From the NCBI GenBank assembly GCA_007859995.1, contig SMSL01000011.1:1-64000 (forward strand): 64,000 nt of DNA. The letters run 5' to 3'. Shown here one piece after another: positions 1 to 64,000 of the stretch. A model generated the notes under the pieces. It did not search any database. It saw nothing but the letters and a program-made list of their open reading frames with translations, and was not told where the DNA came from. Position numbers and translations under genes: made by a program. Every line of letters begins with the position of its first letter. Positions within the stretch are counted from its first letter, which is position 1. The stretch comes from Candidatus Brocadiaceae bacterium S225 (GTDB taxonomy: Bacteria; Planctomycetota; Brocadiia; Brocadiales; Scalinduaceae).

Positions 1-185
1 TAGGTTCACTTTCGTTGCAACCCGCAGATTTGCTCGACTCACTTTCTGAGCCTTTGTCAGGAAACACAGCGCTTCAGGTTACCCTTAACACCTTCCTCTT
101 GCTACGTGGGTGAACTGTCGAATTCCCACGGCTGGACTTTAACCAGCTAGTCATACAACATACACGGCATACGGTCACATCTTAA
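1..185 (-). mobile_element. Probable group II intron 5' fragment (RNA domain I), cut by the window edge
   Basis: Read on the minus strand, the segment is highly structured and GC-richer than its surroundings. Visible are a GCTGG/CCAGC hairpin around GTTAAAGTC (131-148), a CGTGGG/CCCACG hairpin (roughly 103-130), and near the window edge the phrase CAACGAAAGTGAACC, which resembles the part of bacterial group II introns just ahead of the intron-encoded protein. The 5' boundary is unclear; a GTGTATG run near 165 could be a variant of the usual GUGYG start. No reverse transcriptase is visible because the rest lies off the left edge. It could instead be another structured RNA or insertion-sequence end. 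Confidence 0.4.
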
Positions 186-290
186 CAGGTTGTCCGAGAA
201 TGCACTTTGTCAGACTATATTATGAAGAAATATTTCCACAAGAGTGAGTAGCGATTGTGATTATACTTTTTTATGGTATAATGTGTATCA

Positions 291-485
291 ATGAAGCATT
301 CAACACTCAAGAACGTTAAGCAATTAAAACTTTTCCCAGACTCAGAAGAACTCTTAATCCACCCGTCTATTGCGTTCATAACGCTACCCGAGAACAATAA
401 ATCAAAAAGACAAGTAGGGTGCATTCCATGCACCACTAACAACGTTGAATATGGCAATGGTATCAATTACGAAACAAACGTTTGA
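291..485 (+). CDS. Small hypothetical ORF running into a REP element
   Basis: A 64-codon ORF of unknown function. A promoter-like TTGTGA, 16 bases, TATAAT lies at 255-282, only about 9 bases ahead of the ATG, and no ribosome-binding site is evident. The last third is translated from the REP palindrome region that starts near 410, so the reading frame is probably the remnant of an older gene whose end was replaced by the repeat. I recognise no domain. It may not be expressed. Confidence 0.2.
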   Translation: MKHSTLKNVKQLKLFPDSEELLIHPSIAFITLPENNKSKRQVGCIPCTTNNVEYGNGINYETNV

Positions 486-525
486 TTATAATGGTCTGTT
501 ATTGGTGCGTAAAACGCACCCTACG
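410..525 (+). repeat. REP-type element, copy a (two palindromes)
   Basis: Two short palindromes about 70 bases apart: GGGTGCATTCCATGCACC (418-435) and GGTGCGTaaaACGCACC (504-520). The same pair in the same arrangement occurs at 614-731 and 1953-2072, each time just upstream of a RAYT gene or RAYT remnant. They are therefore the left-end REP structures of this transposase family. Confidence 0.75.
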
Positions 526-528
526 GTT

Positions 529-605
529 CTGACGCAAAGCGTAAATACTGTGAATCTACAATCTGGCAACGACGGTTCTGGGAGCATATGATCCGTAATG
601 AAGAT
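529..605 (+). pseudogene. Internal fragment of a RAYT transposase
   Basis: About 75 bases closely match the interior of the intact RAYT gene (around 1060-1136), including the stretch that encodes TIWQRRYWEHMIRNE in the intact copy. The start, the histidine motif and the end are all missing. The fragment lies between REP copies a and b and reads as a decayed third copy of the same element. Confidence 0.7.
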
Positions 606-613
606 GAGTAGGG

Positions 614-731
614 TAGACAAGTAGGGTGCATTCTATGCACCACAACAACATGGAATATGCCAACGGTATCAATTATGAAACAAATGTTTGATTGTGATGG
701 CATGTTTTTGGTGCGTAAAACCCACCCTACA
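614..731 (+). repeat. REP-type element, copy b, upstream of intact RAYT
   Basis: Palindromes GGGTGCATTCTATGCACC (624-641) and GGTGCGTaaaACCCACC (710-726; one arm mismatched) precede the intact transposase by about 30 bases. Sequence between and beyond the palindromes is conserved with copies a and c, so the whole of about 120 bases is the unit. Confidence 0.75.
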
Positions 732-758
732 ATTTTTATTAATGGTGGAATGTGATTA

Positions 759-1307
759 ATGTCAAATTACCGTCGTGCTAATGCAAAAGGAGGTACATAT
801 TTCTTTACTGTTGTGACTTATCGCCGACAGGAATTCTTATGCGATGAAATTGTTCGAACGGCATTGCGTGATGGTATTCGTGATGTGCAAACAAAACATC
901 CATTTACCATTGATGGTTGGGTTTTATTGCCTAACCACCTTCACTGTATCTGGACGTTGCCGGAGGACGATTCCAATTTTGGTATTCGTTGGGCGATGAT
1001 AAAACGTTTCATAACAAAACGATGTGGTCCGGACTTGCGTCGTGATGATTGGATGAATGCATCAAAACGGAAACGAAATGAATCAACAATCTGGCAACGA
1101 CGTTATTGGGAGCATATGATCCGTAATGAAAATGACTTTAATCGACATATGAACTATATACATTTTAACCCTGTAAAACATGGTTTGGTTACAAGTGTGA
1201 AAGATTGGCCACATTCAACGTTTCACAGGTGTGTGAGGGAAGGGCTATATCCGTCGGATTGGGGCGGAGACGGAACAGATACAAACGATGCGGGTTATGG
1301 TGAATAG
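759..1307 (+). CDS. REP-associated tyrosine transposase (RAYT, IS200/Y1 family)
   Basis: This 182-residue protein is a single-strand DNA nuclease/transposase of the Y1 HUH class that acts on REP palindromes. The metal-binding histidine pair is visible as HLH in PNHLHCIWTLP (residues 65-75), and the C-terminal half carries the catalytic tyrosine region YIHFNPVKHGL near residue 135. Length and the WQRRYWEH motif are typical of RAYTs. REP palindromes precede it (614-731), and a second palindrome, GGCAGGCAATGCCTGCC (1345-1361), follows the stop codon, so the mobile unit is about 614-1365. No clear ribosome-binding site is present. It appears intact and could be mobilising the broken copies nearby. 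Confidence 0.88.
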   Translation: MSNYRRANAKGGTYFFTVVTYRRQEFLCDEIVRTALRDGIRDVQTKHPFTIDGWVLLPNHLHCIWTLPEDDSNFGIRWAMIKRFITKRCGPDLRRDDWMNASKRKRNESTIWQRRYWEHMIRNENDFNRHMNYIHFNPVKHGLVTSVKDWPHSTFHRCVREGLYPSDWGGDGTDTNDAGYGE

Positions 1308-1344
1308 AGTGCATTGCTATTCATTTTGGATTTGTATAAATAAC

Positions 1345-1361
1345 GGCAGGCAATGCCTGCC
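1345..1361 (+). repeat. Right-end palindrome of RAYT unit
   Basis: Perfect palindrome GGCAGGCAATGCCTGCC just downstream of the intact RAYT stop. A near-identical copy (GGCAGGCAGTGCCTGCC) follows the truncated RAYT at 2359-2375. The right-end palindrome differs in sequence from the left-end pair. Confidence 0.7.
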
Positions 1362-1402
1362 CTACGTTATTGTGGTTCTTTGAAAAATTAAATTATGACG
1401 TA

Positions 1403-1651
1403 TTATTTGACAGTTGATCTTTCCAGGCGCTCCGCAAGCCACATTTTGATAAGGGCTGTTCTGGCAACGCCGATTTGCTGTGCTTCTTTGTCAATTTTAT
1501 TTAAAAAAGATATGGGAAAATCAATATTAATCCTTTGGACTTTTTTGTTTACTTTTGCCTTTTTGATATCGAGGAAATCTCCCATATCTTTGCCGTTATC
1601 AAAATCCTTATCAAATTCTTTGGAGGTTATCTTACTCTTTAATTTTTTCAT
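1403..1651 (-). CDS. brnA: BrnA-type antitoxin
   Basis: An 82-residue ribbon-helix-helix-like antitoxin. The N-terminal part is charged (KLKSKITSKEFDKDFDNG), and the C-terminal part (QRINIDFPISFLNKIDKEAQQIGV, then ARTALIKMWLAERL) has the strand-helix-helix pattern of CopG/BrnA DNA-binding domains. I place the start at 1651, where AAAGGA precedes ATG by about 9 bases; an ATG 18 bases upstream is also in frame. The gene overlaps the end of the toxin gene, so the two are translationally coupled. Known BrnA proteins neutralise BrnT and repress their own promoter. Confidence 0.8.
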   Translation of the reverse strand: MKKLKSKITSKEFDKDFDNGKDMGDFLDIKKAKVNKKVQRINIDFPISFLNKIDKEAQQIGVARTALIKMWLAERLERSTVK

Positions 1652-1901
1652 GATATATGTTCCTTTCATTTTTTCTGCTTCTCCTACAGGAGATTATCCT
1701 TTTCTTTTTGTCTCTTGTCGTAAAGATGCAGGAGAATAGACTGGTTTTTATTTTACCGATAATCATGTATCTTTGTTCACCTTCAGTAATTGCGGGCAAT
1801 ATTACGTGGGTATTTGACCAGATAGTTTTCGCTTCTTCAAAGTCTACCCCGTGTTTTTGTTTATTCATTACGGATTTATTTGAATCATACTCAAATTCCA
1901 T
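1632..1901 (-). CDS. brnT: BrnT-type ribonuclease toxin
   Basis: An 89-residue toxin of the BrnT family (RelE-like fold), which cuts RNA. Family features seen are the N-terminal FEYDSNKSVMNKQKHGVDFEEA and the C-terminal IISCRRSRKNERNIY, which correspond to the conserved KHG.(S/D)FE.A and (I/L)IS.R.A...E...Y motifs. The toxin gene is first in the operon, as usual for this family, and overlaps brnA by 20 bases. The pair sits between the two RAYT copies, a typical accessory location. Confidence 0.88.
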   Translation of the reverse strand: MEFEYDSNKSVMNKQKHGVDFEEAKTIWSNTHVILPAITEGEQRYMIIGKIKTSLFSCIFTTRDKKKRIISCRRSRKNERNIYHEKIKE

Positions 1902-1911
1902 ATTAAAATTG

Positions 1912-1924
1912 TATCAAATTGATA
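1912..1924. promoter_or_regulatory. Palindrome upstream of brnTA, probable operator
   Basis: Perfect inverted repeat TATCAA-A-TTGATA, 10 bases upstream of the brnT start codon. Ribbon-helix-helix antitoxins bind such short palindromes in their own promoter, so this is a good candidate for BrnA autoregulation. Confidence 0.5.
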
Positions 1925-1952
1925 TATATTTTCAATGCTTTATATACAAATG

Positions 1953-2072
1953 GTAGACAAGTAGGGTGCATTCTATGCACCACATACAACGTTGTAAATG
2001 ATAACGATGTCAAAAATGAAACAAATACTTGATTATGTTGGCATGTTTTTGGTACGTAAAACGCACCCTACG
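1953..2072 (+). repeat. REP-type element, copy c
   Basis: Palindromes GGGTGCATTCTATGCACC (1964-1981) and GGTACGTaaaACGCACC (2051-2067), arranged as in copies a and b and followed 28 bases later by the truncated RAYT gene. Confidence 0.75.
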
Positions 2073-2099
2073 ATATTTGTTACCGTTGGAATGTGATTA

Positions 2100-2342
2100 A
2101 TGCCGAATTACCGTCGTGCTAATGCAAAAGGAGGTACATATTTCTTTACTGTTGTGACTTATCGAAGACAAGAATTTTTATGCGATGAAAATGTTCGAAC
2201 GGCATTGCGTGACGGTATTCGCGATGTGCAAACAAAACATCCATTTACCATTGATGGTTGGGTTTTATTGCCTAACCACCATCTCTGTATCTGGACACTG
2301 CTTGTCCGACGTGCATTTTGGCGGACCTATCTTTCCATATAG
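2100..2342 (+). pseudogene. Truncated RAYT transposase
   Basis: The first 70 or so codons match the intact RAYT at 759 almost base for base. Homology stops right after the histidine motif (CIWTL), and the remaining ten codons are unrelated. The motif itself is damaged: the intact HLH reads HHL here. The catalytic tyrosine half is deleted, yet the right-end palindrome survives at 2359-2375. This is an internally deleted copy that can only move in trans, if at all. Confidence 0.85.
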
Positions 2343-2358
2343 ATTTAAATTTGATTTT

Positions 2359-2375
2359 GGCAGGCAGTGCCTGCC
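2359..2375 (+). repeat. Right-end palindrome of the truncated RAYT unit
   Basis: GGCAGGCAGTGCCTGCC, the second copy of the right-end palindrome. It marks the outer edge of an internally deleted RAYT unit (about 1953-2380). Confidence 0.65.
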
Positions 2376-2408
2376 TTACTGAAACATTAAATTATAGGAG
2401 GGGGATAA

Positions 2409-3038
2409 ATGGTAGTGAAACTACTTGAAATAATTGTTTCCGGAGTATTGTCATATTCGATTCCTAAAATAATTGAACGACTACAGAAGGAAAGAGGAAA
2501 TCTAGAATCTCTGGAGCAGGCTTTTCCCTGGTTGCATTGGTGCCTTGCACACGCCATTGGAGGTGCTGTTGGTGGTACAATAAGCGCAGGATTGGCGCCT
2601 GCAGGCCTTCAATCTACTGGAGGTATGGGTAATTGGGCTGTATATGGTGCGTCACTAGGAATTGCCCAATGGTTTGTGCTTCGCAAATACTGCCAAATCA
2701 GTCCGCTGTTAGCCGTAGCTAGCACATTTGGGTGGTCGGTTTTTGCATATTTTGAGGCCACAAAAGCTCCCGGCTACATGGGTTGGATATCAGTTGGCAT
2801 TGCGATTGGTGTATTGCAGTGGTTTGTTCTCAGAACAAAGCTTACCAGGGCCTACTGGTGGGTCCCTGCTAATGCTGTTACCTGGTTTCTCGCTGGTACA
2901 ATTGGGATTGTGATAGGTACGGCGATATTACAATCGGGAGTATCACCAATGTTTAGCTGGATACTGGGTTGGTCGGTTGTCGGCTTAACTGGTAGTATAA
3001 TAACTGGTTTTGCAATGTCTCGAATGTCTTCTAAATAG
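2409..3038 (+). CDS. Multi-pass membrane protein of unknown function
   Basis: A 209-residue protein with an N-terminal amphipathic/hydrophobic segment and about five further membrane segments rich in glycine. The phrase QWFVLR occurs twice (near residues 87 and 137), each after a GxxxGxxQW-type helix, which suggests internal duplication. I do not recognise a characterised family; similar Gly-rich QW.VLR membrane repeats occur in uncharacterised bacterial proteins. A strong GGAGGGGG lies just ahead of the ATG. The giant TcA-like gene begins 31 bases downstream on the same strand with its own AAGGAG, so the two may form an operon and this protein might help release or anchor the toxin-like product. 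That link is only positional. Confidence 0.7.
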   Translation: MVVKLLEIIVSGVLSYSIPKIIERLQKERGNLESLEQAFPWLHWCLAHAIGGAVGGTISAGLAPAGLQSTGGMGNWAVYGASLGIAQWFVLRKYCQISPLLAVASTFGWSVFAYFEATKAPGYMGWISVGIAIGVLQWFVLRTKLTRAYWWVPANAVTWFLAGTIGIVIGTAILQSGVSPMFSWILGWSVVGLTGSIITGFAMSRMSSK

Positions 3039-3069
3039 AAGCAATGAAGGTTAATTAAGGAGAATAGTT

Positions 3070-6000
3070 ATGGCGAGAAGAAGAACAAGTAAGAAATTGA
3101 ATCTTTCATTTTATCTCAGGCCTGATCTGTTTAAGAGGAAGGTTTCAGATATTGATGATTTGAAAAAGGATGAGCGGGAGTATGTTGAAAAGAAGCTTGA
3201 TGAGTATCTGAGAAGCGAGATATTGAGAATAATTGGCCCGGAAAAACCGGGTATTGAAAAGCTGCTTAAGAAACTAAAATTAGATAGTCTCAAACTGAAG
3301 GAGGAAGATCTTAATACGGTTATTAAGGAAAAGCTGCTGGCAAAGGCAACGAGGAACAATAAACTTAAAAAGGAGATTAAGGAAGTAGAGAAGCTACTGG
3401 AAGAGACACCCTCGGTAACCGTTGCTAACGTGCTGCGGCTGGACATGCCGTTAAGAGACCACCCTGTACTGGCTCCGGATTATCGGAAGAAGAAGACCGC
3501 TGAATTAGCTAGAATTATTGATCTGAAAGACGATAAGGCTGATAGATTAGCGGAGGAGTTGGAGGAGAAAGAGCTGGATATTGATTATGCCAACAGGGCT
3601 ACCCTTAACGAATTTGTAGAAAAGAAGATTCTGACAGAGAAGCAGAAGAAGGAATTGCTGATAACGATTGACCTCAGCCGGCTGGGTGGTGGGAACATTG
3701 AATTAATAGAGGCATTGAAGAGTGATAAATTGAAATCGTTGGAGGAGTTTGTCACCTGGGAAGAATCAGACTGGGTCGGTTTGATTGAAGATGTTGAAAA
3801 CAAAATATCATTGCCAGAAGGTGAGGAGAGCGCTAAAATATATGCGGGAAACATCAGAAAAAATATAGAAAAAACTTTTCCCTCGCCATACTTTCTCAAA
3901 CGGGTGATAAAGAAGAAGAGTGACTTTAATTCAGAGATCAAACTTCTGGATTCGGTCAGCGCTTTATTCAAGAACAATGATACGATCATTGATGGAAAGT
4001 CAATAAATACCAAAAAGTTAAATTGGAAAGGTATTAGCTCCAAAAAGATAAAAAAGATCGAAAATGACCTGGAGGAGTTTCTCCCCTTCGCGAACACCTA
4101 CCGGGAGTTGGGCATCGCAGAAATAGTCAATGATAAGAGCCTGAATATAAAGAAGAAGAAAGATGCCATTACAAACCGCCTGGCAAATCTAGAGACTTTC
4201 TACAAAAATAACACGAATTTAGACCTTGCTCTGACAGATTTTGCGGACAACCGTGCAAGATTTATCTGGGATGATATTGATAAAAATGAACGGCCGAGGG
4301 TAAGAAAGCAGTTGATGGTATATCAGCGATTGTTTAACCTGACCGAAGATAGTGAGACCGCTCGAAAACTGCTCAATAAGGGCTATCATTCAGGTATGGA
4401 CATTACAAATACGGCTGAGGGTGACTTTGTTAAGGCGAGTGGTCTTGATAGGGAGAAAGGCCGTGATGTTTACAATAAAGCCATGAAAACCTCTATAGCC
4501 GCCTCACATCTCTTTGAGGCCGTTCGTGACGTCCATAGCGGGTTGTTCAAGGATATTGCTGTCTCTAATATAGTTCCTATGAACAATGAACTCAGCCATA
4601 TAGATGGGTTTGATGAGCTGTTTGGCAGACAGAATTTTTGTGACTGCGAACACTGCAGATCTGTCCTCGGCCCGGCCGCTTACTTTGCTGACCTCATGTA
4701 TTTTGTGCAGGAAAATGTATCCAAGAAAGCCTTTGAGCCAGATCCTATGGATCATGACTTATATCTTAAAAACCGCCGTCCAGACCTCTGGGAACTCCAA
4801 CTGACCTGTCAGAATACGTCAACAGAAATCCCTTATCTTGAGGTGGTGAATGACGTATTGGAGCGATATCTTTCAGACAAGAGCATTTTGCCGGATGTTT
4901 ATGACTGGTTAAGGGAATGGGAATCTCTTGTATCAATGAATCTACCCTTTAATCTGCCGCTCGAAGAGCTGCGTTTATACCTCAGTCACTATGAGCTTAG
5001 TCTTTACGATGTCTACAGGTTGTTGAAAAAACCTGATGAATCTAAGAAAAAGCAGCTTGGAGAAAGGCTGAAGATATCAGAAGAGGAGTTGAAAATTATT
5101 ACCACACCCAATACTGATGGCGCACACAGAATTTTTGGTAATATAGTCTTACCAACCAATTTCGATGTTCAGGACTTTGTTCGGTATGCGGGGATTAACC
5201 GTAAAGAGCTGGATGATCTACTGAAGAGTGAATTTCTATCTGAAATCTCACCTGATATCGTACAGGTAAAAGTTGAACTCATAGAAAAACAAGATGATAT
5301 TCAGCAGTATGAGGAGTTCCTGCAGAATCTAACAGAATCTCACCTCGATTTAATACACCGTTTTGTACGTTTCTGGAAAAAGACTTCATGGACAATCCGA
5401 GAATTCGACCTGGTACTAAACTCCCTGAAGTCAGCAAATTTGCTTGATAATTTGGAGGATGGTAATGGTTACCCAAAAATCCTACAGGTTTCGGAATTAA
5501 CCATAATAGAGGAGGTCCTGAGCCTTAGCGTTGAGGAGATGTGCGCCATGGTTGGCGACATCCCACAGACTCCAATAGAAGAGAACCAGAAAGGACTGTA
5601 TGAGCGGTTGTTCGATCTGGAGGAAATATTTGGTGTAGATACTGATGATGAAGAAATTCCTCCGTTACTCATGGCAGGTTTGGGTATTTCAGAGTCAGAA
5701 TTGGAGGCTCTATATATACTCGTAGATCCAGATAATAATCTACCACTCGATAGCACCTTGATCTCTAATCTTTTCCGTCACGCCCGAATTGCCAGGAGTC
5801 TCTCTTTATCAATTGAAGACCTCATACACGCGATCGAACTAACGCTCAATGGCTCGCCTGTCAGCACGCTCAGTCATATTCTTGACCTCATAGAGTTTAC
5901 GTCCTGGCTGAAATCATCTCCCTTCTCGGTATCAGAACTTATAATGATTTTGGAAGGAAAGGAGAGCCGCTCATTAAAGTATCGGAATGACATTAATACC

Positions 6001-9000
6001 GCAGTCGATGTCGTGCTTGAGATTCAAAGAACATTTGAAAAAGATAGAAGATCCAGGATCAATGACTACTTGAAGAATACATACAGCCTGACTAGCTCAC
6101 AAGTGGAGGTTCTTAAATCGTCAACCTACACTATATCTGAAATAGATGTGATATTGAAGAAGATAGATAGTCTTAGCGCAGAAATATACTCAGGAAATAA
6201 CAGTTTATTGACTGCAGGTATACAACAGATTGGGGATTCAATTAAACGTGATAAAAAGAAATTACTGAAGGAATATTTACAAAGTACATTTAACATAACG
6301 GCCGTGCAATTGGAGGATGAAATTTTACCAAATTTTGTTTCTGTCGATATAGATGGATTAGGAATAATAAGAGCATTAGATGCCGTTTTTACAAATGATG
6401 GAGAACCAGTTGATCCTGGAGACTTTGACGAATTAGTAGTGTTAGTAAGGGAAATCGAACGTGTGGGACTGTTATTCAGCAACTTGCGATTCGATGCAGA
6501 ATCGATTACGTATTTTATTGAGAATAAGACTGTTTTTGGAATCGATGATCTTAAGGAGCTGACACTTAATAATTTGAAGAATGCGTCATTCTATAAATCA
6601 CTGGTTGAGACAAACAGAGAGATGGAAGGTGAGATAGGGGAATTGCTGAAGAACTACCAACCAAACAAAATCTTTTCTGTTGAAGATATAAAAACCTTGT
6701 CAGATCTCTGGCAGCAACCTGAGGAGCAGATTAAATCATTGAAAGATTCCCTAACCTTTGATCCAAACGATTCTGCTTTGGAGGCCGTCAAATTCATCTT
6801 GGAGGCGCAGGAGGTGTGTCAGGAACTTGGTATTAGAGGAGATTCCCTGATCAAACTAACAGATACAGATTCAGAGGGGCTTCGGGCAGCCAGGGAAATA
6901 GCCATTGGCGCATTCGCGTCCAGGTACACAGAAGAAAAGGTTCGCGAAGAGAAATTGGAACCATACGTAGACAAAATAAACATGTTAAAGCGGGACGCTT
7001 TATGTGACTTCATTCTTACGCGTCAGGAGCAATTCAAATTTAATGACCGCAGAGACCTCTATAATTACTTTTTGTTGGATGTGGAGATGAGCGGCTGTTT
7101 TCGAACATCCAAAGTGGTTGCGGCTATCTCCAGTGTCCAGTTATATATACACCGTTGCCTCATAAACCTCAAACGATCAGAGAATTTATTTAAAAATCCT
7201 GCCGTTGTTGCCAGAGATGTTGACCCAACACTGATACCTGCGGATGAGTGGGAGTGGCGTAAAAACTACCGTGTCTGGGAGGCCAATAGAAAGGTATTCC
7301 TGTATCCCGAAAACTACATTGATCCTACCCTCAGGGACAACAAGACCCATATCTTTAAGGAGTTGGAGGAAGAGTTGCTCCAGGAAAAAATCACACAGGA
7401 ATCTGCAGAAACAGCTTATAAGAAATACATTTCGCAGTTTGCCGAACTGACAAAATTACGGTACGCGGGTGCTTATTATCATAGTATATCGAAAGGATTA
7501 TCCAATCTTGATTTGTCGGGTCCTGGTAAGATAAAGGTGGTTTACAAATTTTTAGACGGACTTACCTACAATTTGGAGTCGGAAGAGAGTTTATATTATC
7601 TTTTTGCACGCACAAACGTAGACCCTTATCAGTACTACTACCGGACGTATAACCATTATAAAGAGGCGTGGGGCAATTGGAAAAAGATAGAGCTGGCTAT
7701 AGAGGCGAAAGAGATTTCAGTTCTGATCTACCGTGGCAAGCTATACATCTACTGGACAGAGGTGAATCGTAAGGAGATAAAAAAGATAGTAGGTGGAAGT
7801 TCAGTACCAGGAGGCACTGAATTTAAGGTATATGCAAAATATTCATTCCTCAACGAAAATGATACGTGGAGCACCCCGCAACGCTTGTATGTGGGATATA
7901 CACACTTCGAGGATGGGAGGGCTTATTGGCGAATAGTAGGTGAAGAATTGCGAACTGAAAAAGAAAATGAATCTGATGAATATACAAAAAATAGAAAAAA
8001 ACAGGAAAATCAACATGATTATGTATTTGACCAGTTTGAGCAAAAGGTTTTCAGGAAACCATACACCACTTTTTATAATAATATAAATACTCCTATTACA
8101 CTCTCTTACATCTGGTCACAAAATCAGATTGTTCAACGAAAGGTAAGATATTTTGTACTAGAACAGAATTTTCAATGGCCTGTTGAGTATGAGAATCGCA
8201 CCGCTTCCGGTACTACATTTACAACTACTTATACTTATATTTTTACGATACCTCCTTTTGAATTTGAAGCAAGTAATAATTTGCAAATCAGTGTCAAGGA
8301 AATAAAGGTAACCATTAATGGTCCTAGTTTTGATGATGATGAGCAATTAGATGCATTAGTATATTTTATTGGGCCTACCACATGTACTATATTTATTAGG
8401 TTCGATCCGAAGGGGGGTAATGACGACGAGCTTGCAATCAAATTGTTAAGAGTATTTTCTTCGATGCCACCAGAAAATACAATTTATACTTCAACCTTCA
8501 AACAATCCCTATCTGAAAATAAAATAGTAAATAATTCAGAATTGGATATTAAGGACAAAAGCAGTAACTATGTGGATTTAAGTAATAGTTCAGCTGAATT
8601 CTTAAGAAAAGAGTATAAGGAGGCCTATACTGAAGATGGTAATTACTCTCAGTATATAGAAAACGGTACAAAATCCTTTGCGGATAAGGAAAAAATTCTT
8701 ACACAATTACGTTGGGGACAGGGACATTTGTCAATCCCCGGTGCATTTTTCGGTACTGATGCCGTAAGCCTGACTACCATCCTGACAGATGAGCTGAGTG
8801 ACATTTTGTTTGCCAAAGGGCTCGAACAGTTTTTGTCTTTAGAGACCCAGCAACTTGCTGACAATTCAGGACAAAAACTTGATTTCAATGGTGCTTATGG
8901 AGAATATTATTGGGAGATGTACTTCCATATTCCCTTCCTGATTGCCAATCATCTGAACGCGAACAGTAAGTTCAAGGAGGCCAAGTGGTGGTACGATCGT

Positions 9001-11931
9001 ATTTTTGATCCGACTGCCGATGAAAGTCCAACCGATACCAAACACTCTGATCACAACTGGCAGTTCCGTGAGTTTAGAAACCTTGACATTCAGAAGCTGA
9101 AAGATATTCTGGTAGACAGTGCGGCAATCGAAACATACAAGAAAGATCCTTTTAACCCCCACGCGATTGCCCGTCTCCGCTTGAACTCCTACCAGAAGGC
9201 AGTTGTCATGAAATACATCGATAATTTAATCGACTGGGGCGACAACCTGTTCGCTCAGGATACACGAGAGTCAATCAATGAGGCAAATATGCTATATCAA
9301 TTGGCTGCCGATATACTTGGTAAGCGGCCGGCCAAAGTTGGCACCTGTAAGACCGCCAGTGATGATGATTTAGCATATGAGAATATTGGTCCTGCAATCG
9401 AAAAGGGGTCAGCGTTTCTGATAACGTTGGAAAATTTCTACGCCGGTTTGAGATATAGATACGATTTCGATGTCAAACTTGTTAAAAAATCAAAATATCT
9501 GGCATCACTACTTGATAATGCGGGCGTTAGGCCAAAGACCAACAGTCTCGCTGCTGTTGCAAAAGCGGCAAATATAACGCGTTTAAGTGACAAGTTTGCC
9601 AGTGTGCCTGTAGTTCCAGGTGGTGTTCCCGCAGCTCCTGCTGGATCGGGTAATTACACCATAAAACTTTACGCCGATATTGTAAAGACGGAGAAACCGG
9701 TCGATGGAATAATTACCGACTGGACAGACGCAAAAGAGTATGAAGATAAGATGGAGACAGAGGAAACGAGTCGCGCTCCAAGCCTTGATATTGTTAAGCA
9801 GAGTGTAATGGTATTCTGCGTGCCCCACAACAGTGATCTGTTGAGATATTGGGACAGGGTTGAAGATAGGCTCTTTAAGATACGCCATTGTATGAATATA
9901 AGCGGTGTTCGCCGCAGCCTGGCGCTTTTCCAGCCGCCTATTGACCCGATGCTGCTTGTCAGGGCGAGGGCTGCAGGGTTGAGTCTTGAGGATATAACGG
10001 ATATGTTGGCGGCGTCAAATACAATACCGCCTTATCGCTTCGTCTATCTTATCGAAAAAACCAGGCAGTTTACTCAAACGGTGCAAAGCTTTGGCAATTC
10101 GCTACTGAGCGCCCTAGAGAAAAAAGATGTGGAAGAGCTGACCCTGTTACGGTCTGTACACGAAAGAAACATCCTGAAGATGTCCAGAGAGATCAAAAAG
10201 AGACAACTGAAAGAGTCCCAGCACCAGTATAAGTCAATGGAAGACGCCCTTGCGAACGTTCAGAATCGTATTGATTATTATGTTGGTTTGATTGAGGATG
10301 ATTTGACGGGATGGGAGACAACTCAGCAGGCATCAAAGCATACTGCTACTAGTATAAAAGCAATTAGTGCTATTTATTATGCTATGTCATCAAAATCAGC
10401 ATTGACGCCTCAATATGGCAGTCCTTTCTCAATAAATTTTGGCGGTATACAAATTAATCAGTATGCCAAATCATCTGGAAACAAATATGATACTGCAGCC
10501 AGTATTCTTGACTTGATTTCACAATCCGCTGGCTTGGAAGCAACCTTCCAACGCCGTGAACAAGAGTGGAAACAACAACTCAGGCTTGCAGAAACAGAAT
10601 ACAAACAGATAGAAAAACAAATGTTAGCTGCTGAGATCCGTAGTTTGATAGCGGAAAAAGACTTGGAAATCCATGAGAAGAGTATGGAGCAGGCAGATGA
10701 GTTAAACGATTTCTACAGAGATAAGTTCACTAATCTGGGTCTATATAACTACTTGGCTTCTACCCTCAATCGACTCTATCGCGAATCATATAATATGGCC
10801 TATGACATGGCTAAAATGAGTGAACGTGCGTATCAGTTTGAACGGGACGACAGTAACATCTTCATCGCGAATGATAACTGGCAGTCTGACCGTGCAGGCC
10901 TGTTGGCGGGTGAAAGATTACTGCTGCAGTTACAGGAGATGGAACAGAAGTTTATTGAGAACAACGTTCGCACGCCTGAGATTACACAGTCGTTCTCCCT
11001 GGCGTTACTTGACGCTTCCGAGTTGGTTAACCTGAGACAAACAGGTTCATGCACTATCAGGATACCCGAAATTGCCTTTGAGGTTTACTATCCCGGACAA
11101 TACAAACGCCTTATCAAGTCCGTAAGAATCTCCATACCGTGTGTGGTGGGTCCTTACACCAACGTAAGCGCAAAACTGACCTTGATAAATAGTAAAGTTA
11201 AGTCTGGAAAAGATGACAGCGAATTGACACCTCTGGAGATAGGCAAAAATACCTCAATCAGCGCCAGCAGCGCAAACAGTGATACTGGCATGTTTGAGTT
11301 TAATTTCAGAGATGAAAGGTATCTCCCTTTTGAGGGAAGCGGTGCAATCAGTGAGTGGACGGTAGAGTTGCCTTCAACAGTCAGGTCTTTTAACTACGAC
11401 ACGATCCCAGACGTTATCATGCACATCAGCTATACTGCCAAAGATGGTGACAGAGAAACTGCTGAGAGCAATCTTTCAACTACCATTACAACCTATGCTA
11501 CAGAACATGGTTTATTCCGTCTGTTCAGCCTGAAACACGAATTTCCGAATGCTTTTCATCAATTGTTGAATCCACAAGACGGTGGAGCGCAAGCAACTGA
11601 AATTTCCGTAGATAGTAGTCACTTTCCATATCTCTTTATAGATAAAACATTGAACATTACCGAGGCCAAAGTTTATTTTAAACCCAAAAAGGGCCTTTCA
11701 ATAATTTCCATTCCAACTATGGGATTCAACGGTGTCAATGCTGAGTGGAATACAGACGTAGACATAGCAATGCCTGGTCGCAGTGAGGAGAAAGACAAGA
11801 TGAAAGGTGGCACCTTAAGCATTAATGGTCGAAACCCTATAGATGAATGGACCATAAATACAGATGACAATGGTTTGGATGGAAATGTTCTGGAGGATAT
11901 ATTGATATTGATTAAGTATAGAATCTCATAA
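3070..11931 (+). CDS. TcA-type toxin-complex subunit (giant, 2953 residues)
   Basis: TcA proteins of the Tc (ABC) toxin family form pentamers that bind target cells and inject a TcB/TcC cocoon through an alpha-helical syringe. Family landmarks in order: a highly charged helical N-terminal 450 residues; a VRP1-like block near 509-545 (IDGFDELF, then CDCEHC at 524-529, then LGPAAYFADLMYF); long helical middle; the neuraminidase-like block near 1395-1430 (WEANRKVFLYPENYIDPTLR); the block at about 1943-1990 (YYWEMYFHIPFLIA); CVPHNSDLLRYWDRVEDRL near 2250; the coiled-coil pore region about 2345-2640; and the TcB-binding domain from about 2670 (YYPGQYKRLIKSVRISIPCV). Characterised TcA proteins are around 2400-2500 residues, so this one is longer. 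It has no signal peptide, as expected for the family. No TcB (SpvB/RHS) or TcC gene is in the window. Start chosen by AAGGAG upstream. Confidence 0.88.
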   Translation: MARRRTSKKLNLSFYLRPDLFKRKVSDIDDLKKDEREYVEKKLDEYLRSEILRIIGPEKPGIEKLLKKLKLDSLKLKEEDLNTVIKEKLLAKATRNNKLKKEIKEVEKLLEETPSVTVANVLRLDMPLRDHPVLAPDYRKKKTAELARIIDLKDDKADRLAEELEEKELDIDYANRATLNEFVEKKILTEKQKKELLITIDLSRLGGGNIELIEALKSDKLKSLEEFVTWEESDWVGLIEDVENKISLPEGEESAKIYAGNIRKNIEKTFPSPYFLKRVIKKKSDFNSEIKLLDSVSALFKNNDTIIDGKSINTKKLNWKGISSKKIKKIENDLEEFLPFANTYRELGIAEIVNDKSLNIKKKKDAITNRLANLETFYKNNTNLDLALTDFADNRARFIWDDIDKNERPRVRKQLMVYQRLFNLTEDSETARKLLNKGYHSGMDITNTAEGDFVKASGLDREKGRDVYNKAMKTSIAASHLFEAVRDVHSGLFKDIAVSNIVPMNNELSHIDGFDELFGRQNFCDCEHCRSVLGPAAYFADLMYFVQENVSKKAFEPDPMDHDLYLKNRRPDLWELQLTCQNTSTEIPYLEVVNDVLERYLSDKSILPDVYDWLREWESLVSMNLPFNLPLEELRLYLSHYELSLYDVYRLLKKPDESKKKQLGERLKISEEELKIITTPNTDGAHRIFGNIVLPTNFDVQDFVRYAGINRKELDDLLKSEFLSEISPDIVQVKVELIEKQDDIQQYEEFLQNLTESHLDLIHRFVRFWKKTSWTIREFDLVLNSLKSANLLDNLEDGNGYPKILQVSELTIIEEVLSLSVEEMCAMVGDIPQTPIEENQKGLYERLFDLEEIFGVDTDDEEIPPLLMAGLGISESELEALYILVDPDNNLPLDSTLISNLFRHARIARSLSLSIEDLIHAIELTLNGSPVSTLSHILDLIEFTSWLKSSPFSVSELIMILEGKESRSLKYRNDINTAVDVVLEIQRTFEKDRRSRINDYLKNTYSLTSSQVEVLKSSTYTISEIDVILKKIDSLSAEIYSGNNSLLTAGIQQIGDSIKRDKKKLLKEYLQSTFNITAVQLEDEILPNFVSVDIDGLGIIRALDAVFTNDGEPVDPGDFDELVVLVREIERVGLLFSNLRFDAESITYFIENKTVFGIDDLKELTLNNLKNASFYKSLVETNREMEGEIGELLKNYQPNKIFSVEDIKTLSDLWQQPEEQIKSLKDSLTFDPNDSALEAVKFILEAQEVCQELGIRGDSLIKLTDTDSEGLRAAREIAIGAFASRYTEEKVREEKLEPYVDKINMLKRDALCDFILTRQEQFKFNDRRDLYNYFLLDVEMSGCFRTSKVVAAISSVQLYIHRCLINLKRSENLFKNPAVVARDVDPTLIPADEWEWRKNYRVWEANRKVFLYPENYIDPTLRDNKTHIFKELEEELLQEKITQESAETAYKKYISQFAELTKLRYAGAYYHSISKGLSNLDLSGPGKIKVVYKFLDGLTYNLESEESLYYLFARTNVDPYQYYYRTYNHYKEAWGNWKKIELAIEAKEISVLIYRGKLYIYWTEVNRKEIKKIVGGSSVPGGTEFKVYAKYSFLNENDTWSTPQRLYVGYTHFEDGRAYWRIVGEELRTEKENESDEYTKNRKKQENQHDYVFDQFEQKVFRKPYTTFYNNINTPITLSYIWSQNQIVQRKVRYFVLEQNFQWPVEYENRTASGTTFTTTYTYIFTIPPFEFEASNNLQISVKEIKVTINGPSFDDDEQLDALVYFIGPTTCTIFIRFDPKGGNDDELAIKLLRVFSSMPPENTIYTSTFKQSLSENKIVNNSELDIKDKSSNYVDLSNSSAEFLRKEYKEAYTEDGNYSQYIENGTKSFADKEKILTQLRWGQGHLSIPGAFFGTDAVSLTTILTDELSDILFAKGLEQFLSLETQQLADNSGQKLDFNGAYGEYYWEMYFHIPFLIANHLNANSKFKEAKWWYDRIFDPTADESPTDTKHSDHNWQFREFRNLDIQKLKDILVDSAAIETYKKDPFNPHAIARLRLNSYQKAVVMKYIDNLIDWGDNLFAQDTRESINEANMLYQLAADILGKRPAKVGTCKTASDDDLAYENIGPAIEKGSAFLITLENFYAGLRYRYDFDVKLVKKSKYLASLLDNAGVRPKTNSLAAVAKAANITRLSDKFASVPVVPGGVPAAPAGSGNYTIKLYADIVKTEKPVDGIITDWTDAKEYEDKMETEETSRAPSLDIVKQSVMVFCVPHNSDLLRYWDRVEDRLFKIRHCMNISGVRRSLALFQPPIDPMLLVRARAAGLSLEDITDMLAASNTIPPYRFVYLIEKTRQFTQTVQSFGNSLLSALEKKDVEELTLLRSVHERNILKMSREIKKRQLKESQHQYKSMEDALANVQNRIDYYVGLIEDDLTGWETTQQASKHTATSIKAISAIYYAMSSKSALTPQYGSPFSINFGGIQINQYAKSSGNKYDTAASILDLISQSAGLEATFQRREQEWKQQLRLAETEYKQIEKQMLAAEIRSLIAEKDLEIHEKSMEQADELNDFYRDKFTNLGLYNYLASTLNRLYRESYNMAYDMAKMSERAYQFERDDSNIFIANDNWQSDRAGLLAGERLLLQLQEMEQKFIENNVRTPEITQSFSLALLDASELVNLRQTGSCTIRIPEIAFEVYYPGQYKRLIKSVRISIPCVVGPYTNVSAKLTLINSKVKSGKDDSELTPLEIGKNTSISASSANSDTGMFEFNFRDERYLPFEGSGAISEWTVELPSTVRSFNYDTIPDVIMHISYTAKDGDRETAESNLSTTITTYATEHGLFRLFSLKHEFPNAFHQLLNPQDGGAQATEISVDSSHFPYLFIDKTLNITEAKVYFKPKKGLSIISIPTMGFNGVNAEWNTDVDIAMPGRSEEKDKMKGGTLSINGRNPIDEWTINTDDNGLDGNVLEDILILIKYRIS

Positions 11932-11950
11932 CTTCTTCTTCTTGAGCATT

Positions 11951-12073
11951 TTTAACAACGTATTCTTTTCTTCTCAACCGAAGAATCAGGTATTGGGATG
12001 GCATCAAGGAGTTGTTGTGTATAAGGATGTTCCTCTTTTGAATAGATATCGATTGCTAATTTTAGTTCGATAA
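11951..12073 (-). pseudogene. Decayed duplicate of the 3' end of the ABC-transporter ATPase gene
   Basis: This 120-base stretch matches the end of the intact ATPase gene (about 12942-13066), including the bases for the peptide PYTQQLLDAIQIPDPS, at roughly four-fifths identity by eye. Nothing upstream of that part of the gene is present. The VapBC pair lies exactly between the duplicate and the intact gene end. Confidence 0.75.
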
Positions 12074-12114
12074 GGTCAAAAAGCAAGAGGATTGCGTTAT
12101 TATTAAAATGATAG

Positions 12115-12510
12115 TTAGATTTCTACAACTCTTAAGTTTAGATGTTTCTCTAATGGTGTAAAATCCCGATCATCATGCAGAAGTGAAAAGACGTTATGAA
12201 TACAGAAAGTTCCAATAATAACATCTATCGTTTTGCGTATTGTCACACCCTTCTTTCTGAGGTAACGATAATTAGAAGCGCTTTTGAGTGCGACTTCCTG
12301 TCCTAGCATTTCAACCACATGAAAGCTTAAAAGTAAACTTTTAGCTTTTTGAAAATCTTTATCACTTTGAAAGCCCTGAAGGACTTCAGTTAAAATAAGG
12401 TCTCCTATAAGAATAGATTCATTTCCAAGAGCCGCATCTAACCAATCAGTTTTTGGAGTCATATTACCATTAAAATAATCTATCCAGACAGATGAGTCTA
12501 CGACAATCAA
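12115..12510 (-). CDS. vapC: VapC-type PIN-domain ribonuclease toxin
   Basis: A 131-residue PIN-domain protein. It opens with IVVDSSVWIDYF, the usual strand with the first catalytic aspartate. It carries the central acidic residue in LTEVLQGF (Glu near 42) and ends with the third and fourth acidic positions in TIDVIIG and LLHDDRDF. All four metal-binding acidic positions of active VapC toxins are present, so the enzyme is probably a functional RNA-cutting toxin. Its ATG overlaps the antitoxin stop by four bases (ATGA), meaning coupled translation. The pair sits between a duplicated ABC gene end and the intact operon. Confidence 0.88.
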   Translation of the reverse strand: MIVVDSSVWIDYFNGNMTPKTDWLDAALGNESILIGDLILTEVLQGFQSDKDFQKAKSLLLSFHVVEMLGQEVALKSASNYRYLRKKGVTIRKTIDVIIGTFCIHNVFSLLHDDRDFTPLEKHLNLRVVEI

Positions 12511-12701
12511 TTGTCTCTCCGCATTTCATCAAGATTTCCAGTCCACTTTAACTTACCCCGAAAAATTTTTACCTTTTCCTGTTGTTTAAACTCTACCAGT
12601 AATTTCAATTCCGCTTCAATAGTATCTTTTTTTGTTTTCAGTCCTGATAATTTTTGAGCTGTATTCATTAATTGATCATCAATAACAACATTTGTTCTCA
12701 T
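12507..12701 (-). CDS. vapB: VapB-type antitoxin
   Basis: A 64-residue antitoxin beginning MRTNVVIDDQLMNTAQKLSG, the usual N-terminal strand and helices of the short VapB family (ribbon-helix-helix), followed by a basic/aromatic toxin-binding tail (FRGKLKWTGNLDEMRRD). I chose 12701 as start because GGGAGG precedes this ATG by about 8 bases; an in-frame ATG 15 bases upstream overlaps that site. It is the first gene of the operon and would repress it through the palindrome just upstream. Confidence 0.85.
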   Translation of the reverse strand: MRTNVVIDDQLMNTAQKLSGLKTKKDTIEAELKLLVEFKQQEKVKIFRGKLKWTGNLDEMRRDN

Positions 12702-12730
12702 CTTTTTACCTCCCATGGCATTTAATATAG

Positions 12731-12758
12731 TGTGTATAAAGCCATTACATTATACACA
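12731..12758. promoter_or_regulatory. Inverted repeat upstream of vapBC, probable operator
   Basis: Arms TGTGTATAA and TTATACACA (9 bases each, perfect) are separated by 10 bases and lie about 30 bases upstream of the vapB start. The position and symmetry fit autoregulatory binding by a VapBC complex; the TATA-rich arms may overlap the -10 region. Confidence 0.55.
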
Positions 12759-12852
12759 TGAACTAAAAAAAGACAATCATTTTAATATGATGACAGCTTT
12801 AACACTACTTTAAAGCAAGGGTGTTCTCAAATGACGGTACAGAGTTGTTTTT

Positions 12853-12935
12853 CTGGAGTTCAGCAACCGCCTGTCCACCAGTCTATTAGGCGGGTGTCAC
12901 TGCTTTAATACGCATCATCACGGAAGATGCACTCC
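12853..12935. repeat. Dispersed structured repeat, copy 1
   Basis: About 80 bases with a GC-rich central hairpin and an outer GGAGT...ACTCC pairing. A second copy at 58536-58617 is clearly homologous and better preserved. Both lie in intergenic DNA next to gene ends. It contains no ORF and may be a small non-autonomous mobile element or a structured RNA/terminator. Confidence 0.6.
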
Positions 12936-12944
12936 ATATTTAAT

Positions 12945-14636
12945 TCAACAACTTATTCTCTTTTCCGCTATTGAAGGATCAGGTATTTGGATGGCATCAA
13001 GGAGTTGTTGTGTATAAGGGTGCTCCGCCTTTGAATAGATGTCGTCGGCTGATTTTAATTCGACGATTTCTCCCATGTTCATTACCGCAACTCTGTCGGC
13101 TATGTAACGAACGACGGCAAGGTCGTGCGAGACGAAGAGCATTGTAAGATTCATCCTGGACTTTAGGTCTTTTAAAAGATTAAGCACATCAGCCTGGATC
13201 AGCACATCAAGGGCACTGACAGGTTCATCACAGAGCAGGGTCTCCGGTTCCAGTGCAAGAGCCCGCGCAATACTTATACGTTGGCGCTGACCGCCTGAAA
13301 ATTCATGTGGATAGCGGTTCATCCACGCAGGGTCGAGCTGCACCAGTTCCATCAATTCTCGTACTTTTTTGAACGCATCTTTGCTTGACATCAATCTGTA
13401 ATTAATCAGAGGTTCCGCAATAATGCGTCCTGCTACAAAACGGGGATTGAGACTTCCGTATGGGTCCTGAAAAATCATCTGAATTTTTCTACGGATGGTA
13501 CGAAGCTCATTTTGATTAGCCTGTAATATATCCCTGTCATTATAATATATTGAACCGGATTGGGTTTTTACCAGACCTGCTATCGAACGAATCAGCGTCG
13601 ATTTTCCTGAGCCGCTCTGCCCAACTAGTCCGAGTACTTCACCCTTGTATAACTCCAGGCTTACTCCGTTTACCGCCTTTGTTACCTCTTTATGAGAAGA
13701 GAAAATACCCTTTCGCTTTTTAAACTCAACATGCAAATCTTTGATAGATATAACCGTTTCATTTCTTATTAATGATCGGTTGCTTACAGCAGTCTCTTCT
13801 CTGTTACTGTTATGTTCTTCCTTCACCAGGAGATCAACTTTCTTGTCGACACGTGGAACTGCGGAGAGGAGTTTTTTTGTGTATTCGTGTTCCGGTTCAG
13901 CAAACAGTTTTTTTACAGGAGCAGACTCCACAACATTGCCTTGATACATAACAACAACCCTGTCACAAAGTCCGGCAACTACACTGAGATCGTGTGTGAT
14001 AAAGACCAGCGACATTCCACGTTTGACAAGCTCCTTTTTCATCAGTTTCAAGACTTTTGCCTGGATAATAACATCAAGAGCCGTTGACGGTTCATCAGCT
14101 ATCAGTATATTTGGCTGTGCTGAAACAGCTGAAGCTATCATTACCCGCTGCTTCATACCACCTGAAAACTGATGAGGATAACTGTTGAATTTTTTTTCCG
14201 TATCACCAATTTCAACTTCTTCGAGAAGGTCTATTGCTTCTTTCCTGGCGGTAACAACCGACTTTGATGTATGTCGCAGAATCGGTTCCATAACCTGCTT
14301 ACCGATTGTGAGGTAGGGGGTAAGACTGCTCATAGGGTTCTGGAAAATCATGGAGATCTCTTGACCGCGTAGGTCCTGCCATTGTGATATTGTGTTTTTC
14401 AGTATGTTCCGCCCATTATACAAAATCTCGCCTTCAACGGTAACACGTTTACTGTCGTGCAGTCCCATTAATGCGTATGCAATCGTACTTTTGCCGGAAC
14501 CACTTTCACCTACAATAGCCAGCGCTTCTCCCGCATAAAGATCGAGATCGATACCTGCCACAGCCTCAACCTCCTCAAGAAGACTCTTATAAGTAACCTT
14601 GAGATTTTTTATCTGAAGTATTTTCTTATTTTTCAT
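12945..14636 (-). CDS. Dipeptide/oligopeptide ABC transporter, fused double ATPase (DppD-DppF type)
   Basis: A 563-residue protein with two complete ABC ATPase domains that power peptide uptake at the inner membrane. The first half has Walker A GESGSGKST, signature FSGGMKQR and Walker B ILIADEPSTALDV. The second has GQSGSGKST, FSGGQRQR and TLLCDEPVSALDV. Each half ends in the oligopeptide-transporter tail (EHEYTKKLLSAVP and EHPYTQQLLDAIQIPDP). Such fused ATPases (YejF/GsiA type) replace separate D and F subunits. It is the last gene of the minus-strand operon and is separated from the permease genes by the GxxExxY gene. A decayed duplicate of its 3' end lies at 11951-12073. Confidence 0.92.
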   Translation of the reverse strand: MKNKKILQIKNLKVTYKSLLEEVEAVAGIDLDLYAGEALAIVGESGSGKSTIAYALMGLHDSKRVTVEGEILYNGRNILKNTISQWQDLRGQEISMIFQNPMSSLTPYLTIGKQVMEPILRHTSKSVVTARKEAIDLLEEVEIGDTEKKFNSYPHQFSGGMKQRVMIASAVSAQPNILIADEPSTALDVIIQAKVLKLMKKELVKRGMSLVFITHDLSVVAGLCDRVVVMYQGNVVESAPVKKLFAEPEHEYTKKLLSAVPRVDKKVDLLVKEEHNSNREETAVSNRSLIRNETVISIKDLHVEFKKRKGIFSSHKEVTKAVNGVSLELYKGEVLGLVGQSGSGKSTLIRSIAGLVKTQSGSIYYNDRDILQANQNELRTIRRKIQMIFQDPYGSLNPRFVAGRIIAEPLINYRLMSSKDAFKKVRELMELVQLDPAWMNRYPHEFSGGQRQRISIARALALEPETLLCDEPVSALDVLIQADVLNLLKDLKSRMNLTMLFVSHDLAVVRYIADRVAVMNMGEIVELKSADDIYSKAEHPYTQQLLDAIQIPDPSIAEKRISC

Positions 14637-14653
14637 AATTTAACTTAAAAATT

Positions 14654-14685
14654 CTCACACGGAGGCCCAGAGATCACAAAGATTA
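14654..14685 (+). repeat. Dispersed CACAAAG-type repeat, left of GxxExxY gene
   Basis: CTCACACGGAGGCCCAGAGATCACAAAG-like sequence belongs to the family of short intergenic repeats found throughout this window. An inverted relative lies on the other side of the GxxExxY gene at 15161-15230. Confidence 0.5.
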
Positions 14686-14688
14686 TCT

Positions 14689-15072
14689 TTATTCTAGATC
14701 TCCATTTATAATTCTTGTTATTCCATCCTTCATCAATTCTTCACCAAAGTTCAATAAGTAACCAAGTTTACACCCTGTCAGTCTAAGATATGTTAATACT
14801 TGTTTCTTATGTGCTTTTGTGACAGTTTCTACCGATTTTAATTCCAGGATAACCTTGTTTTCAATAATAATGTCTGCCCTGAATCCTTCGTCGAATCTTA
14901 TACCATCATATTCTATTGATACGGGAACCTGTCTTTCAACATTTAAACCATGCTTCTTGAGCTCATGAATTAATACAACTTCATACACAATTTCGTAAAG
15001 ACCTGAGCCAAGTGCTTTATGAATTGCAATTGCAGAATCAACTACAACATTCCCAATCTCATTTTCAGTCAT
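14689..15072 (-). CDS. GxxExxY family protein
   Basis: A roughly 127-residue protein of the GxxExxY family, named for the motif seen here as GSGLYEIVYE (G-L-Y-E-x-x-Y). A later ADIIIENKVILELKSVE stretch has the spaced D and ExK of a PD-(D/E)XK nuclease-like fold, so a nuclease activity is plausible but the family's role is not established. I prefer the start at 15072, preceded by GGAGG; an ATG 18 bases upstream is possible. The gene sits inside a peptide-transporter operon, between the permease and ATPase genes, bordered by inverted dispersed repeats. It therefore looks inserted rather than part of the transporter. Confidence 0.85.
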   Translation of the reverse strand: MTENEIGNVVVDSAIAIHKALGSGLYEIVYEVVLIHELKKHGLNVERQVPVSIEYDGIRFDEGFRADIIIENKVILELKSVETVTKAHKKQVLTYLRLTGCKLGYLLNFGEELMKDGITRIINGDLE

Positions 15073-15160
15073 CACTCTTTGTACCTCCATGTATTAGTGT
15101 GATTATTTTTCTAAAATACGAACTTTTTCAAATCATTAACCCTCACTCGCAAATATAGAA

Positions 15161-15230
15161 CTCACGAAGAGATCGAAATCTCAGAAAAAGGTTTTTACCC
15201 TCTGTGTCTCCGTGCCTTTGTGTGAGTAAT
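15161..15230 (-). repeat. Dispersed CACAAAG-type repeat, right of GxxExxY gene
   Basis: Contains CTCTGTGTCTCCGTGCC followed by TTTGTGTGAGT, i.e. the minus-strand form of the ACTCACACAAAGGCACGGAG repeat, plus a plus-strand ACTCACGAAGAGATCG copy just before it. Opposite in orientation to the copy at 14654. Confidence 0.5.
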
Positions 15231-15248
15231 CTATTAATTGGTCCAACA

Positions 15249-16640
15249 CTACAATACTCTCTTTGGATCAAAGCTGTCACGTAGTCCGTCACCGAGACAG
15301 TTCATTCCGAACAAAATAAATATCATTGTTAAAGAAGGACAGAGAAGCAGCCACCAGTTCTCTCCGGCATCTCCCAACATCCGTACTCCCTGTTCCACAA
15401 GGCTGCCGAGAGAGTCTGACGCGTTAGTAATTCCAAGCCCGATGTATGCAAGGAAACTTTCTTCGAGAATAATCAACGGTATAGTCAGCGTTGTATAAAC
15501 GATTACCGGTCCTATCGTATGTGGTATCAGATGACTGAATACTATTTTCCAGGCACTCGCACCCGACATCTTTGCCGCCTCAACAAACTCTGACTTGCGA
15601 AGAGAGAGTATCTGACCTCGCACAATACGCGCTACTGTCAGCCACTGGACAAGACCAAGAGCAACAAAAAAGAGAATCAGGCTTCTTTCGAAAAGTACCA
15701 TTAAGAGAATTACGAGAAAGATAAATGGCAGACCATAAAGAACGTCAACTATTCTCATCATTACGCTGTCTACCATACCGCCAAAATAGCCGGATACCGC
15801 TCCATAGCTCAAACCAATAATAATACTCACCAGGGTGGCAACTATCCCTACCAGCAGAGAGATTCTTCCGCCATACAGAATTCTTATAAAAAGATCGCGA
15901 CCAAGTTTGTCGGTCCCGAGAAGATGGGTAACTCTTATCTCTTCACCATCAGCAATAACTTTAATTACATCACGTCCCTTAATAACAAGTCCATCACTGC
16001 TTATTTCATTATTATCTTGTTTTACTGTTATTGATGTGACAGTCGAACTGTTTAGAGTGACGATATTTTGTGTAACTTCATCATCCTCTTTAATAAGAAG
16101 TATCATAAGGACACGGGAGCCTACCTCAAAAAGGCCATCCGGAGGAGCTGTATTTTTCTTCAAAGCAAATGTCTGCTCCAGTTTCACACCCGGAGTTCCA
16201 TCATCTTTTGAACGGAATAGTTCACCTTTTAATGTTGAAGAGTCCAACTCCTCAATATGACGGGCACCTTCAGTGAACATGATGGTATTAACCTTTCCTC
16301 GCCGTGTTGTAACCCGAATCTCCTGCCTGGAAATGCTTTTTGTCTGATATATCAGCTCTGTAGCTCCGACTAGCGAGGGCGATGTTTCAGCCTCTTCTCC
16401 TTTAATAAAAATATTTTTACTTAAACAGTCAGGATGTGTAAATCCCGGTGATTGTGCTCCAAGCCAGACTCTGGTAATTTTGGGTGATCCGCCGTAGAAA
16501 ACAGGAACTATGACAATTGTTGCAGACACAGCAACAACAAGAATCAGTCCAAAAAGCGCAAGACGATGTCTCAGCAGTCTCATAAAAGCGAGCCGCGTTG
16601 GTGAAAATGATTTTTGGACCTGTTTCATTTCAGACTTCAT
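15249..16640 (-). CDS. Peptide ABC transporter permease (DppC/OppC type) with a large insertion
   Basis: An inner-membrane permease half of the peptide transporter. The normal DppC core is visible from GTDKLGRDLFIRILYGG (near residue 245) to the C-terminal FDPKRVL. It includes the ATPase-contacting EAAKMSGASAWKIVFSHLIPH loop and about five membrane helices. The family is usually about 300 residues; this one is 463. The excess lies between the first helix (residues about 25-48) and the core as a hydrophilic 190-residue stretch predicted to face the periplasm. It overlaps the upstream permease gene by 11 bases. The insertion looks folded and beta-rich (repeated VTSITVKQ/IRVTTRRG strands), not like low-complexity filler. 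Confidence 0.88.
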   Translation of the reverse strand: MKSEMKQVQKSFSPTRLAFMRLLRHRLALFGLILVVAVSATIVIVPVFYGGSPKITRVWLGAQSPGFTHPDCLSKNIFIKGEEAETSPSLVGATELIYQTKSISRQEIRVTTRRGKVNTIMFTEGARHIEELDSSTLKGELFRSKDDGTPGVKLEQTFALKKNTAPPDGLFEVGSRVLMILLIKEDDEVTQNIVTLNSSTVTSITVKQDNNEISSDGLVIKGRDVIKVIADGEEIRVTHLLGTDKLGRDLFIRILYGGRISLLVGIVATLVSIIIGLSYGAVSGYFGGMVDSVMMRIVDVLYGLPFIFLVILLMVLFERSLILFFVALGLVQWLTVARIVRGQILSLRKSEFVEAAKMSGASAWKIVFSHLIPHTIGPVIVYTTLTIPLIILEESFLAYIGLGITNASDSLGSLVEQGVRMLGDAGENWWLLLCPSLTMIFILFGMNCLGDGLRDSFDPKRVL

Positions 16641-17553
16641 TGCTTACCCTCGGATCAAGAAACCCGTATACAATATCTACTGCGAGATTGCAGACGATTA
16701 TTAATGTCCCGTAAAGAATGACAGTTCCCATTATCATGAAGTAGTCGCGGTTGAGAGCGCTCTCGACAAACTCTCTGCCAAGACCGGGAATGTTAAATAT
16801 TTTTTCTACAACCAGTGAACCTGTAGTAATTGATGCAATAGCAGGCCCGAGAAAACTGATAACCGGCAAAAGGGCGCCTTTAAGTGCGTGACGCAAGACT
16901 ATCGTCCTTTCAGTCAACCCCTTGGACCGCGCTGTGGTTATGAAATCCTCGGATAGTACCTCCAGCATTCCAGCGCGGGTAAGCCGCGCAAATCTGGCGG
17001 CGAAAGGCAGCCCGAGTGTTACAGCAGGGAGTATCAGTTGAAGGGATATGCCTTTATATCCGGAAACAGGAAGAAGATGAAACACACGGGAAAAGAGGGT
17101 CTGTAACAGCGGTCCAAAGACAAAAACCGGCAGACTGATACCAATTACTGCTAATGCCATTGTAGAGTAATCAAGCATACTGTTTGATTTCAAAGCAGAT
17201 ACCAGACCTGCTATAACACCGGCACAAAGTGATATTAACAGCGCTGTTATACCCAGAAGAAATGACGGTGGAAGATGGTTTGAGATGATTTCGTTTACAG
17301 AATAATCTTTCTGCTTCAGTGATGGCCCAAGATCTCCCTGTAAAAGGCTTACAAGATATCTGCCATATTGACTGGCCAGAGAGCAATCAAGATTGTATTT
17401 CTCTGTTAACGCCTCTTCAACTCCCGGAGGAAGTTCCCTGTCAGAACTGAATGGGCCGCCGGGTGCCATCCTCACTAGAAAAAAAGTAATAGTGATCAGG
17501 ATAAGCAGGATAATCGGGACAAAAATTAAACGTCTCAAAAGATATCTGAACAC
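16630..17553 (-). CDS. Peptide ABC transporter permease (DppB/OppB type)
   Basis: A 307-residue inner-membrane permease of normal family length. It starts MFRYLLRRLIFVPIILLILITITFFLVR, the standard first helix of DppB/OppB. It contains FARLTRAGMLEVLSEDFITTARSKGL, the EAA-type loop that contacts the ATPase, and ends in VDIVYGFLDPRV. It begins 8 bases after the binding-protein stop codon and overlaps the next permease gene, so the genes are cotranscribed. Confidence 0.93.
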   Translation of the reverse strand: MFRYLLRRLIFVPIILLILITITFFLVRMAPGGPFSSDRELPPGVEEALTEKYNLDCSLASQYGRYLVSLLQGDLGPSLKQKDYSVNEIISNHLPPSFLLGITALLISLCAGVIAGLVSALKSNSMLDYSTMALAVIGISLPVFVFGPLLQTLFSRVFHLLPVSGYKGISLQLILPAVTLGLPFAARFARLTRAGMLEVLSEDFITTARSKGLTERTIVLRHALKGALLPVISFLGPAIASITTGSLVVEKIFNIPGLGREFVESALNRDYFMIMGTVILYGTLIIVCNLAVDIVYGFLDPRVSNEV

Positions 17554-17561
17554 TTTCTACT

Positions 17562-19187
17562 CTATTCTCTCCAAATGTACTTTAACGGATGCACATCTCT
17601 GATGTTGGCTTCCCATCCCAGAACGGACTCTTTAATGAGACCCTTGTTTACATAGTCATAGATCGGAAGAACAGGGCACTCCTCTTCAACAAGCAATCTT
17701 TCAAGCTCATTAAAAAGATTGTTGCGTTTTTTTCTATCAAGGGTTACAGATACGGTGTCGAGAAGTTCATCATACTCACTGCAGCTCCATCCGGTACGAT
17801 TGTTTCCATCATCTGTTCTGAAAATGCTGAAAAAAGTGAAGGGATCTGCGTAGTCTCCGATCCATGAGGAGCGGCTTATTGCATAATCCAGGTTGTTCTG
17901 GTTGTCCAGGTAGACCTTCCACTCCATATTACGTGTACCCACATCGATACCAAGATTCTGTTTCCACTGCTGTGATATCGCTTCGGCTATCATCTTATGC
18001 CCTTCACTGGTGTTATACATAATCTCAATTTCGGGAAACTCCTTCTTACCTTTCCCGTAACCGGCTTCAGCGAGAAGCTTACGTGCAGCGACAATATCAT
18101 GCTTTAATCCATCTATTGGTATATAACCGGCTACAGGAGGGCAGAAGTGGCTGCTTGGCAGCTCACCACCCTTAAGCAGTTCATTACATATCTCAGCGCG
18201 ATCAGTTGCAAGAGAGAACGCCTTTCTGACACGCAAGTCATCAAATGGTGGTTTTGTTACGTTAAATCGGTAGAAATAGGTACCGAGCATAGGATAAACA
18301 TAGTAGTCTGGATTACGTTTAAGCTCTTCAATTCTTGACACTGGAAGAGCCGGCATCCAGTGGAGCTTGTCCTCCTGGAATAGTTTATAAGCGGTATTCA
18401 GATCCGATATCGGCAGGGCGGTAACTGTTTCGAGCTTAACAAAATCCCTGTCCCAGTAATATGGATTCTTCTCAAAAATAATCTGTTCACGAGGCGACCA
18501 ATCCTTTAGAACAAAAGGGCCATTGCCGATAATGTTTTCCGGCCTTGTCCATTTCTCATTAAACTTTTCTATCAATTCGCCACGGACAGGATAATATGTT
18601 GGAAAAGCGACAAGATCAAGAAAGTAGGGGCAGGGCGCGTGGAGAACAACCTCAAGAGTATGAGAATCCTTAATATGAATTCCAACCTCGTTGAAATCTG
18701 TCAGTTTACCTTCAGAGTAGCTTTCAGCACCTGCAATCGGGAAAAAGAGGTTTATATAGCGGTTGACAGGGTTAAGTCCTCTTTTCCACGAAGAGAGAAA
18801 GTCTCGAGCCGTAACCTCCTTACCATCACTCCACTTCGCATCTTCGCGGAAATGAAAGGTGTATATCAGGCCGTCATCACTTACATCCCAGCTTTCAGCA
18901 ACTCCAGGGCGTGGTGCGAGATCAGAAGGATCATATGTCACCAGACCTTCGAAAAGCGCTTCTGCAAGACGCATCTCAGGCAAACCGGTCATGAGGTGAG
19001 GATCAAGTGTTTCCGGGTCTGTCCCGTTGTTGAAAATAAAGTGCTGTTCAGTATATTTCCAGATATCTCCTTCCGGCACATAAGCCGACTTCCACTCAGG
19101 CACATCGTCTGCCATAACATTTACTGCATTAAACAAGCATAAATATGCTAAAAAAGGAATACAGAAGATATACTGTAAATAGTTCAT
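17562..19187 (-). CDS. Peptide ABC transporter substrate-binding protein (DppA/OppA type)
   Basis: A 541-residue exported solute-binding protein (family 5). The N-terminus (YLQYIFCIPFLAYLCLFNAVNVMADD) is a signal peptide with a likely cut after A near residue 26; no lipobox cysteine is evident, so it is probably periplasmic. Family features include NNGTDPETLDPHLM near the start, LFEGLVTYD, and SDGKEVTARDFLSSWKR. OppA-like features such as these suggest oligopeptide rather than dipeptide uptake, but the ligand cannot be read from sequence. It is the first gene of the five-gene minus-strand unit (binding protein, two permeases, GxxExxY, double ATPase). Confidence 0.92.
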   Translation of the reverse strand: MNYLQYIFCIPFLAYLCLFNAVNVMADDVPEWKSAYVPEGDIWKYTEQHFIFNNGTDPETLDPHLMTGLPEMRLAEALFEGLVTYDPSDLAPRPGVAESWDVSDDGLIYTFHFREDAKWSDGKEVTARDFLSSWKRGLNPVNRYINLFFPIAGAESYSEGKLTDFNEVGIHIKDSHTLEVVLHAPCPYFLDLVAFPTYYPVRGELIEKFNEKWTRPENIIGNGPFVLKDWSPREQIIFEKNPYYWDRDFVKLETVTALPISDLNTAYKLFQEDKLHWMPALPVSRIEELKRNPDYYVYPMLGTYFYRFNVTKPPFDDLRVRKAFSLATDRAEICNELLKGGELPSSHFCPPVAGYIPIDGLKHDIVAARKLLAEAGYGKGKKEFPEIEIMYNTSEGHKMIAEAISQQWKQNLGIDVGTRNMEWKVYLDNQNNLDYAISRSSWIGDYADPFTFFSIFRTDDGNNRTGWSCSEYDELLDTVSVTLDRKKRNNLFNELERLLVEEECPVLPIYDYVNKGLIKESVLGWEANIRDVHPLKYIWRE

Positions 19188-19857
19188 ACCGATTATTTTT
19201 TTTAAAAACTGGTTTAATTAGTACCATAAACCACCAGCTGCGTCGGTGGCCCTGGCTTCGCTATGCAGTTAATAGTAGTGATTTTGATACAAGTAGATCA
19301 CATACACTTTAGTGTTATCTTCACCACCGAAGTATTCAATTTTTGAGATGGTGATTTTTTGATTGTTTGTCTGAATGTTTTTATAGTAGAAATATTACCG
19401 CTGAAATACAACAGTATTTTGAAGATTGAAGAAAGACATTCACCGCAAGGACGCAAAGGTAAGATCGAAAATGGAAAAGGCAATTCTCACGCAAAGCCGC
19501 GAAGGACGCAATGGGTAAATAGAATTATTATTTGTTTTTATAAGTTTAGTTTTATTAGTATATTCTTTGCCTCTGTGTGAAATTATCTTATATCCCTAAA
19601 TTCCTTAATCTGTGTCAATCTGTGTAAATCAGTGGCTAAAGCTTTTTCCTTCTTGTCCTCGGGGCATTTTGTCCGAGGATCGGTGAATCCCTTTTTCCTC
19701 TTGATTTTACTATTTACTAAAGTATCATACCGCTAGTAACATACGGCCTGTCAAATTGATATACCACCAGATGTTGGATATGCTTTTCATAGATTTGTCC
19801 CTGTTATGTAAATATTATCTTATTAAAAAAGAAAATTTGAGTTAGAAAGACACAATC
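19188..19857. other. Gene-free stretch with dispersed repeats
   Basis: About 670 bases without a convincing gene. It contains two plus-strand repeat units of the CACCGCAAGGACGCAAAG / CACGCAAAGCCGCGAAGG kind (19436-19515) and a minus-strand CCTCTGTGTG...CTGTGTCAATCTGTGTAAATC copy (about 19565-19640). It also holds the first copy of a 100-base direct repeat (19692-19791). The start of the binding-protein gene at 19187 must have its promoter in the left part, but I see no clear boxes. Confidence 0.55.
19692..19791 (+). repeat. 100-base direct repeat, copy 1
   Basis: From TTTTTCCTCTTGATTTTAC to GGATATGCTTTTCATA. The same 100 bases, with about ten substitutions and no length change, occur at 20632-20731. 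The two copies bracket the pair of small membrane-protein genes. Confidence 0.8.
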
Positions 19858-20082
19858 ATGGCTACAGTAAAATGTGATAAATGCGGTCATTCAGTTGAAG
19901 TGGAAGTTAGCACAAAAAGATACGGACTCCCTTTGTTCTTTGTTCTCTTAGGGACTGTGATACTTGCCTATGGGAATATTGCCAGCAGTCCAAGTGTAAT
20001 CATTACGATTCTGGGAGGTCAATCAGCAATTGTTGGTTTAATCTGGTTGGTTATAACAAGGTTTCGTTCTAATAGTAATTGA
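19858..20082 (+). CDS. Small zinc-ribbon membrane protein, unknown function
   Basis: A 74-residue protein starting MATVKCDKCGHSVEVEV. The single CxxC at the N-terminus resembles half of a zinc ribbon (a second CxxC is missing). Two hydrophobic segments follow (about 25-42 and 48-66) with a short basic tail. The function is not recognised. The next gene starts three bases after its stop, so they form one transcript. Both lie between copies of a 100-base direct repeat, suggesting a two-gene cassette. Confidence 0.6.
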   Translation: MATVKCDKCGHSVEVEVSTKRYGLPLFFVLLGTVILAYGNIASSPSVIITILGGQSAIVGLIWLVITRFRSNSN

Positions 20083-20085
20083 TGT

Positions 20086-20460
20086 ATGAGAAAAGTAATG
20101 AAGCGAAATTGGTTGCCGCAAGCCATTGCAGGTGGAATGCTTTTATGGGCATTATATCCCGGCAATCCATCTGCTTATTATAGCCTGCTTCGCTGGGTTT
20201 GCTGCGGAACACTCATCTACCAGACCTGTCGAGCCATAAATCAAAAAAAACACCCATTGGTATGGACATTAGGGATCACGGCCCTTATTTACAACCCGAT
20301 ATTTAGACTACACTTCAACAGGGAGCTCTGGTCCGTCATTAATATTATCACTGCCGGAATTGTAGTTGTATCAATCTTTGCTTTAAAGAGTATAGAGAAA
20401 GAATGGAAAGGAAACTCACACAGGGCCACAAAGACACTAAGACACAGAGAAAAACAATAA
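20086..20460 (+). CDS. Small membrane protein with a repeat-derived C-terminus
   Basis: A 124-residue protein with about four hydrophobic segments (QAIAGGMLLWALYPG, YSLLRWVCCGTLIYQ, PLVWTLGITALIYNP, VINIITAGIVVVSIFAL), resembling small uncharacterised bacterial membrane proteins. The function is unknown. The last 17 residues (after EKEWK) are encoded by the dispersed repeat that begins at about 20411 (CACACAGGGCCACAAAGACAC), so the repeat replaced or extended the original gene end. An ATG 12 bases into the ORF (MKRNW) is an alternative start. Confidence 0.6.
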   Translation: MRKVMKRNWLPQAIAGGMLLWALYPGNPSAYYSLLRWVCCGTLIYQTCRAINQKKHPLVWTLGITALIYNPIFRLHFNRELWSVINIITAGIVVVSIFALKSIEKEWKGNSHRATKTLRHREKQ

Positions 20461-20515
20461 ATTAAGCCACGGATTTTCACTGATTTACACGGATAGAGCA
20501 AAGATTAAGGGATTT
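20411..20515 (+). repeat. Dispersed CACAAAG-type repeat overlapping a gene end
   Basis: CTCACACAGGGCCACAAAGAC followed by ACTAAGACACAGAGAAAAAC and then CCACGGATTTTCACTGATTTACACGG. The second part is the same phrase that appears inverted at 19600-19640 and again at 26790-26815. It runs from inside the coding region of the small membrane protein into the intergenic space. Confidence 0.6.
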
Positions 20516-20631
20516 AAAATATAGAAGTAAGAAGTTAGAAGCATGAGGCGAGAAGAGCACAGCTAGCAAACCGAAACACGTACCACGTAACCTGCAACGC
20601 GTAAAACTCGTAACTTGCAACTCGTACATCG

Positions 20632-20731
20632 TTTTTCCTCTTGATTTTACTATCTACTAAAGTATCATACCGCTAGCAACTTACGACCTGTCAGATTTCT
20701 ATACCATCAGATGATGGATATGCTTTTCATA
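20632..20731 (+). repeat. 100-base direct repeat, copy 2
   Basis: Second copy of the repeat at 19692, the same length with scattered substitutions. The intergenic stretch 20461-20811 otherwise holds GTTGC-type repeat words (about 20560-20630) and the leader of the DUF262 gene. Confidence 0.8.
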
Positions 20732-20811
20732 AATACAATACTAAGGGACTCATGCAGTCAAGTGGAGATTTTACTCATTTATCACCTTACAATAAATAAA
20801 AAGGATTTACT

Positions 20812-21993
20812 ATGAATGAACTAAATGAAGGCCAAATAGCAGAATGGATTGATGTCGAAGTAGATGTAGGGACAGAAGAGGATGTCAGTTTTACAGAGTA
20901 CGACATTTCCGCATCTCCAAATGACTTCAATATCAAAACACTATTTGATTTTATTGATTCAGGAATTGTTAAAATTCCAGGATTTCAACGAAATTATGTA
21001 TGGGATATCAAAAGAGCTTCAAAACTCATTGAGTCCCTCATAATTGGTATTCCTGTACCACAGATTTTTTTATTCGAAGAAGCAAAGAATAAGTTTATCG
21101 TTATTGATGGTCAACAAAGGTATATGACGATTTACTTCTTCAAGAAGAAGAGGTTCCCAAGAAAAGAAAAAAGATTAGAACTACGGGAAATATTCGATGT
21201 AGAAAAAGGCATCCCAGAGGAAATTTTAAACAATAATGAATATTTTACAGATTTCAATCTACAGCTCCCAACTGCACAATCAAATCAAGTAAACAAATTC
21301 AACAAATTAAATTATTATACACTGGATGAAAACGATCAAACATCACTTGATCTGAGAACAATCAGAAATATTATCATTAAGCAAAACTCACCAGATGATG
21401 GGCATTCAATAGTTTTTGAAATATTTAACAGGCTTAACTCTGGTGGAATAAATTTAAAACCACAAGAAATTCGAACAAGTTTATTTCATTCTAGTTTTTA
21501 TGATATGCTTTACAAAATTAATCTTTATGGAAGTTGGAGAAGTCTAACACCAACAACCATTCCAAATCTTCACATGAAGGATGTCGAGATTTTACTTAGG
21601 GGGTTTGCCATGCTAATGGATGGAAGTGAGTACAAACCTTCAATGACTAAATTTCTGAATAAATTTTCATATGAGGCCAAATCATTTCCGCCTGAAAACA
21701 TTACATACTTAGAAAATCTCTTTAAAACATTTGTAGATAGCCTTCCACAGGGTGATGAAAAACTATTTCACAGCAAAACAGGACGATTTAACATATCAGT
21801 TTATGAATCAATATTTGTCGCTGCATGTAAAGATGCATTTCAATCTAAGAATTTAGAAACTAAAAGTATTAGTACTGATCAAGTAGAGAGACTAAAAAAT
21901 GACCAAGGCTTCATCGAAGCAACCCAGTCTGATACAGCTAGTGAAAAAAATGTTAAATATAGAATTGACAAAGCAATAGAAGTGTTAAACTAA
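20812..21993 (+). CDS. DUF262 (GmrS-like) domain protein
   Basis: A 393-residue protein of the DUF262 family, related to the N-terminal half of the type IV restriction enzyme GmrSD and built on a ParB/sulfiredoxin-like nucleotide-binding fold. Seen are IPGFQRNYVWD near residue 55-66, the diagnostic IDGQQRYMTIYFF near 98-110, and RLNSGGINLKPQEIRTSLF near 206-224. There is no C-terminal DUF1524 HNH nuclease, so it is the DUF262-only form. It overlaps the following HEPN gene (TAATG), implying obligate co-translation. DUF262 proteins paired with HEPN proteins are predicted anti-phage or toxin-like modules; that role is inferred here. Confidence 0.85.
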   Translation: MNELNEGQIAEWIDVEVDVGTEEDVSFTEYDISASPNDFNIKTLFDFIDSGIVKIPGFQRNYVWDIKRASKLIESLIIGIPVPQIFLFEEAKNKFIVIDGQQRYMTIYFFKKKRFPRKEKRLELREIFDVEKGIPEEILNNNEYFTDFNLQLPTAQSNQVNKFNKLNYYTLDENDQTSLDLRTIRNIIIKQNSPDDGHSIVFEIFNRLNSGGINLKPQEIRTSLFHSSFYDMLYKINLYGSWRSLTPTTIPNLHMKDVEILLRGFAMLMDGSEYKPSMTKFLNKFSYEAKSFPPENITYLENLFKTFVDSLPQGDEKLFHSKTGRFNISVYESIFVAACKDAFQSKNLETKSISTDQVERLKNDQGFIEATQSDTASEKNVKYRIDKAIEVLN

Positions 21994-22537
21994 TGTCCAT
22001 AGTAGATCATTTATATACTGAGTATACTGATATTATTTCCTTTCTAAATAATAAAGATCAGCCATCTTTAGCAAGTGATACTGATAAATATTTTAAAAAA
22101 GCGTTACTTCTCTCTTCCGCAAGCTTTTTTGAGCATGAGATACAAAACATTCTCATAGACTTTCTCTTTATAAAAGAATCAACAAATGATAATTTGAAAA
22201 TAGTAAGCTTTTTGAAGAAAAAAGCAATTGGGGCAAACTATCACACTTTTTTTGCTTGGGGAGAAAAAATGACCCAAATAAACCAGGTAAAAACGCAAAT
22301 ACATTTTTTTCATTATTCGGTGACATCTTTAAAACCGAGGTTCAAGAAGAAATAAAGAAAAATGAAGAACTAGACAGTTCAATAAAGTCATTTTTAGAAA
22401 TTGGACATTTGCGGAACATTTTAGTTCATAGTAACTTTGCTGCCTACAATTTAGACAACAAAACAACAGAAGAAATTTATATGCTTCATTTATCCTCTAT
22501 CTTTTTTATTGATTTTATTACGAAAAAATTGAGATAA
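21993..22537 (+). CDS. HEPN-family predicted ribonuclease, frameshifted at a T7 run
   Basis: Two overlapping frames together make one HEPN protein of about 180 residues (MAE_28990/RiboL-PSP-like). The first frame supplies helices up to YHTFF. The second continues with KNANTFFSLFGDIFKTEVQ and ends with the HEPN active-site motif RNILVH (Rx4H). Continuity is restored by a -1 shift at 22247-22253, where seven T residues read T-TTT-TTT in the original phase, a textbook slippery heptamer. It is therefore either a recent one-base deletion (gene dead), a sequencing error, or programmed frameshifting that limits a toxic nuclease. It overlaps DUF262 by one base. Confidence 0.7.
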
Positions 22538-22973
22538 AATATACATTTGGGATCTCACCTTGGATACATATAGGATCCTCGTTCCTCTTATCACGATGAA
22601 ATGAGCGAAAAAAAATGAATAAGGGACATGCTTGCCCAGTTGACAACTATTCAATAGTCATTTGTGATTGGTTCTTAGTCATTCGTCATACGTAAATCCC
22701 AAATCTTACCACCTCCGGTGAGTGGAAGCCTGAAGGCATTCCGCTACTATCCCTAAATTCCTTCTCTTTACACCTCTTTTTTGATAAAATACTAGACTTT
22801 CTCACCGCAAAGGAAGCAAAGAAAGACTAAAACAAATAAGACATCTTAGGAAAGCAAGAATTACAGGAAGGGTTTAAAATCTAAGGCTTTGTAATGTATA
22901 TTTATTCCTGGATTTCCTGCATTCCTTAGCGGAATCTATTGTTTCTTTTAACTTATTATTGGAGTTTTACTTT
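22538..22973. other. Gene-free stretch containing the duplicated cbiP leader
   Basis: No gene is visible. From 22751 on it is a copy of the DNA upstream of cbiP (23796 onward), including a CTCACCGCAAAGGAAGCAAAG repeat unit (22800-22825) and the CATCTTAGGAAAGCAAGAATT phrase. The left 200 bases hold no recognisable signal. Confidence 0.6.
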
Positions 22974-23021
22974 ATGGCAAAGGCCATCATGGTACAGGGG
23001 ACGGGATCGGATGTCGGTAAG
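22751..23021 (+). repeat. Duplicated leader and start of cbiP, copy 1
   Basis: About 270 bases match 23796-24083 closely, from CCCTAAATTCCTTCTC through the leader, the GGAG-containing start region and the first 16 codons of cbiP. Small indels account for the length difference. The DUF4160/DUF2442 pair lies between the two copies. Confidence 0.88.
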
Positions 23022-23024
23022 TAA
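22974..23024 (+). pseudogene. Truncated start of cobyric acid synthase gene
   Basis: Encodes MAKAIMVQGTGSDVGK and then a TAA stop, identical in protein sequence to the first 16 residues of the intact cbiP product. Homology ends exactly at the P-loop lysine codon. It is the 3' edge of the duplicated block and cannot make a functional enzyme. Confidence 0.88.
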
Positions 23025-23194
23025 AGAAAGAGATCAAATCTCCTCTTAACTGCGTGTTAATCGGAGAACACCATGTCTTTTGTCCGGCTAAGCTAGTGGT
23101 ACAATCGGGTCACTAAGAAAAATGGCAAGGAATAATATAATTGTGTTTTTTTGTCAGGTATGTAAAATTAACTTGCTGTTTTTGGGAATAAAGT

Positions 23195-23452
23195 ATGCCT
23201 GAAATATGCCGATTTCTTGGTGTTGTTATATACATGTACTACCGTGAACATGCTCCTCCGCATTTTCATGCAGAATATGGCGAATATGAAATTACTATTG
23301 AAATAAGGACCGGCATTGTATCTGGAAAGTTCCCAAGACGTGTACTCAATGCGGTACTTGAGTGGTATGTCTTGCATAAAGATGAACTACTTGATAATTG
23401 GGAATTTGCTGAAAAGAAAATACCACTGAAAAAGATAGAACCATTAGAATAG
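23195..23452 (+). CDS. DUF4160 protein (probable toxin-antitoxin partner)
   Basis: An 85-residue DUF4160 protein. The family hallmark is seen as YYREHAPPHFHAEYGEYE (residues about 19-36), followed by GKFPRRVLNAVLEWYVLHKDELLDNWEFA. The conserved histidines and acidic residues suggest a catalytic or metal site, but no activity is established. It is paired with a DUF2442 gene 19 bases downstream, the usual arrangement, and such pairs are predicted toxin-antitoxin systems. The pair sits between duplicated copies of the cbiP start. Confidence 0.85.
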   Translation: MPEICRFLGVVIYMYYREHAPPHFHAEYGEYEITIEIRTGIVSGKFPRRVLNAVLEWYVLHKDELLDNWEFAEKKIPLKKIEPLE

Positions 23453-23471
23453 CGAAAGGAGTGATAGAAAA

Positions 23472-23720
23472 ATGTTTTTACATGTTACTGACGCAAAATA
23501 CATAAAAGATTATACGATATGGGTAGAGTTCAATGACATGACATCAGGCAATGTAGATCTCTCATCTGAACTGGATGACGGTGTGTTTAAACCATTACAG
23601 GATGTTGATTATTTTAAAAACTTTAAGATTCGAGGACACACCTTGTCATGGGACAGTGGTGCCGATTTTGCCCCAGAATTTTTACATGAAAAGGCAAGAC
23701 TGACTAAAAGCTGCACTTGA
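23472..23720 (+). CDS. DUF2442 protein (probable antitoxin partner)
   Basis: An 82-residue DUF2442 protein. The typical pattern is present: an N-terminal V(T)DAKYIKDYTIWVEFNDM strand pair, GNVDLSSEL, FKPLQDVDYFKNFKI, then TLSWDSGADFAPEFLHEKA. A clear AAGGAG precedes the start. It is usually found with DUF4160 or a related small protein, as here. The last residues (TKSCT) look slightly truncated compared with the family, but the domain is complete. Confidence 0.85.
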   Translation: MFLHVTDAKYIKDYTIWVEFNDMTSGNVDLSSELDDGVFKPLQDVDYFKNFKIRGHTLSWDSGADFAPEFLHEKARLTKSCT

Positions 23721-23795
23721 TCTGTGAAATTCTCACCACATATTTAAGAAGCCAAGCTTACCATTAATTCCTCAATACTCGTAACTCTCCTAAAT

Positions 23796-24083
23796 CCCTA
23801 AATTCCTTCTCTTTACACCTCTTTTTTGATACTATGTAATGCTTTAAAAGCATTCACCACAGAGGCGTTAAGGACGCAAAGAAAAACTAAAACAAATAAG
23901 ATATCTTAGGAAAGCAAGAATTACAGGAAGGGTTTAAAATCTAAGGCTTTGTAATGTATATTTATTCCTGGATTTCCTATATTCCTTAGCGGAATCTGTT
24001 GTTTATTTTAACTTATTATTGGAGTTTATCTTATTATGGCAAAGGCCATCATGGTACAGGGGACAGGATCTGATGTCGGTAAG
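23796..24083 (+). repeat. Duplicated leader and start of cbiP, copy 2 (functional)
   Basis: The copy that leads into the intact cbiP gene. It includes a CACCACAGAGGCGTTAAGGACG dispersed-repeat unit near 23862. The remaining intergenic DNA between the DUF2442 gene and this repeat (23721-23795) shows nothing else. Confidence 0.85.
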
Positions 24084-25580
24084 AGCATACTGGTGTGCGC
24101 TTTATGCCGAATTTTCCGGCAGGAGGGTCTGAAGGTTGCGCCTTTTAAGGCGCAGAACATGTCCAATAACTCTTATGTGACAGCAGACGGCAGAGAGATG
24201 GGCAGGGCCCAGGTTGCACAGGCGGAAGCGGCTGGTATTCTTCCTACAGCCGAGATGAACCCGATCCTGTTAAAACCTTCCGGCAATAACGGCTCTCAGA
24301 TAATAACGATGGGAAGACCGCTCAGGCATATGACCGCTAAAGAGTATTATGAGAATAAAGATAAGATGCTGGAGATAGCAAAGGAAGCATATGCAAAATT
24401 AAGTAACGAGTATGACGTTATCGTCATCGAAGGTGCCGGAAGTCCGGCTGAGATCAATATTAAGGATAATGATATCGTCAATATGAAGATTGCAGAGATT
24501 GCAGACGCGCCGGTGATACTTGTTACAGACATCGAGAGAGGTGGTTCATTTGCGTGGATAGTGGGCACACTTGAACTGCTGAACAGTGACGAAAGAGATA
24601 GAGTGATGGGAGTAATCATTAACAAGTTCAGAGGTGATATGGGAATATTAGAGTCCGGTCTCCAAATGCTGGAGGAGCGAATCAATAAACCTGTTCTTGG
24701 TGTATTGCCATACTTCACGAACATAGATGTTGATGATGAGGATTCTATGAGCCTGAACAATAGAGGAACGAGGGAAGATGGACGAGGGAAGAGAGATGAA
24801 TCTGATATTGTTATCATAAGGTTGCCCAGAATTTCAAATTTTACCGATTTTGACATCCTGAAGAGAGAAAAAGATATATGCGTGAGGTTTGTTGAAGACG
24901 CACGGTCTATTGGGAATCCTGATCTGATTATCTTACCGGGCACCAAGAACACAATCGGAGACCTGGAATTTATAAAAGAGAGTGGTATTGCAGAGACCAT
25001 TATTAATCTTGCAAAAACCGGTATTATGGTTATCGGGATCTGCGGAGGTTATCAGATGCTTGGCAGTGTAATCCGGGATCCTGAAAATGCAGAGTCTGAA
25101 ACATTAGAAACCGTGGGGCTTGGACTTATTGATGTGAGTACACTATTTAAGATGCAGAAAAACACGCACCAGGTAAAGGCAAGGCTTCATGATAGAGGTT
25201 CAGATATCTTTAAGGGTTTGAATAGAGATAATGAAATAGCAGGTTATGAGATTCACATGGGTGAAACAGAACTACTTAACGGGACCGCACCATTCTTAAA
25301 AATTACAGAAAGGTCTGATAAGGAAGTAGGTATTGATGATGGGGCAGTCTCCGATGACGGAAACGTGATCGGGACGTATCTACACGGAATATTTGATAAC
25401 GATGAGTTTAGACTGGGACTTATTAACCATTTAAGAGAAAGCAAAGGATTGCCAACCATGCCGGCTGAAGAGATGAATATAGTAGAAAAGGAGAGAGAAT
25501 ATGACAAACTTGCGGATTGGTTTCGGGAGCATATAAACATGGATTTGATATATGGAGTAATTAAAGAATTGAGGGATTGA
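24036..25580 (+). CDS. cbiP: Cobyric acid synthase, glutamine-hydrolysing
   Basis: CbiP/CobQ amidates side chains b, d, e and g of adenosylcobyrinic acid a,c-diamide using glutamine and ATP. The 514-residue protein has an N-terminal P-loop domain (QGTGSDVGKS, residues 8-17), the family blocks SNNSYVTADGREMGRAQ and LKPSGNNGSQ, and a C-terminal class I glutamine amidotransferase domain with nucleophile Cys336 (GICGGYQMLG) and His450 (YLHGIF). A low-complexity GTREDGRGKRDE stretch near 250 links the halves. It opens the cobalamin cluster. Its leader and first 16 codons are duplicated upstream at 22751-23021. Confidence 0.95.
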   Translation: MAKAIMVQGTGSDVGKSILVCALCRIFRQEGLKVAPFKAQNMSNNSYVTADGREMGRAQVAQAEAAGILPTAEMNPILLKPSGNNGSQIITMGRPLRHMTAKEYYENKDKMLEIAKEAYAKLSNEYDVIVIEGAGSPAEINIKDNDIVNMKIAEIADAPVILVTDIERGGSFAWIVGTLELLNSDERDRVMGVIINKFRGDMGILESGLQMLEERINKPVLGVLPYFTNIDVDDEDSMSLNNRGTREDGRGKRDESDIVIIRLPRISNFTDFDILKREKDICVRFVEDARSIGNPDLIILPGTKNTIGDLEFIKESGIAETIINLAKTGIMVIGICGGYQMLGSVIRDPENAESETLETVGLGLIDVSTLFKMQKNTHQVKARLHDRGSDIFKGLNRDNEIAGYEIHMGETELLNGTAPFLKITERSDKEVGIDDGAVSDDGNVIGTYLHGIFDNDEFRLGLINHLRESKGLPTMPAEEMNIVEKEREYDKLADWFREHINMDLIYGVIKELRD

Positions 25581-25655
25581 GGGATTGAAAAGACAGGTTT
25601 GAACAACGGAATAATTCTTAAATTCCCTAATTCTTAAATCCCTGAATTATTAACT

Positions 25656-26690
25656 ATGGATGATTATTTGTATGTACAAATTGGTATTGCTTTTCTTCTG
25701 GATATCATGATAGGGGACCCGAGGTGGTTTCCACATCCTGTCAGGATGATTGGAGTGTGTATAGAATATTGCGAGATGGCACTACGTAAGCTAATTCCCT
25801 CTGAGCGTATGGCGGGTATATTCCTGACCACTATAATTGTATTTGGTACGTATCTGGCCACTTATCAGCTACTGGTCTTTTTCTATGAAATAAGATGGTC
25901 TCTCGGAATTCTTGTCAGTATCATTATAATCTTCTTTTCACTCTCCACACGAGATCTGTTAAGGGAGACGGGGAATGTATTGAGTGCACTCAAGTCAGGT
26001 GACTTGAAACAGGCACGTAAGAATCTTTCAAGGATTGTCGGCAGGGACACGCACAATCTCAATGAACAGCAGGTTGCAGCGGGCTGTATTGAGACCTCAG
26101 CGGAGAACATCGTTGATGGTATAATCGCTCCACTGTTTTATGCTTTCATAGGCGGGCCGGCACTTGCGATGGCTTATAAGTCAATCAATACACTCGATTC
26201 CATGGTTGGATATAAGAACGAGAGGTACCTTAACTTCGGCTGGGCATCGGCCAATCTTGACGATATCGCTAACTTTATCCCGGCAAGAATTGCGGCCTTA
26301 ATACTCCCTATAGCTTCATATCTCTGCGGCAAGGATTATCTGAATTCAGTGAAAATATTAAAGAGAGACGGGCAGAAACATCCAAGTCCTAATAGCGGAA
26401 TTCCCGAGGCTGCAATCGCCGGTGCGTTAGGGATCAGACTGGGGGGGCCCAGCGTATACAATGATATAGCTTCATACAAACCCTTTATCGGAGACCCACA
26501 GAAAAATGTATGTTTTGATGATATAAGCAGTACTTCAAGGATAGTTATGGTATCAGCAATTATTTCAGTTGTTATGGGTATTGCCTTCTTGATGATTGGA
26601 GGCTATCTATCGATGAGTGGTAACGATTTTATGCTTGGAACATATGACTCGTCATCTCCAAGGATATTTTACAAAATACCCTCTTTTTAG
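25656..26690 (+). CDS. cbiB: Adenosylcobinamide-phosphate synthase
   Basis: CbiB/CobD is an inner-membrane enzyme that attaches aminopropanol (phosphate) to cobyric acid. The 344-residue protein shows the family start IGIAFLLDIMIGDPRWFPHPVRMIG, the central RDTHNLNEQQVAAGCIETSAENIVDGI and HPSPNSGIPEAAIAGALGIRLGG. Several membrane helices are evident, two at the start, some in the middle and one near the C-terminus (SAIISVVMGIAFLMIGGYL). It begins 75 bases after cbiP. Confidence 0.95.
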   Translation: MDDYLYVQIGIAFLLDIMIGDPRWFPHPVRMIGVCIEYCEMALRKLIPSERMAGIFLTTIIVFGTYLATYQLLVFFYEIRWSLGILVSIIIIFFSLSTRDLLRETGNVLSALKSGDLKQARKNLSRIVGRDTHNLNEQQVAAGCIETSAENIVDGIIAPLFYAFIGGPALAMAYKSINTLDSMVGYKNERYLNFGWASANLDDIANFIPARIAALILPIASYLCGKDYLNSVKILKRDGQKHPSPNSGIPEAAIAGALGIRLGGPSVYNDIASYKPFIGDPQKNVCFDDISSTSRIVMVSAIISVVMGIAFLMIGGYLSMSGNDFMLGTYDSSSPRIFYKIPSF

Positions 26691-26693
26691 AAG

Positions 26694-26822
26694 AGTCTCA
26701 CACAGAGGCACAAAGGACACAAAGAAAAGCAATCTTAGATAGAAAGACGAACTCTCGCGAAGACGCGACCAGGGCGCAAAGAAAAGATAATAGGACACGG
26801 ATTTACACAGATAAAATAAGAG
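26694..26822 (+). repeat. Dispersed CACAAAG-type repeats within the cob cluster
   Basis: TCTCACACAGAGGCACAAAG, then a CTCGCGAAGACGCGACCAGG / GCGCAAAGAAAAG unit and GGACACGGATTTACACAGAT. This fills most of the gap between cbiB and cbiA (26691-27002), which otherwise has only the GTTGC words at 26853-26900. Confidence 0.6.
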
Positions 26823-26852
26823 AGAAGACAGCAGCAGGAAGTTAGGAGCAAG

Positions 26853-26900
26853 AGGTTACGCGTTGCGGGTTGCACGTTGCGGGTTGCACGTTTCGGGTTA
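26853..26900 (+). repeat. Tandem GTTGCGGGTTGCAC-type words
   Basis: Near-tandem repetition of CGTTGCGGGTTGCACG, about 14 bases per unit and three imperfect units, preceded by GAAGTTAGGAGCAAGAGG. A related, more diverged set occurs at about 20525-20632. No coding potential. Confidence 0.55.
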
Positions 26901-27002
26901 TGAACTAGATCGGTATTTATCCTGTTAATTCTGTCTAAATAAGTTTTTACTCTTTGCGCTTTCCGGTAAACTATTTTTCTAACCTTAGCTCACTTAAACA
27001 TT

Positions 27003-28412
27003 ATGAATCAGATGCCAAGAGTTATGATTGCCGGTACAAATAGTGGAGTGGGCAAGACTACGGTTACTTTAGGTATCATGGCCGCTTTAGTGAAGAAAGG
27101 GATTACGGTACAGGGGTTTAAGGCCGGACCGGATTACATCGATCCGTCACATCATACCTTTGTTACTGGAAATGCGTCCAGGAATCTAGACACCTGGATG
27201 ATGGGCGAGAGCGCCTGCTGTGAACTTTTTGAGCGTTCTGCTGCTGATGCCGAAATATCCGTTATTGAGGGGGTAATGGGTCTGTACGACGGCAGTATTG
27301 ATTCTTCCGGACATGGCAGCAGTGCACACCTAGCAAAGGTGCTTAACACTCCGGTAATCCTGGTCGTAAATGCAAGAGGTGTTGCACAAAGCGCAGGAGC
27401 GATAGTAATGGGATTCAAGGAGTTTGACAGAGAGATAAATCTTGCCGGTATAATTCTAAATAATATCGCAAGCCAGAATCATTATGATTGTATCAAAAAG
27501 GCTATCGAAGACTCATGTTCTGTAACCGTTCTTGGATATTTGAACAAGGATAAAGACATTACTATTCCTGAAAGGCATCTGGGGCTGATTCCTTCTGAGG
27601 AAGAGAAGATAAATTCTGCTCTCTATGAGAAGTTAGGGCAAATGGTACTTGAGACAATAGATACTGATAGATTACTGGACACAGCCGGTGCAGCAGGTAT
27701 TTTTCCTGATTACAATAAATCAATCTTTATAAACAAGAATGATTCTCTGAATATAACACTGGCAATTGCAAGAGACAACGCGTTTTGTTTTTATTATCAG
27801 GATGATATCGACCTGTTTGAAGCACTGGGAGCAAAGATAATACAGTTCAGTCCTCTTAATGATAAATATCTTCCGGACGACATAGACGGTATATTTATGG
27901 GAGGAGGGTTTCCTGAGTTATTTGCAGATAGACTAATGAAAAATGAAAGTATGAGAAATTCAATATTAGAAGCACATAAACAGGGGACTGTAATTTACGG
28001 TGAATGCGGCGGCATGATGTATCTACTGGAAAAATTAATTGACTGTGAGGGAAGATCATTTAAAATGTGTGGTGTGCTTAACGGCACATCACGTATGGGA
28101 AACAGGAGACAAGGGCTGGGATATGTCATTACCGATGCGACATGTGACAATATGATCTGCAAAAGCGGGGACACGTTTCGCTCCCATGAATTTCATTGGT
28201 CTATGTTGCAGGATGTCCCGGATGATACCATGTTTGCTTATAATACAAGGAAGAGCAATGGAAAGAGAACCGGGGTTGATGGTATATGTAAGAATAACGT
28301 TTTGGCATCATACACACATATACATTTCAGCAGTAATCCAAAACTTGCTGTAAATTTATTATCTACCATGGCAAAGAGATCAAAACATAAATTAGTAGCA
28401 GAAAGGACGTAA
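27003..28412 (+). CDS. cbiA: Cobyrinate a,c-diamide synthase
   Basis: CbiA/CobB amidates the a and c carboxylates of cobyrinic acid with glutamine and ATP. The 469-residue protein has P-loop GTNSGVGKTT (residues 11-20), the KAGPDYIDPSHH block, LDTWMMG, and the glutamine amidotransferase nucleophile Cys335 in YGECGGMMYL, with the C-terminal SHEFHWS and YTHIHFSSNP. Six bases separate it from cbiX, so the two are coupled. Confidence 0.95.
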   Translation: MNQMPRVMIAGTNSGVGKTTVTLGIMAALVKKGITVQGFKAGPDYIDPSHHTFVTGNASRNLDTWMMGESACCELFERSAADAEISVIEGVMGLYDGSIDSSGHGSSAHLAKVLNTPVILVVNARGVAQSAGAIVMGFKEFDREINLAGIILNNIASQNHYDCIKKAIEDSCSVTVLGYLNKDKDITIPERHLGLIPSEEEKINSALYEKLGQMVLETIDTDRLLDTAGAAGIFPDYNKSIFINKNDSLNITLAIARDNAFCFYYQDDIDLFEALGAKIIQFSPLNDKYLPDDIDGIFMGGGFPELFADRLMKNESMRNSILEAHKQGTVIYGECGGMMYLLEKLIDCEGRSFKMCGVLNGTSRMGNRRQGLGYVITDATCDNMICKSGDTFRSHEFHWSMLQDVPDDTMFAYNTRKSNGKRTGVDGICKNNVLASYTHIHFSSNPKLAVNLLSTMAKRSKHKLVAERT

Positions 28413-28418
28413 TAGAAA

Positions 28419-28799
28419 ATGGGTATTAAAACTGGCGTTATAGTATTGGCGCATGGAAGCAGGGTGAGAACCGGTAATGAAGGTTTGTTTACGATAGTAG
28501 AGATGTTGCGTGCAATGGGAAAGTGGGACATGGTCGAAGCAGGGTTCCTGCAGCTTGCAAAACCCGGGCTTACAGAGGTGGTTGAAGTCTTAATAGGCAG
28601 GGGGGCGAAGAGAGTCGTAGTTATGCCGCTTTTGCTTTTCAGTGGAAATCACGTTTTAAAGGATATTCCCGCAGAAATTGATGAGGAGCGCAAAAAATTC
28701 CCTGATGTTGAATTCTGCTATGCAAAAAATATTGGTGCTGACGAACGTATTGCAATGATCGTAGCAGACAGGGTAGAAGAGTCAGTCAAGCGTGCTTAG
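28419..28799 (+). CDS. cbiX: Sirohydrochlorin cobaltochelatase, short form
   Basis: CbiX inserts cobalt into sirohydrochlorin at the start of the anaerobic pathway. At 126 residues this is the half-length CbiX-S form known mainly from archaea and some bacteria, which works as a homodimer. The catalytic histidine is in VLAHGSR (His12), and the second in FSGNHVLKDIP. There is no C-terminal duplication or His-rich tail. Confidence 0.9.
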   Translation: MGIKTGVIVLAHGSRVRTGNEGLFTIVEMLRAMGKWDMVEAGFLQLAKPGLTEVVEVLIGRGAKRVVVMPLLLFSGNHVLKDIPAEIDEERKKFPDVEFCYAKNIGADERIAMIVADRVEESVKRA

Positions 28800-28831
28800 C
28801 GTGTTTACTAAATTTAAAATATACTTTAAAT

Positions 28832-29503
28832 ATGGAAAAACAAACCAAAAACTATTCAGAAAATCCACAGGAAATAATCGATGAGAGTTTTGATATTATC
28901 GACAATCTCGTTGACTTTGGCAATATTCCTGAAGCATTCAGACCGATAATAAGAAGGGTTATTCATGCAACCGGCGATACCGACTATGCAGACAATTTGA
29001 TAATAAGCCCAATGGCCGTTGAAGCCGCCACAAAAGCGATAGCCTCTGGTAAATCGATAGTTACTGATGTCAATATGGTCAAGGCCGGTATCAGTGCTAA
29101 GGCAATAAACAAATTTGGTGGAAAGATAATATGCAGGATTGCAGATGATGATGTCGCTAAAAAAGCAACGGAATCCGGAAAAACCCGCGCTATTACTGCT
29201 ATGCAAGAGTCACTGGCTGACATATCAGGCGGAATAGTTGTGATAGGCAATGCTCCTACGGCAGTTTTTTCAATCATCGATCTCATCAGAAGAGAAGGGG
29301 TTGTGCCCGCTCTCGTAGTGGCTGTTCCTGTTGGTTTTGTAAAGTCGTCAGAATCTAAAGAGGCGTTGAAAATATTTCTTGATAATAAGAAAGACCCTCA
29401 AATACCTTATATTGTAAACATCGGCAGAAAGGGCGGCAGTGCAGTTGCCGTCTCAATTACAAATGCCTTGATTAATATCACCAGGGAAACCCAGACCGGC
29501 TAG
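28832..29503 (+). CDS. cbiC: Precorrin-8X / cobalt-precorrin-8 methylmutase
   Basis: CbiC/CobH moves the methyl group from C-11 to C-12 to form hydrogenobyrinate or cobyrinate. The 223-residue protein contains the catalytic histidine region IIRRVIHATGDTDYAD and the family blocks AIASGKSIVTDVNMVKAGI, IVVIGNAPTAVF and ALVVAVPVGFVKSSESK. The N-terminus is slightly longer than usual. It lies 32 bases after cbiX. Confidence 0.95.
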   Translation: MEKQTKNYSENPQEIIDESFDIIDNLVDFGNIPEAFRPIIRRVIHATGDTDYADNLIISPMAVEAATKAIASGKSIVTDVNMVKAGISAKAINKFGGKIICRIADDDVAKKATESGKTRAITAMQESLADISGGIVVIGNAPTAVFSIIDLIRREGVVPALVVAVPVGFVKSSESKEALKIFLDNKKDPQIPYIVNIGRKGGSAVAVSITNALINITRETQTG

Positions 29504-29614
29504 TAAAATAAAAGAAAACAAAGAAAAATACATCTTAGGAAAGCGGGAATCTCAGGAAAAACCCTTTAACTTTAGTCACTTTAAACTTTAGCTCACTTTT
29601 CTCCCTGGACACTA

Positions 29615-30703
29615 ATGCCAGATAAATTTAAATACGGATATACTACCGGAAGCTGTGCTGCCGGTGCGGCGAAAGGTGCAGCCTATGGGCTACTTCAGGG
29701 AACAATACCCGATTCTATAGACTTATTAACACCAGCCGAAGTCACATTGAGATTAAACCTCCTTCACCGTAAGGTGGGTAATGATTTTGCCGAATGTGCT
29801 GTTCGTAAATATTCCGGTGATGACCCTGATATTACAAATGGCTGTGAAATACATGTAAGAGTCGAAAGATCAGGTAATAACGGAATTAGATTTATGGGTG
29901 GAGATGGCGTTGGTGTGGTAACAAAACCCGGACTTCAAATTCCTCCGGGAGAACCGGCTATAAATCCTGTGCCAAGATCTATGATCAAACAGTCCCTGGA
30001 AGAGGTTCTTGGCAAAAATGAGGGAGTGGATGTTTTTGTTAGCGTTCCTGATGGCAAAAAGTTAGCAGAGAAAACTTTTAATGGACGATTGGGCATAGTT
30101 GATGGTATTTCCATAATAGGGACTACCGGTATTGTCAGGCCAATGTCTCTTGATTCATTTAAGACCTCACTTTTGTGTGGGCTGGATGTTGCAAAAGCGG
30201 CAGGTCACGAATCTGTTGTTCTGGTCCCAGGAGGTATTGGTGAAACTGGATTCAAAAGGCATTTCGAAATAGAGGCTGATCAGATAATTCAGATGAGTAA
30301 TTTTGTTGGGTTTATGTTAGACGAGACTCTTAAGCGCGGTTTTAAGAGTGTAATAATCGGAGGACACCCCGGTAAACTGGCAAAATTAATTCGTGGTGAT
30401 TTTTATACACACAGTTCAGATTCAAAACCTGCAAATGATATCTTGATAAACTTATTCAAGAAATCGGAGATTGGTTCCGCTGTGATTTGTGAACTTGAAG
30501 ATTCTCCTACTGTAGAAGGAATGGTGGAGATAATGAGAAAACATGAAAAATTACATTTATTTAATCGTATTGCTGATGATGTTCAAACATCGACATACCG
30601 ATATGGCTCATCTAAAATTGAAATAGGAACAATATTGTTTGATATGAAAAAAAATATTATTGGCACTTCAAAGGGTTTTAAGGTTTGGCAAAAAAAAATG
30701 TAA
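29615..30703 (+). CDS. cbiD: Cobalt-precorrin-5B C1-methyltransferase
   Basis: CbiD methylates C-1 in the anaerobic branch and is diagnostic of the cobalt-early route. The 362-residue protein starts with FKYGYTTGSCAAGAAKGA, has GGDGVGVVTKPGL and LVPGGIGETG, and carries the SAM-site-like VIIGGHPGKLAKL near residue 247. Length is normal. The 111-base gap before it carries a partial dispersed repeat (29510-29560). Its end overlaps the start of cbiE. Confidence 0.95.
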   Translation: MPDKFKYGYTTGSCAAGAAKGAAYGLLQGTIPDSIDLLTPAEVTLRLNLLHRKVGNDFAECAVRKYSGDDPDITNGCEIHVRVERSGNNGIRFMGGDGVGVVTKPGLQIPPGEPAINPVPRSMIKQSLEEVLGKNEGVDVFVSVPDGKKLAEKTFNGRLGIVDGISIIGTTGIVRPMSLDSFKTSLLCGLDVAKAAGHESVVLVPGGIGETGFKRHFEIEADQIIQMSNFVGFMLDETLKRGFKSVIIGGHPGKLAKLIRGDFYTHSSDSKPANDILINLFKKSEIGSAVICELEDSPTVEGMVEIMRKHEKLHLFNRIADDVQTSTYRYGSSKIEIGTILFDMKKNIIGTSKGFKVWQKKM

Positions 30704-31332
30704 ACAAGGTTACTATTGTAGGCTGCGGCCCGGGTTCTAAAAAATATATAACCGGGTATGTAATGCAACAGATTATTAATGCTGAAGTCTTAATAGGCAG
30801 TAGAAGACTTTTGTCGTTATTCCCTGATGCGGATATAGATACATATGTACTGAACAACAACTACAAGTTGCTTATTACGAGAATTGTATCATTAAGCAAG
30901 ACCAAAAAAGTTGTTGTTCTCGTGAGTGGTGATCCGGGATTTTTCAGTTATGCAAAACTGATAGTTGATAAAATAGGCATTGAAAATTGCGAAGTTGTTC
31001 CAGGTATCAGTTCTGTCCAGCTGGCATTTGCCAAAATAGGCAGAACCTGGAATGATGCCTGTTTCATGAGTCTACACGGACGTTCAGGCAAGCTCGCATC
31101 GGTTGTAAAGAAGATTATGGAGAATGAAAAAGTCGCTGTCTTAACAGATAATTCTAATAATGTTAAGCTTATTGCCAGGAAATTGTTAGGCGTGGGTTTA
31201 AAAGACAGGAAGATATACGTTTGTGAAAATCTCTCTTTAGAAAACGAGCGAATTCGTGAATTTGATGTATCTTCAATACTGAAAGTACGGGTAAGTGACT
31301 TAAACGTAATTATATTTCTGGATGAAGACTAA
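30685..31332 (+). CDS. cbiE: Cobalt-precorrin-7 C5-methyltransferase
   Basis: CbiE is a SAM-dependent tetrapyrrole methyltransferase. The 215-residue protein has VTIVGCGPGSKKYIT at the N-terminus and VVLVSGDPGFFSYAK, the two usual glycine motifs. The best start is a TTG at 30685, which gives the expected N-terminus and overlaps the end of cbiD by 19 bases; no ATG gives the glycine motif. The C15-methylating/decarboxylating partner CbiT is not fused and not in the window. Confidence 0.9.
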   Translation: MAKKNVNKVTIVGCGPGSKKYITGYVMQQIINAEVLIGSRRLLSLFPDADIDTYVLNNNYKLLITRIVSLSKTKKVVVLVSGDPGFFSYAKLIVDKIGIENCEVVPGISSVQLAFAKIGRTWNDACFMSLHGRSGKLASVVKKIMENEKVAVLTDNSNNVKLIARKLLGVGLKDRKIYVCENLSLENERIREFDVSSILKVRVSDLNVIIFLDED

Positions 31333-32059
31333 AGTTTATATGAATAATGAAACAGGGGAGTTCTACGGCATTGGGGTCGGTCCGGGAGATAGCGAACTGA
31401 TTACGGTAAAAGCGGTTCGTATTATAAAGTCTGTGGATTGTATTTTTGCACCACGAGCAGATTCAAAGTCCTCCAGCCTTGCACTGGACATCGTCAAGGA
31501 TATTTGTGTTGATAAAAGAGTTATTGAGCAGGTCTATCCCATGGTCAGGGATAAGACGAAACTTGAGGCTGCCTGGCTCGCATCTGCAAAAGAGATAGAG
31601 CGTGAAATCGCGGCGGGCAACAGCGTAGCCTATCTTACTATTGGTGATCCGTTAACATTTAGTACGTATTGTTATCTTTTACAGCAACTTTCTAAAATTA
31701 TTCCTTCACAAAAGATTCACACTATTCCCGGGATTACATCTTACAATGCTGCTGCAAGTCTGGCCAACTTTTCATTGATTGAGCAGAACGAAAATTTAGC
31801 TATAATTCCGGTATCCAGTGACATCGAAGAGTTACGGCCAATACTTAACAGCTTTGATACGGTAATTCTGATGAAAGTGGCAAAGAAGCTGGATGATGTA
31901 ATAGAGCTTCTGGAAGATATGGGACTTATAGATAATGCACTTTTCGCTTCGTATATTGGATTTAAAAATGAGCTCATTACACGAGACCTTCTCTCACTAA
32001 AAGGAGAGGGAAAGGGCTATTTGTCTGTAATCATTGTCAGAAAACCAACAAATAAATGA
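31322..32059 (+). CDS. cbiL: Cobalt-precorrin-2 C20-methyltransferase
   Basis: CbiL/CobI adds a methyl group at C-20. The 245-residue protein has the family start GEFYGIGVGPGDSELITVKAV, the segment DCIFAPRADSKSSSLALDI, and the second glycine motif AYLTIGDPLTFSTYCYL. It overlaps cbiE by 11 bases and is the last gene of the cluster in this window. The remaining ring methylases (cbiF, cbiG, cbiH, cbiT) and reductase cbiJ are elsewhere. Confidence 0.93.
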   Translation: MKTKVYMNNETGEFYGIGVGPGDSELITVKAVRIIKSVDCIFAPRADSKSSSLALDIVKDICVDKRVIEQVYPMVRDKTKLEAAWLASAKEIEREIAAGNSVAYLTIGDPLTFSTYCYLLQQLSKIIPSQKIHTIPGITSYNAAASLANFSLIEQNENLAIIPVSSDIEELRPILNSFDTVILMKVAKKLDDVIELLEDMGLIDNALFASYIGFKNELITRDLLSLKGEGKGYLSVIIVRKPTNK

Positions 32060-32206
32060 CGTATCTATCTAAAGAATATTTTCTGTTCCTATTTCGTGAG
32101 ATCACTTTGAATATATATGCAATCATTTAATTTTAAATAGCTATTAACAAATAATTTATAGTATATTACGCAAAATAAAGTTGTAACAACCTTTACGGAG
32201 ACAAAT

Positions 32207-33796
32207 ATGGAGAAATTAGAGAAGTTTAAGAATCTGGGATTATCTGATAGTACTTTAAAGGCGCTGAAGACGAAGGGTTTTGAGGAACCTACTCCTATTC
32301 AGGAAAAAGCTATTCCCATTCTGCTTAAGGGAAAGTGTGATTTGATTGGTCAGGCACAAACCGGTACAGGTAAAACCGCGGCATTCGGGCTTCCCATTAT
32401 TGAACAGATAAAAGAAAAAACAAAACATATCCAGGTCCTTATTCTTGCGCCAACCAGGGAGTTGGCAATTCAAATTTCAGAAGAATTAAACTCTTTAAAA
32501 GGGGATAAGAAATTACATATAGTACCAATATATGGGGGACAATCTATAGAGTTGCAGTTGAGAAGCTTGAGGAAAAGTGTAGATATTGTAGTGGGAACTC
32601 CAGGGCGTATAATAGATCATATTAAAAGAAAGAGTATGAATCTAAAGGAAATATCACATCTGGTACTGGATGAAGCAGATGAAATGTTGAACATGGGTTT
32701 CCTTGAAGATGTAGAAATAATTATGAAATCTACAAATCAAGAAAAAAGGACTATGCTCTTTTCAGCTACAATGCCTAATGAAATATTGCGTATAGCCAAA
32801 AAGTATATGAAGGATTATGAAGTTGTCGCAATTAAAAAGGAACAGTTAACTGCTAACCTGACAGACCAGATATATTTTGAAGTATCCACTGCTGATAAAT
32901 TTGATGCGTTATGCCGGATTATAGATATCGAGCACAACTTCTATGGCTTGATATTTTGCAGGACTAAGATTGATGTTGATAAAATAGGCAAGCGTCTTAT
33001 TGATAGGGGGTATGATGCGGATTCGCTGCATGGCGATATATCGCAATCTCAGAGAGAGTCAATCCTGAATAAATTTAAAGGAAAAAGGACCAATATCCTT
33101 GTCGCCACAGACGTTGCCGCAAGAGGCATTGATATCATGGATCTGACACACGTAATTAATTTTGCCTTACCACAGGACCCGGAATATTATGTCCACAGAA
33201 TCGGAAGAACCGGAAGAGCTGGTAAAGAAGGCACCGCCATTACATTTGTCACACCGGAAGAATACAGGAAACTTTTATTTATACAAAAAATAACTAAGGC
33301 AAAGATTAGAAAAGAAAAAATACCTAAAGTTCAAGATATCATAGATTCAAAGAAAAACCGGATTAAGTCACAACTTGATGATATTATTAAGGATGAGAAC
33401 TATAGCGAATACATTACTATGGCTCAGGATCTTCTGGCAGAACAGAAACCTGAACATATTATTGCGGCTCTTCTAAAGCAGTCATATAAGGATGTATTGA
33501 GCGGGAAAAGTTACAGTGAGATCAAAGAAATATCTGTTGATAAAACCGGAACGGCGAGGCTGTTTGTTGCACTTGGCAAATCTGACTCGATAACACGCAG
33601 TAAAATAATAAAATTGATAAAACAGAAAGCCAATATAGCAGAAAGCAAAATAGACGACGTTAAAATATTTGACGACTTTTCCTTTATAACTGTTCCTTTT
33701 GAAGATGCGGAAATAATATTACACGTTTTCAAGAAAGAAGGGAAAGGGAAAAGACCGATCGTAGTACGAGCTAAAAAGAAGAAGTCAAAAAAATAA
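32207..33796 (+). CDS. deaD: DEAD-box RNA helicase (DeaD/CsdA type)
   Basis: An ATP-dependent RNA helicase involved in ribosome assembly and mRNA decay, often cold-induced. All motifs are present in the 529-residue protein: Q motif (FEEPTPIQEKAIP), I (AQTGTGKT), Ia (APTRELA), II (DEAD), III (SAT), V (ATDVAARGID) and VI (HRIGRTGRAG). The C-terminal 80 residues match the DbpA-type RNA-binding domain (TARLFVALGKSDSI onward), ending in a lysine-rich tail. ACGGAG lies 9 bases ahead of the ATG. It is a separate transcription unit. Confidence 0.95.
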   Translation: MEKLEKFKNLGLSDSTLKALKTKGFEEPTPIQEKAIPILLKGKCDLIGQAQTGTGKTAAFGLPIIEQIKEKTKHIQVLILAPTRELAIQISEELNSLKGDKKLHIVPIYGGQSIELQLRSLRKSVDIVVGTPGRIIDHIKRKSMNLKEISHLVLDEADEMLNMGFLEDVEIIMKSTNQEKRTMLFSATMPNEILRIAKKYMKDYEVVAIKKEQLTANLTDQIYFEVSTADKFDALCRIIDIEHNFYGLIFCRTKIDVDKIGKRLIDRGYDADSLHGDISQSQRESILNKFKGKRTNILVATDVAARGIDIMDLTHVINFALPQDPEYYVHRIGRTGRAGKEGTAITFVTPEEYRKLLFIQKITKAKIRKEKIPKVQDIIDSKKNRIKSQLDDIIKDENYSEYITMAQDLLAEQKPEHIIAALLKQSYKDVLSGKSYSEIKEISVDKTGTARLFVALGKSDSITRSKIIKLIKQKANIAESKIDDVKIFDDFSFITVPFEDAEIILHVFKKEGKGKRPIVVRAKKKKSKK

Positions 33797-33846
33797 CGTC
33801 CTGTATTTTCTTCATAATAATAATATGGAATGGAGTATTAGGTAGA

Positions 33847-34527
33847 ATGGTAAAAAATAAAATGCCATTGGTGATGCTTAAAACCTTGCTTTTCCTGGTC
33901 CTTTTTCTGCCTCTGTTTTCCTCTTATATTTCAGCGCAGACGAGGGATCCTGGAGAGCTTTTCCCCCCTGACAAAATATTCCTACTTGAGGAACCCAGAG
34001 ATTGGCAGAACACAGAAGAAATTATGGACAGACTACACCTGGGAGCTGGTGACATAGTTGCTGATATAGGAGCTGGTTCCGGCTATTTCACGGTGCCATT
34101 AGCATCGAGGGTAGGGGATAAAGGCCTGGTTTTTGCAGAAGACATTCAAATAGAAATGGTTAACTACATCTCCAAAAAAGTGGAAGCGTTGGAGTTGAAG
34201 AATGTCAGAGTAATTTTTGGGAAACCGGAAGACCCTTCACTTCTGGATAATTTTTTTGATCTTGTCTTCCTCGCAAATACATATCACGAGTTGGAAACCC
34301 CCTTCCTGATGTTAGAAAATATAAAGAAGGATCTGCGATATTCCGGCAGACTGGCCATCATTGATTGGGATCCGGCAAAGCAATCTCCCTTTGGTCCTCC
34401 GATAGAAGAAAAAGTCCCGGAAAATACCGTAATAAATGAGTTAGAGAGGGCGGGGTTTGAATTAATAGAGAAACACAATTTTATGCCATATCACTATTTT
34501 TTAGTATTCAGAAAAAAGAGTTACTAA
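33847..34527 (+). CDS. Exported SAM-dependent methyltransferase-like protein
   Basis: A 226-residue protein with an N-terminal signal peptide (LKTLLFLVLFLPLFSSYISAQ) followed by a complete class I methyltransferase fold: motif I VADIGAGSGYFTVPLA (near residue 71-86), then AEDIQIEMVNY, and FFDLVFLANTYHELE. It ends MPYHYFLVFRK. The UbiE/COQ5-like core is usually cytoplasmic, so the signal peptide is odd; similar exported methyltransferase-like proteins are known from planctomycetes and other phyla with no known substrate. It might act on cell-envelope lipids or be a moonlighting binding protein. An internal ATG after the first five codons is an alternative start. Confidence 0.8.
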   Translation: MVKNKMPLVMLKTLLFLVLFLPLFSSYISAQTRDPGELFPPDKIFLLEEPRDWQNTEEIMDRLHLGAGDIVADIGAGSGYFTVPLASRVGDKGLVFAEDIQIEMVNYISKKVEALELKNVRVIFGKPEDPSLLDNFFDLVFLANTYHELETPFLMLENIKKDLRYSGRLAIIDWDPAKQSPFGPPIEEKVPENTVINELERAGFELIEKHNFMPYHYFLVFRKKSY

Positions 34528-34613
34528 CAGAGTGATCCCGGATATTATATTAATTACATCCTGATTTTCAATTAACATTAAATTTACTTATAGATAAAAA
34601 GGGGTATATCATC

Positions 34614-36041
34614 ATGAAAATTAAATTGCTTATATTGTTTTTTGTAATAGCGTTGTTTCCCTCCATAGTAAATGCAGAGAACGGCGAGGTGTCTAAGAGT
34701 ACAGTTGATGACCAGATAGGTGTGGAAGTTACCGTATACAATAACAACATTGGACTCATCAAAGATACTCGCAAGATAATGCTTCATTCCGGTGAAGGTG
34801 AGTTAAGGTTCATGGGTGTCGCATCCCAGATAATGCCCGTTACCGTCCATGTAAAATCATTGAACTATCCGAAGGGTTTTTCTATTGTTGAACAGAATTA
34901 CGAGTATGACTTGATAAATGCTGATAAGCTCCTGGATAAGTATGTTGGCAAAAACATCAAGATTATTGTCTGGAACGAATATCAAGACAGAAAGGAAACG
35001 GTAGATGCAGTCTTACTGAGCAATAACAACGGCCAAATTTATAAAATAGATAATGAAATCTTTGTCGGCCATCCCGGCATCAAAGTGCTATCGGAGATAC
35101 CTGAAGATCTCATCGCAATGCCTACACTGACATGGCTCTATGAGAACAAGACGGTAGAAGAACACAATCTTGAAGTCTCTTATCTCACTAACAGTATAAG
35201 CTGGAAAGCTGACTATGTGGTTGTATTAAATAAAGAAGATACATCCACTAATATATCCGGATGGGTTACATTGGATAACAAAAGTGGCGCTACATATAGA
35301 AACACCAGTTTAAAATTGATTGCCGGCGATGTTAACAGAGTGACAGAAGCATATAGAAACAAAGCAGTTATGATGGATTATAATATGGAAAGTGCCCGTG
35401 CAGCTCCGCAGTTTAAGGAAAAACCATTCTTCGAATACCACATATACGATTTACAGAGAAAAACAACCATCAAGGACAAACAGACGAAACAGGTTAGTTT
35501 GCTGGAAGCCGTAGGAACTAAAATACAGAAGGAGTTTATCGTAGAAGGCTCACAGGGTATTTTCACAAGACAATACAGGAGTAACAACCCGAAACAGTCG
35601 GTAAATGTTTATATCAAATTTATGAACACTGAAGATAATAATCTTGGGATTCCAATCCCGGAAGGTGTTATGCGGTTGTATAAAACGGACGATGAGGGAA
35701 GTTTGCTTTTTATAGGTGAAGACAGAGTTGAGCATACACCTGTAGATGAAGAGATCAGTCTGAAAATAGGCGAAGCATTTGACATTGTAGCAGAAAGAGT
35801 ACAAACAGATTATATATTGAAAACGTCAAGACTCCATGAATCAGAATGGGAAATAACCCTGAAAAATCACAAAAAAGAGGATGTAGTAGTTAGTATCATA
35901 GAACCGCTAACAGGAAACTGGTCGGTGACAGACAGCAGTCATCCATATACAAAAAAAGATGCTTATACTATTAAGTTTGATGTTGATGTACATAAAGGCG
36001 ATGAGGTCAAGGTGAAATATAGATTACGGGTTGGCTTGTAA
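34614..36041 (+). CDS. Exported DUF4139 domain protein
   Basis: A 475-residue protein with a signal peptide (KIKLLILFFVIALFPSIVNAE). The C-terminal part matches DUF4139: VSYLTNSISWKADYVVVLNKEDTSTNISGWVTLDNKSGATYRNTSLKLIAGDVNR (about 195-245), then the beta-rich end with VTDSSHPYTKKDAYTIKFDVDVHKGDEVKVKYR. It is probably periplasmic or on the cell surface; the function is unknown. A GGGG-rich leader (AAAAAGGGGTATATCATC) lies upstream. It stands alone. Confidence 0.82.
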   Translation: MKIKLLILFFVIALFPSIVNAENGEVSKSTVDDQIGVEVTVYNNNIGLIKDTRKIMLHSGEGELRFMGVASQIMPVTVHVKSLNYPKGFSIVEQNYEYDLINADKLLDKYVGKNIKIIVWNEYQDRKETVDAVLLSNNNGQIYKIDNEIFVGHPGIKVLSEIPEDLIAMPTLTWLYENKTVEEHNLEVSYLTNSISWKADYVVVLNKEDTSTNISGWVTLDNKSGATYRNTSLKLIAGDVNRVTEAYRNKAVMMDYNMESARAAPQFKEKPFFEYHIYDLQRKTTIKDKQTKQVSLLEAVGTKIQKEFIVEGSQGIFTRQYRSNNPKQSVNVYIKFMNTEDNNLGIPIPEGVMRLYKTDDEGSLLFIGEDRVEHTPVDEEISLKIGEAFDIVAERVQTDYILKTSRLHESEWEITLKNHKKEDVVVSIIEPLTGNWSVTDSSHPYTKKDAYTIKFDVDVHKGDEVKVKYRLRVGL

Positions 36042-36172
36042 TATTGAATTAATTCTCCACCCATTTCTAACGTCCGATAAGATATCTTATGTTATGTTCA
36101 AAGTTTGCTTAGTTTTCAATAAGTACCCTGCCGCCGCTCTATGTCATTTATTTATAGTATGTTAGCCATAAT

Positions 36173-36829
36173 ATGAACAAAAAAGAACCTCTATTGCGTA
36201 TTAATGAGATATTTGTGAGTATACAGGGTGAGTCTTCATATGCCGGTATCCCCTGTATTTTCGTGAGGCTGACAGGATGTAATCTGAGATGCTCGTACTG
36301 TGATACAGTATATGCCTATAACGAAGGATCATTAATGTCGTTAGACGAGATATTACAGAGAGTAAATGGATATGAGTCCGGAAATGTCTGTATCACAGGA
36401 GGAGAGCCTCTACTACAAGAAAACATCAGCAAACTGATAAATCTATTGAAAAAGAATCATTACAATGTATATATAGAAACAAACGGAAGCATGAACATTG
36501 ATGTATTACCAAAAGGCATCGTGAGGATTGTTGATATCAAGTGCCCTGGAAGCGGCATGGAACAGGAGATGGACTGGCAAAATATCAAGAGACTTAAGAA
36601 CAAAGATGAGGTAAAATTCATAATATCATCTAAAGAAGATTATGAATGGGCAAAGGGTATTACAATGAAATACAAAATAAGAGACACGGCAACGGTATTA
36701 TTCGGATTGGTACATGAAAAGCTTAAATCAAAAACCCTTGCCGGATGGATACTGAAAGATGGATTAGATGTACGCCTTCAGCTTCAATTACACAAAATAA
36801 TCTGGCAGGATAAAGCTAGAGGTGTATAA
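36173..36829 (+). CDS. queE: 7-carboxy-7-deazaguanine synthase
   Basis: A radical SAM enzyme that contracts carboxytetrahydropterin to 7-carboxy-7-deazaguanine in queuosine biosynthesis. The 218-residue protein has the N-terminal EIFVSIQGESSYAGIPCIFVRLTGC block, the cluster motif CNLRCSYCD (Cx3Cx2C) and the SAM-binding GGEP in VCITGGEPLL. Length is normal. queC follows 52 bases later, so the pair forms a queuosine operon. Confidence 0.95.
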   Translation: MNKKEPLLRINEIFVSIQGESSYAGIPCIFVRLTGCNLRCSYCDTVYAYNEGSLMSLDEILQRVNGYESGNVCITGGEPLLQENISKLINLLKKNHYNVYIETNGSMNIDVLPKGIVRIVDIKCPGSGMEQEMDWQNIKRLKNKDEVKFIISSKEDYEWAKGITMKYKIRDTATVLFGLVHEKLKSKTLAGWILKDGLDVRLQLQLHKIIWQDKARGV

Positions 36830-36881
36830 TGCTGTTACCGAGATATACGATGAAAGGTAAAGAGGTATTAAAGTAATAGAT

Positions 36882-37556
36882 ATGATAGATAAAAATCTTG
36901 CCGTAGTCCTTTTGAGCGGAGGGCTAGATAGTTGCGTAACCATGGCGATTGCCAGGGAGAAACACAACGTCGCCCTGCTCCATGTGGGTTATGCTCAACG
37001 AACACAAACAAGAGAGTATAACTGCTTCCGATCTATCGCAAGGTACTACAAAGTACCCGAAACAAGAACTCTTGCACTTGAACTGGATTTTTTAAGAAAA
37101 ATCGGAGGTTCCAGTCTTACTGATCTTAACATCCCTGTAGACAAAGGGAATACAAGCAGAGACATCCCCACTTCGTATGTACCTTTCAGAAACACCCATC
37201 TGCTATCAATAGCCGTCTCCTGGGCCGAAGTTATCAAGGCAGAAAGCATATATATAGGTGCCGTCCAGCAGGACAGCCCGGATTATCCTGATTGCAGGGC
37301 AGAGTACTATGAAGCCTTTAACAGGCTTGTGGAGGTGGGTACAAAACCATCAACAAACATAAAAGTGATTACCCCCCTGCTCAATATGAGTAAATCAGAG
37401 ATAGTCAAAAAAGGTATTGAACTTGCCGCCCCCCTTCAGCTTACCTGGTCATGCTACGAGCGAAATGACAAATCCTGCGGTTACTGCCAAAGCTGCAGAA
37501 TCCGCCTGAAGGCTTTTGAAGAAGCGGGATTTAAAGACAAAATCCATTATGTTTAA
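36882..37556 (+). CDS. queC: 7-cyano-7-deazaguanine synthase
   Basis: QueC converts 7-carboxy-7-deazaguanine to preQ0 with ATP and ammonia. The 224-residue protein carries the PP-loop SGGLDS near residue 12-17, YVPFRNTHLLSIA, VQQDSPDYPDC, and the C-terminal zinc site with four cysteines in CYERNDKSCGYCQSC. No queuosine or preQ1 riboswitch was recognised upstream of queE. Confidence 0.95.
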   Translation: MIDKNLAVVLLSGGLDSCVTMAIAREKHNVALLHVGYAQRTQTREYNCFRSIARYYKVPETRTLALELDFLRKIGGSSLTDLNIPVDKGNTSRDIPTSYVPFRNTHLLSIAVSWAEVIKAESIYIGAVQQDSPDYPDCRAEYYEAFNRLVEVGTKPSTNIKVITPLLNMSKSEIVKKGIELAAPLQLTWSCYERNDKSCGYCQSCRIRLKAFEEAGFKDKIHYV

Positions 37557-37611
37557 ACGGAAATCTAATATGCATTCCCAGATTCCGACGAAGTTGCAGC
37601 CTGACGTTATT

Positions 37612-38325
37612 TTACTTAAACGGTTCTAAAATCTCTACGTCTTCAGGCAAATCCAGAACGAATATTTCATCAGGTATATCCGGGTTAATTTGAATATTGA
37701 ATAACTCGATAGTGTTTATAATCTCTCCATCACTCTCAAACATCTGATATTGGACCGGTAACCAGAGTCCCTCCCTGACCCACAGCAATATCCGGTCATA
37801 TTCGGAATCAAAAGTATTCTTTGGGATGAGTTCAATGTGGTACAATGCTTCCTCTTCTGTCGCAATATCATCCAGAAGGGTAATATTATAGTTCGCCCTT
37901 ACTTTTTCAGTCGTATATTCATATCCTAATGCAAAAATATCCATCCCCTGCGGTGAATCCTTATCATTACCTGTTTTATACTTTTCCACCTGTTTCTCTT
38001 TCAGATGATATATCCAGATATATGTACCGTCGATGATGTTAATTTCGTTTCGCGGGGGGAAAAAGTTCAGATTTAATTTTTTAGGTTTTTTGTATTGTAA
38101 GTAACCGAGAGAAATTTCTTCTGAGTCAAGCAGAGAAATAACTCTTGAATATTTAATGTCCGCGTCCATCGTCTTAAGCCGTGAATTAGCATCTTCCACC
38201 TTCTCTAATATTTCATCAAGGCTATAGCTGATATGACCATCTGAGCCATATGAGTTGTATTGGCTGAATGTGATAAAACTAAAAACGACATAAATTATGA
38301 AATAAAATATTTTATTATTAAACAT
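37612..38325 (-). CDS. LolA-like exported lipoprotein-carrier protein
   Basis: A 237-residue protein with an N-terminal hydrophobic export signal (IFYFIIYVVFSFITFSQY) and a LolA/LolB-like body: SRLKTMDADIKYSRV, KKPKKLNLNFFPPRNEINIIDGTYIWIYHLKEKQVEKY. No lipobox cysteine is present, which favours a soluble periplasmic carrier. Its role is probably lipoprotein or lipid transfer to the outer membrane. It converges with queC, with 55 bases between stop codons and no obvious terminator. A second LolA-like protein with a lipobox is at 50829. Confidence 0.75.
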   Translation of the reverse strand: MFNNKIFYFIIYVVFSFITFSQYNSYGSDGHISYSLDEILEKVEDANSRLKTMDADIKYSRVISLLDSEEISLGYLQYKKPKKLNLNFFPPRNEINIIDGTYIWIYHLKEKQVEKYKTGNDKDSPQGMDIFALGYEYTTEKVRANYNITLLDDIATEEEALYHIELIPKNTFDSEYDRILLWVREGLWLPVQYQMFESDGEIINTIELFNIQINPDIPDEIFVLDLPEDVEILEPFK

Positions 38326-38571
38326 ATTCGGATTCTAACATCAGTAATGGATTTTTCAAGGAATAAGTGAGAAAGAGCTTTCATCATAAAGAGTACCGGA
38401 CTGTAAAGATTGAATAATAATTAATCTCCACCCCCTGCCTTTATAAGTTGACAGTAAAATATTCAACTGATACGATAACCGGCAGATTAAATTGAGTATG
38501 CGCCCTGTTACCATCTCTGAGCTTGAAGTGTCTAAAGTGAAGAAATAAGAGATTTATTTCTTGCTGCAACT

Positions 38572-39825
38572 ATGTACATCTTAAAATCAAAATATTTATT
38601 AAAAGATCCGGATAACGTGATTGATAATGGAGCTGTAATAATTGATGATGGTGGAATGGTACAGTTTGCCGGACAATTCAAAGATATTGATGACTTTGAC
38701 TCGTACCGGACAATTGATCTTGGAAACACCGCAATAGTACCGGGGTTTGTAAATGCACATACCCATCTTGAACTGACGCATCTACACAAATGTATTAACA
38801 GCAATGGAAATTTTACAAGCTGGATAAGACAATTAGTTGATAAAAAGAATGACTGGGCAGAAAGTGAATATGCACTTTCCGTTCGAGAGGGAATCAAGAG
38901 CAGCCTTAAATCCGGGACAACGACTGTTATTGATATTACCAGAAACGGTATTGCATTGAACGAGTTGTTAACAAGTAAAATCAGAAAATCACTTTTTTTT
39001 GAAATTATAAATTTCAACCCTGATACGGCGGAAGATACTATAAATGATTTTAAAGAACAGCTTACTGACATAAAGGCCGATGGCCTTCTATCAATCGGCA
39101 TATTTCCACACGCACCTTATACTGTCTCAGAGAGACTTTACAGAGAGTGCAAGGGGATTTCAGAAGAATTTGACATTGAAATAGCAACACACATAGCTGA
39201 AACTAAAGACGAAGTTGAATTCCTGACAAGAGGAACGGGGCATTTTGTATCTTTGCTGAATGATTTCAATATGTTGGGAAACTGGAAACATCCCGGACTG
39301 AGTCCAATTAATTATCTGAAAAATATTGGATTTTTAGAAAATGGGTGTATACTTATTCACTGTAATTACATTACAGAAGCGGAAATCGATCTTATAGAAA
39401 CAACTAAATCTAATGTTGTTTTCTGCCCCAGGAGCCATGAGTATTTCCTGCATGGCGAACATCCGTTTTTTATTTTGAAAGATCGCGATATAAATATAGC
39501 GCTGGGAACTGACAGCCTTGCCAGTAATGACACACTCAGTATATTAGATGAAATGAAATTCATCAGAAAACATTACCATGATTTGAAGCCGGAGGATATT
39601 TTTTATATGGGTACTATTGCGGGAGCAGTCGCTTTAAAGATGGATGATCGAATTGGAAGGCTATATCCGGGATACTATGCTGATATTGCGGTAATCGAAT
39701 TTGAAAGCAGAGACATGAGTAATGTATATGATGGAATTTTCTCTTCGAATTCTGAGTGCATATTGACAACAGTCTCGGGAAAAATCTGCCACGATAAAAA
39801 CAGATTAGCATCCTCCGGTCACTAA
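38572..39825 (+). CDS. Amidohydrolase, possible aminodeoxyfutalosine deaminase
   Basis: A 417-residue metal-dependent deaminase of the SsnA/TrzN/Mtn family. The metal ligands are seen in NAHTHLELTH (about residues 60-69), in HIAETKDEVEFL, in HCNYI and in GTDSLASND. This subgroup includes aminodeoxyfutalosine deaminase (MqnX), S-adenosylhomocysteine deaminase and guanine deaminase. The presence of mqnE 5 kb away and the likely futalosine pathway make MqnX a good candidate, but the substrate cannot be decided from sequence. No neighbour forms an obvious operon with it. Confidence 0.8.
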   Translation: MYILKSKYLLKDPDNVIDNGAVIIDDGGMVQFAGQFKDIDDFDSYRTIDLGNTAIVPGFVNAHTHLELTHLHKCINSNGNFTSWIRQLVDKKNDWAESEYALSVREGIKSSLKSGTTTVIDITRNGIALNELLTSKIRKSLFFEIINFNPDTAEDTINDFKEQLTDIKADGLLSIGIFPHAPYTVSERLYRECKGISEEFDIEIATHIAETKDEVEFLTRGTGHFVSLLNDFNMLGNWKHPGLSPINYLKNIGFLENGCILIHCNYITEAEIDLIETTKSNVVFCPRSHEYFLHGEHPFFILKDRDINIALGTDSLASNDTLSILDEMKFIRKHYHDLKPEDIFYMGTIAGAVALKMDDRIGRLYPGYYADIAVIEFESRDMSNVYDGIFSSNSECILTTVSGKICHDKNRLASSGH

Positions 39826-39881
39826 TTTATTTCCATATAGAGCAATTTCGAATTTTCTATGTATAAGGAGACGTTTTATAA

Positions 39882-41156
39882 ATGCTGGATTTAAATATTA
39901 TTCGTAACGAAATTGAAAAGGTCAAGCGGGCAGTAATCAACAAAAACGAAAGTGCCAACCTCGATTCTTTGCTGGAACTTGACTCAAAGCGCAAGTCCTT
40001 ATTGATTGAATGCGATGACCTTAGAAACAGACGAAATATAACTTCTAAAATAATTAGTGAATTAAAATCAAAGAAGCAAGATGCATCAAATGAGATACAG
40101 GAGATGAAAGGTGTCTCTGATAATATAAAACAGTTTGAAGTTGATATAAAGACATTAACTGATGAATTGGAATCAATACTTCTAAAAATTCCAAATATTC
40201 CAGCGCCTGATGTGCCTGTCGGAAAAGATCCTACATCAAATGTCATTGTTAAAGAATGTGGAGAACGCAGGGAATTTTCTTTCACCCCCCTCCCCCATTG
40301 GGATATCGGCAAGACGTTGGATATTCTGGATTTTGAAAGGGCGGCAAAAATAACAGGTGCCGGTTTTGCACTGTATAAAGGCGCGGGAGCAAGGCTGGAA
40401 CGTGCGCTCTACAATTTCATGCTGGACCTTCATTCACAGGAACATGGATATACAGAGATATTCCCACCCTATCTTGTTAACAGATCTTCAATGACGGGTA
40501 CAGGGCAATTACCCAAACTGGAAGAAGATATGTATAGAATCCCTGAAGATGATCTGTTTCTTATACCTACTGCTGAGGTTCCGGTAACAAACATCCATTC
40601 TAATGAAATTCTGTCTGCCCAAGACCTCCCAATGTACTACACCGCCTGTACTGCCTGCTTCAGACGAGAAGCCGGCTCTCATGGTAAAGATACAAGAGGT
40701 ATGTTGCGAGTTCATCAGTTTAACAAAGTTGAATTGGTAAAGCTTGTCAGACCCGAAACATCTTATGATGAACTTGAATCTCTCTTGTCTGTATCGGAAA
40801 AAGTTCTACAGCTTTTAGGGTTGCAGCATCAGGTAGTAAAACTATGTACCGGAGATTTAAGTTTTGCGGCAGCAAAGTGCTACGATATTGAGGTATGGTC
40901 ACCAGGTGTAAACAAATTTCTGGAAGTATCGTCGTGCAGCAATTTCGAAGATTTTCAGGCAAGACGCTGCAATATTCGTTTTAGAGATGATGAAGGGAAA
41001 ACAAGGCATGTACACACTCTAAATGGTTCAGGAGTTGCGCTTCCAAGAACAATGATCGCTGTTATTGAAAACTATCAAAGAGAAGACGGAACTGTAGAGA
41101 TACCGGAAGTGCTTAGACCATATATGAACGGATTAGAACTAATTAAAAAAAAATAG
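39882..41156 (+). CDS. serS: Seryl-tRNA synthetase
   Basis: A class II tRNA synthetase of 424 residues. The first 100 residues form the tRNA-binding helical arm ([19 protein letters not shown] and so on). The catalytic domain has [16 protein letters not shown], the motif 2 loop [22 protein letters not shown], the [15 protein letters not shown] block, and motif 3 [17 protein letters not shown] lies upstream. It converges with ispF 19 bases away. Confidence 0.97.
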
Positions 41157-41175
41157 AGTCTACAAAAATATTGTT

Positions 41176-41652
41176 TCATTTGTGAGTTAATGTTGCTATC
41201 GCCTGGGCAGCTGCACCCTCTGACCTTCCTATAGAACCAAGCCCTTCTGTTGTTGTAGCTTTAACGTTCACCCTTTCTATATCCACCTTTAGAATCTCGG
41301 AAATACGCTGCTCCATCTCTTTTTTCTTTTTACTTATCTTTGGTTCCTGTGCGATATAGATAATATCAACATTATTTACAAACAGCCCCTTTTCATTTAC
41401 CAATTCTATTATCTTGTCCAGAAGTATCCGGCTTGATATCCCCTTCCATTTATCGTCTGTGTCTGGAAAGAGTTCGCCAATATCTCCTAATGAAGCTGCA
41501 CCTAAGATTGCGTCACCGACGGCATGTAATATAACGTCGGCATCAGAATGTCCGGATAATCCCAAAGGGTGATCGAAACAAACACCACCTAAAATCAGTT
41601 TTCTGTTTTCTACAAATCTATGGACATCATAACCTATTCCTGCATACATCAT
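41176..41652 (-). CDS. ispF: 2-C-methyl-D-erythritol 2,4-cyclodiphosphate synthase
   Basis: IspF makes the cyclic diphosphate intermediate in the non-mevalonate isoprenoid pathway. The 158-residue protein has the metal ligands in GIGYDVHRF (Asp and His), the HSDADVILHAVGDAILGAA block, and the conserved end TTTEGLGSIGRSEGAAAQAIATL. Length is typical and the protein should form a trimer. Confidence 0.96.
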   Translation of the reverse strand: MMYAGIGYDVHRFVENRKLILGGVCFDHPLGLSGHSDADVILHAVGDAILGAASLGDIGELFPDTDDKWKGISSRILLDKIIELVNEKGLFVNNVDIIYIAQEPKISKKKKEMEQRISEILKVDIERVNVKATTTEGLGSIGRSEGAAAQAIATLTHK

Positions 41653-41671
41653 AGAGAGTGAAGATTAAATC

Positions 41672-41998
41672 CTAATATCCTTCCTTTTTGAGTTGTCCAA
41701 GTCTTGTTTCTGCAATTTCCAGATATTGAGTTTCTTTACATGTTTCTAATGCCATATTGTAGTGCCGTGCGGCTTCTGCATAATTTTTCAGTTGGTTATC
41801 GTAAACCCATGCTGCCTTGAAACGTGCAGGTTTATCTGTTCTTTCATTGAGTTTGTTGGATGTGCTTAATTCGCATTCTGTACAAAACTGTTTATCATCG
41901 GTAATCTTTTCGTAGCAACGTTCGCAACTGCCAGCCCATGTAAAGCCAGATATGAACAAAATTGGAATAAACATTAAGAGAAATGAAATATATCTCAC
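41672..41998 (-). CDS. Small exported cysteine-rich/TPR-like protein
   Basis: A 108-residue protein with a signal peptide (SFLLMFIPILFISGFTWAG). It has two CxxC pairs (CERC and CTEC, residues about 24-40), like a zinc ribbon or redox site, then helices resembling one and a half TPR units (AAWVYDNQLKNYAEAARHYNMALE). Function is not recognised. It ends 19 bases before ispF starts, so the two are probably cotranscribed. Confidence 0.65.
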   Translation of the reverse strand: MRYISFLLMFIPILFISGFTWAGSCERCYEKITDDKQFCTECELSTSNKLNERTDKPARFKAAWVYDNQLKNYAEAARHYNMALETCKETQYLEIAETRLGQLKKEGY

Positions 41999-42044
41999 AT
42001 GTCACCTCTTTGATTAGTGGTTTGAGTATAATTCTAGTGGAATT

Positions 42045-43781
42045 CTATTGACTGCAACTTTTACGTATTAAATCCTTAGTACGCTCTGAAAGCACTTTTA
42101 AATCAGTAATCTGTCGATTAACTTCTTCCCTTTCAGACCATCTGGTATCACGGTAGGACGATATTCTGTTCCCAATGTCTTCGAGAACTCTATCAATTAT
42201 TTTTTCAAATTCAAACAGCAGCATATTGTTGAACCTCTCACTAATAGCATCAACTCGCTGCATAAATTCGTTTCTATATTTTTTCCGTTTTAATGGTAAT
42301 AATGAGAATCCTATTCCTGCCAGAATAGAAGCGACAATTATACCTAAAGTGTTCGGAATGAAAAAAGTACTGAGGCCTATAACTATGCCAATTGCCAGAC
42401 CCTCCAGGATAACAAAGTTTATAAAACCACTTTGTACCACCCTGTATACCTTGGCCCCCTCCAATTCACCATCCAATTCCTGAAATTGCTTAGCATACTC
42501 TCTTATGTTAATATGCTTATCAGATCCACGGTTTGTAAAATGGCGGTCTTTGCGGACAACAGAATCATCATCTGGTTTGCGTTGTAACGCAATTTCAGAT
42601 TCGATATAATCATGGGCCATATCCCACAAAACTTCGTTGTTTCTATCAACATAATCTAATGCATCATTTACTATTCTTTCCAATTCTGTCCTGGGATTTG
42701 CAACGCCAAAGACTTCTCTCTTAAATTTGTCATCAAATTTTTCACGTGCAAACTTCATAGTAATGATGGCTCTGATATTCACATGGTAATTCAAAAAGCT
42801 ATCAACTTTCTCCTTCAATCTTGCAAAAACAGATTGTGTCTCTGTCTTGTATTTATTAATATATTCCGTCATATCCTGTTTTTTATTACTCAAACGTTTT
42901 TCGAACATCTCTACGCTCTTAATCTCACTGTTACAATGTGAAACTTTATCAGTTAACACATCATTCATGCCGTCAAAAACATTCACTAAGTACTTTAAAG
43001 GGCTTAGTATCTTGAGATCCATCTTTGTTTCATAATCCATCTTTTCAAAAATAAACTGTTCTATTTTTTCAATATTACTTTTTTGCAGCAGTTCTGCATC
43101 ACCTGATGTTCTTGCGAGAAAAGCATCTTTGGAGGACATACTAATAACTTTCGGTTCGAAACCGAATAATCGGTAAAAATTCTTCTCTATAAAAGATACA
43201 ATTTCGTTTTGTTCTTCTTCAGTTTTCAAATCTATCTTATTGAGTACGAACAAAAGTTTTCTGTCCCACTTACCTTTAAGCAATTGGAGGAAAACTCTTT
43301 CGCTTTCTGTAAAAGGATGGTCTGCAGAAGTGACAAAGAGTACCACTTCAGATCTATGAATAAATCCTTCAGTGATTAGCTGATGCTCGGCTATTATCGA
43401 ATTTGTCCCGGGTGTATCGACAATGGTAAGATCTTTTAACGCTTCTAAAGGATAGGTCATTCTACACTGATGATCATCAACCTCATCTGAGGATACGTCA
43501 TCACCATAAGTGAGTAGTGTAATCTTATTAGTTGAAGGAGTTGGTCCGTCCCTGAGAATTCTTTTTCCGCATAAAGCATTCACAAAAGTGGATTTCCCTG
43601 AATTATACTCGCCAGCAACAACCAGGTATAGCGGTTCACTAATTTGTTCTGCCATTTCCGACACTTTTTTCTCTATTCCAACATCCCCTATTCTATAAAA
43701 GAACTTTTTAGCATCATCGAGGAGATCGACAACGTATTGGATATTATCCTGTTTTTCAGGCGATTTTGCGACTTCTAACAT
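42045..43781 (-). CDS. Dynamin-family GTPase
   Basis: A 578-residue bacterial dynamin-like protein. The GTPase motifs are G1 GEYNSGKST (residues 57-65), G2 threonines in GPTPSTNKIT, G3 DTPGTNS, and G4 NKID. A long helical region follows, and near residue 465-510 there are two closely spaced hydrophobic helices (FVILEGLAIGIVIGLSTFF, TLGIIVASILAGIGFSLLP), the likely membrane paddle, and then a helical C-terminus. Such proteins remodel membranes, which would be relevant in a planctomycete with internal membranes. It stands alone with about 120 bases between it and ridA. Confidence 0.88.
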   Translation of the reverse strand: MLEVAKSPEKQDNIQYVVDLLDDAKKFFYRIGDVGIEKKVSEMAEQISEPLYLVVAGEYNSGKSTFVNALCGKRILRDGPTPSTNKITLLTYGDDVSSDEVDDHQCRMTYPLEALKDLTIVDTPGTNSIIAEHQLITEGFIHRSEVVLFVTSADHPFTESERVFLQLLKGKWDRKLLFVLNKIDLKTEEEQNEIVSFIEKNFYRLFGFEPKVISMSSKDAFLARTSGDAELLQKSNIEKIEQFIFEKMDYETKMDLKILSPLKYLVNVFDGMNDVLTDKVSHCNSEIKSVEMFEKRLSNKKQDMTEYINKYKTETQSVFARLKEKVDSFLNYHVNIRAIITMKFAREKFDDKFKREVFGVANPRTELERIVNDALDYVDRNNEVLWDMAHDYIESEIALQRKPDDDSVVRKDRHFTNRGSDKHINIREYAKQFQELDGELEGAKVYRVVQSGFINFVILEGLAIGIVIGLSTFFIPNTLGIIVASILAGIGFSLLPLKRKKYRNEFMQRVDAISERFNNMLLFEFEKIIDRVLEDIGNRISSYRDTRWSEREEVNRQITDLKVLSERTKDLIRKSCSQ

Positions 43782-43904
43782 AATTTATATGGTTTCCTGA
43801 TTTCTTTGGTTTAAAAATACAATGAATCCCTTTAAAACTAGGTACTTACGAAAATAAATTATAAGGCATCACTTTCTTGCGTCAAGTAAATTTTCTTATG
43901 TATT

Positions 43905-44291
43905 TTATGTATTTATGCAGGCAATTGCATCTATTTCAATTTGAACATCCATTGGTAATCTTGAAACCTGGACAGTAGATCTCGCCGGCATCGATTTCTC
44001 AAAAAAATTTGCATACATTTCATTGACATCGGCATAATCCTCCAGATTGATTAGAAATATGGTAGTTCGTAACACATTATCAAGAGACGAGCCACCCGCT
44101 ATTAAAATGCCATTCAAATTTTCAAGTATTTGTTTTGTCTGCTCTTTAATATTCCCTTTCACGATTTCACCGTATTTTGGTTCTAATGGTATCTGGCCGG
44201 AAATAAAAAGAAGATTGCCGAATTGAACAGCCTGTGAATACGGTCCTATTGCTTGAGGCGCTTTATCAGTCGAAATAATATTTTTCTGCAT
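43905..44291 (-). CDS. ridA: RidA family enamine/imine deaminase
   Basis: A 128-residue RidA protein that hydrolyses reactive 2-aminoacrylate and related imines. Seen are TDKAPQAIGPYSQAVQFGNLLFISGQIP, the IKEQTKQILENLNGIL helix, and the catalytic arginine region STVQVSRLPMDVQIEIDAIA. I place the start at 44291, where GGAGGGAG precedes the ATG; an upstream in-frame ATG adds eight residues. Confidence 0.95.
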   Translation of the reverse strand: MQKNIISTDKAPQAIGPYSQAVQFGNLLFISGQIPLEPKYGEIVKGNIKEQTKQILENLNGILIAGGSSLDNVLRTTIFLINLEDYADVNEMYANFFEKSMPARSTVQVSRLPMDVQIEIDAIACINT

Positions 44292-44542
44292 ATTCTCCCT
44301 CCGGATTATTTTCATATTTAAAATGTATATTATGTATATTATATTCCTTTTTTTTGTATTGAGAAGTTATATTCTTGAAATTAAAGAGCTATTCTGATAT
44401 TTTGAAATTACAAGTCCTCAGCGAACCATACAAGATTTAGTGCTTTTGTGTTTCATTATTTTACTACAGGTAAGGGAGTAGATTATTGCAAGAATTTGCT
44501 ATTCCCAGGAAGAATTTTCATACAAACAAAAATTGAAATGTT

Positions 44543-45637
44543 ATGCAATTATTGAAAACTAAGATGAATCCCAGCTTAAGTGATATTGAAGAAAAGGTAA
44601 TTAATGGTGATCGTCTTGATTTTGAAGATGGTATCAGGTTATTTGAGTCTCCTGATATTCTTACGATAGGCAGACTTGCAAATATAGTAAGGGAGAGAAT
44701 CAATAACAACAAAGTTTTTTACATTATAAACAGGCACATAAATTATTCAAATATATGTAAAAATAAATGCAAATTTTGCGCATTCAGACGTGAAGAGGGT
44801 GAAAATGGCGCATACCAAATGAGCATTAAAGAAATTATAGACAAGGCTTCGAAAATCATTCAGGAAAAGGCCACTGAATTACATATTGTCGGAGGTCTCC
44901 ATCCTGCACTGGGGATTGATTTTTACGTTGATATGATTAGCTCTATTCATAAGCGTTTTCCGGAAGTGCATCTGCAGGCTTTTACAGCAGTCGAAATATC
45001 TCATTTCGCCGGAATCTCCGGGATGACGACTTATGAAGTATTAAAGAGACTTAAAGATGCCGGACTTGGATCGCTCCCCGGAGGAGGTGCAGAGGTGTTT
45101 TCTACCGCTATCAGGGAAGAACTTTGTCCTGAAAAACTGAGTGGCGAAGAGTGGTTAAATACTATGCGAACAGCACATAATTTAGGAATAAAGAGCAACG
45201 CAACCATGTTATATGGTCATATAGAAACGAATGAAGACCGGATAAGCCATTTATTAAAACTGCGCGAACTCCAGGATGAGACAGGAGGATTCATGTCATT
45301 CATACCCCTTGCCTTTCATCCAAAAAACACTGATATGGAGAATATCTCCAGCGCTGCCGGTATCCTGGACTTGAAGATACTGGCCATAGGGAGACTAATG
45401 CTGGACAATTTTGATCATATAAAAGCATTCTGGATAATGCTTGGTATTAAGATTTCTCAGATATCACTAAGCTTTGGAGTTGATGATATTGATGGTACAG
45501 TGGCTGAAGAAAAAATTACTCATTCCGCCGGTGCTGAAACACCGGAAGCATTAACAGTGGATGACATCAAATCATTAATAGAAGAAACCGGACGTGAGCC
45601 TGTTGAGAGAGATACACTTTACAACCACATGAATTAG
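44543..45637 (+). CDS. mqnE: Aminofutalosine synthase (radical SAM)
   Basis: MqnE adds the adenosyl radical to 3-[(1-carboxyvinyl)oxy]benzoate to make aminofutalosine, an early step of menaquinone synthesis without the Men enzymes. The 364-residue protein shows NRHINYSNICKNKCKFCAF with the Cx3Cx2C cluster motif, ELHIVGGLHPALGIDFY, QAFTAVEISHFA and LPGGGAEVFS, all typical of MqnE rather than MqnC. An ATG seven codons into the ORF is an alternative start. It implies that this organism makes menaquinone by the futalosine route. Confidence 0.93.
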   Translation: MQLLKTKMNPSLSDIEEKVINGDRLDFEDGIRLFESPDILTIGRLANIVRERINNNKVFYIINRHINYSNICKNKCKFCAFRREEGENGAYQMSIKEIIDKASKIIQEKATELHIVGGLHPALGIDFYVDMISSIHKRFPEVHLQAFTAVEISHFAGISGMTTYEVLKRLKDAGLGSLPGGGAEVFSTAIREELCPEKLSGEEWLNTMRTAHNLGIKSNATMLYGHIETNEDRISHLLKLRELQDETGGFMSFIPLAFHPKNTDMENISSAAGILDLKILAIGRLMLDNFDHIKAFWIMLGIKISQISLSFGVDDIDGTVAEEKITHSAGAETPEALTVDDIKSLIEETGREPVERDTLYNHMN

Positions 45638-45723
45638 ATAGAAACAGACAAATTCGCTAATAATTAAAGACTGATAGGTTTATTATCGTTGGTTTTCTGT
45701 TTTTTATCTCTACTGCAAAAAAA

Positions 45724-45765
45724 AAGGCTCTTTAAAATATCCAATTGGACACCTCAAAGAGCCTT
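45724..45765 (-). terminator. Rho-independent terminator of the 45788 cytochrome gene
   Basis: On the minus strand AAGGCTCTTT (45756-45765) pairs with AAAGAGCCTT (45724-45733) and is followed by a run of T residues (A run at 45717-45725 on the plus strand). It lies about 20 bases past the cytochrome stop codon. Confidence 0.85.
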
Positions 45766-45787
45766 AGACTTATAATTAAACGTTACC

Positions 45788-46186
45788 TTATTTTGAACCG
45801 CCAAATGTTCTGACTATGTTAACAAGTTTCTGTATTGCGTCAGCTGAAATTCTTCCTCTGCACTTTGTACATCCCTTGTCATTGGATTCCAGAAATTTGA
45901 CCATCTCCTTATCTGTTTTTGATGCCTGCCATGCTGCATCGGTAAAATCAGGCACTCCTCTTTTTATTCCTTCTGAAGTTCCCTTACCGCCGTTACCGTG
46001 GCAATATACACATGTCTCCATCGTTCCGAATGAACCCTGAATAGCACCTGTCGCGTAAACAAAATAATAACTTTTTTCCGGGTCGCCATACAAGTCTTCC
46101 AACTCATCTGCCTGACTTGAGAAACATAACGCGAAACATGATACCGCTAGAATTCCTACAATGCATAATACATTTAACTTCTTCAT
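45788..46186 (-). CDS. Exported monohaem c-type cytochrome
   Basis: A 132-residue protein with a signal peptide (LNVLCIVGILAVSCFALCFSSQA). One CxxCH haem site is seen as CVYCHGNGGKGTSEG, in the usual cytochrome c class I setting (TMETCVYCHGNGGKG, then GVPDFTDAAWQ). A second CxxC near the C-terminus reads CTKCRGR, where the haem-ligand histidine is replaced by arginine, so it is either degenerate or serves another purpose. It should be located in the periplasm or the equivalent outer compartment and take part in electron transfer. Confidence 0.88.
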   Translation of the reverse strand: MKKLNVLCIVGILAVSCFALCFSSQADELEDLYGDPEKSYYFVYATGAIQGSFGTMETCVYCHGNGGKGTSEGIKRGVPDFTDAAWQASKTDKEMVKFLESNDKGCTKCRGRISADAIQKLVNIVRTFGGSK

Positions 46187-46270
46187 ATACCAAACCTCCC
46201 AAAATCATAATTATATTCAAATTTTATCTGATAATGTTAGTAATAAAAAATCCCTATGATAAAACAAAAT

Positions 46271-46699
46271 TTAAGGACTCATTTTTCTGTTCTTTTTCTC
46301 TGTGTCATAGACCTTGTGACAAGCCTTACAGGAAAGCTCCAAAAACCTTAATGCGTGCCCTGCAACCTCAACAGCACCTACTGCTTCTGCCTGAGCGGCT
46401 TCCTGGATTTTTGCAAGATGTACAGTTACCATCTTGCTGATAGCAGCGTGAGTTTTGTCATTGTGAGTTCTCTTAGCCTCGACCGCGATCATTTCTTTTG
46501 CTGCTCCTGCAACTTCTTTAAAATTATATGGTGCAAATTCGTCATTAGGGAGCAGTCCGTTATTCATCTTTATCTTTAAAAAGTTGACTCTCTGCTTGCT
46601 ACACAACTCTTGATCACTTGCCGCAAAACCTGTTGTTGCACCTGTTAAAAACATTGCTGACGCGATTATACCTGCTACAAAGAAATTTTTCACCTTCAT
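46271..46699 (-). CDS. Exported cytochrome c'-like protein
   Basis: A 142-residue protein with a signal peptide (NFFVAGIIASAMFLTGATTGFAA). It is largely helical, with a C-terminal haem site CKACHKVYD, the position and pattern of the four-helix-bundle cytochrome c' group. These proteins often bind nitric oxide. GGAGG lies upstream. It forms a same-strand series with the other two cytochromes (45788 and 47015), separated by 85 and 315 bases. Confidence 0.85.
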   Translation of the reverse strand: MKVKNFFVAGIIASAMFLTGATTGFAASDQELCSKQRVNFLKIKMNNGLLPNDEFAPYNFKEVAGAAKEMIAVEAKRTHNDKTHAAISKMVTVHLAKIQEAAQAEAVGAVEVAGHALRFLELSCKACHKVYDTEKKNRKMSP

Positions 46700-47014
46700 T
46701 ATACTTATGCCTCCTTTAATTAAAAAAATAAGCCCCTTTCACTGGTTAGCCAAAGAGTAAAGCCCTAGTCTGTATATAGTAAAATAACAAACTCCGCAAA
46801 GTTCTACATATTTATTTTATAAAATATAAAACTTCACCCCCCTTCAATCTCAAACTATATGTTTAATCAACCCAATACAGTTCTCACTGAAGGACTAATA
46901 TTAAACAATTCTGGGTAAATATATCATCGTGAAAGAACAGAGTCAAGTAAAAACTCACAGTAACTTTCAAAGACAACTAAGCATTTTTTTAGTGGTCTCC
47001 AAGCGGGGATGTTG
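46700..47014. other. Gene-free stretch between two cytochrome genes
   Basis: AT-rich, with no ORF, repeat or hairpin that I can support. It probably contains the promoter of the 46271 cytochrome. Confidence 0.5.
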
Positions 47015-47536
47015 TTACCCGCTATGCTTCTTCTCTTTGTATAAATTAGGATAAATATGTATGTCCAGATGCTTATGACAAATGGCGCAAGTTTGCCTTA
47101 AACGCCTAACCTGCCATTGTTGATCTTCAAGCGCCCCCTCTTTATCCCCGTTTTTTGCAATCTCAGCCATCTTCTCAGCTTCTACCTGCATTATCTTCAT
47201 CTGCTCTTCATATTTAAAATCATCAGGTTTTGCATATTTGATCCTTACTTTCTTTGTTACTTTTGCTATGTTTTCCCCGGCTTCAAGAATTTGCTTCCAT
47301 TGTTTTTTTTTGTATTTGTAATAGCCGGATATTTCTTCTACTATTTTGTAGTTCTTGTCTATATCCTCCATCATTCGTGCCAATTCACTCTTTTCCTTTT
47401 CAGGTTCCTCACCTGTAAGTTCGTCTGCACCTTTAATTTGCTCAGATGGTACATTATTCTCTGAACCCTGAGCCATTTTGTATTGAAAACTACCGACTGT
47501 TAAGAAAATAAATAAAGCTATCAAAATTTTGTGCAT
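47015..47536 (-). CDS. Exported monohaem cytochrome, helical, C-terminal CxxCH
   Basis: A 173-residue protein with a signal peptide (KILIALFIFLTVGSFQYKMAQG). A charged low-complexity segment follows (EQIKGADELTGEEPEKEKSE), then predicted helices, and finally a C-terminal haem motif CAICHKHLDIHIYPN. The C-terminal CxxCH placement again resembles cytochrome c' and related helical cytochromes; extra histidines follow the motif and one may be the second haem ligand. It is probably periplasmic. Confidence 0.82.
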   Translation of the reverse strand: MHKILIALFIFLTVGSFQYKMAQGSENNVPSEQIKGADELTGEEPEKEKSELARMMEDIDKNYKIVEEISGYYKYKKKQWKQILEAGENIAKVTKKVRIKYAKPDDFKYEEQMKIMQVEAEKMAEIAKNGDKEGALEDQQWQVRRLRQTCAICHKHLDIHIYPNLYKEKKHSG

Positions 47537-47905
47537 AATAAAATCCTCTCTAATTATTTAATGAAAACTTAAATCATCGCAGATAACGTGCCGATATGTC
47601 ACAAATAAAGCAAAACAACGTAAGGTCTTTAGAATCAGAACCTTACACATATATACATAAATGATGCAACTGATTATATCAAAAGAATGGCTAAATTCAA
47701 CCGTTATATTGAAGCATATTAGCCAAGTCTATTAATCTCTTGCAAATAATTCTGCCCGGCAATATAATCTTGAACACTGTCAGCCTTCTAACATAAATCG
47801 TCACTGTCAGTTGCCGCTTTCAAAGGTCTGTTGGCAATGTTGATCAATATCGGTAGGTATTCTATAAATAATCTGTTACGTTACAATAAAGGAACAATTA
47901 TTATT
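47537..47905. other. Divergent intergenic region (cytochrome / proS)
   Basis: No gene is visible. It contains an inverted repeat GTAAGGT...ACCTTAC (47620-47646) of unknown role. It must hold the promoters of both the minus-strand cytochrome at 47536 and proS. Confidence 0.45.
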
Positions 47906-49612
47906 ATGAAGTGGTCCCAGACATTTATACCAACATTAAAGGAAACCCCCAGTGACGCTGAAGTTGAAAGTCACAAACTTATGATTCGATCCGGCATGAT
48001 CAGAAAATTGTCGGCGGGTATCTACTCATACTTACCACTTGGTACTAAGATATTACACAAAGTAACCGCAATTATCCGTGAAGAGATGGATAAATCCGGC
48101 GCTATTGAGCTCTCTTTACCCGCTTTGCAGCCCTTGACACTCTTAGAGCTTAGTGGAAGGATAGATGCTTTCGGTGATGACTTACTTAGCATGAAGGACC
48201 GACATAAAAAAGACATAGCCTTGAGCCCTACTCACGAGGAGGTTATTACCGATTTAGTTAAGAATGAGGTCAGTTCATATAAACAACTGCCTTTAATTTT
48301 ATATCAGATACAGACTAAATTCAGGGATGAGGCCAGACCGAGATTTGGTGTTTTACGAAGCAAAGAGTTCTTAATGAAAGATGCCTATAGTTTCGATACA
48401 GACGATGATAGCCTTAATAACAGCTATCAGAATATGTACGATACATATTGCAGGATTTTCAAACGATGCAAATTGGATTTCTTAGCTGTAGAAGCCGATA
48501 CCGGCGCAATGGGAGGTGACGTTTCACACGAATTCATGGTTCCTAATGAAAACGGAGAGGACGTAATAGCCAAATGCAGGAGTTGCGACTATAGTGCAAA
48601 CCGTGAAAAAGCCGAGCCGTCTCCCATTGAATCCGATGACAATGTTACACCGGACGATCCAAAAGAGGTCTCTACACCGAACATGACAACGATAAAAGAG
48701 GTAAGCAATTTCCTAAACATAGAATCAAACAAAATGGTCAAAACACTGATCTACACACACGGCAATAAACATGTAGCTGTTCTCGTACGTGGGGATCACG
48801 ACGTAAATGAAGCGAAACTGTCAAAGGTGTTATCAAGTGATGAGATAGCTTTGGCAAATGAAGAAACCGTTGTAGAACTGACAGATGCACCTGTGGGTTT
48901 TGCAGGTCCGATTGGCTTGAATGCGCAGATAATAGCAGACCAGGCAGTCACTGTTCTTAAAAATTGCGTTGTTGGAGGCAATAAGGCTGATACCCATATT
49001 ATGAATGTAAACCCTGACAAAGACTTTAAAATTGACAGATCTGCTGATATTCGATTTGTCACCGAAAATGATAGATGCCCTAAGTGTAATGATGTGCTCG
49101 ATATTTCCAACGGAATTGAGCTTGGGCATGTTTTTAAACTGGGGACAAGATACAGCGACTCACTGGGTGCAAAGTTCCTTGATAAAAACGGCAAGGAACG
49201 TACTATTGTAATGGGGTCGTATGGTATTGGTGTTAACAGGATTCTGGCAGCGACCATAGAGAAATCTCATGATTCTAATGGTATAATCTGGCCACTACCA
49301 CTGGCGCCATACGAGGTACTGATTGTGCCTATAAACTTTAAAGATGAAACTATCATGGATACAGCGACAAAGATCTATGACGAGTTATGTGATGCCGGGA
49401 TTGATACACTGCTTGACGACAGGGACCAGAGACCGGGCTTCAAATTCAAGGATGCGGATCTCATAGGTATACCAATCAGGATTACTGTTGGTAAACGACT
49501 CAAGGAGACCGGCGAGCTTGAGATCAAGTTACGCTCTAAAGAAGAAGTACATTATGCAACGCCTGAAAACTTACTCACTGAAATAAGAAAGCACATGGAC
49601 TCTTTGAGATAA
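47906..49612 (+). CDS. proS: Prolyl-tRNA synthetase (bacterial type)
   Basis: A class II tRNA synthetase of 568 residues. It starts MKWSQTFIPTLKETPSDAEVESHKLMIRSGMIRKLSAGIYSYLPLG, as usual; an upstream in-frame ATG at 47831 would add 25 unusual residues. Motif 2 includes FRDEARPRFGVLRSKEFLMKDAYSF. The middle (about residues 225-395) is the YbaK-like editing domain (KTLIYTHGNKHVAVLVRGDHDVNEAKL). GSYGIGVNRILAATIE is motif 3, and the C-terminal anticodon-binding domain contains DDRDQRPGFKFKDADLIG. It starts an operon with the DUF4416 and ndk genes. Confidence 0.96.
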   Translation: MKWSQTFIPTLKETPSDAEVESHKLMIRSGMIRKLSAGIYSYLPLGTKILHKVTAIIREEMDKSGAIELSLPALQPLTLLELSGRIDAFGDDLLSMKDRHKKDIALSPTHEEVITDLVKNEVSSYKQLPLILYQIQTKFRDEARPRFGVLRSKEFLMKDAYSFDTDDDSLNNSYQNMYDTYCRIFKRCKLDFLAVEADTGAMGGDVSHEFMVPNENGEDVIAKCRSCDYSANREKAEPSPIESDDNVTPDDPKEVSTPNMTTIKEVSNFLNIESNKMVKTLIYTHGNKHVAVLVRGDHDVNEAKLSKVLSSDEIALANEETVVELTDAPVGFAGPIGLNAQIIADQAVTVLKNCVVGGNKADTHIMNVNPDKDFKIDRSADIRFVTENDRCPKCNDVLDISNGIELGHVFKLGTRYSDSLGAKFLDKNGKERTIVMGSYGIGVNRILAATIEKSHDSNGIIWPLPLAPYEVLIVPINFKDETIMDTATKIYDELCDAGIDTLLDDRDQRPGFKFKDADLIGIPIRITVGKRLKETGELEIKLRSKEEVHYATPENLLTEIRKHMDSLR

Positions 49613-49672
49613 AAATTGCACTCCCTGGCACATTTTCTACGCCCAGCCGGGCTGTGTGCATAAAATAATATA

Positions 49673-50212
49673 ATGGCCGATATTAGCTTACCTAAACCGG
49701 TAAAACTTTTTGTAGGAATCATTTCCTGTAATAATGAACTTTTAGCTGACGTAGAAAGCTTACTTGTAAAACGTTTTGGAGAGGTTGATATGAAGAGTGA
49801 AATCATCCCATTCAATTTCACAGATTACTACACAAAGGATATGGGGGCAAGTCTCTCAAGACAGTTTATATGTTTCAGAAAACTTATAAACCCCGAAGAG
49901 CTTCCCGCTATTAAAATCTGGACAAATAAATTGGAAGACAAGTTTAGACACAATCGTGAGTTTGAAGTTATCAGGCCAATTAATTTAGATCCGGGATATT
50001 TGACACATTGCAATCTCATACTTGCCTCTACTAAGGATTATTACCATCGAATTCATCTTCAGGGTGGTATTTATGCGGAGGTTACACTGTTTTACCAACA
50101 TGAGGTTTTTAAGAACCTGCCATGGACATATCCTGATTTTCAGACAGAAGAGTATAAAAACTTTTTTTTAAAGGTAAGGGCTGTATATGCAAAAGACATT
50201 AGTAATAATTAA
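49673..50212 (+). CDS. DUF4416 family protein
   Basis: A 179-residue protein of DUF4416. Typical segments are KPVKLFVGIISCNNELLADVE, FTDYYTKDMGASLSRQFICFRKLI, INLDPGYLTHCNLILAST and YAEVTLFYQHEVFKNLPWTYPDF. The function is unknown. It overlaps ndk by 26 bases and lies 60 bases after proS. Confidence 0.88.
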   Translation: MADISLPKPVKLFVGIISCNNELLADVESLLVKRFGEVDMKSEIIPFNFTDYYTKDMGASLSRQFICFRKLINPEELPAIKIWTNKLEDKFRHNREFEVIRPINLDPGYLTHCNLILASTKDYYHRIHLQGGIYAEVTLFYQHEVFKNLPWTYPDFQTEEYKNFFLKVRAVYAKDISNN

Positions 50213-50669
50213 GCCGGATGCTGTACAACGTCGTTTAATCGGCAAAATTATCAACAGGTTTGAAGAAAAGGGATTGGAAATAATAGGATTAAAAATAACT
50301 GTTATCTCCAAAGAATTGGCAAAAGAGCATTATTCAGTTCATGACGGTAAGGACTATTATAAAAAACTTATAGAATTCATGATTTCCGGACCTGCGGTGA
50401 TGATGGTATTAAGAGGAAAAAAAGCAATAGAAGTTACCCGAAAACTTATGGGCTCCACATTCGGACACGAGGCCGCTCCCGGAACAATAAGAGGTGATTT
50501 CGCAATGAGTAAGCGTTGCAACCTGCTGCATAGTTCAGATTCGGAAGAGTCAGCGGAAAGAGAGATATCACTCTTCTTTGAAAATGAAGACCTTATACAA
50601 AATGACCAATCATGCCTGAAATGGATATACGACTTGCCAGGTAGTCCGACAGACGAGGACTCCTTTTAG
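50187..50669 (+). CDS. ndk: Nucleoside diphosphate kinase
   Basis: Ndk transfers phosphate between nucleoside tri- and diphosphates. The 160-residue protein has KTLVIIKPDAVQRRLIG, HYSVHDGKDYYKKLIEFMISGPAVMMVLRG, GTIRGDFAMS and the active-site histidine in NLLHSSDS. It is about 20 residues longer than most bacterial forms, because of a C-terminal tail (CLKWIYDLPG...), a tail also seen in some planctomycetes and deltaproteobacteria as far as I know. Its start lies inside the DUF4416 gene. Confidence 0.95.
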   Translation: MQKTLVIIKPDAVQRRLIGKIINRFEEKGLEIIGLKITVISKELAKEHYSVHDGKDYYKKLIEFMISGPAVMMVLRGKKAIEVTRKLMGSTFGHEAAPGTIRGDFAMSKRCNLLHSSDSEESAEREISLFFENEDLIQNDQSCLKWIYDLPGSPTDEDSF

Positions 50670-50828
50670 AAATCTTCCTGCATGCATGAGGAACTTTAAA
50701 AAAACCCACGAAAAAAACACTAAAAAAGCACATTCGTGATACTTCGCAATTTTCGTGTTGAAATAGTATTGCCGAAGTCTTAACTTAATTACTGATTTTT
50801 CCATTTTTGCGGTGAACTAGTTTCTTAG

Positions 50829-51668
50829 ATGCAATTAAAAACATTCATAACAAAAACAATCCTGTTTATACTCATCACCATCCCTGTCGGTTGTGCTACA
50901 CATAGCGCCAGACCTTACATTGATGATAAACTATCAGATAAACCAGGCGTCGACCTCAGCAAGGTTCAGACTCTCTCGTTCTCAAAAGTAAAAGAAACAA
51001 TACTTACAGAGAGATTACGATTTAACACGCTAAAGGCAAAAGCCGACATAATAATTACAACTCCTGAAATTAAAGGAGAGTTCAGATGCAAGGGAATCTT
51101 AAGATTTCAAAAATCCGGAAAGATTAGAGTGATCGGATCCAAGCTTGCAACGACGGTCTTTGATATGCTTTCAGATGGAGATAACTTTTGGTTTTATCTG
51201 CCGAAAGAGAGAGTCGTTTATACAGGAAAATCTGATACGGTGAAAAGACCAGACACCAGCGCGTATATATTCCCTGACGATATAGCCGCTCTTTTAGAAT
51301 ATGATAAGCTCTTCGAAGGAAGATCGGCCTATATGGAAACATGGCCGGCTTTCTGGTTAGTTCACGTATTAGATAAGAGAGGTGAAGAACTCGTGTCATA
51401 CAGCAGATTGAGGGTGGACAGGATTGATAGCACAGTCACGGAACTCACCATGTTTAAGCCTGATAGTTTTATCAAGGCACTGGCGTCGTTCCATGATTAT
51501 GCAGATATAAACGGCCAGTCTATTCCCGAAGCAATTCAGATACATTGGCCGGATACAAATACTACCTTAACCCTACACCTGAACAATATTATTATAAACG
51601 AACCTCTTAAACCTGAGATATTTCAATTTAAGAAGCCAAAAAAAGCCGAGATTATTGAGATAAATTGA
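50829..51668 (+). CDS. LolA/LolB-like outer-membrane lipoprotein
   Basis: A 279-residue lipoprotein. The signal peptide ends in ITIPVGC with the lipid-bearing Cys22. The body resembles LolB/DUF4292 proteins: RFNTLKAKADIIITTPEIKGEFRCKGILRFQKSGKIRVIGSKL, then FWFYLPKERVVYTGK. It probably accepts or inserts lipoproteins in the outer membrane. The 150 bases upstream contain CACGAAAAAAACACTAAAAA-type repeat words. It is the counterpart of the soluble LolA-like protein at 37612. Confidence 0.75.
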   Translation: MQLKTFITKTILFILITIPVGCATHSARPYIDDKLSDKPGVDLSKVQTLSFSKVKETILTERLRFNTLKAKADIIITTPEIKGEFRCKGILRFQKSGKIRVIGSKLATTVFDMLSDGDNFWFYLPKERVVYTGKSDTVKRPDTSAYIFPDDIAALLEYDKLFEGRSAYMETWPAFWLVHVLDKRGEELVSYSRLRVDRIDSTVTELTMFKPDSFIKALASFHDYADINGQSIPEAIQIHWPDTNTTLTLHLNNIIINEPLKPEIFQFKKPKKAEIIEIN

Positions 51669-51850
51669 TCACCGAAATAAACTATTCTGTAAATACTATA
51701 GTTAAAATCAGGAGAAGGTAAACTTATCTATTTTATCGCAGACAATGTGTTCAGTGGTTGCGATGAAAGACGATGGTTAAGGTGGAAGATGTACAACCAC
51801 TTAATCCGACTCTCGGAAAATCTACAAATGTTAGATCATGAATTTCAGGT

Positions 51851-52009
51851 TTATTCAGGAGAAAAACTTTCTGTTCCGGCACCACAAGTTGGACATGTCC
51901 AGTCATCTGGAACATCATCAAAAGCTGTTCCCGGATTAACACCATTGTCTGGATCGCCAATTGCCGGGTCGTATACATATCCGCATACATCACATACGTA
52001 CTTATTCAT
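51851..52009 (-). CDS. Rubredoxin
   Basis: A 52-residue rubredoxin with the iron-binding CDVCGY and CPTCGA pairs and the [11 protein letters not shown]...DDVPDDW core. I place the start at 52009, with AGGAG ahead; it begins 10 bases after the flavodiiron stop codon, so the pair is one transcript. It is the electron donor to the flavodiiron protein. Confidence 0.96.
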
Positions 52010-52019
52010 GAAATTTCTC

Positions 52020-53237
52020 CTATTGGTTTTTAACAAATTCTTTTACTTTATTAGCGACTGTCTGCCCTAGTACAAAACATTCTTCTTTTACTTTATCATC
52101 TGGAACGTAGTTTGATTTTATCTCACCGACTATTTCTACGCCCATGGCTTCCAGATACTCCCTGAGAAGCCTGTTCCCTTCACCGCTCCAACCGTAAGAG
52201 CCAAATACTGCTCCGTATGGTGTTTTAAACCTGAGTCCCTTGATATATGTCAGGACATCAGCTAGCGATGGAAAGATGTTGTTGTTCAAAGTGGGTGCTC
52301 CTACAATAACAGCAGACGCATCTAGCATTTCCAATGCTACCATGCTCCTTTCAAAGGAGTAAAGCGGCATCATTTCAACAGTGACACCTGAAGACCTGGC
52401 CCCGTCTTCAATGTGCCTTGCCATTATCTCTGTGCTTTTCCACATTGTATCGTATATGATCACCACTTTCTCATCAAGTCTCCTTGCAGACCACTTCTTG
52501 TAGAGAGAGAGTACTTTTTTGAAATTGTCCATATTTCTCCAGACAGGCCCATGGTCTGGCGCGACTATCTGTATCTCTAATCCGGATGTATCTATTTTTT
52601 CAAATAGCTTTGCTACATGACTTGAATAGGGTGTGATAATGTTTGCATAGTATCCGGATACATGTGTTTCCAGAACTCCCCATGGGAGCTCTTCCCCGAA
52701 TCTTTCAGATGAGGCAAGATGCATTCCAAATGCATCTTGTGTAAGTAATACTTTGTCTTCGACAAGGTAGCTGAACATGCTGTCTGGCCAGTGGAGCATT
52801 CTTGTTTCCATGAATTTAACCGTTTTGCTGCCGAGACTCAACTCTTCACCATCCTTTACTGCGGTTATTTCCATGCTGAGGTCACGGTAATGAGCGTTTA
52901 AGGCCTTTTTACCCATTACTGATGCAAATACCTTTTCCGGTTTTACAGCTTTTATGATCTCAGGAAGCACTTCACTGTGATCCTGTTCTGAGTGATTCGA
53001 TATGATATAGTCTATCTTTTCAGGATTAACTATTGATGAAATTCTTGATAGAAACTCATCCTTAAACTCTTTCTTTACTGTGTCAAAGAGTGTTATCTTG
53101 TCGTCCATAACCAGATATGCATTATATGTTGTTCCCCTGTCAGTATTGTAGCCGTGGATGTTTCTAATTCCCCAGTCAATCGTGCCTACCCAATATACTT
53201 TATCTGCTATTTGTATTGCATTCAAATTTTTTGACAT
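52020..53237 (-). CDS. fprA: Flavodiiron protein (rubredoxin:oxygen or NO oxidoreductase)
   Basis: A 405-residue A-type flavodiiron protein. The N-terminal metallo-beta-lactamase-like domain carries the diiron ligands in [14 protein letters not shown] (HxExDH) and later [14 protein letters not shown] and APDHGPVW. The C-terminal flavodoxin domain binds FMN ([32 protein letters not shown]). Such enzymes reduce O2 to water and/or NO to N2O and protect anaerobes. With NO being an intermediate in anammox, NO scavenging is plausible. It takes electrons from the rubredoxin encoded next. Confidence 0.95.
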
Positions 53238-53553
53238 TTAAATTCCTGTTTTTAGTTTTTATCTCTTCTATATAAAGTTTCATATGTTTTCTGCAGCATA
53301 CTAGATTTATGCTGCCATCACTGATCACTTCAGCCGTATTGCCATATACTTTGCATATGACAATCTATGAGTTCTTGCACGCATTACTTCATCATTACTT
53401 CATGTTACGCTTTGGCATGATATAAGTATTGAAAAATATCTGCAATTCTTCTGACTTCGGCACGTCAGGTTTCTAGATGGCTAGATGTACAGGACTTGCG
53501 TTAGTTGAAGTATGGAAGAAGTGAACTAATAATAATGTCTGAAAAGTTATTTT
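53238..53553. other. Gene-free stretch upstream of fprA
   Basis: No convincing gene or repeat is visible. It must hold the promoter for fprA-rubredoxin on its left side and the 3' region of the minus-strand GspC-like gene on its right. Confidence 0.45.
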
Positions 53554-54267
53554 CTACTGCACTTTACCATAACTGGTCTTGAACTTACCATCTTTTTTAA
53601 AAGAAATCATTATGTTATTGATTGCAGAATCGCCGAGTTCAGGATTAATGATTTTTTCAACAGCTTTTCCTAAATCTTCAGGATTGTTGATATTGGATTG
53701 ATTAAATCTGAGAAGAACGTCTCCCGCTTCCATACCCATAACACTCAGGAAGCTTTCTTCCTTTATCTCTGTGACCATAACCCCTGGTTTGTTACTTTTC
53801 ATTTCTTCTCCAGACCTGGACTTTATTTTGATATTTTCAGTATCTATCTGATCTTTTAGAAACGCGTGAAGTTTGAGGTCTCTGCTTTGGACTTTATTTT
53901 TTCCTTCTGATTTTAATTTATCTTTATTCCAGAAAGAATCCTGTGTAGACAGTAAAACCCATGCCGTCTTTTCTCCCTTTTTCAGAAGGATACCTTCCTT
54001 TTTCTTAATTTCAACTATCTCAAAATCATTAAGTTTGTCATGCAATTGATAAGTATTGATACTCCCGGAAAAAGGATCTTCAATTACAACCATTGGAACA
54101 TTTTTGCTGCCAATGATTATTCCTCTGATATGTATATCTTGCACACTTTCCACGGCATATGAGAAATTCATATATTGAGTTAAGATACAGATAGAAATAA
54201 CTGTAAAAACGGTTCTCATATTCAGTCTATATACGGCGCTTTTACAGTAAAAGCATTTAGACAGCAT
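53554..54267 (-). CDS. GspC-like protein (HR domain plus PDZ), copy 1
   Basis: A 237-residue protein. Near the start is a single membrane helix or signal anchor (TVFTVISICILTQYMNFSYA). A segment matching the homology region of GspC follows (IHIRGIIIGSKNVPMVVIED, YQLHDKLNDFEIVEIKKKEGILLKKGEKTAWVLL), and then a C-terminal PDZ-like domain (GVMVTEIKEESFLSVMGMEAGDVLLRFNQSNINNPEDLGKAVEKI). In type II secretion GspC links the inner-membrane platform to the outer-membrane secretin and helps choose substrates. It lies just downstream of an exported multidomain protein and has a paralogue at 58645 in the same context. The start may be an internal ATG at residue 17. Confidence 0.82.
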   Translation of the reverse strand: MLSKCFYCKSAVYRLNMRTVFTVISICILTQYMNFSYAVESVQDIHIRGIIIGSKNVPMVVIEDPFSGSINTYQLHDKLNDFEIVEIKKKEGILLKKGEKTAWVLLSTQDSFWNKDKLKSEGKNKVQSRDLKLHAFLKDQIDTENIKIKSRSGEEMKSNKPGVMVTEIKEESFLSVMGMEAGDVLLRFNQSNINNPEDLGKAVEKIINPELGDSAINNIMISFKKDGKFKTSYGKVQ

Positions 54268-54343
54268 CTATATTCTCCAGTGTAAATTCACAATAATACG
54301 TACTCACTCAATTCAGTCAGGTATTATAATAAATTTATGAAAA

Positions 54344-54377
54344 AAAGCCAACAGGCGTTTAATCGCCTGCTGGCTTT
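54344..54377 (-). terminator. Terminator of the 54391 gene
   Basis: On the minus strand the arms AAAGCCAGCAGGCG and CGCCTGTTGGCTTT (one mismatch, loop ATTAAA) are followed by six T residues. It lies a few bases past the stop codon of the large exported protein, so the GspC-like gene downstream probably has its own promoter or depends on read-through. Confidence 0.85.
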
Positions 54378-54390
54378 AATAAAACAAATG

Positions 54391-56910
54391 TTACCTTTCT
54401 CTGCGACGACGCTCTTGTGGTGTTTCGCTCGCCTCATTGCCAGTGACCGGACAAAGTTCCTGTCCACCCAAAACAGGCCTTACAATATAGTAAACAGTTA
54501 TACCATTTGTAAGTCCGCTATCAGTATAGGTGGAATATGTCGATGTCGTATTACCGATTAAGCCATAAGGTCCGCCTGGATTCAAGCCACTGTATACATT
54601 GTAAGAGTCAGCGCCCACATGAGTCCATACCAGAGTCACTTGACCTGTTTTAGCCCTTGCAGTCAAATCCTCAACACAAGGTATTTGAGGTGTATCACAA
54701 GCATCACCTACGCCATCACCGTCTACATCTTCCTGGCCCGGATTAGGCGTGTCAATGCAATTATCACACACATCACCTACGCCATCACCGTCTACATCAC
54801 CCTGGTTCGGATTAGCATCGTCAGGGCAATTATCGCATGCATCTCCTAATCCATCATTATCACCATCTGCCTGATTTGGATTAGGTGCGTCAAGACAATT
54901 ATCGCAAACATCTCCCACGCCATCACCGTCTCCATCATCCTGGTTCGGATTAGCATCGTCAGGGCAATTGTCGCATGCATCTCCTACGCCATCACTGTCT
55001 CCATCTTCCTGGCCAGGATTAGGCGTGTTAATACAATTGTCACAAACGTCTCCCACATCATCACTGTCTCCATCTTCCTGGCCCGGATTAGCATCTGCAG
55101 GGCAATTGTCTTCAGAATCGCATACCTGGTCTCCGTCTGTATCCAGACAACCACCGCCAACTGAACGCACTAAAACCAGGAGCGAGTAAGCCTGACGCGC
55201 AGCGTTATCCCAATTACCATGACCTGCCGGGTTGAGAAATTGTCCACTGGCATCCTGCAACAGTAAGAGTGAATAGGCAAAGTCGAAGTACCAGCGAGGC
55301 GGTTCGTTAGGATCATCGTAGTATGCGCCAGGATCTGGACCAAAAACCGCAGGCCTTGGTACAGTAGTCGGATCACGATGTAAAACACGTCCACCAAAGG
55401 CTGGCACGGCAGCAGGATCCAAAGTCCCCAGATCTGCAACAGCCAAATTACCTGCATTTGCTGTAATACCTGAATCTTCTAGAAAGGTCAAAGCCTTGGC
55501 AAAAGACCATAAATAATAAAAATATGAACCGCTCCAACCTCCACCAGCGCCAAGAATACTACGGTCGTTATATCGGTTATAAAGCCAGCGCAAATATGCC
55601 TGAACGCCAGCATCGTTTAAATCAGCGCCTCCGGCCAGCTGTATCCATGTACCGGATCCGGTTTGCTGTAGCGAATTCTGATTTCCCCTATTGTAACCAT
55701 GACCTAGCTCGCCAGGAGTAAGTACAGGGTTTTGGGCCGGTATACTGGCGTAAGCGGCTCTACATAATGCAGTAGCTGCATCGAGCTGTGCAATACGCGC
55801 AAAATCATTCTCATCGATAAGTACAGCACGTATGGCAGCAAGACCGGCAATAACAAACTGGGTTGTGGAAGAGTCTGAACACCCCCCATCACAGTAACAC
55901 CAATAGCCATCTGGAGCTTGAGCGGCTATAGTTCTATCAAAAATAGCAAGCAACGCTGGCAAAACATCTATCGGTCCACCTGTACGCCGATACACAGAAA
56001 GCGCCATCATGTCCTGTCCGTCCCTGTAAGCGTAAAAGGGAAGTCCACCAGGTCCACCAGGGCACGGTGCAGAGTTGAAAAAATCTTCTTCGCACACTGA
56101 ATTATATATAGAGCCACAATCACCTCTGGTCAGACGCGTAAAGGCAGTTATACCGTCCCCATTAGCTGGCACATCAGGGTCAGCCCCACAAGGTTTAGTA
56201 AAGGTAATCTGGCCACCTGTCCAGACCTTCTCTCCCGGCACACCCTCTGTAGACCTCAGGTATTGAAATCCAGGGAAAGGTGAACAACCTCCAACTTGAA
56301 CAGCGCTTCCACTTCCACCTTCACCTTCACCTTCACCTTCACCTTCACCTTCACCTTCACCTTCACTACCAAAACCACACGTATCCCACAGTGTAAATTC
56401 TACATCCAGATAAATATCCTCTTCAATCAAATGCAAGACAGCCGGTCTACCAAGCATATTTGGCCCTTGACCTCTACCAGACCAATCACGAAAAGGTTCG
56501 AAACTCAGATTCTGCCAATCAGCAGCATCACCGTCTGCCCATTCAGTATTACATGGTGCACAATTCTCATCCTCACCTCCACAACCATTGTCCTCGCGAT
56601 TTTCATCAATAATAAAGTCTACAGCAGAATTCATCCTGTTCTGATCAGCCGCATTAGCATTGACATATCCCTGCGGCGCGGCATTCTGGTCAGCGCTTAC
56701 ACGTTTTTCCAATAGTGATAACAAGGCCAAACCAGTGGCATCACCTGCACTACCGGTATAGGAGCCAGAACTATCCTGGAAAGTCAAACCCCTGTTTATA
56801 GCAGTATCGACATCAGTGCTAAAATTTGTGATCTGAGCGGTAGCAAGCCCACCACTGACTCCAACTACTACAGCCACCAGCACTGCAATAATAAAATTCT
56901 TTATTCTCAT
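54391..56910 (-). CDS. Large exported TSP3-repeat/Fn3 protein with arginine tail, copy 1
   Basis: An 839-residue protein with a signal peptide (NFIIAVLVAVVVGVSGGLATAQ). Residues about 30-580 carry repeated helix-rich segments of the prenyltransferase/squalene-cyclase-like toroid type (TTQFVIAGLAAIRAVLI, SYFYYLWSFAKALTFLED). A poly-GE tract lies near 182-198. Residues about 588-740 are six thrombospondin type 3 calcium-binding repeats (DGDGVGDVCDNC and similar). The last 90 residues are a Fn3-like domain with two cysteines (CVEDLTARAKTGQ ... QELCP), ending TPQERRRRER. The same last domain ends the paralogue at 59570. It should be secreted or displayed on the surface; the function is unknown. 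Confidence 0.82.
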   Translation of the reverse strand: MRIKNFIIAVLVAVVVGVSGGLATAQITNFSTDVDTAINRGLTFQDSSGSYTGSAGDATGLALLSLLEKRVSADQNAAPQGYVNANAADQNRMNSAVDFIIDENREDNGCGGEDENCAPCNTEWADGDAADWQNLSFEPFRDWSGRGQGPNMLGRPAVLHLIEEDIYLDVEFTLWDTCGFGSEGEGEGEGEGEGEGEGGSGSAVQVGGCSPFPGFQYLRSTEGVPGEKVWTGGQITFTKPCGADPDVPANGDGITAFTRLTRGDCGSIYNSVCEEDFFNSAPCPGGPGGLPFYAYRDGQDMMALSVYRRTGGPIDVLPALLAIFDRTIAAQAPDGYWCYCDGGCSDSSTTQFVIAGLAAIRAVLIDENDFARIAQLDAATALCRAAYASIPAQNPVLTPGELGHGYNRGNQNSLQQTGSGTWIQLAGGADLNDAGVQAYLRWLYNRYNDRSILGAGGGWSGSYFYYLWSFAKALTFLEDSGITANAGNLAVADLGTLDPAAVPAFGGRVLHRDPTTVPRPAVFGPDPGAYYDDPNEPPRWYFDFAYSLLLLQDASGQFLNPAGHGNWDNAARQAYSLLVLVRSVGGGCLDTDGDQVCDSEDNCPADANPGQEDGDSDDVGDVCDNCINTPNPGQEDGDSDGVGDACDNCPDDANPNQDDGDGDGVGDVCDNCLDAPNPNQADGDNDGLGDACDNCPDDANPNQGDVDGDGVGDVCDNCIDTPNPGQEDVDGDGVGDACDTPQIPCVEDLTARAKTGQVTLVWTHVGADSYNVYSGLNPGGPYGLIGNTTSTYSTYTDSGLTNGITVYYIVRPVLGGQELCPVTGNEASETPQERRRRER
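56316..56363 (-). repeat. Hexanucleotide microsatellite, eight CACCTT units
   Basis: Eight perfect tandem copies of CACCTT (minus strand AAGGTG) encode the GEGEGE tract in the preceding protein. The tract can gain or lose two residues at a time without breaking frame. Confidence 0.9.
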
Positions 56911-57408
56911 TTTCTTCTCTCCTTATAAAGTGCACAAAAGTATTAAGCACATCTACTGAAGATAATCAAAGTATGGCCAAATTCATTACAGCTTATTTAC
57001 CTCAATAACGTAAAACTATTATTTATTGCCAAAAAATCCTTGAAAAGCAATAACCTTCTCAACATTCTCTTGACAACTAAATGACAAACATTTGGTTTGA
57101 CTAGCGCAATAAAGATTTTTAGAATACGCTTACTAAGGGATAGCATTTGCACCCAAAAAAACCAAACCCTGACTTTTTTGGAGACTTATACCAGGTCTCG
57201 TTCAAAACCAGAAAGTCATTTCAGCGCAGGACGTATACTCTTGCGCATCTCCCTGTCAATATCTCAAAACCTCAGAGTGCTGCTGTGATATGACAGCAAG
57301 AAAGTGCTTGCAAATAGAAACGTTAAAATGAATTCATACCATAGATTTTCATCCAATGGCATGAATTCACAATACTTCAAAGTCTTCTAAAAATTCTACT
57401 TTCAATCA
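56911..57408. other. Intergenic region, largely shared with 62051-62572
   Basis: No gene. From about 57148 to the PEP-CTERM stop it is nearly identical to the stretch beginning at 62309; the part nearer the large protein (57060-57147) is only partly similar. It includes the terminator-like hairpin at 57329-57369 and the conserved phrase AATGACAAACATTTGGTTTGAC, which may be part of a promoter or regulatory site for the large exported gene. Confidence 0.6.
57329..57369 (-). terminator. Hairpin downstream of PEP-CTERM gene, copy 1
   Basis: Arms TGAATTCATACCAT (57329-57342) and ATGGCATGAATTCA (57356-57369), one mismatch. On the minus strand TTTTAACG follows. It lies 40 bases past the PEP-CTERM stop and is probably its terminator; the T run is short. 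Confidence 0.55.
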
Positions 57409-58161
57409 TTAACCTTTAATGAAACGTTTACCCAGACGTTTTCTGGTTGCAACCAGTCCAGCCATGCCTATTCCAAGCAGTATAACAGTAGACGGTTCCG
57501 GTACTACCGGATTATCTGAACCGATTTCTAATGTGCTTGAAAAATATATGGTAGCCAGACTATCAGGATCATTATGTGCAAGGTAAAAGCCTGAAGGAAC
57601 TACTGTATCACTTAGTACAAAGCTAATATTTGCAGATTCACCAGCACCCAGGATAAAATCCCAACCCAGCGCCATGGAAACGTCGTCTGGAAAAGTAGTA
57701 TTACCATGAGTACTTATTCCGATGCCGTCGTCTAAAAAGCTACCGGCTGCTACGGTATCCTGCAGGTGTTCATAAATATCTCCGTCGACCCAACCAGGTT
57801 CGTCTATCTCCCACGTCTGACCGGCGGCGGTTATTCCGCTTGTTGAACCGGTTTCGTTAAAGTAGGTGTTAACACTCTCGTCAATTTCATGATCAAACCA
57901 GGAGACCACAGAGTGTGCACCAACACCAGTAACCTTAACACCTACTGTTCCAAGTCCCGTGGTAAAACTGAAGCCACCGGTAGTATAAGTCGCATTGAGA
58001 GCTGCCCCCAGATCTCCCGGTGCATTAAGGTTTGGACTTGAAATTTCTTCGCCATCGGCATTAAACCCCCAATCGAAGAGATTAAATGTGACAGCCCTTG
58101 CGCTATCAGCCATTCCTACAGTTAAAAAGACAGCCATAAATAAAACCAACACTTTTTTCAT
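57409..58161 (-). CDS. PEP-CTERM sorting-domain protein, copy 1
   Basis: A 250-residue exported protein with a signal peptide (KVLVLFMAVFLTVGMADSARA). A beta-rich body has no recognised enzyme motif. The C-terminal tripartite sorting signal consists of VPEPSTVILLGIGMAGLVA followed by the basic TRKRLGKRF. PEP-CTERM proteins are cut and anchored by exosortase, often within an extracellular matrix or biofilm; no exosortase is in this window. I place the start at 58161, with a strong GGAGGAGGG ahead. It differs from the copy at 62573 by only two residues. Confidence 0.92.
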   Translation of the reverse strand: MKKVLVLFMAVFLTVGMADSARAVTFNLFDWGFNADGEEISSPNLNAPGDLGAALNATYTTGGFSFTTGLGTVGVKVTGVGAHSVVSWFDHEIDESVNTYFNETGSTSGITAAGQTWEIDEPGWVDGDIYEHLQDTVAAGSFLDDGIGISTHGNTTFPDDVSMALGWDFILGAGESANISFVLSDTVVPSGFYLAHNDPDSLATIYFSSTLEIGSDNPVVPEPSTVILLGIGMAGLVATRKRLGKRFIKG

Positions 58162-58644
58162 AATTACCCTCCTCCTATATAAAAAACCCACGACAAACTA
58201 AACAAACCAATTAAAAAGTAGAGTTAGTTAAAAACGAAAACCAAGATAGCACTAGATAATAATTACAACTGTACGGCAAAAAACAAACGGTATTGGCCGC
58301 TTAACTCAAGCAGATTTGATTAGACTGACAGATCAAACATTAATTGTCAATAAATATTTTTTCATGTAAAACAATACTCATTAAACATTGCTTATAATGT
58401 CTTAAACAATTTTACCGGCTTAATTCAATATTTAACAATAATCAAAAAAATATTGTCATAACTAGCTGCAATAATGGCACTTGAAGTTTGATACTTAGTA
58501 AAAACTGAATAAATCACAAGAGAAATCTTCTTTTTTGGAGTGCAGTGACTGCCTGCCCGCCAGTTTGCTGGGGCGGGTGTCACTACTTTAAAACGCATCA
58601 TCACTGGTAATGCACTCACATTCCCGGCACTCATTTTTAAGAGG
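58162..58644. other. Intergenic region upstream of PEP-CTERM copy 1
   Basis: No gene. It contains the PEP-CTERM leader (similar to that of copy 2), a degenerate version of the long palindrome seen at 63556 (here at about 58376-58402), and the dispersed structured repeat at 58536-58617 just beyond the end of the next GspC-like gene. Confidence 0.6.
58536..58617. repeat. Dispersed structured repeat, copy 2
   Basis: Outer arms GAGTGCA (58539-58545) and TGCACTC (58611-58617) enclose an inner AGTGAC...GTCACT pair and a GC-rich GCCTGCCCGCC...GGCGGGT hairpin. The copy at 12853-12935 keeps the same arrangement with decayed outer arms. Confidence 0.65.
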
Positions 58645-59355
58645 CTACTGCATTTCCCCGTATCTGGTTTGATACACACCGTCTCTCTCAAATGCAATTC
58701 TTATCGAACCGTCTTCAGGATTGATCAATTCTTTATTGATAAGTTTTTCTAAGGCGTTTCCCAGATCTTCTGGATTATTGATTTGCGTATCATTGAATTC
58801 AAGAAGGACATCACCGGGTTCAATGCCCATTATATTCATAAAATTTCCCTCTTTTATGTCTGTAACAGTGACGCCTACTGACAGCGAGTTATCTTTCCTT
58901 CCAATATCAGGCCTGAGCTCTGTATGGATATGCTCTGACAAATTATCGATATCTATCTGGTCTCTTTGAAAGGTGAAATACTGAGGCTCTTCATATCCCT
59001 GATACTCCTCACCTCCATGAACTAAAGAACTTTTATTGGACAAGAGAACACTTACCACTATCTCTCCCTTTTTGAGAAGAATGCCCTTCTGTTGTATCTC
59101 AATTATCTCGTAACCTTTAACAGAATCATGTAATCTGTAGGCATTAAGGCTCCCTGAAGACGGGTCTTCTATTATCACCTTTGGGATATCCATATTCCCG
59201 ACTGCAATTCCTCTAATGTATATATCCTGAACTACATCCTCTGCATAGGAGTAATGCATACACTGTATTAAAAAAGAGAAAGCAATAACAGTAATAACAA
59301 TACTCCCTGACAGTCGGCATACTATGTTTTTGTCGTGAAAAAGGTTGTGCGGCAT
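58645..59355 (-). CDS. GspC-like protein (HR domain plus PDZ), copy 2
   Basis: A 236-residue paralogue of the protein at 53554. It has an N-terminal anchor (SIVITVIAFSFLIQCMHYSYA), a GspC HR-like segment (IYIRGIAVGNMDIPKVIIEDP, YRLHDSVKGYEIIEIQQKGILLKKGEIVVSVLL), and a PDZ-like end (VGVTVTDIKEGNFMNIMGIEPGDVLLEF). The two copies are roughly half identical by eye, with best conservation in the HR and PDZ cores and least in the linker, where a partner-specific surface might lie. It follows the large protein at 59570 by about 215 bases. Confidence 0.82.
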   Translation of the reverse strand: MPHNLFHDKNIVCRLSGSIVITVIAFSFLIQCMHYSYAEDVVQDIYIRGIAVGNMDIPKVIIEDPSSGSLNAYRLHDSVKGYEIIEIQQKGILLKKGEIVVSVLLSNKSSLVHGGEEYQGYEEPQYFTFQRDQIDIDNLSEHIHTELRPDIGRKDNSLSVGVTVTDIKEGNFMNIMGIEPGDVLLEFNDTQINNPEDLGNALEKLINKELINPEDGSIRIAFERDGVYQTRYGEMQ

Positions 59356-59517
59356 TTCTATTCTCCATGGTTTACAATATAATCAGCGCCCGCTGCGGGC
59401 TTTGAACATTTAAGGATGGGTTAAAGCCCTCGGGCTAAACCCAACCTGCAGTCAAAAAACTACAACTCGTTTGCCGGGAAGACTTAAAACGGAAATTTCT
59501 GGACGGTGATATAAAAA

Positions 59518-59551
59518 CAACCGGCAGGCCATGTAAATTGCCTGCCGGTTG
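59518..59551 (-). terminator. Terminator of the 59570 gene
   Basis: Perfect 12-base arms CAACCGGCAGGC (59518-59529) and GCCTGCCGGTTG (59540-59551), followed by a T run on the minus strand. It lies just past the stop of the large exported gene, matching the position of the terminator after the paralogue at 54391. Confidence 0.88.
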
Positions 59552-59569
59552 TATAAAAACAAACTAACA

Positions 59570-62050
59570 TTAACGTCTGCGTCTGCGCTGCTCTTCTGGT
59601 GTTGCGCTTGCTTCATTAGACTCGCAAAGCTCGTCACCATTAAGTGCTGCCGGCCTTACTACATAGTAGTAAGTAGTTCCATTGACAACCGTAGTGTCAA
59701 GGAATGTAGAGTACGTAGATGTTGTCGTACCAATAAGTGTATAAGGCCCGCCGGCTGTAGTGCTGCGATAGACATTGTAGTGATCAGGACTTGTATCCGT
59801 CCATGTCAACTGCACCTCGCCACGCTTAGCTCTGGCGGACAGATCATCAATGCAGACACAGTCAGGATCACCGGCTGCTTTTACGCTAACCGTTGTTGAA
59901 GCTGTATGCGTAAGATCCGGCTGTCCACTTGATGGGAATGATAAAGCAGTATTATCGGTTACCCTTAACTGAATGAGGTAGTCACCCGTGCCTAAACCAC
60001 TGAAGAATGCAGTTACGTCAGGTTGAGGACCAAAGGCGTCATCAAAAAGGTTGTCACCATTAAGTTCCCATGCGTATTCTTTTATGAAATCCACAGGGTC
60101 ACTCTGTGTTTCACGCTCACCGTCATCCGGGTTAACTGACCCAGTGCCGTCCAGGTACCATGTAACTCCCGGACAAAAGGCATAGGGACCTCCCGGATTA
60201 GCTGTAGGTGCGATAGGTGGTGTGGTTATCTTTACGACCATGGTAGTTTCTGCAAATTTCTCATCCAAACCAACCCCGTTATCGCTCACACATAGTTTTA
60301 CAGGATAGTCTCCCACTGCAGGCCAGGAATTGAAAGCAAAAGGCCCGGATGCATCGTCACAAACGCCATCGTTATCCAGGTCCCAATCCCATGAATCTAT
60401 GCTTTTTAAAGCATCCTGATGAAAGGAGTCTGAACCGTCAAGAGTGATAACCTGACCGGCCACGCCTGGGTTTGGTACAGCTTTAGCTACGGCCACTGGA
60501 CTTCCCGCCTCAAATAGAGACTGCCCCAGCATCAAGATTGCCCAGGGAGTATGGAATTGATTTTGAGCACTACTACCGCCATAATGTCCAGACCAGAGTC
60601 CATGGTTGCCACCTCCGGATTTGTCCTGGTCGTCTACCAGATTTCTCGCGACGCCATGTGTGGCATCACTGTACCAGTCAATATCCGGCAGTACTGCCGT
60701 GTAGTCCCTCAGCATGGTAATTGGAGGTACGTGGAGGCGCATGGCCTTTACAAAGGAGAAGAGACCATAATAATATTCCTTGATGTTTGATACATAATTA
60801 CCTCCTACATTTTCAAAGTTATCACGCAAGTATTTCTCGGCTTTATCCCAACTAGGGAAACCGGCTGGGGGAGATCCCGGAGTACCTCCATCGCCACGCC
60901 CGAGACCATCCATAACCATTTGAACCAATCCGGATGGGGTGGTGGCAAAAGGCCCCCAAATGGTATTACTAGTTGAATAACCAAAATAACCTGCCGCGTG
61001 CTGACTGTAAACAAGCCAAGTTGGATTTAGAGCGGTTACGTGTGGTGGAATCAGTGCCCAGCCGTTCCTTACGGCAGGTATTATCCCTATCGCTGCCCAC
61101 TGACATATAGAGTTATCCCCCCCACTACCCCAACTATAGGTCCAACCACCCCGGTTAACTGCAGTAGGATGATTGTATTGACCATTAGAAACAGCATCGG
61201 CCATATCCTGAACAATATCTCCATACGTCCTGCCAATTACATTTGCCGGTCCGGTAGTTGTTACAGCACCAGGAGTCCCACTTGCAACAATAGCGTCCAT
61301 GTACGACCCGTGCTGGTAGTAGTAAGTCTGGCTGTTGTATATAGCTAAGCCGTTATTACCTGTATCAAGTGCATCCACAACACCATCACCATTATAATCC
61401 TCTGCATAAAGTCCGTTTTTTATACCAATAGCATATGCGGTTAAGTGGCTGAAAAGATCCTTGAGACCCTTTGCAACTGTCTCTTTGTATGGATTGTCAT
61501 CTCCCACAAGACTCTCAACGTGCCCGTTAGCCTCAAAGGCGTTAATCGCGTTCGCCCACACACCATGATAGATACTTATGGGAGACCAACTCCCGGTAGT
61601 TTTATTCTGATTCTTGTGCAGATACCAGAGGCCCTCATCAATTGCCACATTAACCTCCACGGCCAGAGTCTGAGCCCTGATAATGACGAGATACGTCTTA
61701 CTAGCTGTCTCATTCGTATTCTTGTCCCTGACAGTCAACCGGGCGGTAAAAATATCGCCAACGTTCCCGACATAGGTATGAAATGCCTGAAGGCTGTAAT
61801 TGTTGGGGCCGACATCGGTAAACGCCGTACTTCCGCCATCTCCAAAGTCCCATGAATACTCAAAATCTGTTCCAGTAACATCTGTAGTGCCTTTCAAGGT
61901 TATTGATTTACCACTCCAGGTATCATGTGGTATCAACGGGTTTGTCGCTACCCAGGGCACTGTCTTAACCACAGGCACAACAGCATAAGCCGGCATTGCC
62001 AGCCCAAACATCAGTACTGCAATAAACAGTGGTAAAATAAGTTTCTTCAT
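59570..62050 (-). CDS. Large exported PKD/Fn3 protein with arginine tail, copy 2
   Basis: An 826-residue protein (start at 62050, GGAGAGGAG upstream; an upstream ATG adds eight residues) with a signal peptide (LILPLFIAVLMFGLAMPAYA). In order: a PKD domain (about 30-125; EYSWDFGDGGSTAF), a helical toroid-like region (about 130-480; ICQWAAIGIIPAVRNGW, QFHTPWAILMLGQSLFEAG), two more PKD-like domains (WDWDLDNDG, YAWELNGDNLFD), and the terminal Fn3-like domain with CVCIDDLSARAKRG, YNVYRS, and ELCESNEASATPEEQRRRRR. It shares the last domain and arginine tail with the protein at 54391; the central toroid is related, but the repeat domains differ (PKD here, TSP3 there). Probably a secreted surface protein. 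Confidence 0.82.
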   Translation of the reverse strand: MKKLILPLFIAVLMFGLAMPAYAVVPVVKTVPWVATNPLIPHDTWSGKSITLKGTTDVTGTDFEYSWDFGDGGSTAFTDVGPNNYSLQAFHTYVGNVGDIFTARLTVRDKNTNETASKTYLVIIRAQTLAVEVNVAIDEGLWYLHKNQNKTTGSWSPISIYHGVWANAINAFEANGHVESLVGDDNPYKETVAKGLKDLFSHLTAYAIGIKNGLYAEDYNGDGVVDALDTGNNGLAIYNSQTYYYQHGSYMDAIVASGTPGAVTTTGPANVIGRTYGDIVQDMADAVSNGQYNHPTAVNRGGWTYSWGSGGDNSICQWAAIGIIPAVRNGWALIPPHVTALNPTWLVYSQHAAGYFGYSTSNTIWGPFATTPSGLVQMVMDGLGRGDGGTPGSPPAGFPSWDKAEKYLRDNFENVGGNYVSNIKEYYYGLFSFVKAMRLHVPPITMLRDYTAVLPDIDWYSDATHGVARNLVDDQDKSGGGNHGLWSGHYGGSSAQNQFHTPWAILMLGQSLFEAGSPVAVAKAVPNPGVAGQVITLDGSDSFHQDALKSIDSWDWDLDNDGVCDDASGPFAFNSWPAVGDYPVKLCVSDNGVGLDEKFAETTMVVKITTPPIAPTANPGGPYAFCPGVTWYLDGTGSVNPDDGERETQSDPVDFIKEYAWELNGDNLFDDAFGPQPDVTAFFSGLGTGDYLIQLRVTDNTALSFPSSGQPDLTHTASTTVSVKAAGDPDCVCIDDLSARAKRGEVQLTWTDTSPDHYNVYRSTTAGGPYTLIGTTTSTYSTFLDTTVVNGTTYYYVVRPAALNGDELCESNEASATPEEQRRRRR

Positions 62051-62572
62051 TTTAATCTTTTCTCCTCTCCACAAAAAATATATAAAAAAAATACATTTTC
62101 AAAGTTACTACTAAACTTTTTTGAATCTCTGCCGATAATAAGAGAATGAATGCCCTAAGAGAAGTAGTTTCATCAATGTTCCATTCTAGTCAAGATATAG
62201 AAATTAGCATCTCCTTGACAACAAAATGACAAACATTTGGTTTGACTAACGTAAAAAATATCTTTAGTCTCAAAACGGGCAAGGATAGTTTTCATGAGTG
62301 ATAGTATTTGCACCCAAAAAAAGAACCAAACCCTGACTTTTTTGGAGCCTTATACCAGGCTTCGTTCAAAACCAGAAAGTCATTTCAGCGCCGAACGTAT
62401 ACTCTTGCGCACCCCCCTGTCAATATCTCAAAACATCAGAGTGATGCTGTGATATGGCAGCAAGAAAGTGCTTGCCAATAGAAACGTCAAAATGAATTCA
62501 TACCATAGATTTTCATCCAATGGTATGAATTCACAATACTTCAAAGTCTTCTAAAAATTCTACTTTCAACCA
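62051..62572. other. Intergenic region, largely shared with 56911-57408
   Basis: No gene. The part from about 62309 to 62572 is almost identical to 57148-57408. It includes the perfect hairpin at 62493-62533 and the shared AATGACAAACATTTGGTTTGAC phrase near 62222. Confidence 0.6.
62493..62533 (-). terminator. Hairpin downstream of PEP-CTERM gene, copy 2
   Basis: Perfect 14-base arms TGAATTCATACCAT (62493-62506) and ATGGTATGAATTCA (62520-62533), 40 bases past the PEP-CTERM stop. On the minus strand TTTTGACG follows. Confidence 0.55.
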
Positions 62573-63325
62573 TTAACCTTTAATGAAACGTTTACCCAGG
62601 CGTTTTCTGGTTGCAACCAGTCCAGCCATGCCTATTCCAAGCAGTATAACAGTAGACGGTTCCGGTACTACCGGATTATCGGCACCGATTTCTAATGTGC
62701 TTGAAAAATATATGGTAGCCAGACTATCAGGATCATTATGTGCAAGGTAAAAGCCTGAAGGAACTACTGTATCACTTAGTACAAAGCTAATATTTGCAGA
62801 TTCACCAGCACCCAGGATAAAATCCCAACCCAGCGCCATGGAAACGTCGTCTGGAAAAATAGTATTACCATGAGTACTTATTCCGATGCCGTCGTCTAAA
62901 AAGCTACCGGCTGCTACGGTATCCTGCAGGTGTTCATAAATATCTCCGTCGACCCAACCAGGTTCGTCTATCTCCCACGTCTGACCGGCGGCGGTTATTC
63001 CGCTTGTTGAACCGGTTTCGTTAAAGTAGGTGTTAACACTCTCGTCAATTTCATGATCAAACCATGAGACCACAGAGTGTGCACCAACACCAGTAACCTT
63101 AACACCTACTGTTCCAAGTCCCGTGGTAAAACTGAAGCCACCGGTAGTATAAGTCGCATTGAGAGCTGCCCCCAGATCTCCCGGTGCATTAAGGTTTGGA
63201 CTTGAAATTTCTTCGCCATCGGCATTAAACCCCCAATCGAAGAGATTAAATGTGACAGCCCTTGCGCTATCAGCCATTCCTACAGTTAAAAAGACAGCCA
63301 TAAATAAAACCAACACTTTTTTCAT
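62573..63325 (-). CDS. PEP-CTERM sorting-domain protein, copy 2
   Basis: A 250-residue protein identical to the product at 57409 except for two residues (Thr/Ile in HGNTxFPDD, Ser/Ala in EIGxDNP). Signal peptide, VPEPST sorting signal, hydrophobic segment and basic tail are all present. Start at 63325, preceded by GGAGGAGGG. It is the first gene of the upstream tandem unit. The long palindrome at 63556-63586 may control it. Confidence 0.92.
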   Translation of the reverse strand: MKKVLVLFMAVFLTVGMADSARAVTFNLFDWGFNADGEEISSPNLNAPGDLGAALNATYTTGGFSFTTGLGTVGVKVTGVGAHSVVSWFDHEIDESVNTYFNETGSTSGITAAGQTWEIDEPGWVDGDIYEHLQDTVAAGSFLDDGIGISTHGNTIFPDDVSMALGWDFILGAGESANISFVLSDTVVPSGFYLAHNDPDSLATIYFSSTLEIGADNPVVPEPSTVILLGIGMAGLVATRKRLGKRFIKG

Positions 63326-64000
63326 AATTACCCTCCTCCTATATAAAAAAACCCACGACAAACTAAACAAACCAATTAAAAAAGTAGAGTTTAAAACGAA
63401 AACTAACGATAGCACTACTCAATAAATATATTAATAATTGCAACTGCACGGCAAAAAAACAAACGGTACTGATCGCTTAACTCAAGCAGATCTCGTGATT
63501 TTGACATATCAAACATTATTTGTCAATAAATATTTAAATATTTATTTATACAAACAAGACATATTAAACATTGTTTAATATGTCTTAAACAATTCTACCG
63601 GTTTAATCAGATATCTGCTAATAAACAAAATAATTATTGCTGTAACCCATTGATATAACGGTGCTTGCAGTTTAGTGTTTCATGCGGATTGATTAAATCG
63701 TAAAAGAAATAGATTGGAAAAAATAGTAAAACATATCATCTCTCTCGTCTCATTGTTTCACTCTTAATTTGAGTGTTACCCGGAATCAATACATGACCTG
63801 AGCTTGACAATTACCTGAAAAATACTTAACAACTGTTTGGTTTAACTACTAAACAGTGTCTAACTATAATACCCAAAATTAGTAATACAAATAAAAGGCA
63901 TAACGTTCCAGAGAAAAAGTATACGCAGGGGCTATTGTTTACCTCATTTTTGAGAGATGAGAGTCAGATGATTCTCGTCTCCAGGCAGAGGCGCAAACAA
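63326..64000. other. Gene-free right end of the window
   Basis: No gene is supported. The first 100 bases repeat the leader of the other PEP-CTERM copy; beyond about 63620 similarity fades. The palindrome at 63556 is the only clear signal. Confidence 0.5.
63556..63586. promoter_or_regulatory. Long perfect palindrome upstream of PEP-CTERM copy 2
   Basis: Arms AAGACATATTAAAC (63556-63569) and GTTTAATATGTCTT (63573-63586), 14 bases each with a three-base centre. It lies about 230 bases upstream of the start codon. The equivalent site before copy 1 (58376-58402) is degenerate. It could be a dimer-binding operator or a transcript hairpin. Confidence 0.5.

Follow-up and report, generated by a model that had tools for sequence, protein, structure and literature searches.

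Tandem cassettes of a large exported protein and a GspC-like HR+PDZ protein: possible cargo-dedicated adaptors for type II secretion

The window, that is, the whole stretch of DNA that was analysed (G000:C11:1-64000, 64,000 bases), belongs to a host genome of 2.96 Mb that is distributed over 28 contigs and is 79% complete. Within 53554..63325, on the minus strand, a gene for a PEP-CTERM protein is followed by a gene for a large exported protein and then by a gene with an HR and a PDZ domain, and this order is found in two successive rounds. The double arrangement had already been claimed in the original prediction, made from the sequence of this DNA, and it is confirmed here by open reading frames (ORFs), the only means by which genes were called. 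The large exported proteins and the HR+PDZ proteins are referred to below as cargoes and adaptors, respectively, as working labels. The features of the two cassettes are the following:

62573..63325, minus strand: PEP-CTERM protein, copy 1, the first gene of cassette 1 (ORF; PEP-CTERM motif above the Pfam cut-off)
59570..62050, minus strand: cargo 1, with a putative signal peptide (by eye), PKD, a helical core, PKD repeats and an Fn3 tail ending in RRRRR (ORF; PKD by Pfam)
59570..59863, minus strand: Fn3 tail domain of cargo 1, with C-terminal arginines (alignments; Fn3 through a PDB sequence match)
58645..59355, minus strand: HR+PDZ adaptor 2, 236 aa (ORF; PDZ_2; weak TIGR01713; HR by hhalign)
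59035..59238, minus strand: HR domain of adaptor 2, approximate (alignment of the pair, hhalign)
58660..58908, minus strand: PDZ domain of adaptor 2, approximate (Pfam, below cut-off)
57409..58161, minus strand: second copy of the PEP-CTERM protein, with 99% identity to the first (PEP-CTERM motif above the Pfam cut-off; alignment)
57378..58177, no strand: tract with 98-100% DNA identity to its counterpart in cassette 1, probably through recent homogenisation or copying (DNA comparison)
54391..56910, minus strand: cargo 2, with a putative signal peptide (by eye), TSP3 repeats and an Fn3 tail ending in RRRRER (ORF; TSP3 by Pfam)
54391..54693, minus strand: Fn3 tail domain of cargo 2, with C-terminal arginines (alignments)
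53554..54267, minus strand: HR+PDZ adaptor 1, 237 aa (ORF; PDZ_2; HR by hhalign)
53944..54150, minus strand: HR domain of adaptor 1, approximate (alignment of the pair, hhalign; six strands in a low-confidence model)
53569..53805, minus strand: PDZ domain of adaptor 1, approximate (Pfam, below cut-off)

The spacers between cargo and adaptor genes measure 214 and 123 bases. Both PEP-CTERM proteins exceed the Pfam cut-off for the PEP-CTERM motif (PF07589, 28.8 bits against a cut-off of 20.7), and their genes are 98-100% identical at the DNA level across about 800 bases. Beyond this tract, downstream identity is first 92-95% and then 60-69%, and upstream it declines to 75-82% and less. As such a highly conserved tract is flanked by falling identity, the array is probably the product of an old tandem duplication whose first gene has been recently homogenised.

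Both cargoes start with N-termini that resemble signal peptides, as judged by eye. The two proteins had been expected to differ in their repeat domains while having a common C-terminal domain, and both expectations hold: PKD repeats are found in cargo 1 and TSP3 repeats in cargo 2, in each case above the Pfam cut-offs, and the C-terminal Fn3 domains are 58% identical over about 100 aa and end in RRRRR and RRRRER, respectively. The claim that they also share a “toroid core” is not borne out, and this candidate was rejected, because there is no match to a toroid family and no convincing alignment outside the tail, and because the structure model of the N-terminal PKD and core of cargo 1, which is helical, is too poor to judge the fold (pLDDT 39.6). 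Without their tails, cargo 1 and cargo 2 do not match each other by BLAST at E<=1e-3. Relatives of cargo 1, with 31-51% identity outside the tail, were found in nine other loci; among the records that contain them are some named Gammaproteobacteria, Verrucomicrobiales and Desulfobacterales.

Regarding the tail itself, its profile matches the PDB chains 3b4n (PelI, E 6e-4) and 4u49 (Pel3, E 9e-5), but Fn3 domains from unrelated entries (3mpc, 5g56) score better and rank first in the PDB, so the match to PelI and Pel3 reflects a general likeness between Fn3 domains. PEP-CTERM, GlyGly-CTERM and the type IX CTD are reusable C-terminal modules of large exported proteins and, in this sense, are comparable to the Fn3 tail. 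It differs from these sorting signals in that, by eye, its arginines are not preceded by a transmembrane segment.

The two adaptors of the window are 48% identical and, as anticipated in the original prediction, retain their HR and PDZ cores and differ in the linker, although their PDZ domains lie below the Pfam cut-offs (PDZ_2, E 0.0014 in adaptor 1 and 5.9e-5 in adaptor 2) and their HR was recognised by profile comparison and not by PF11356, which has no match anywhere in the host genome, adaptors included. PF11356 also misses the GspC-like protein of the gsp locus of this genome (see below). The GspC model TIGR01713 is colinear with the HR and PDZ domains, but the match is weak (14.9 and 22.7 bits, against a cut-off of 101.6). 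The best NCBIfam match is a GspC model for adaptor 2 and a DegP-type model, which scores better than GspC, for adaptor 1. When compared by hhalign with the HR pair of the host GspC-like protein, the window pair together with a protein from locus L053 gave a match of 91.9% (E 6.9e-7), while the window pair alone reached a score of 21.6 and a probability of 18.9%, the best of 60 column shuffles being 16.0. No match was obtained by hhalign between the adaptor HR and a single E. coli GspC sequence. A structure model of HR+PDZ has a pLDDT of 39.6, and its top Foldseek match, LspC (7oio, E 0.076), can be taken as a hint only, given the low confidence of the model.

In both adaptors, the N-terminus contains an h-region followed by SYA at residue 38, the HR domain begins at about residue 43, and there is no other strongly hydrophobic stretch. 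Since the HR starts around five residues after SYA and nothing else in these proteins is strongly hydrophobic, they look like free periplasmic proteins with a cleaved signal peptide and with no evident membrane anchor. GspC has an N-terminal inner-membrane anchor and a linker before the HR, and a C-terminal PDZ is present in many, but not all, of its representatives. The adaptors thus resemble GspC, EpsC and OutC in the order of their domains, HR and then PDZ, and in the weak TIGR01713 match that covers both, but differ from them in that the HR lies a few residues past the putative signal peptidase site and in that the gene adjoins a cargo gene instead of gsp genes. Membership in GspC was rejected because of the lack of an evident anchor, the location outside the gsp locus and scores far below the family cut-offs; judged by sequence, the window proteins are GspC-like, not GspC.

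A genome without GspD/E/F, which would speak against a common secretion machine for these proteins, is not what was found, as a gsp set is present elsewhere in the host genome, on contig C1 (the cassettes are on C11). GspD (405.9 bits, cut-off 351.35) and GspG are over their NCBIfam cut-offs, GspE (605.3 bits, cut-off 630.25), GspF, GspK and GspM were matched below theirs, and GspL-, H-, I- and J-like genes were assigned by their position together with partial or no matches. The host GspC-like protein (L020:8593-9966) contains one HR that matches GspC and a second one that was recognised by its likeness to the first (by eye), and no PDZ was detected in it at E<=0.1. GspE-type ATPases with at least 605 bits were found in 8/8 genomes tested, five of them over the GspE cut-off. 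However, these ATPases do not discriminate, as they are also strong in G017, one of those eight genomes, where only Fn3 matches and no arginine tail were found. There is also a second locus with a secretin and an ATPase at C1:1-14 kb.

The original prediction proposed a search of the complete genome for further orphan HR+PDZ genes, and this search gave no evidence for a larger family of plug-in proteins in one genome. The HR+PDZ profile recovers the two window genes from the host genome (79% complete), and its other matches there are limited to PDZ segments within longer proteins. At E<=1e-6 in the class, the host is the only genome with a match (1/75, none in the 74 others) and, at E<=1e-4 in a sample of the phylum, there are matches in 20/392 genomes that, outside the host, cover only the PDZ part; three short proteins from this sample have no HR by eye. 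A scan of a wider contig collection for HR+PDZ found nothing, which is a weak negative result, as it used two N-terminal motifs only. The profile has two rows, and distant HR+PDZ genes may be missed by it.

The trio of PEP-CTERM, cargo and adaptor genes, in the same order and on one strand, is also found in six other genomes (L053, L055, L146, L147, L148 and L149). In five of them, which belong to the order of G432, the first domain of the adaptor is STN/N0 in place of HR, and PDZ is still the next one. In the remaining one, L053, the gene after the cargo encodes a 214-aa HR protein in which no PDZ is detectable. In L052-L055, the relatives of the cargo have neighbours that are related to the PEP-CTERM proteins (43-49% identity); in L052 and L054, no adaptor ORF accompanies these two genes. 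There are two STN/N0-PDZ genes in L055, and the best NCBIfam match of both PDZs is a GspC model. The adaptors from the order of G432 (L055 twice, L100, L101, L102 and L107) have 254-331 aa, and Pfam detects PDZ in 6/6 of them and STN in 3/6 at E<=0.01 (best E 5.8e-8). In hhalign comparisons, the window PDZ aligns with that of the STN/N0-PDZ proteins (88.4%, E 2.8e-6, 51 columns), whereas the first domains cannot be aligned, STN/N0 showing no relation to the window HR. The domain that opens these adaptors is of the same type as the N0/STN domain of GspD, but they have no secretin domain and their N0 is fused to a PDZ. In type II secretion, the HR of GspC binds the N0 of GspD, as described in PMC12369372; because of this, HR and STN/N0 are the two sides of one contact.

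Cargo 2 has a relative in L144 (47% identity over 384 aa), whose gene is followed by a PEP-CTERM gene and then by an STN/N0-PDZ gene. A PDZ adaptor therefore accompanies both cargo bodies, which are unrelated by BLAST, in two lineages that are far apart. The L144 protein does not have the Fn3-arginine tail, yet there is an adaptor gene in its cluster; therefore, something other than the tail may be read, or at least something besides it.

For the converse test, a six-row STN/N0-PDZ profile was applied to 389 genomes from the order of G432, the set that was also scanned for tails. There were nine full-length hits (E<=1e-50) in eight genomes, and the next ones, from E 2e-20, were partial matches. 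Eight of the nine genes lie beside a cargo gene or one gene away from it; for instance, six are downstream of five cargoes (two in a row in G432) and that of L143 is directly upstream of one, while no such cargo was found within the 12 kb read around the gene of L145. As six of the nine genes are rows of the profile and had been found via their cargoes, the independent part of the test is limited to three new genes, two of which are near a cargo. Tail (nine genomes) and adaptor (eight genomes) coincide in 5 of the 389 genomes (Fisher p 9.5e-8), a value that carries the same profile-row bias and in which relatedness is uncontrolled.

Tails occur outside the host as well. The tail profile recovered a relative from G048, which belongs to the host genus, and, in its four-row version, relatives in records named Gammaproteobacteria (two), Verrucomicrobiales and Desulfobacterales and in one further bacterium (5/39 pattern matches). 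With nine rows, the strong hits (E<=1e-15) numbered 14, spread over seven genomes, and 12 more were obtained in the order of G432, where the tail is present in 9/389 genomes, G432 included. The last residue is an arginine in 17/17 of the hits that end at the tail, from the 26 strong hits, but there is no baseline from other Fn3-ended proteins for this count and, the proteins being homologous, it does not represent 17 independent events. Tails that are paired with STN/N0-PDZ proteins have 1-3 arginines among their last eight residues.

An adaptor gene is directly downstream in 8/26 strong tail hits (two in the host and one each in G430, G432, G734, G783, G784 and G676), and 12/26 have no adjoining adaptor. 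The other six were left unscored because the gene or the contig outruns the stretch read (G433, G471, G725, G788, the second hit of G783 and the third of G734). Consequently, the general rule that each arginine-tailed protein has an adaptor was rejected, and the outcome that the original prediction named as refuting it, many tailed proteins without a nearby adaptor, is partly what is found. Among the single-core cargoes, a set chosen after seeing the data, 10/12 have an adaptor that adjoins them or is one gene off. This set consists of the two of the host and those of G430, G429a, G431a, G432a, G734, G783, G784, G676, G556 (truncated where its contig stops) and G475. For giant proteins that have this core or an internal Fn3 (G429b, G430b and more in G734, G783 and G725), no separate adaptor was seen in the cases in which the following gene was read. 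The adaptor gene of the small cargo of G734 is located between this cargo and a convergent giant gene.

The window cassettes are flanked by a gene for an EboC-like (UbiA-like) protein at L024 (241.0 bits, cut-off 250) and by phosphodiesterase, TatD-like and TIM-barrel genes. Although this neighbourhood recalls the ebo cluster, which has been linked to the transport of metabolites into the periplasm (PMC6282210), none of the cassette genes is an Ebo gene. Ebo-like matches were also found in L146-L148, but the EboC-like match of L147 is cut by the locus end and L146 has only a weak TatD match. A YdjY-domain gene recurs in L053 and L055, further YdjY-domain genes having been recognised by eye. 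Genes that resemble those of TVP38, methyltransferases and radical-SAM proteins, also named by eye, recur near the cassettes.

There are precedents for the recognition of Ig-like domains by the PDZ of type II secretion systems. According to PMC12369372, VesB needs the PDZ of EpsC, some but not all cargoes rely on the PDZ, and the Ig fold of VesB grafted on beta-lactamase leads to PDZ-dependent secretion and to capture by the PDZ. Additionally, an Fn3 loop of PelI has been reported to contact the PDZ of OutC (as cited in PMC12369372), and Fn3 loops of Pel3 are part of a composite signal (PMC7949064). The cassettes are similar to these systems in that an Ig-like domain is linked to a PDZ, but differ in that the Fn3 is C-terminal and carries basic residues and in that the PDZ is encoded by a separate gene. 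PDZ and N0 are also the pair that is fused in the STN/N0-PDZ adaptors. No published system with this layout was found in the literature covered, namely open-licence PMC papers.

We consider that there is an even chance that the small proteins are cargo-dedicated, free periplasmic adaptors for type II secretion with an exchangeable docking domain. Each cassette would then consist of a large exported protein and of a small free periplasmic adaptor for that protein. The docking domain would fit the type II machine, either as an HR, which would bind the N0 of the secretin, or, in the relatives, as an STN/N0, the secretin-type partner, and the PDZ would hold or present the neighbouring cargo, probably by way of the Ig-like Fn3 of the cargo or of a surface close to it. 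In this way, the adaptor could supply in trans the cargo-selecting PDZ that is missing from the host GspC-like protein and one machine could serve added cargoes; in the cassettes, the PDZ would have been relocated to a stand-alone protein that is dedicated to its cargo and brings a docking domain of its own. It is from comparisons such as those above that we infer periplasmic location, docking, cargo binding and secretion via the type II system. The earlier idea of substrate-dedicated adaptors on a common machine is thus retained in part: a gsp set exists and the pairing recurs for both types of cargo, but there are only two HR+PDZ genes, many tails have no adaptor and the proteins are not GspC.

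A broader reading, which we regard as tentative and somewhat doubtful, is that several bacterial groups have soluble periplasmic receptors, encoded by separate genes and dedicated to their cargoes, that are made of a PDZ and an exchangeable HR or STN/N0 domain, so that the same machine might be entered from either side of the GspC-GspD contact, and that the Fn3 tail, whose C-terminal arginine would be obligatory, could be one of the signals that are read. An electrostatic reading of the polyarginine by the PDZ is weakened: in a set of 12 proteins, the net charge of the PDZ region lies between -12 and +5, which gives no indication of a surface that generally binds arginine, and the tails paired with STN/N0-PDZ proteins carry only the 1-3 arginines mentioned above. 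The choice of cargo by type II secretion systems is an open question, for which an adjoining cargo and a free PDZ gene would give defined pairs; if the proposal of dedicated adaptors is true, the type II machine has plug-in receptors.

Other explanations have to be weighed against dedicated adaptors. The small protein might act in the periplasm to hold its large neighbour or to control its quality, with the PDZ clamping the substrate, with no type II docking and with the HR or STN/N0 serving for self-assembly or cargo binding. The PDZ parts match DegP-type profiles and chains (better than GspC in the case of window adaptor 1), there is an aspartic protease gene in the neighbourhood of L056, and many tails lack an adjoining adaptor, all of which would be in line with such a role. 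Nevertheless, we think that it is unlikely, as the first domains are HR and STN/N0, precisely the pair that meets in type II secretion, and the PDZs of L055 match GspC best. It could also be argued that there is no functional link at all and that an unrelated HR+PDZ gene was simply carried along by the old tandem duplication, since the two cassettes are duplicates and no other HR+PDZ gene was found in the class at E<=1e-6 (1/75 genomes). The recurrence of the pairing in distant bacteria, with a partner in which a domain has been exchanged, makes this hitchhiking very improbable in the light of the profile run on 389 genomes and the reading of the loci.

Finally, the trio may belong to a metabolite or envelope pathway that is linked to Ebo, in which the large protein would be an enzyme or a scaffold of the envelope, the small one its structural partner and type II secretion incidental. 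We find this quite improbable: although Ebo-like genes flank the window cassettes and those of L146-L148, and YdjY-domain genes and, by eye, methyltransferase-, radical-SAM- and TVP38-like genes recur, such a pathway explains neither the exchange of HR for N0 beside a constant PDZ nor the gspD gene that lies about 6 kb from a tailed protein on the contig of L056.

The PEP-CTERM genes of the tandem cassettes, at 57378-58177 and about 62542-63341, are 98-100% identical in a DNA comparison of the two cassettes, and identity drops on either side; judged from sequence, these genes appear to be homogenised. At locus L022, the segment 5933-6178 was seen by eye to code for a signal peptide and the N-terminal half of an Fn3 tail, with a transposase-like ORF coming next, and on the same inspection it would be a third, truncated copy. 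The second cargo (54391..56910, minus strand) contains a run of Gly-Glu repeats at 56308-56370.

An Ebo-like gene cluster (L024:2054-6979) shares the strand of the cassettes and lies immediately upstream of them, and Ebo-like genes are also found near the cassettes of other bacteria (L146-L148). In the gsp locus of the genome that the window comes from, the GspC-like protein (L020:8593-9966) has two HR domains, the second recognised by eye, and no PDZ was detectable in it by domain search.

At L121-L124, in the order of genome G432, there are STN-type proteins about 190-232 aa long that gave no PDZ match. The neighbourhood of an arginine-tailed protein in genome G433 includes:

L056:4956-5717, clan AA aspartic protease gene
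L056:6573-8789, gspD gene

Small lipoprotein-like ORFs in G433 (L056:572-1018) and in G429 (L083:4919-5476) have a C-terminal motif in common, and the tailed proteins adjoining them lack a PDZ adaptor (both by eye).

Elsewhere in the window there is a toxin-like ORF:

3070-11931, 2953-aa ORF that carries domains of the TcA toxin complex type (TcB-binding, ABC_toxin_N, neuraminidase-like, VRP1)
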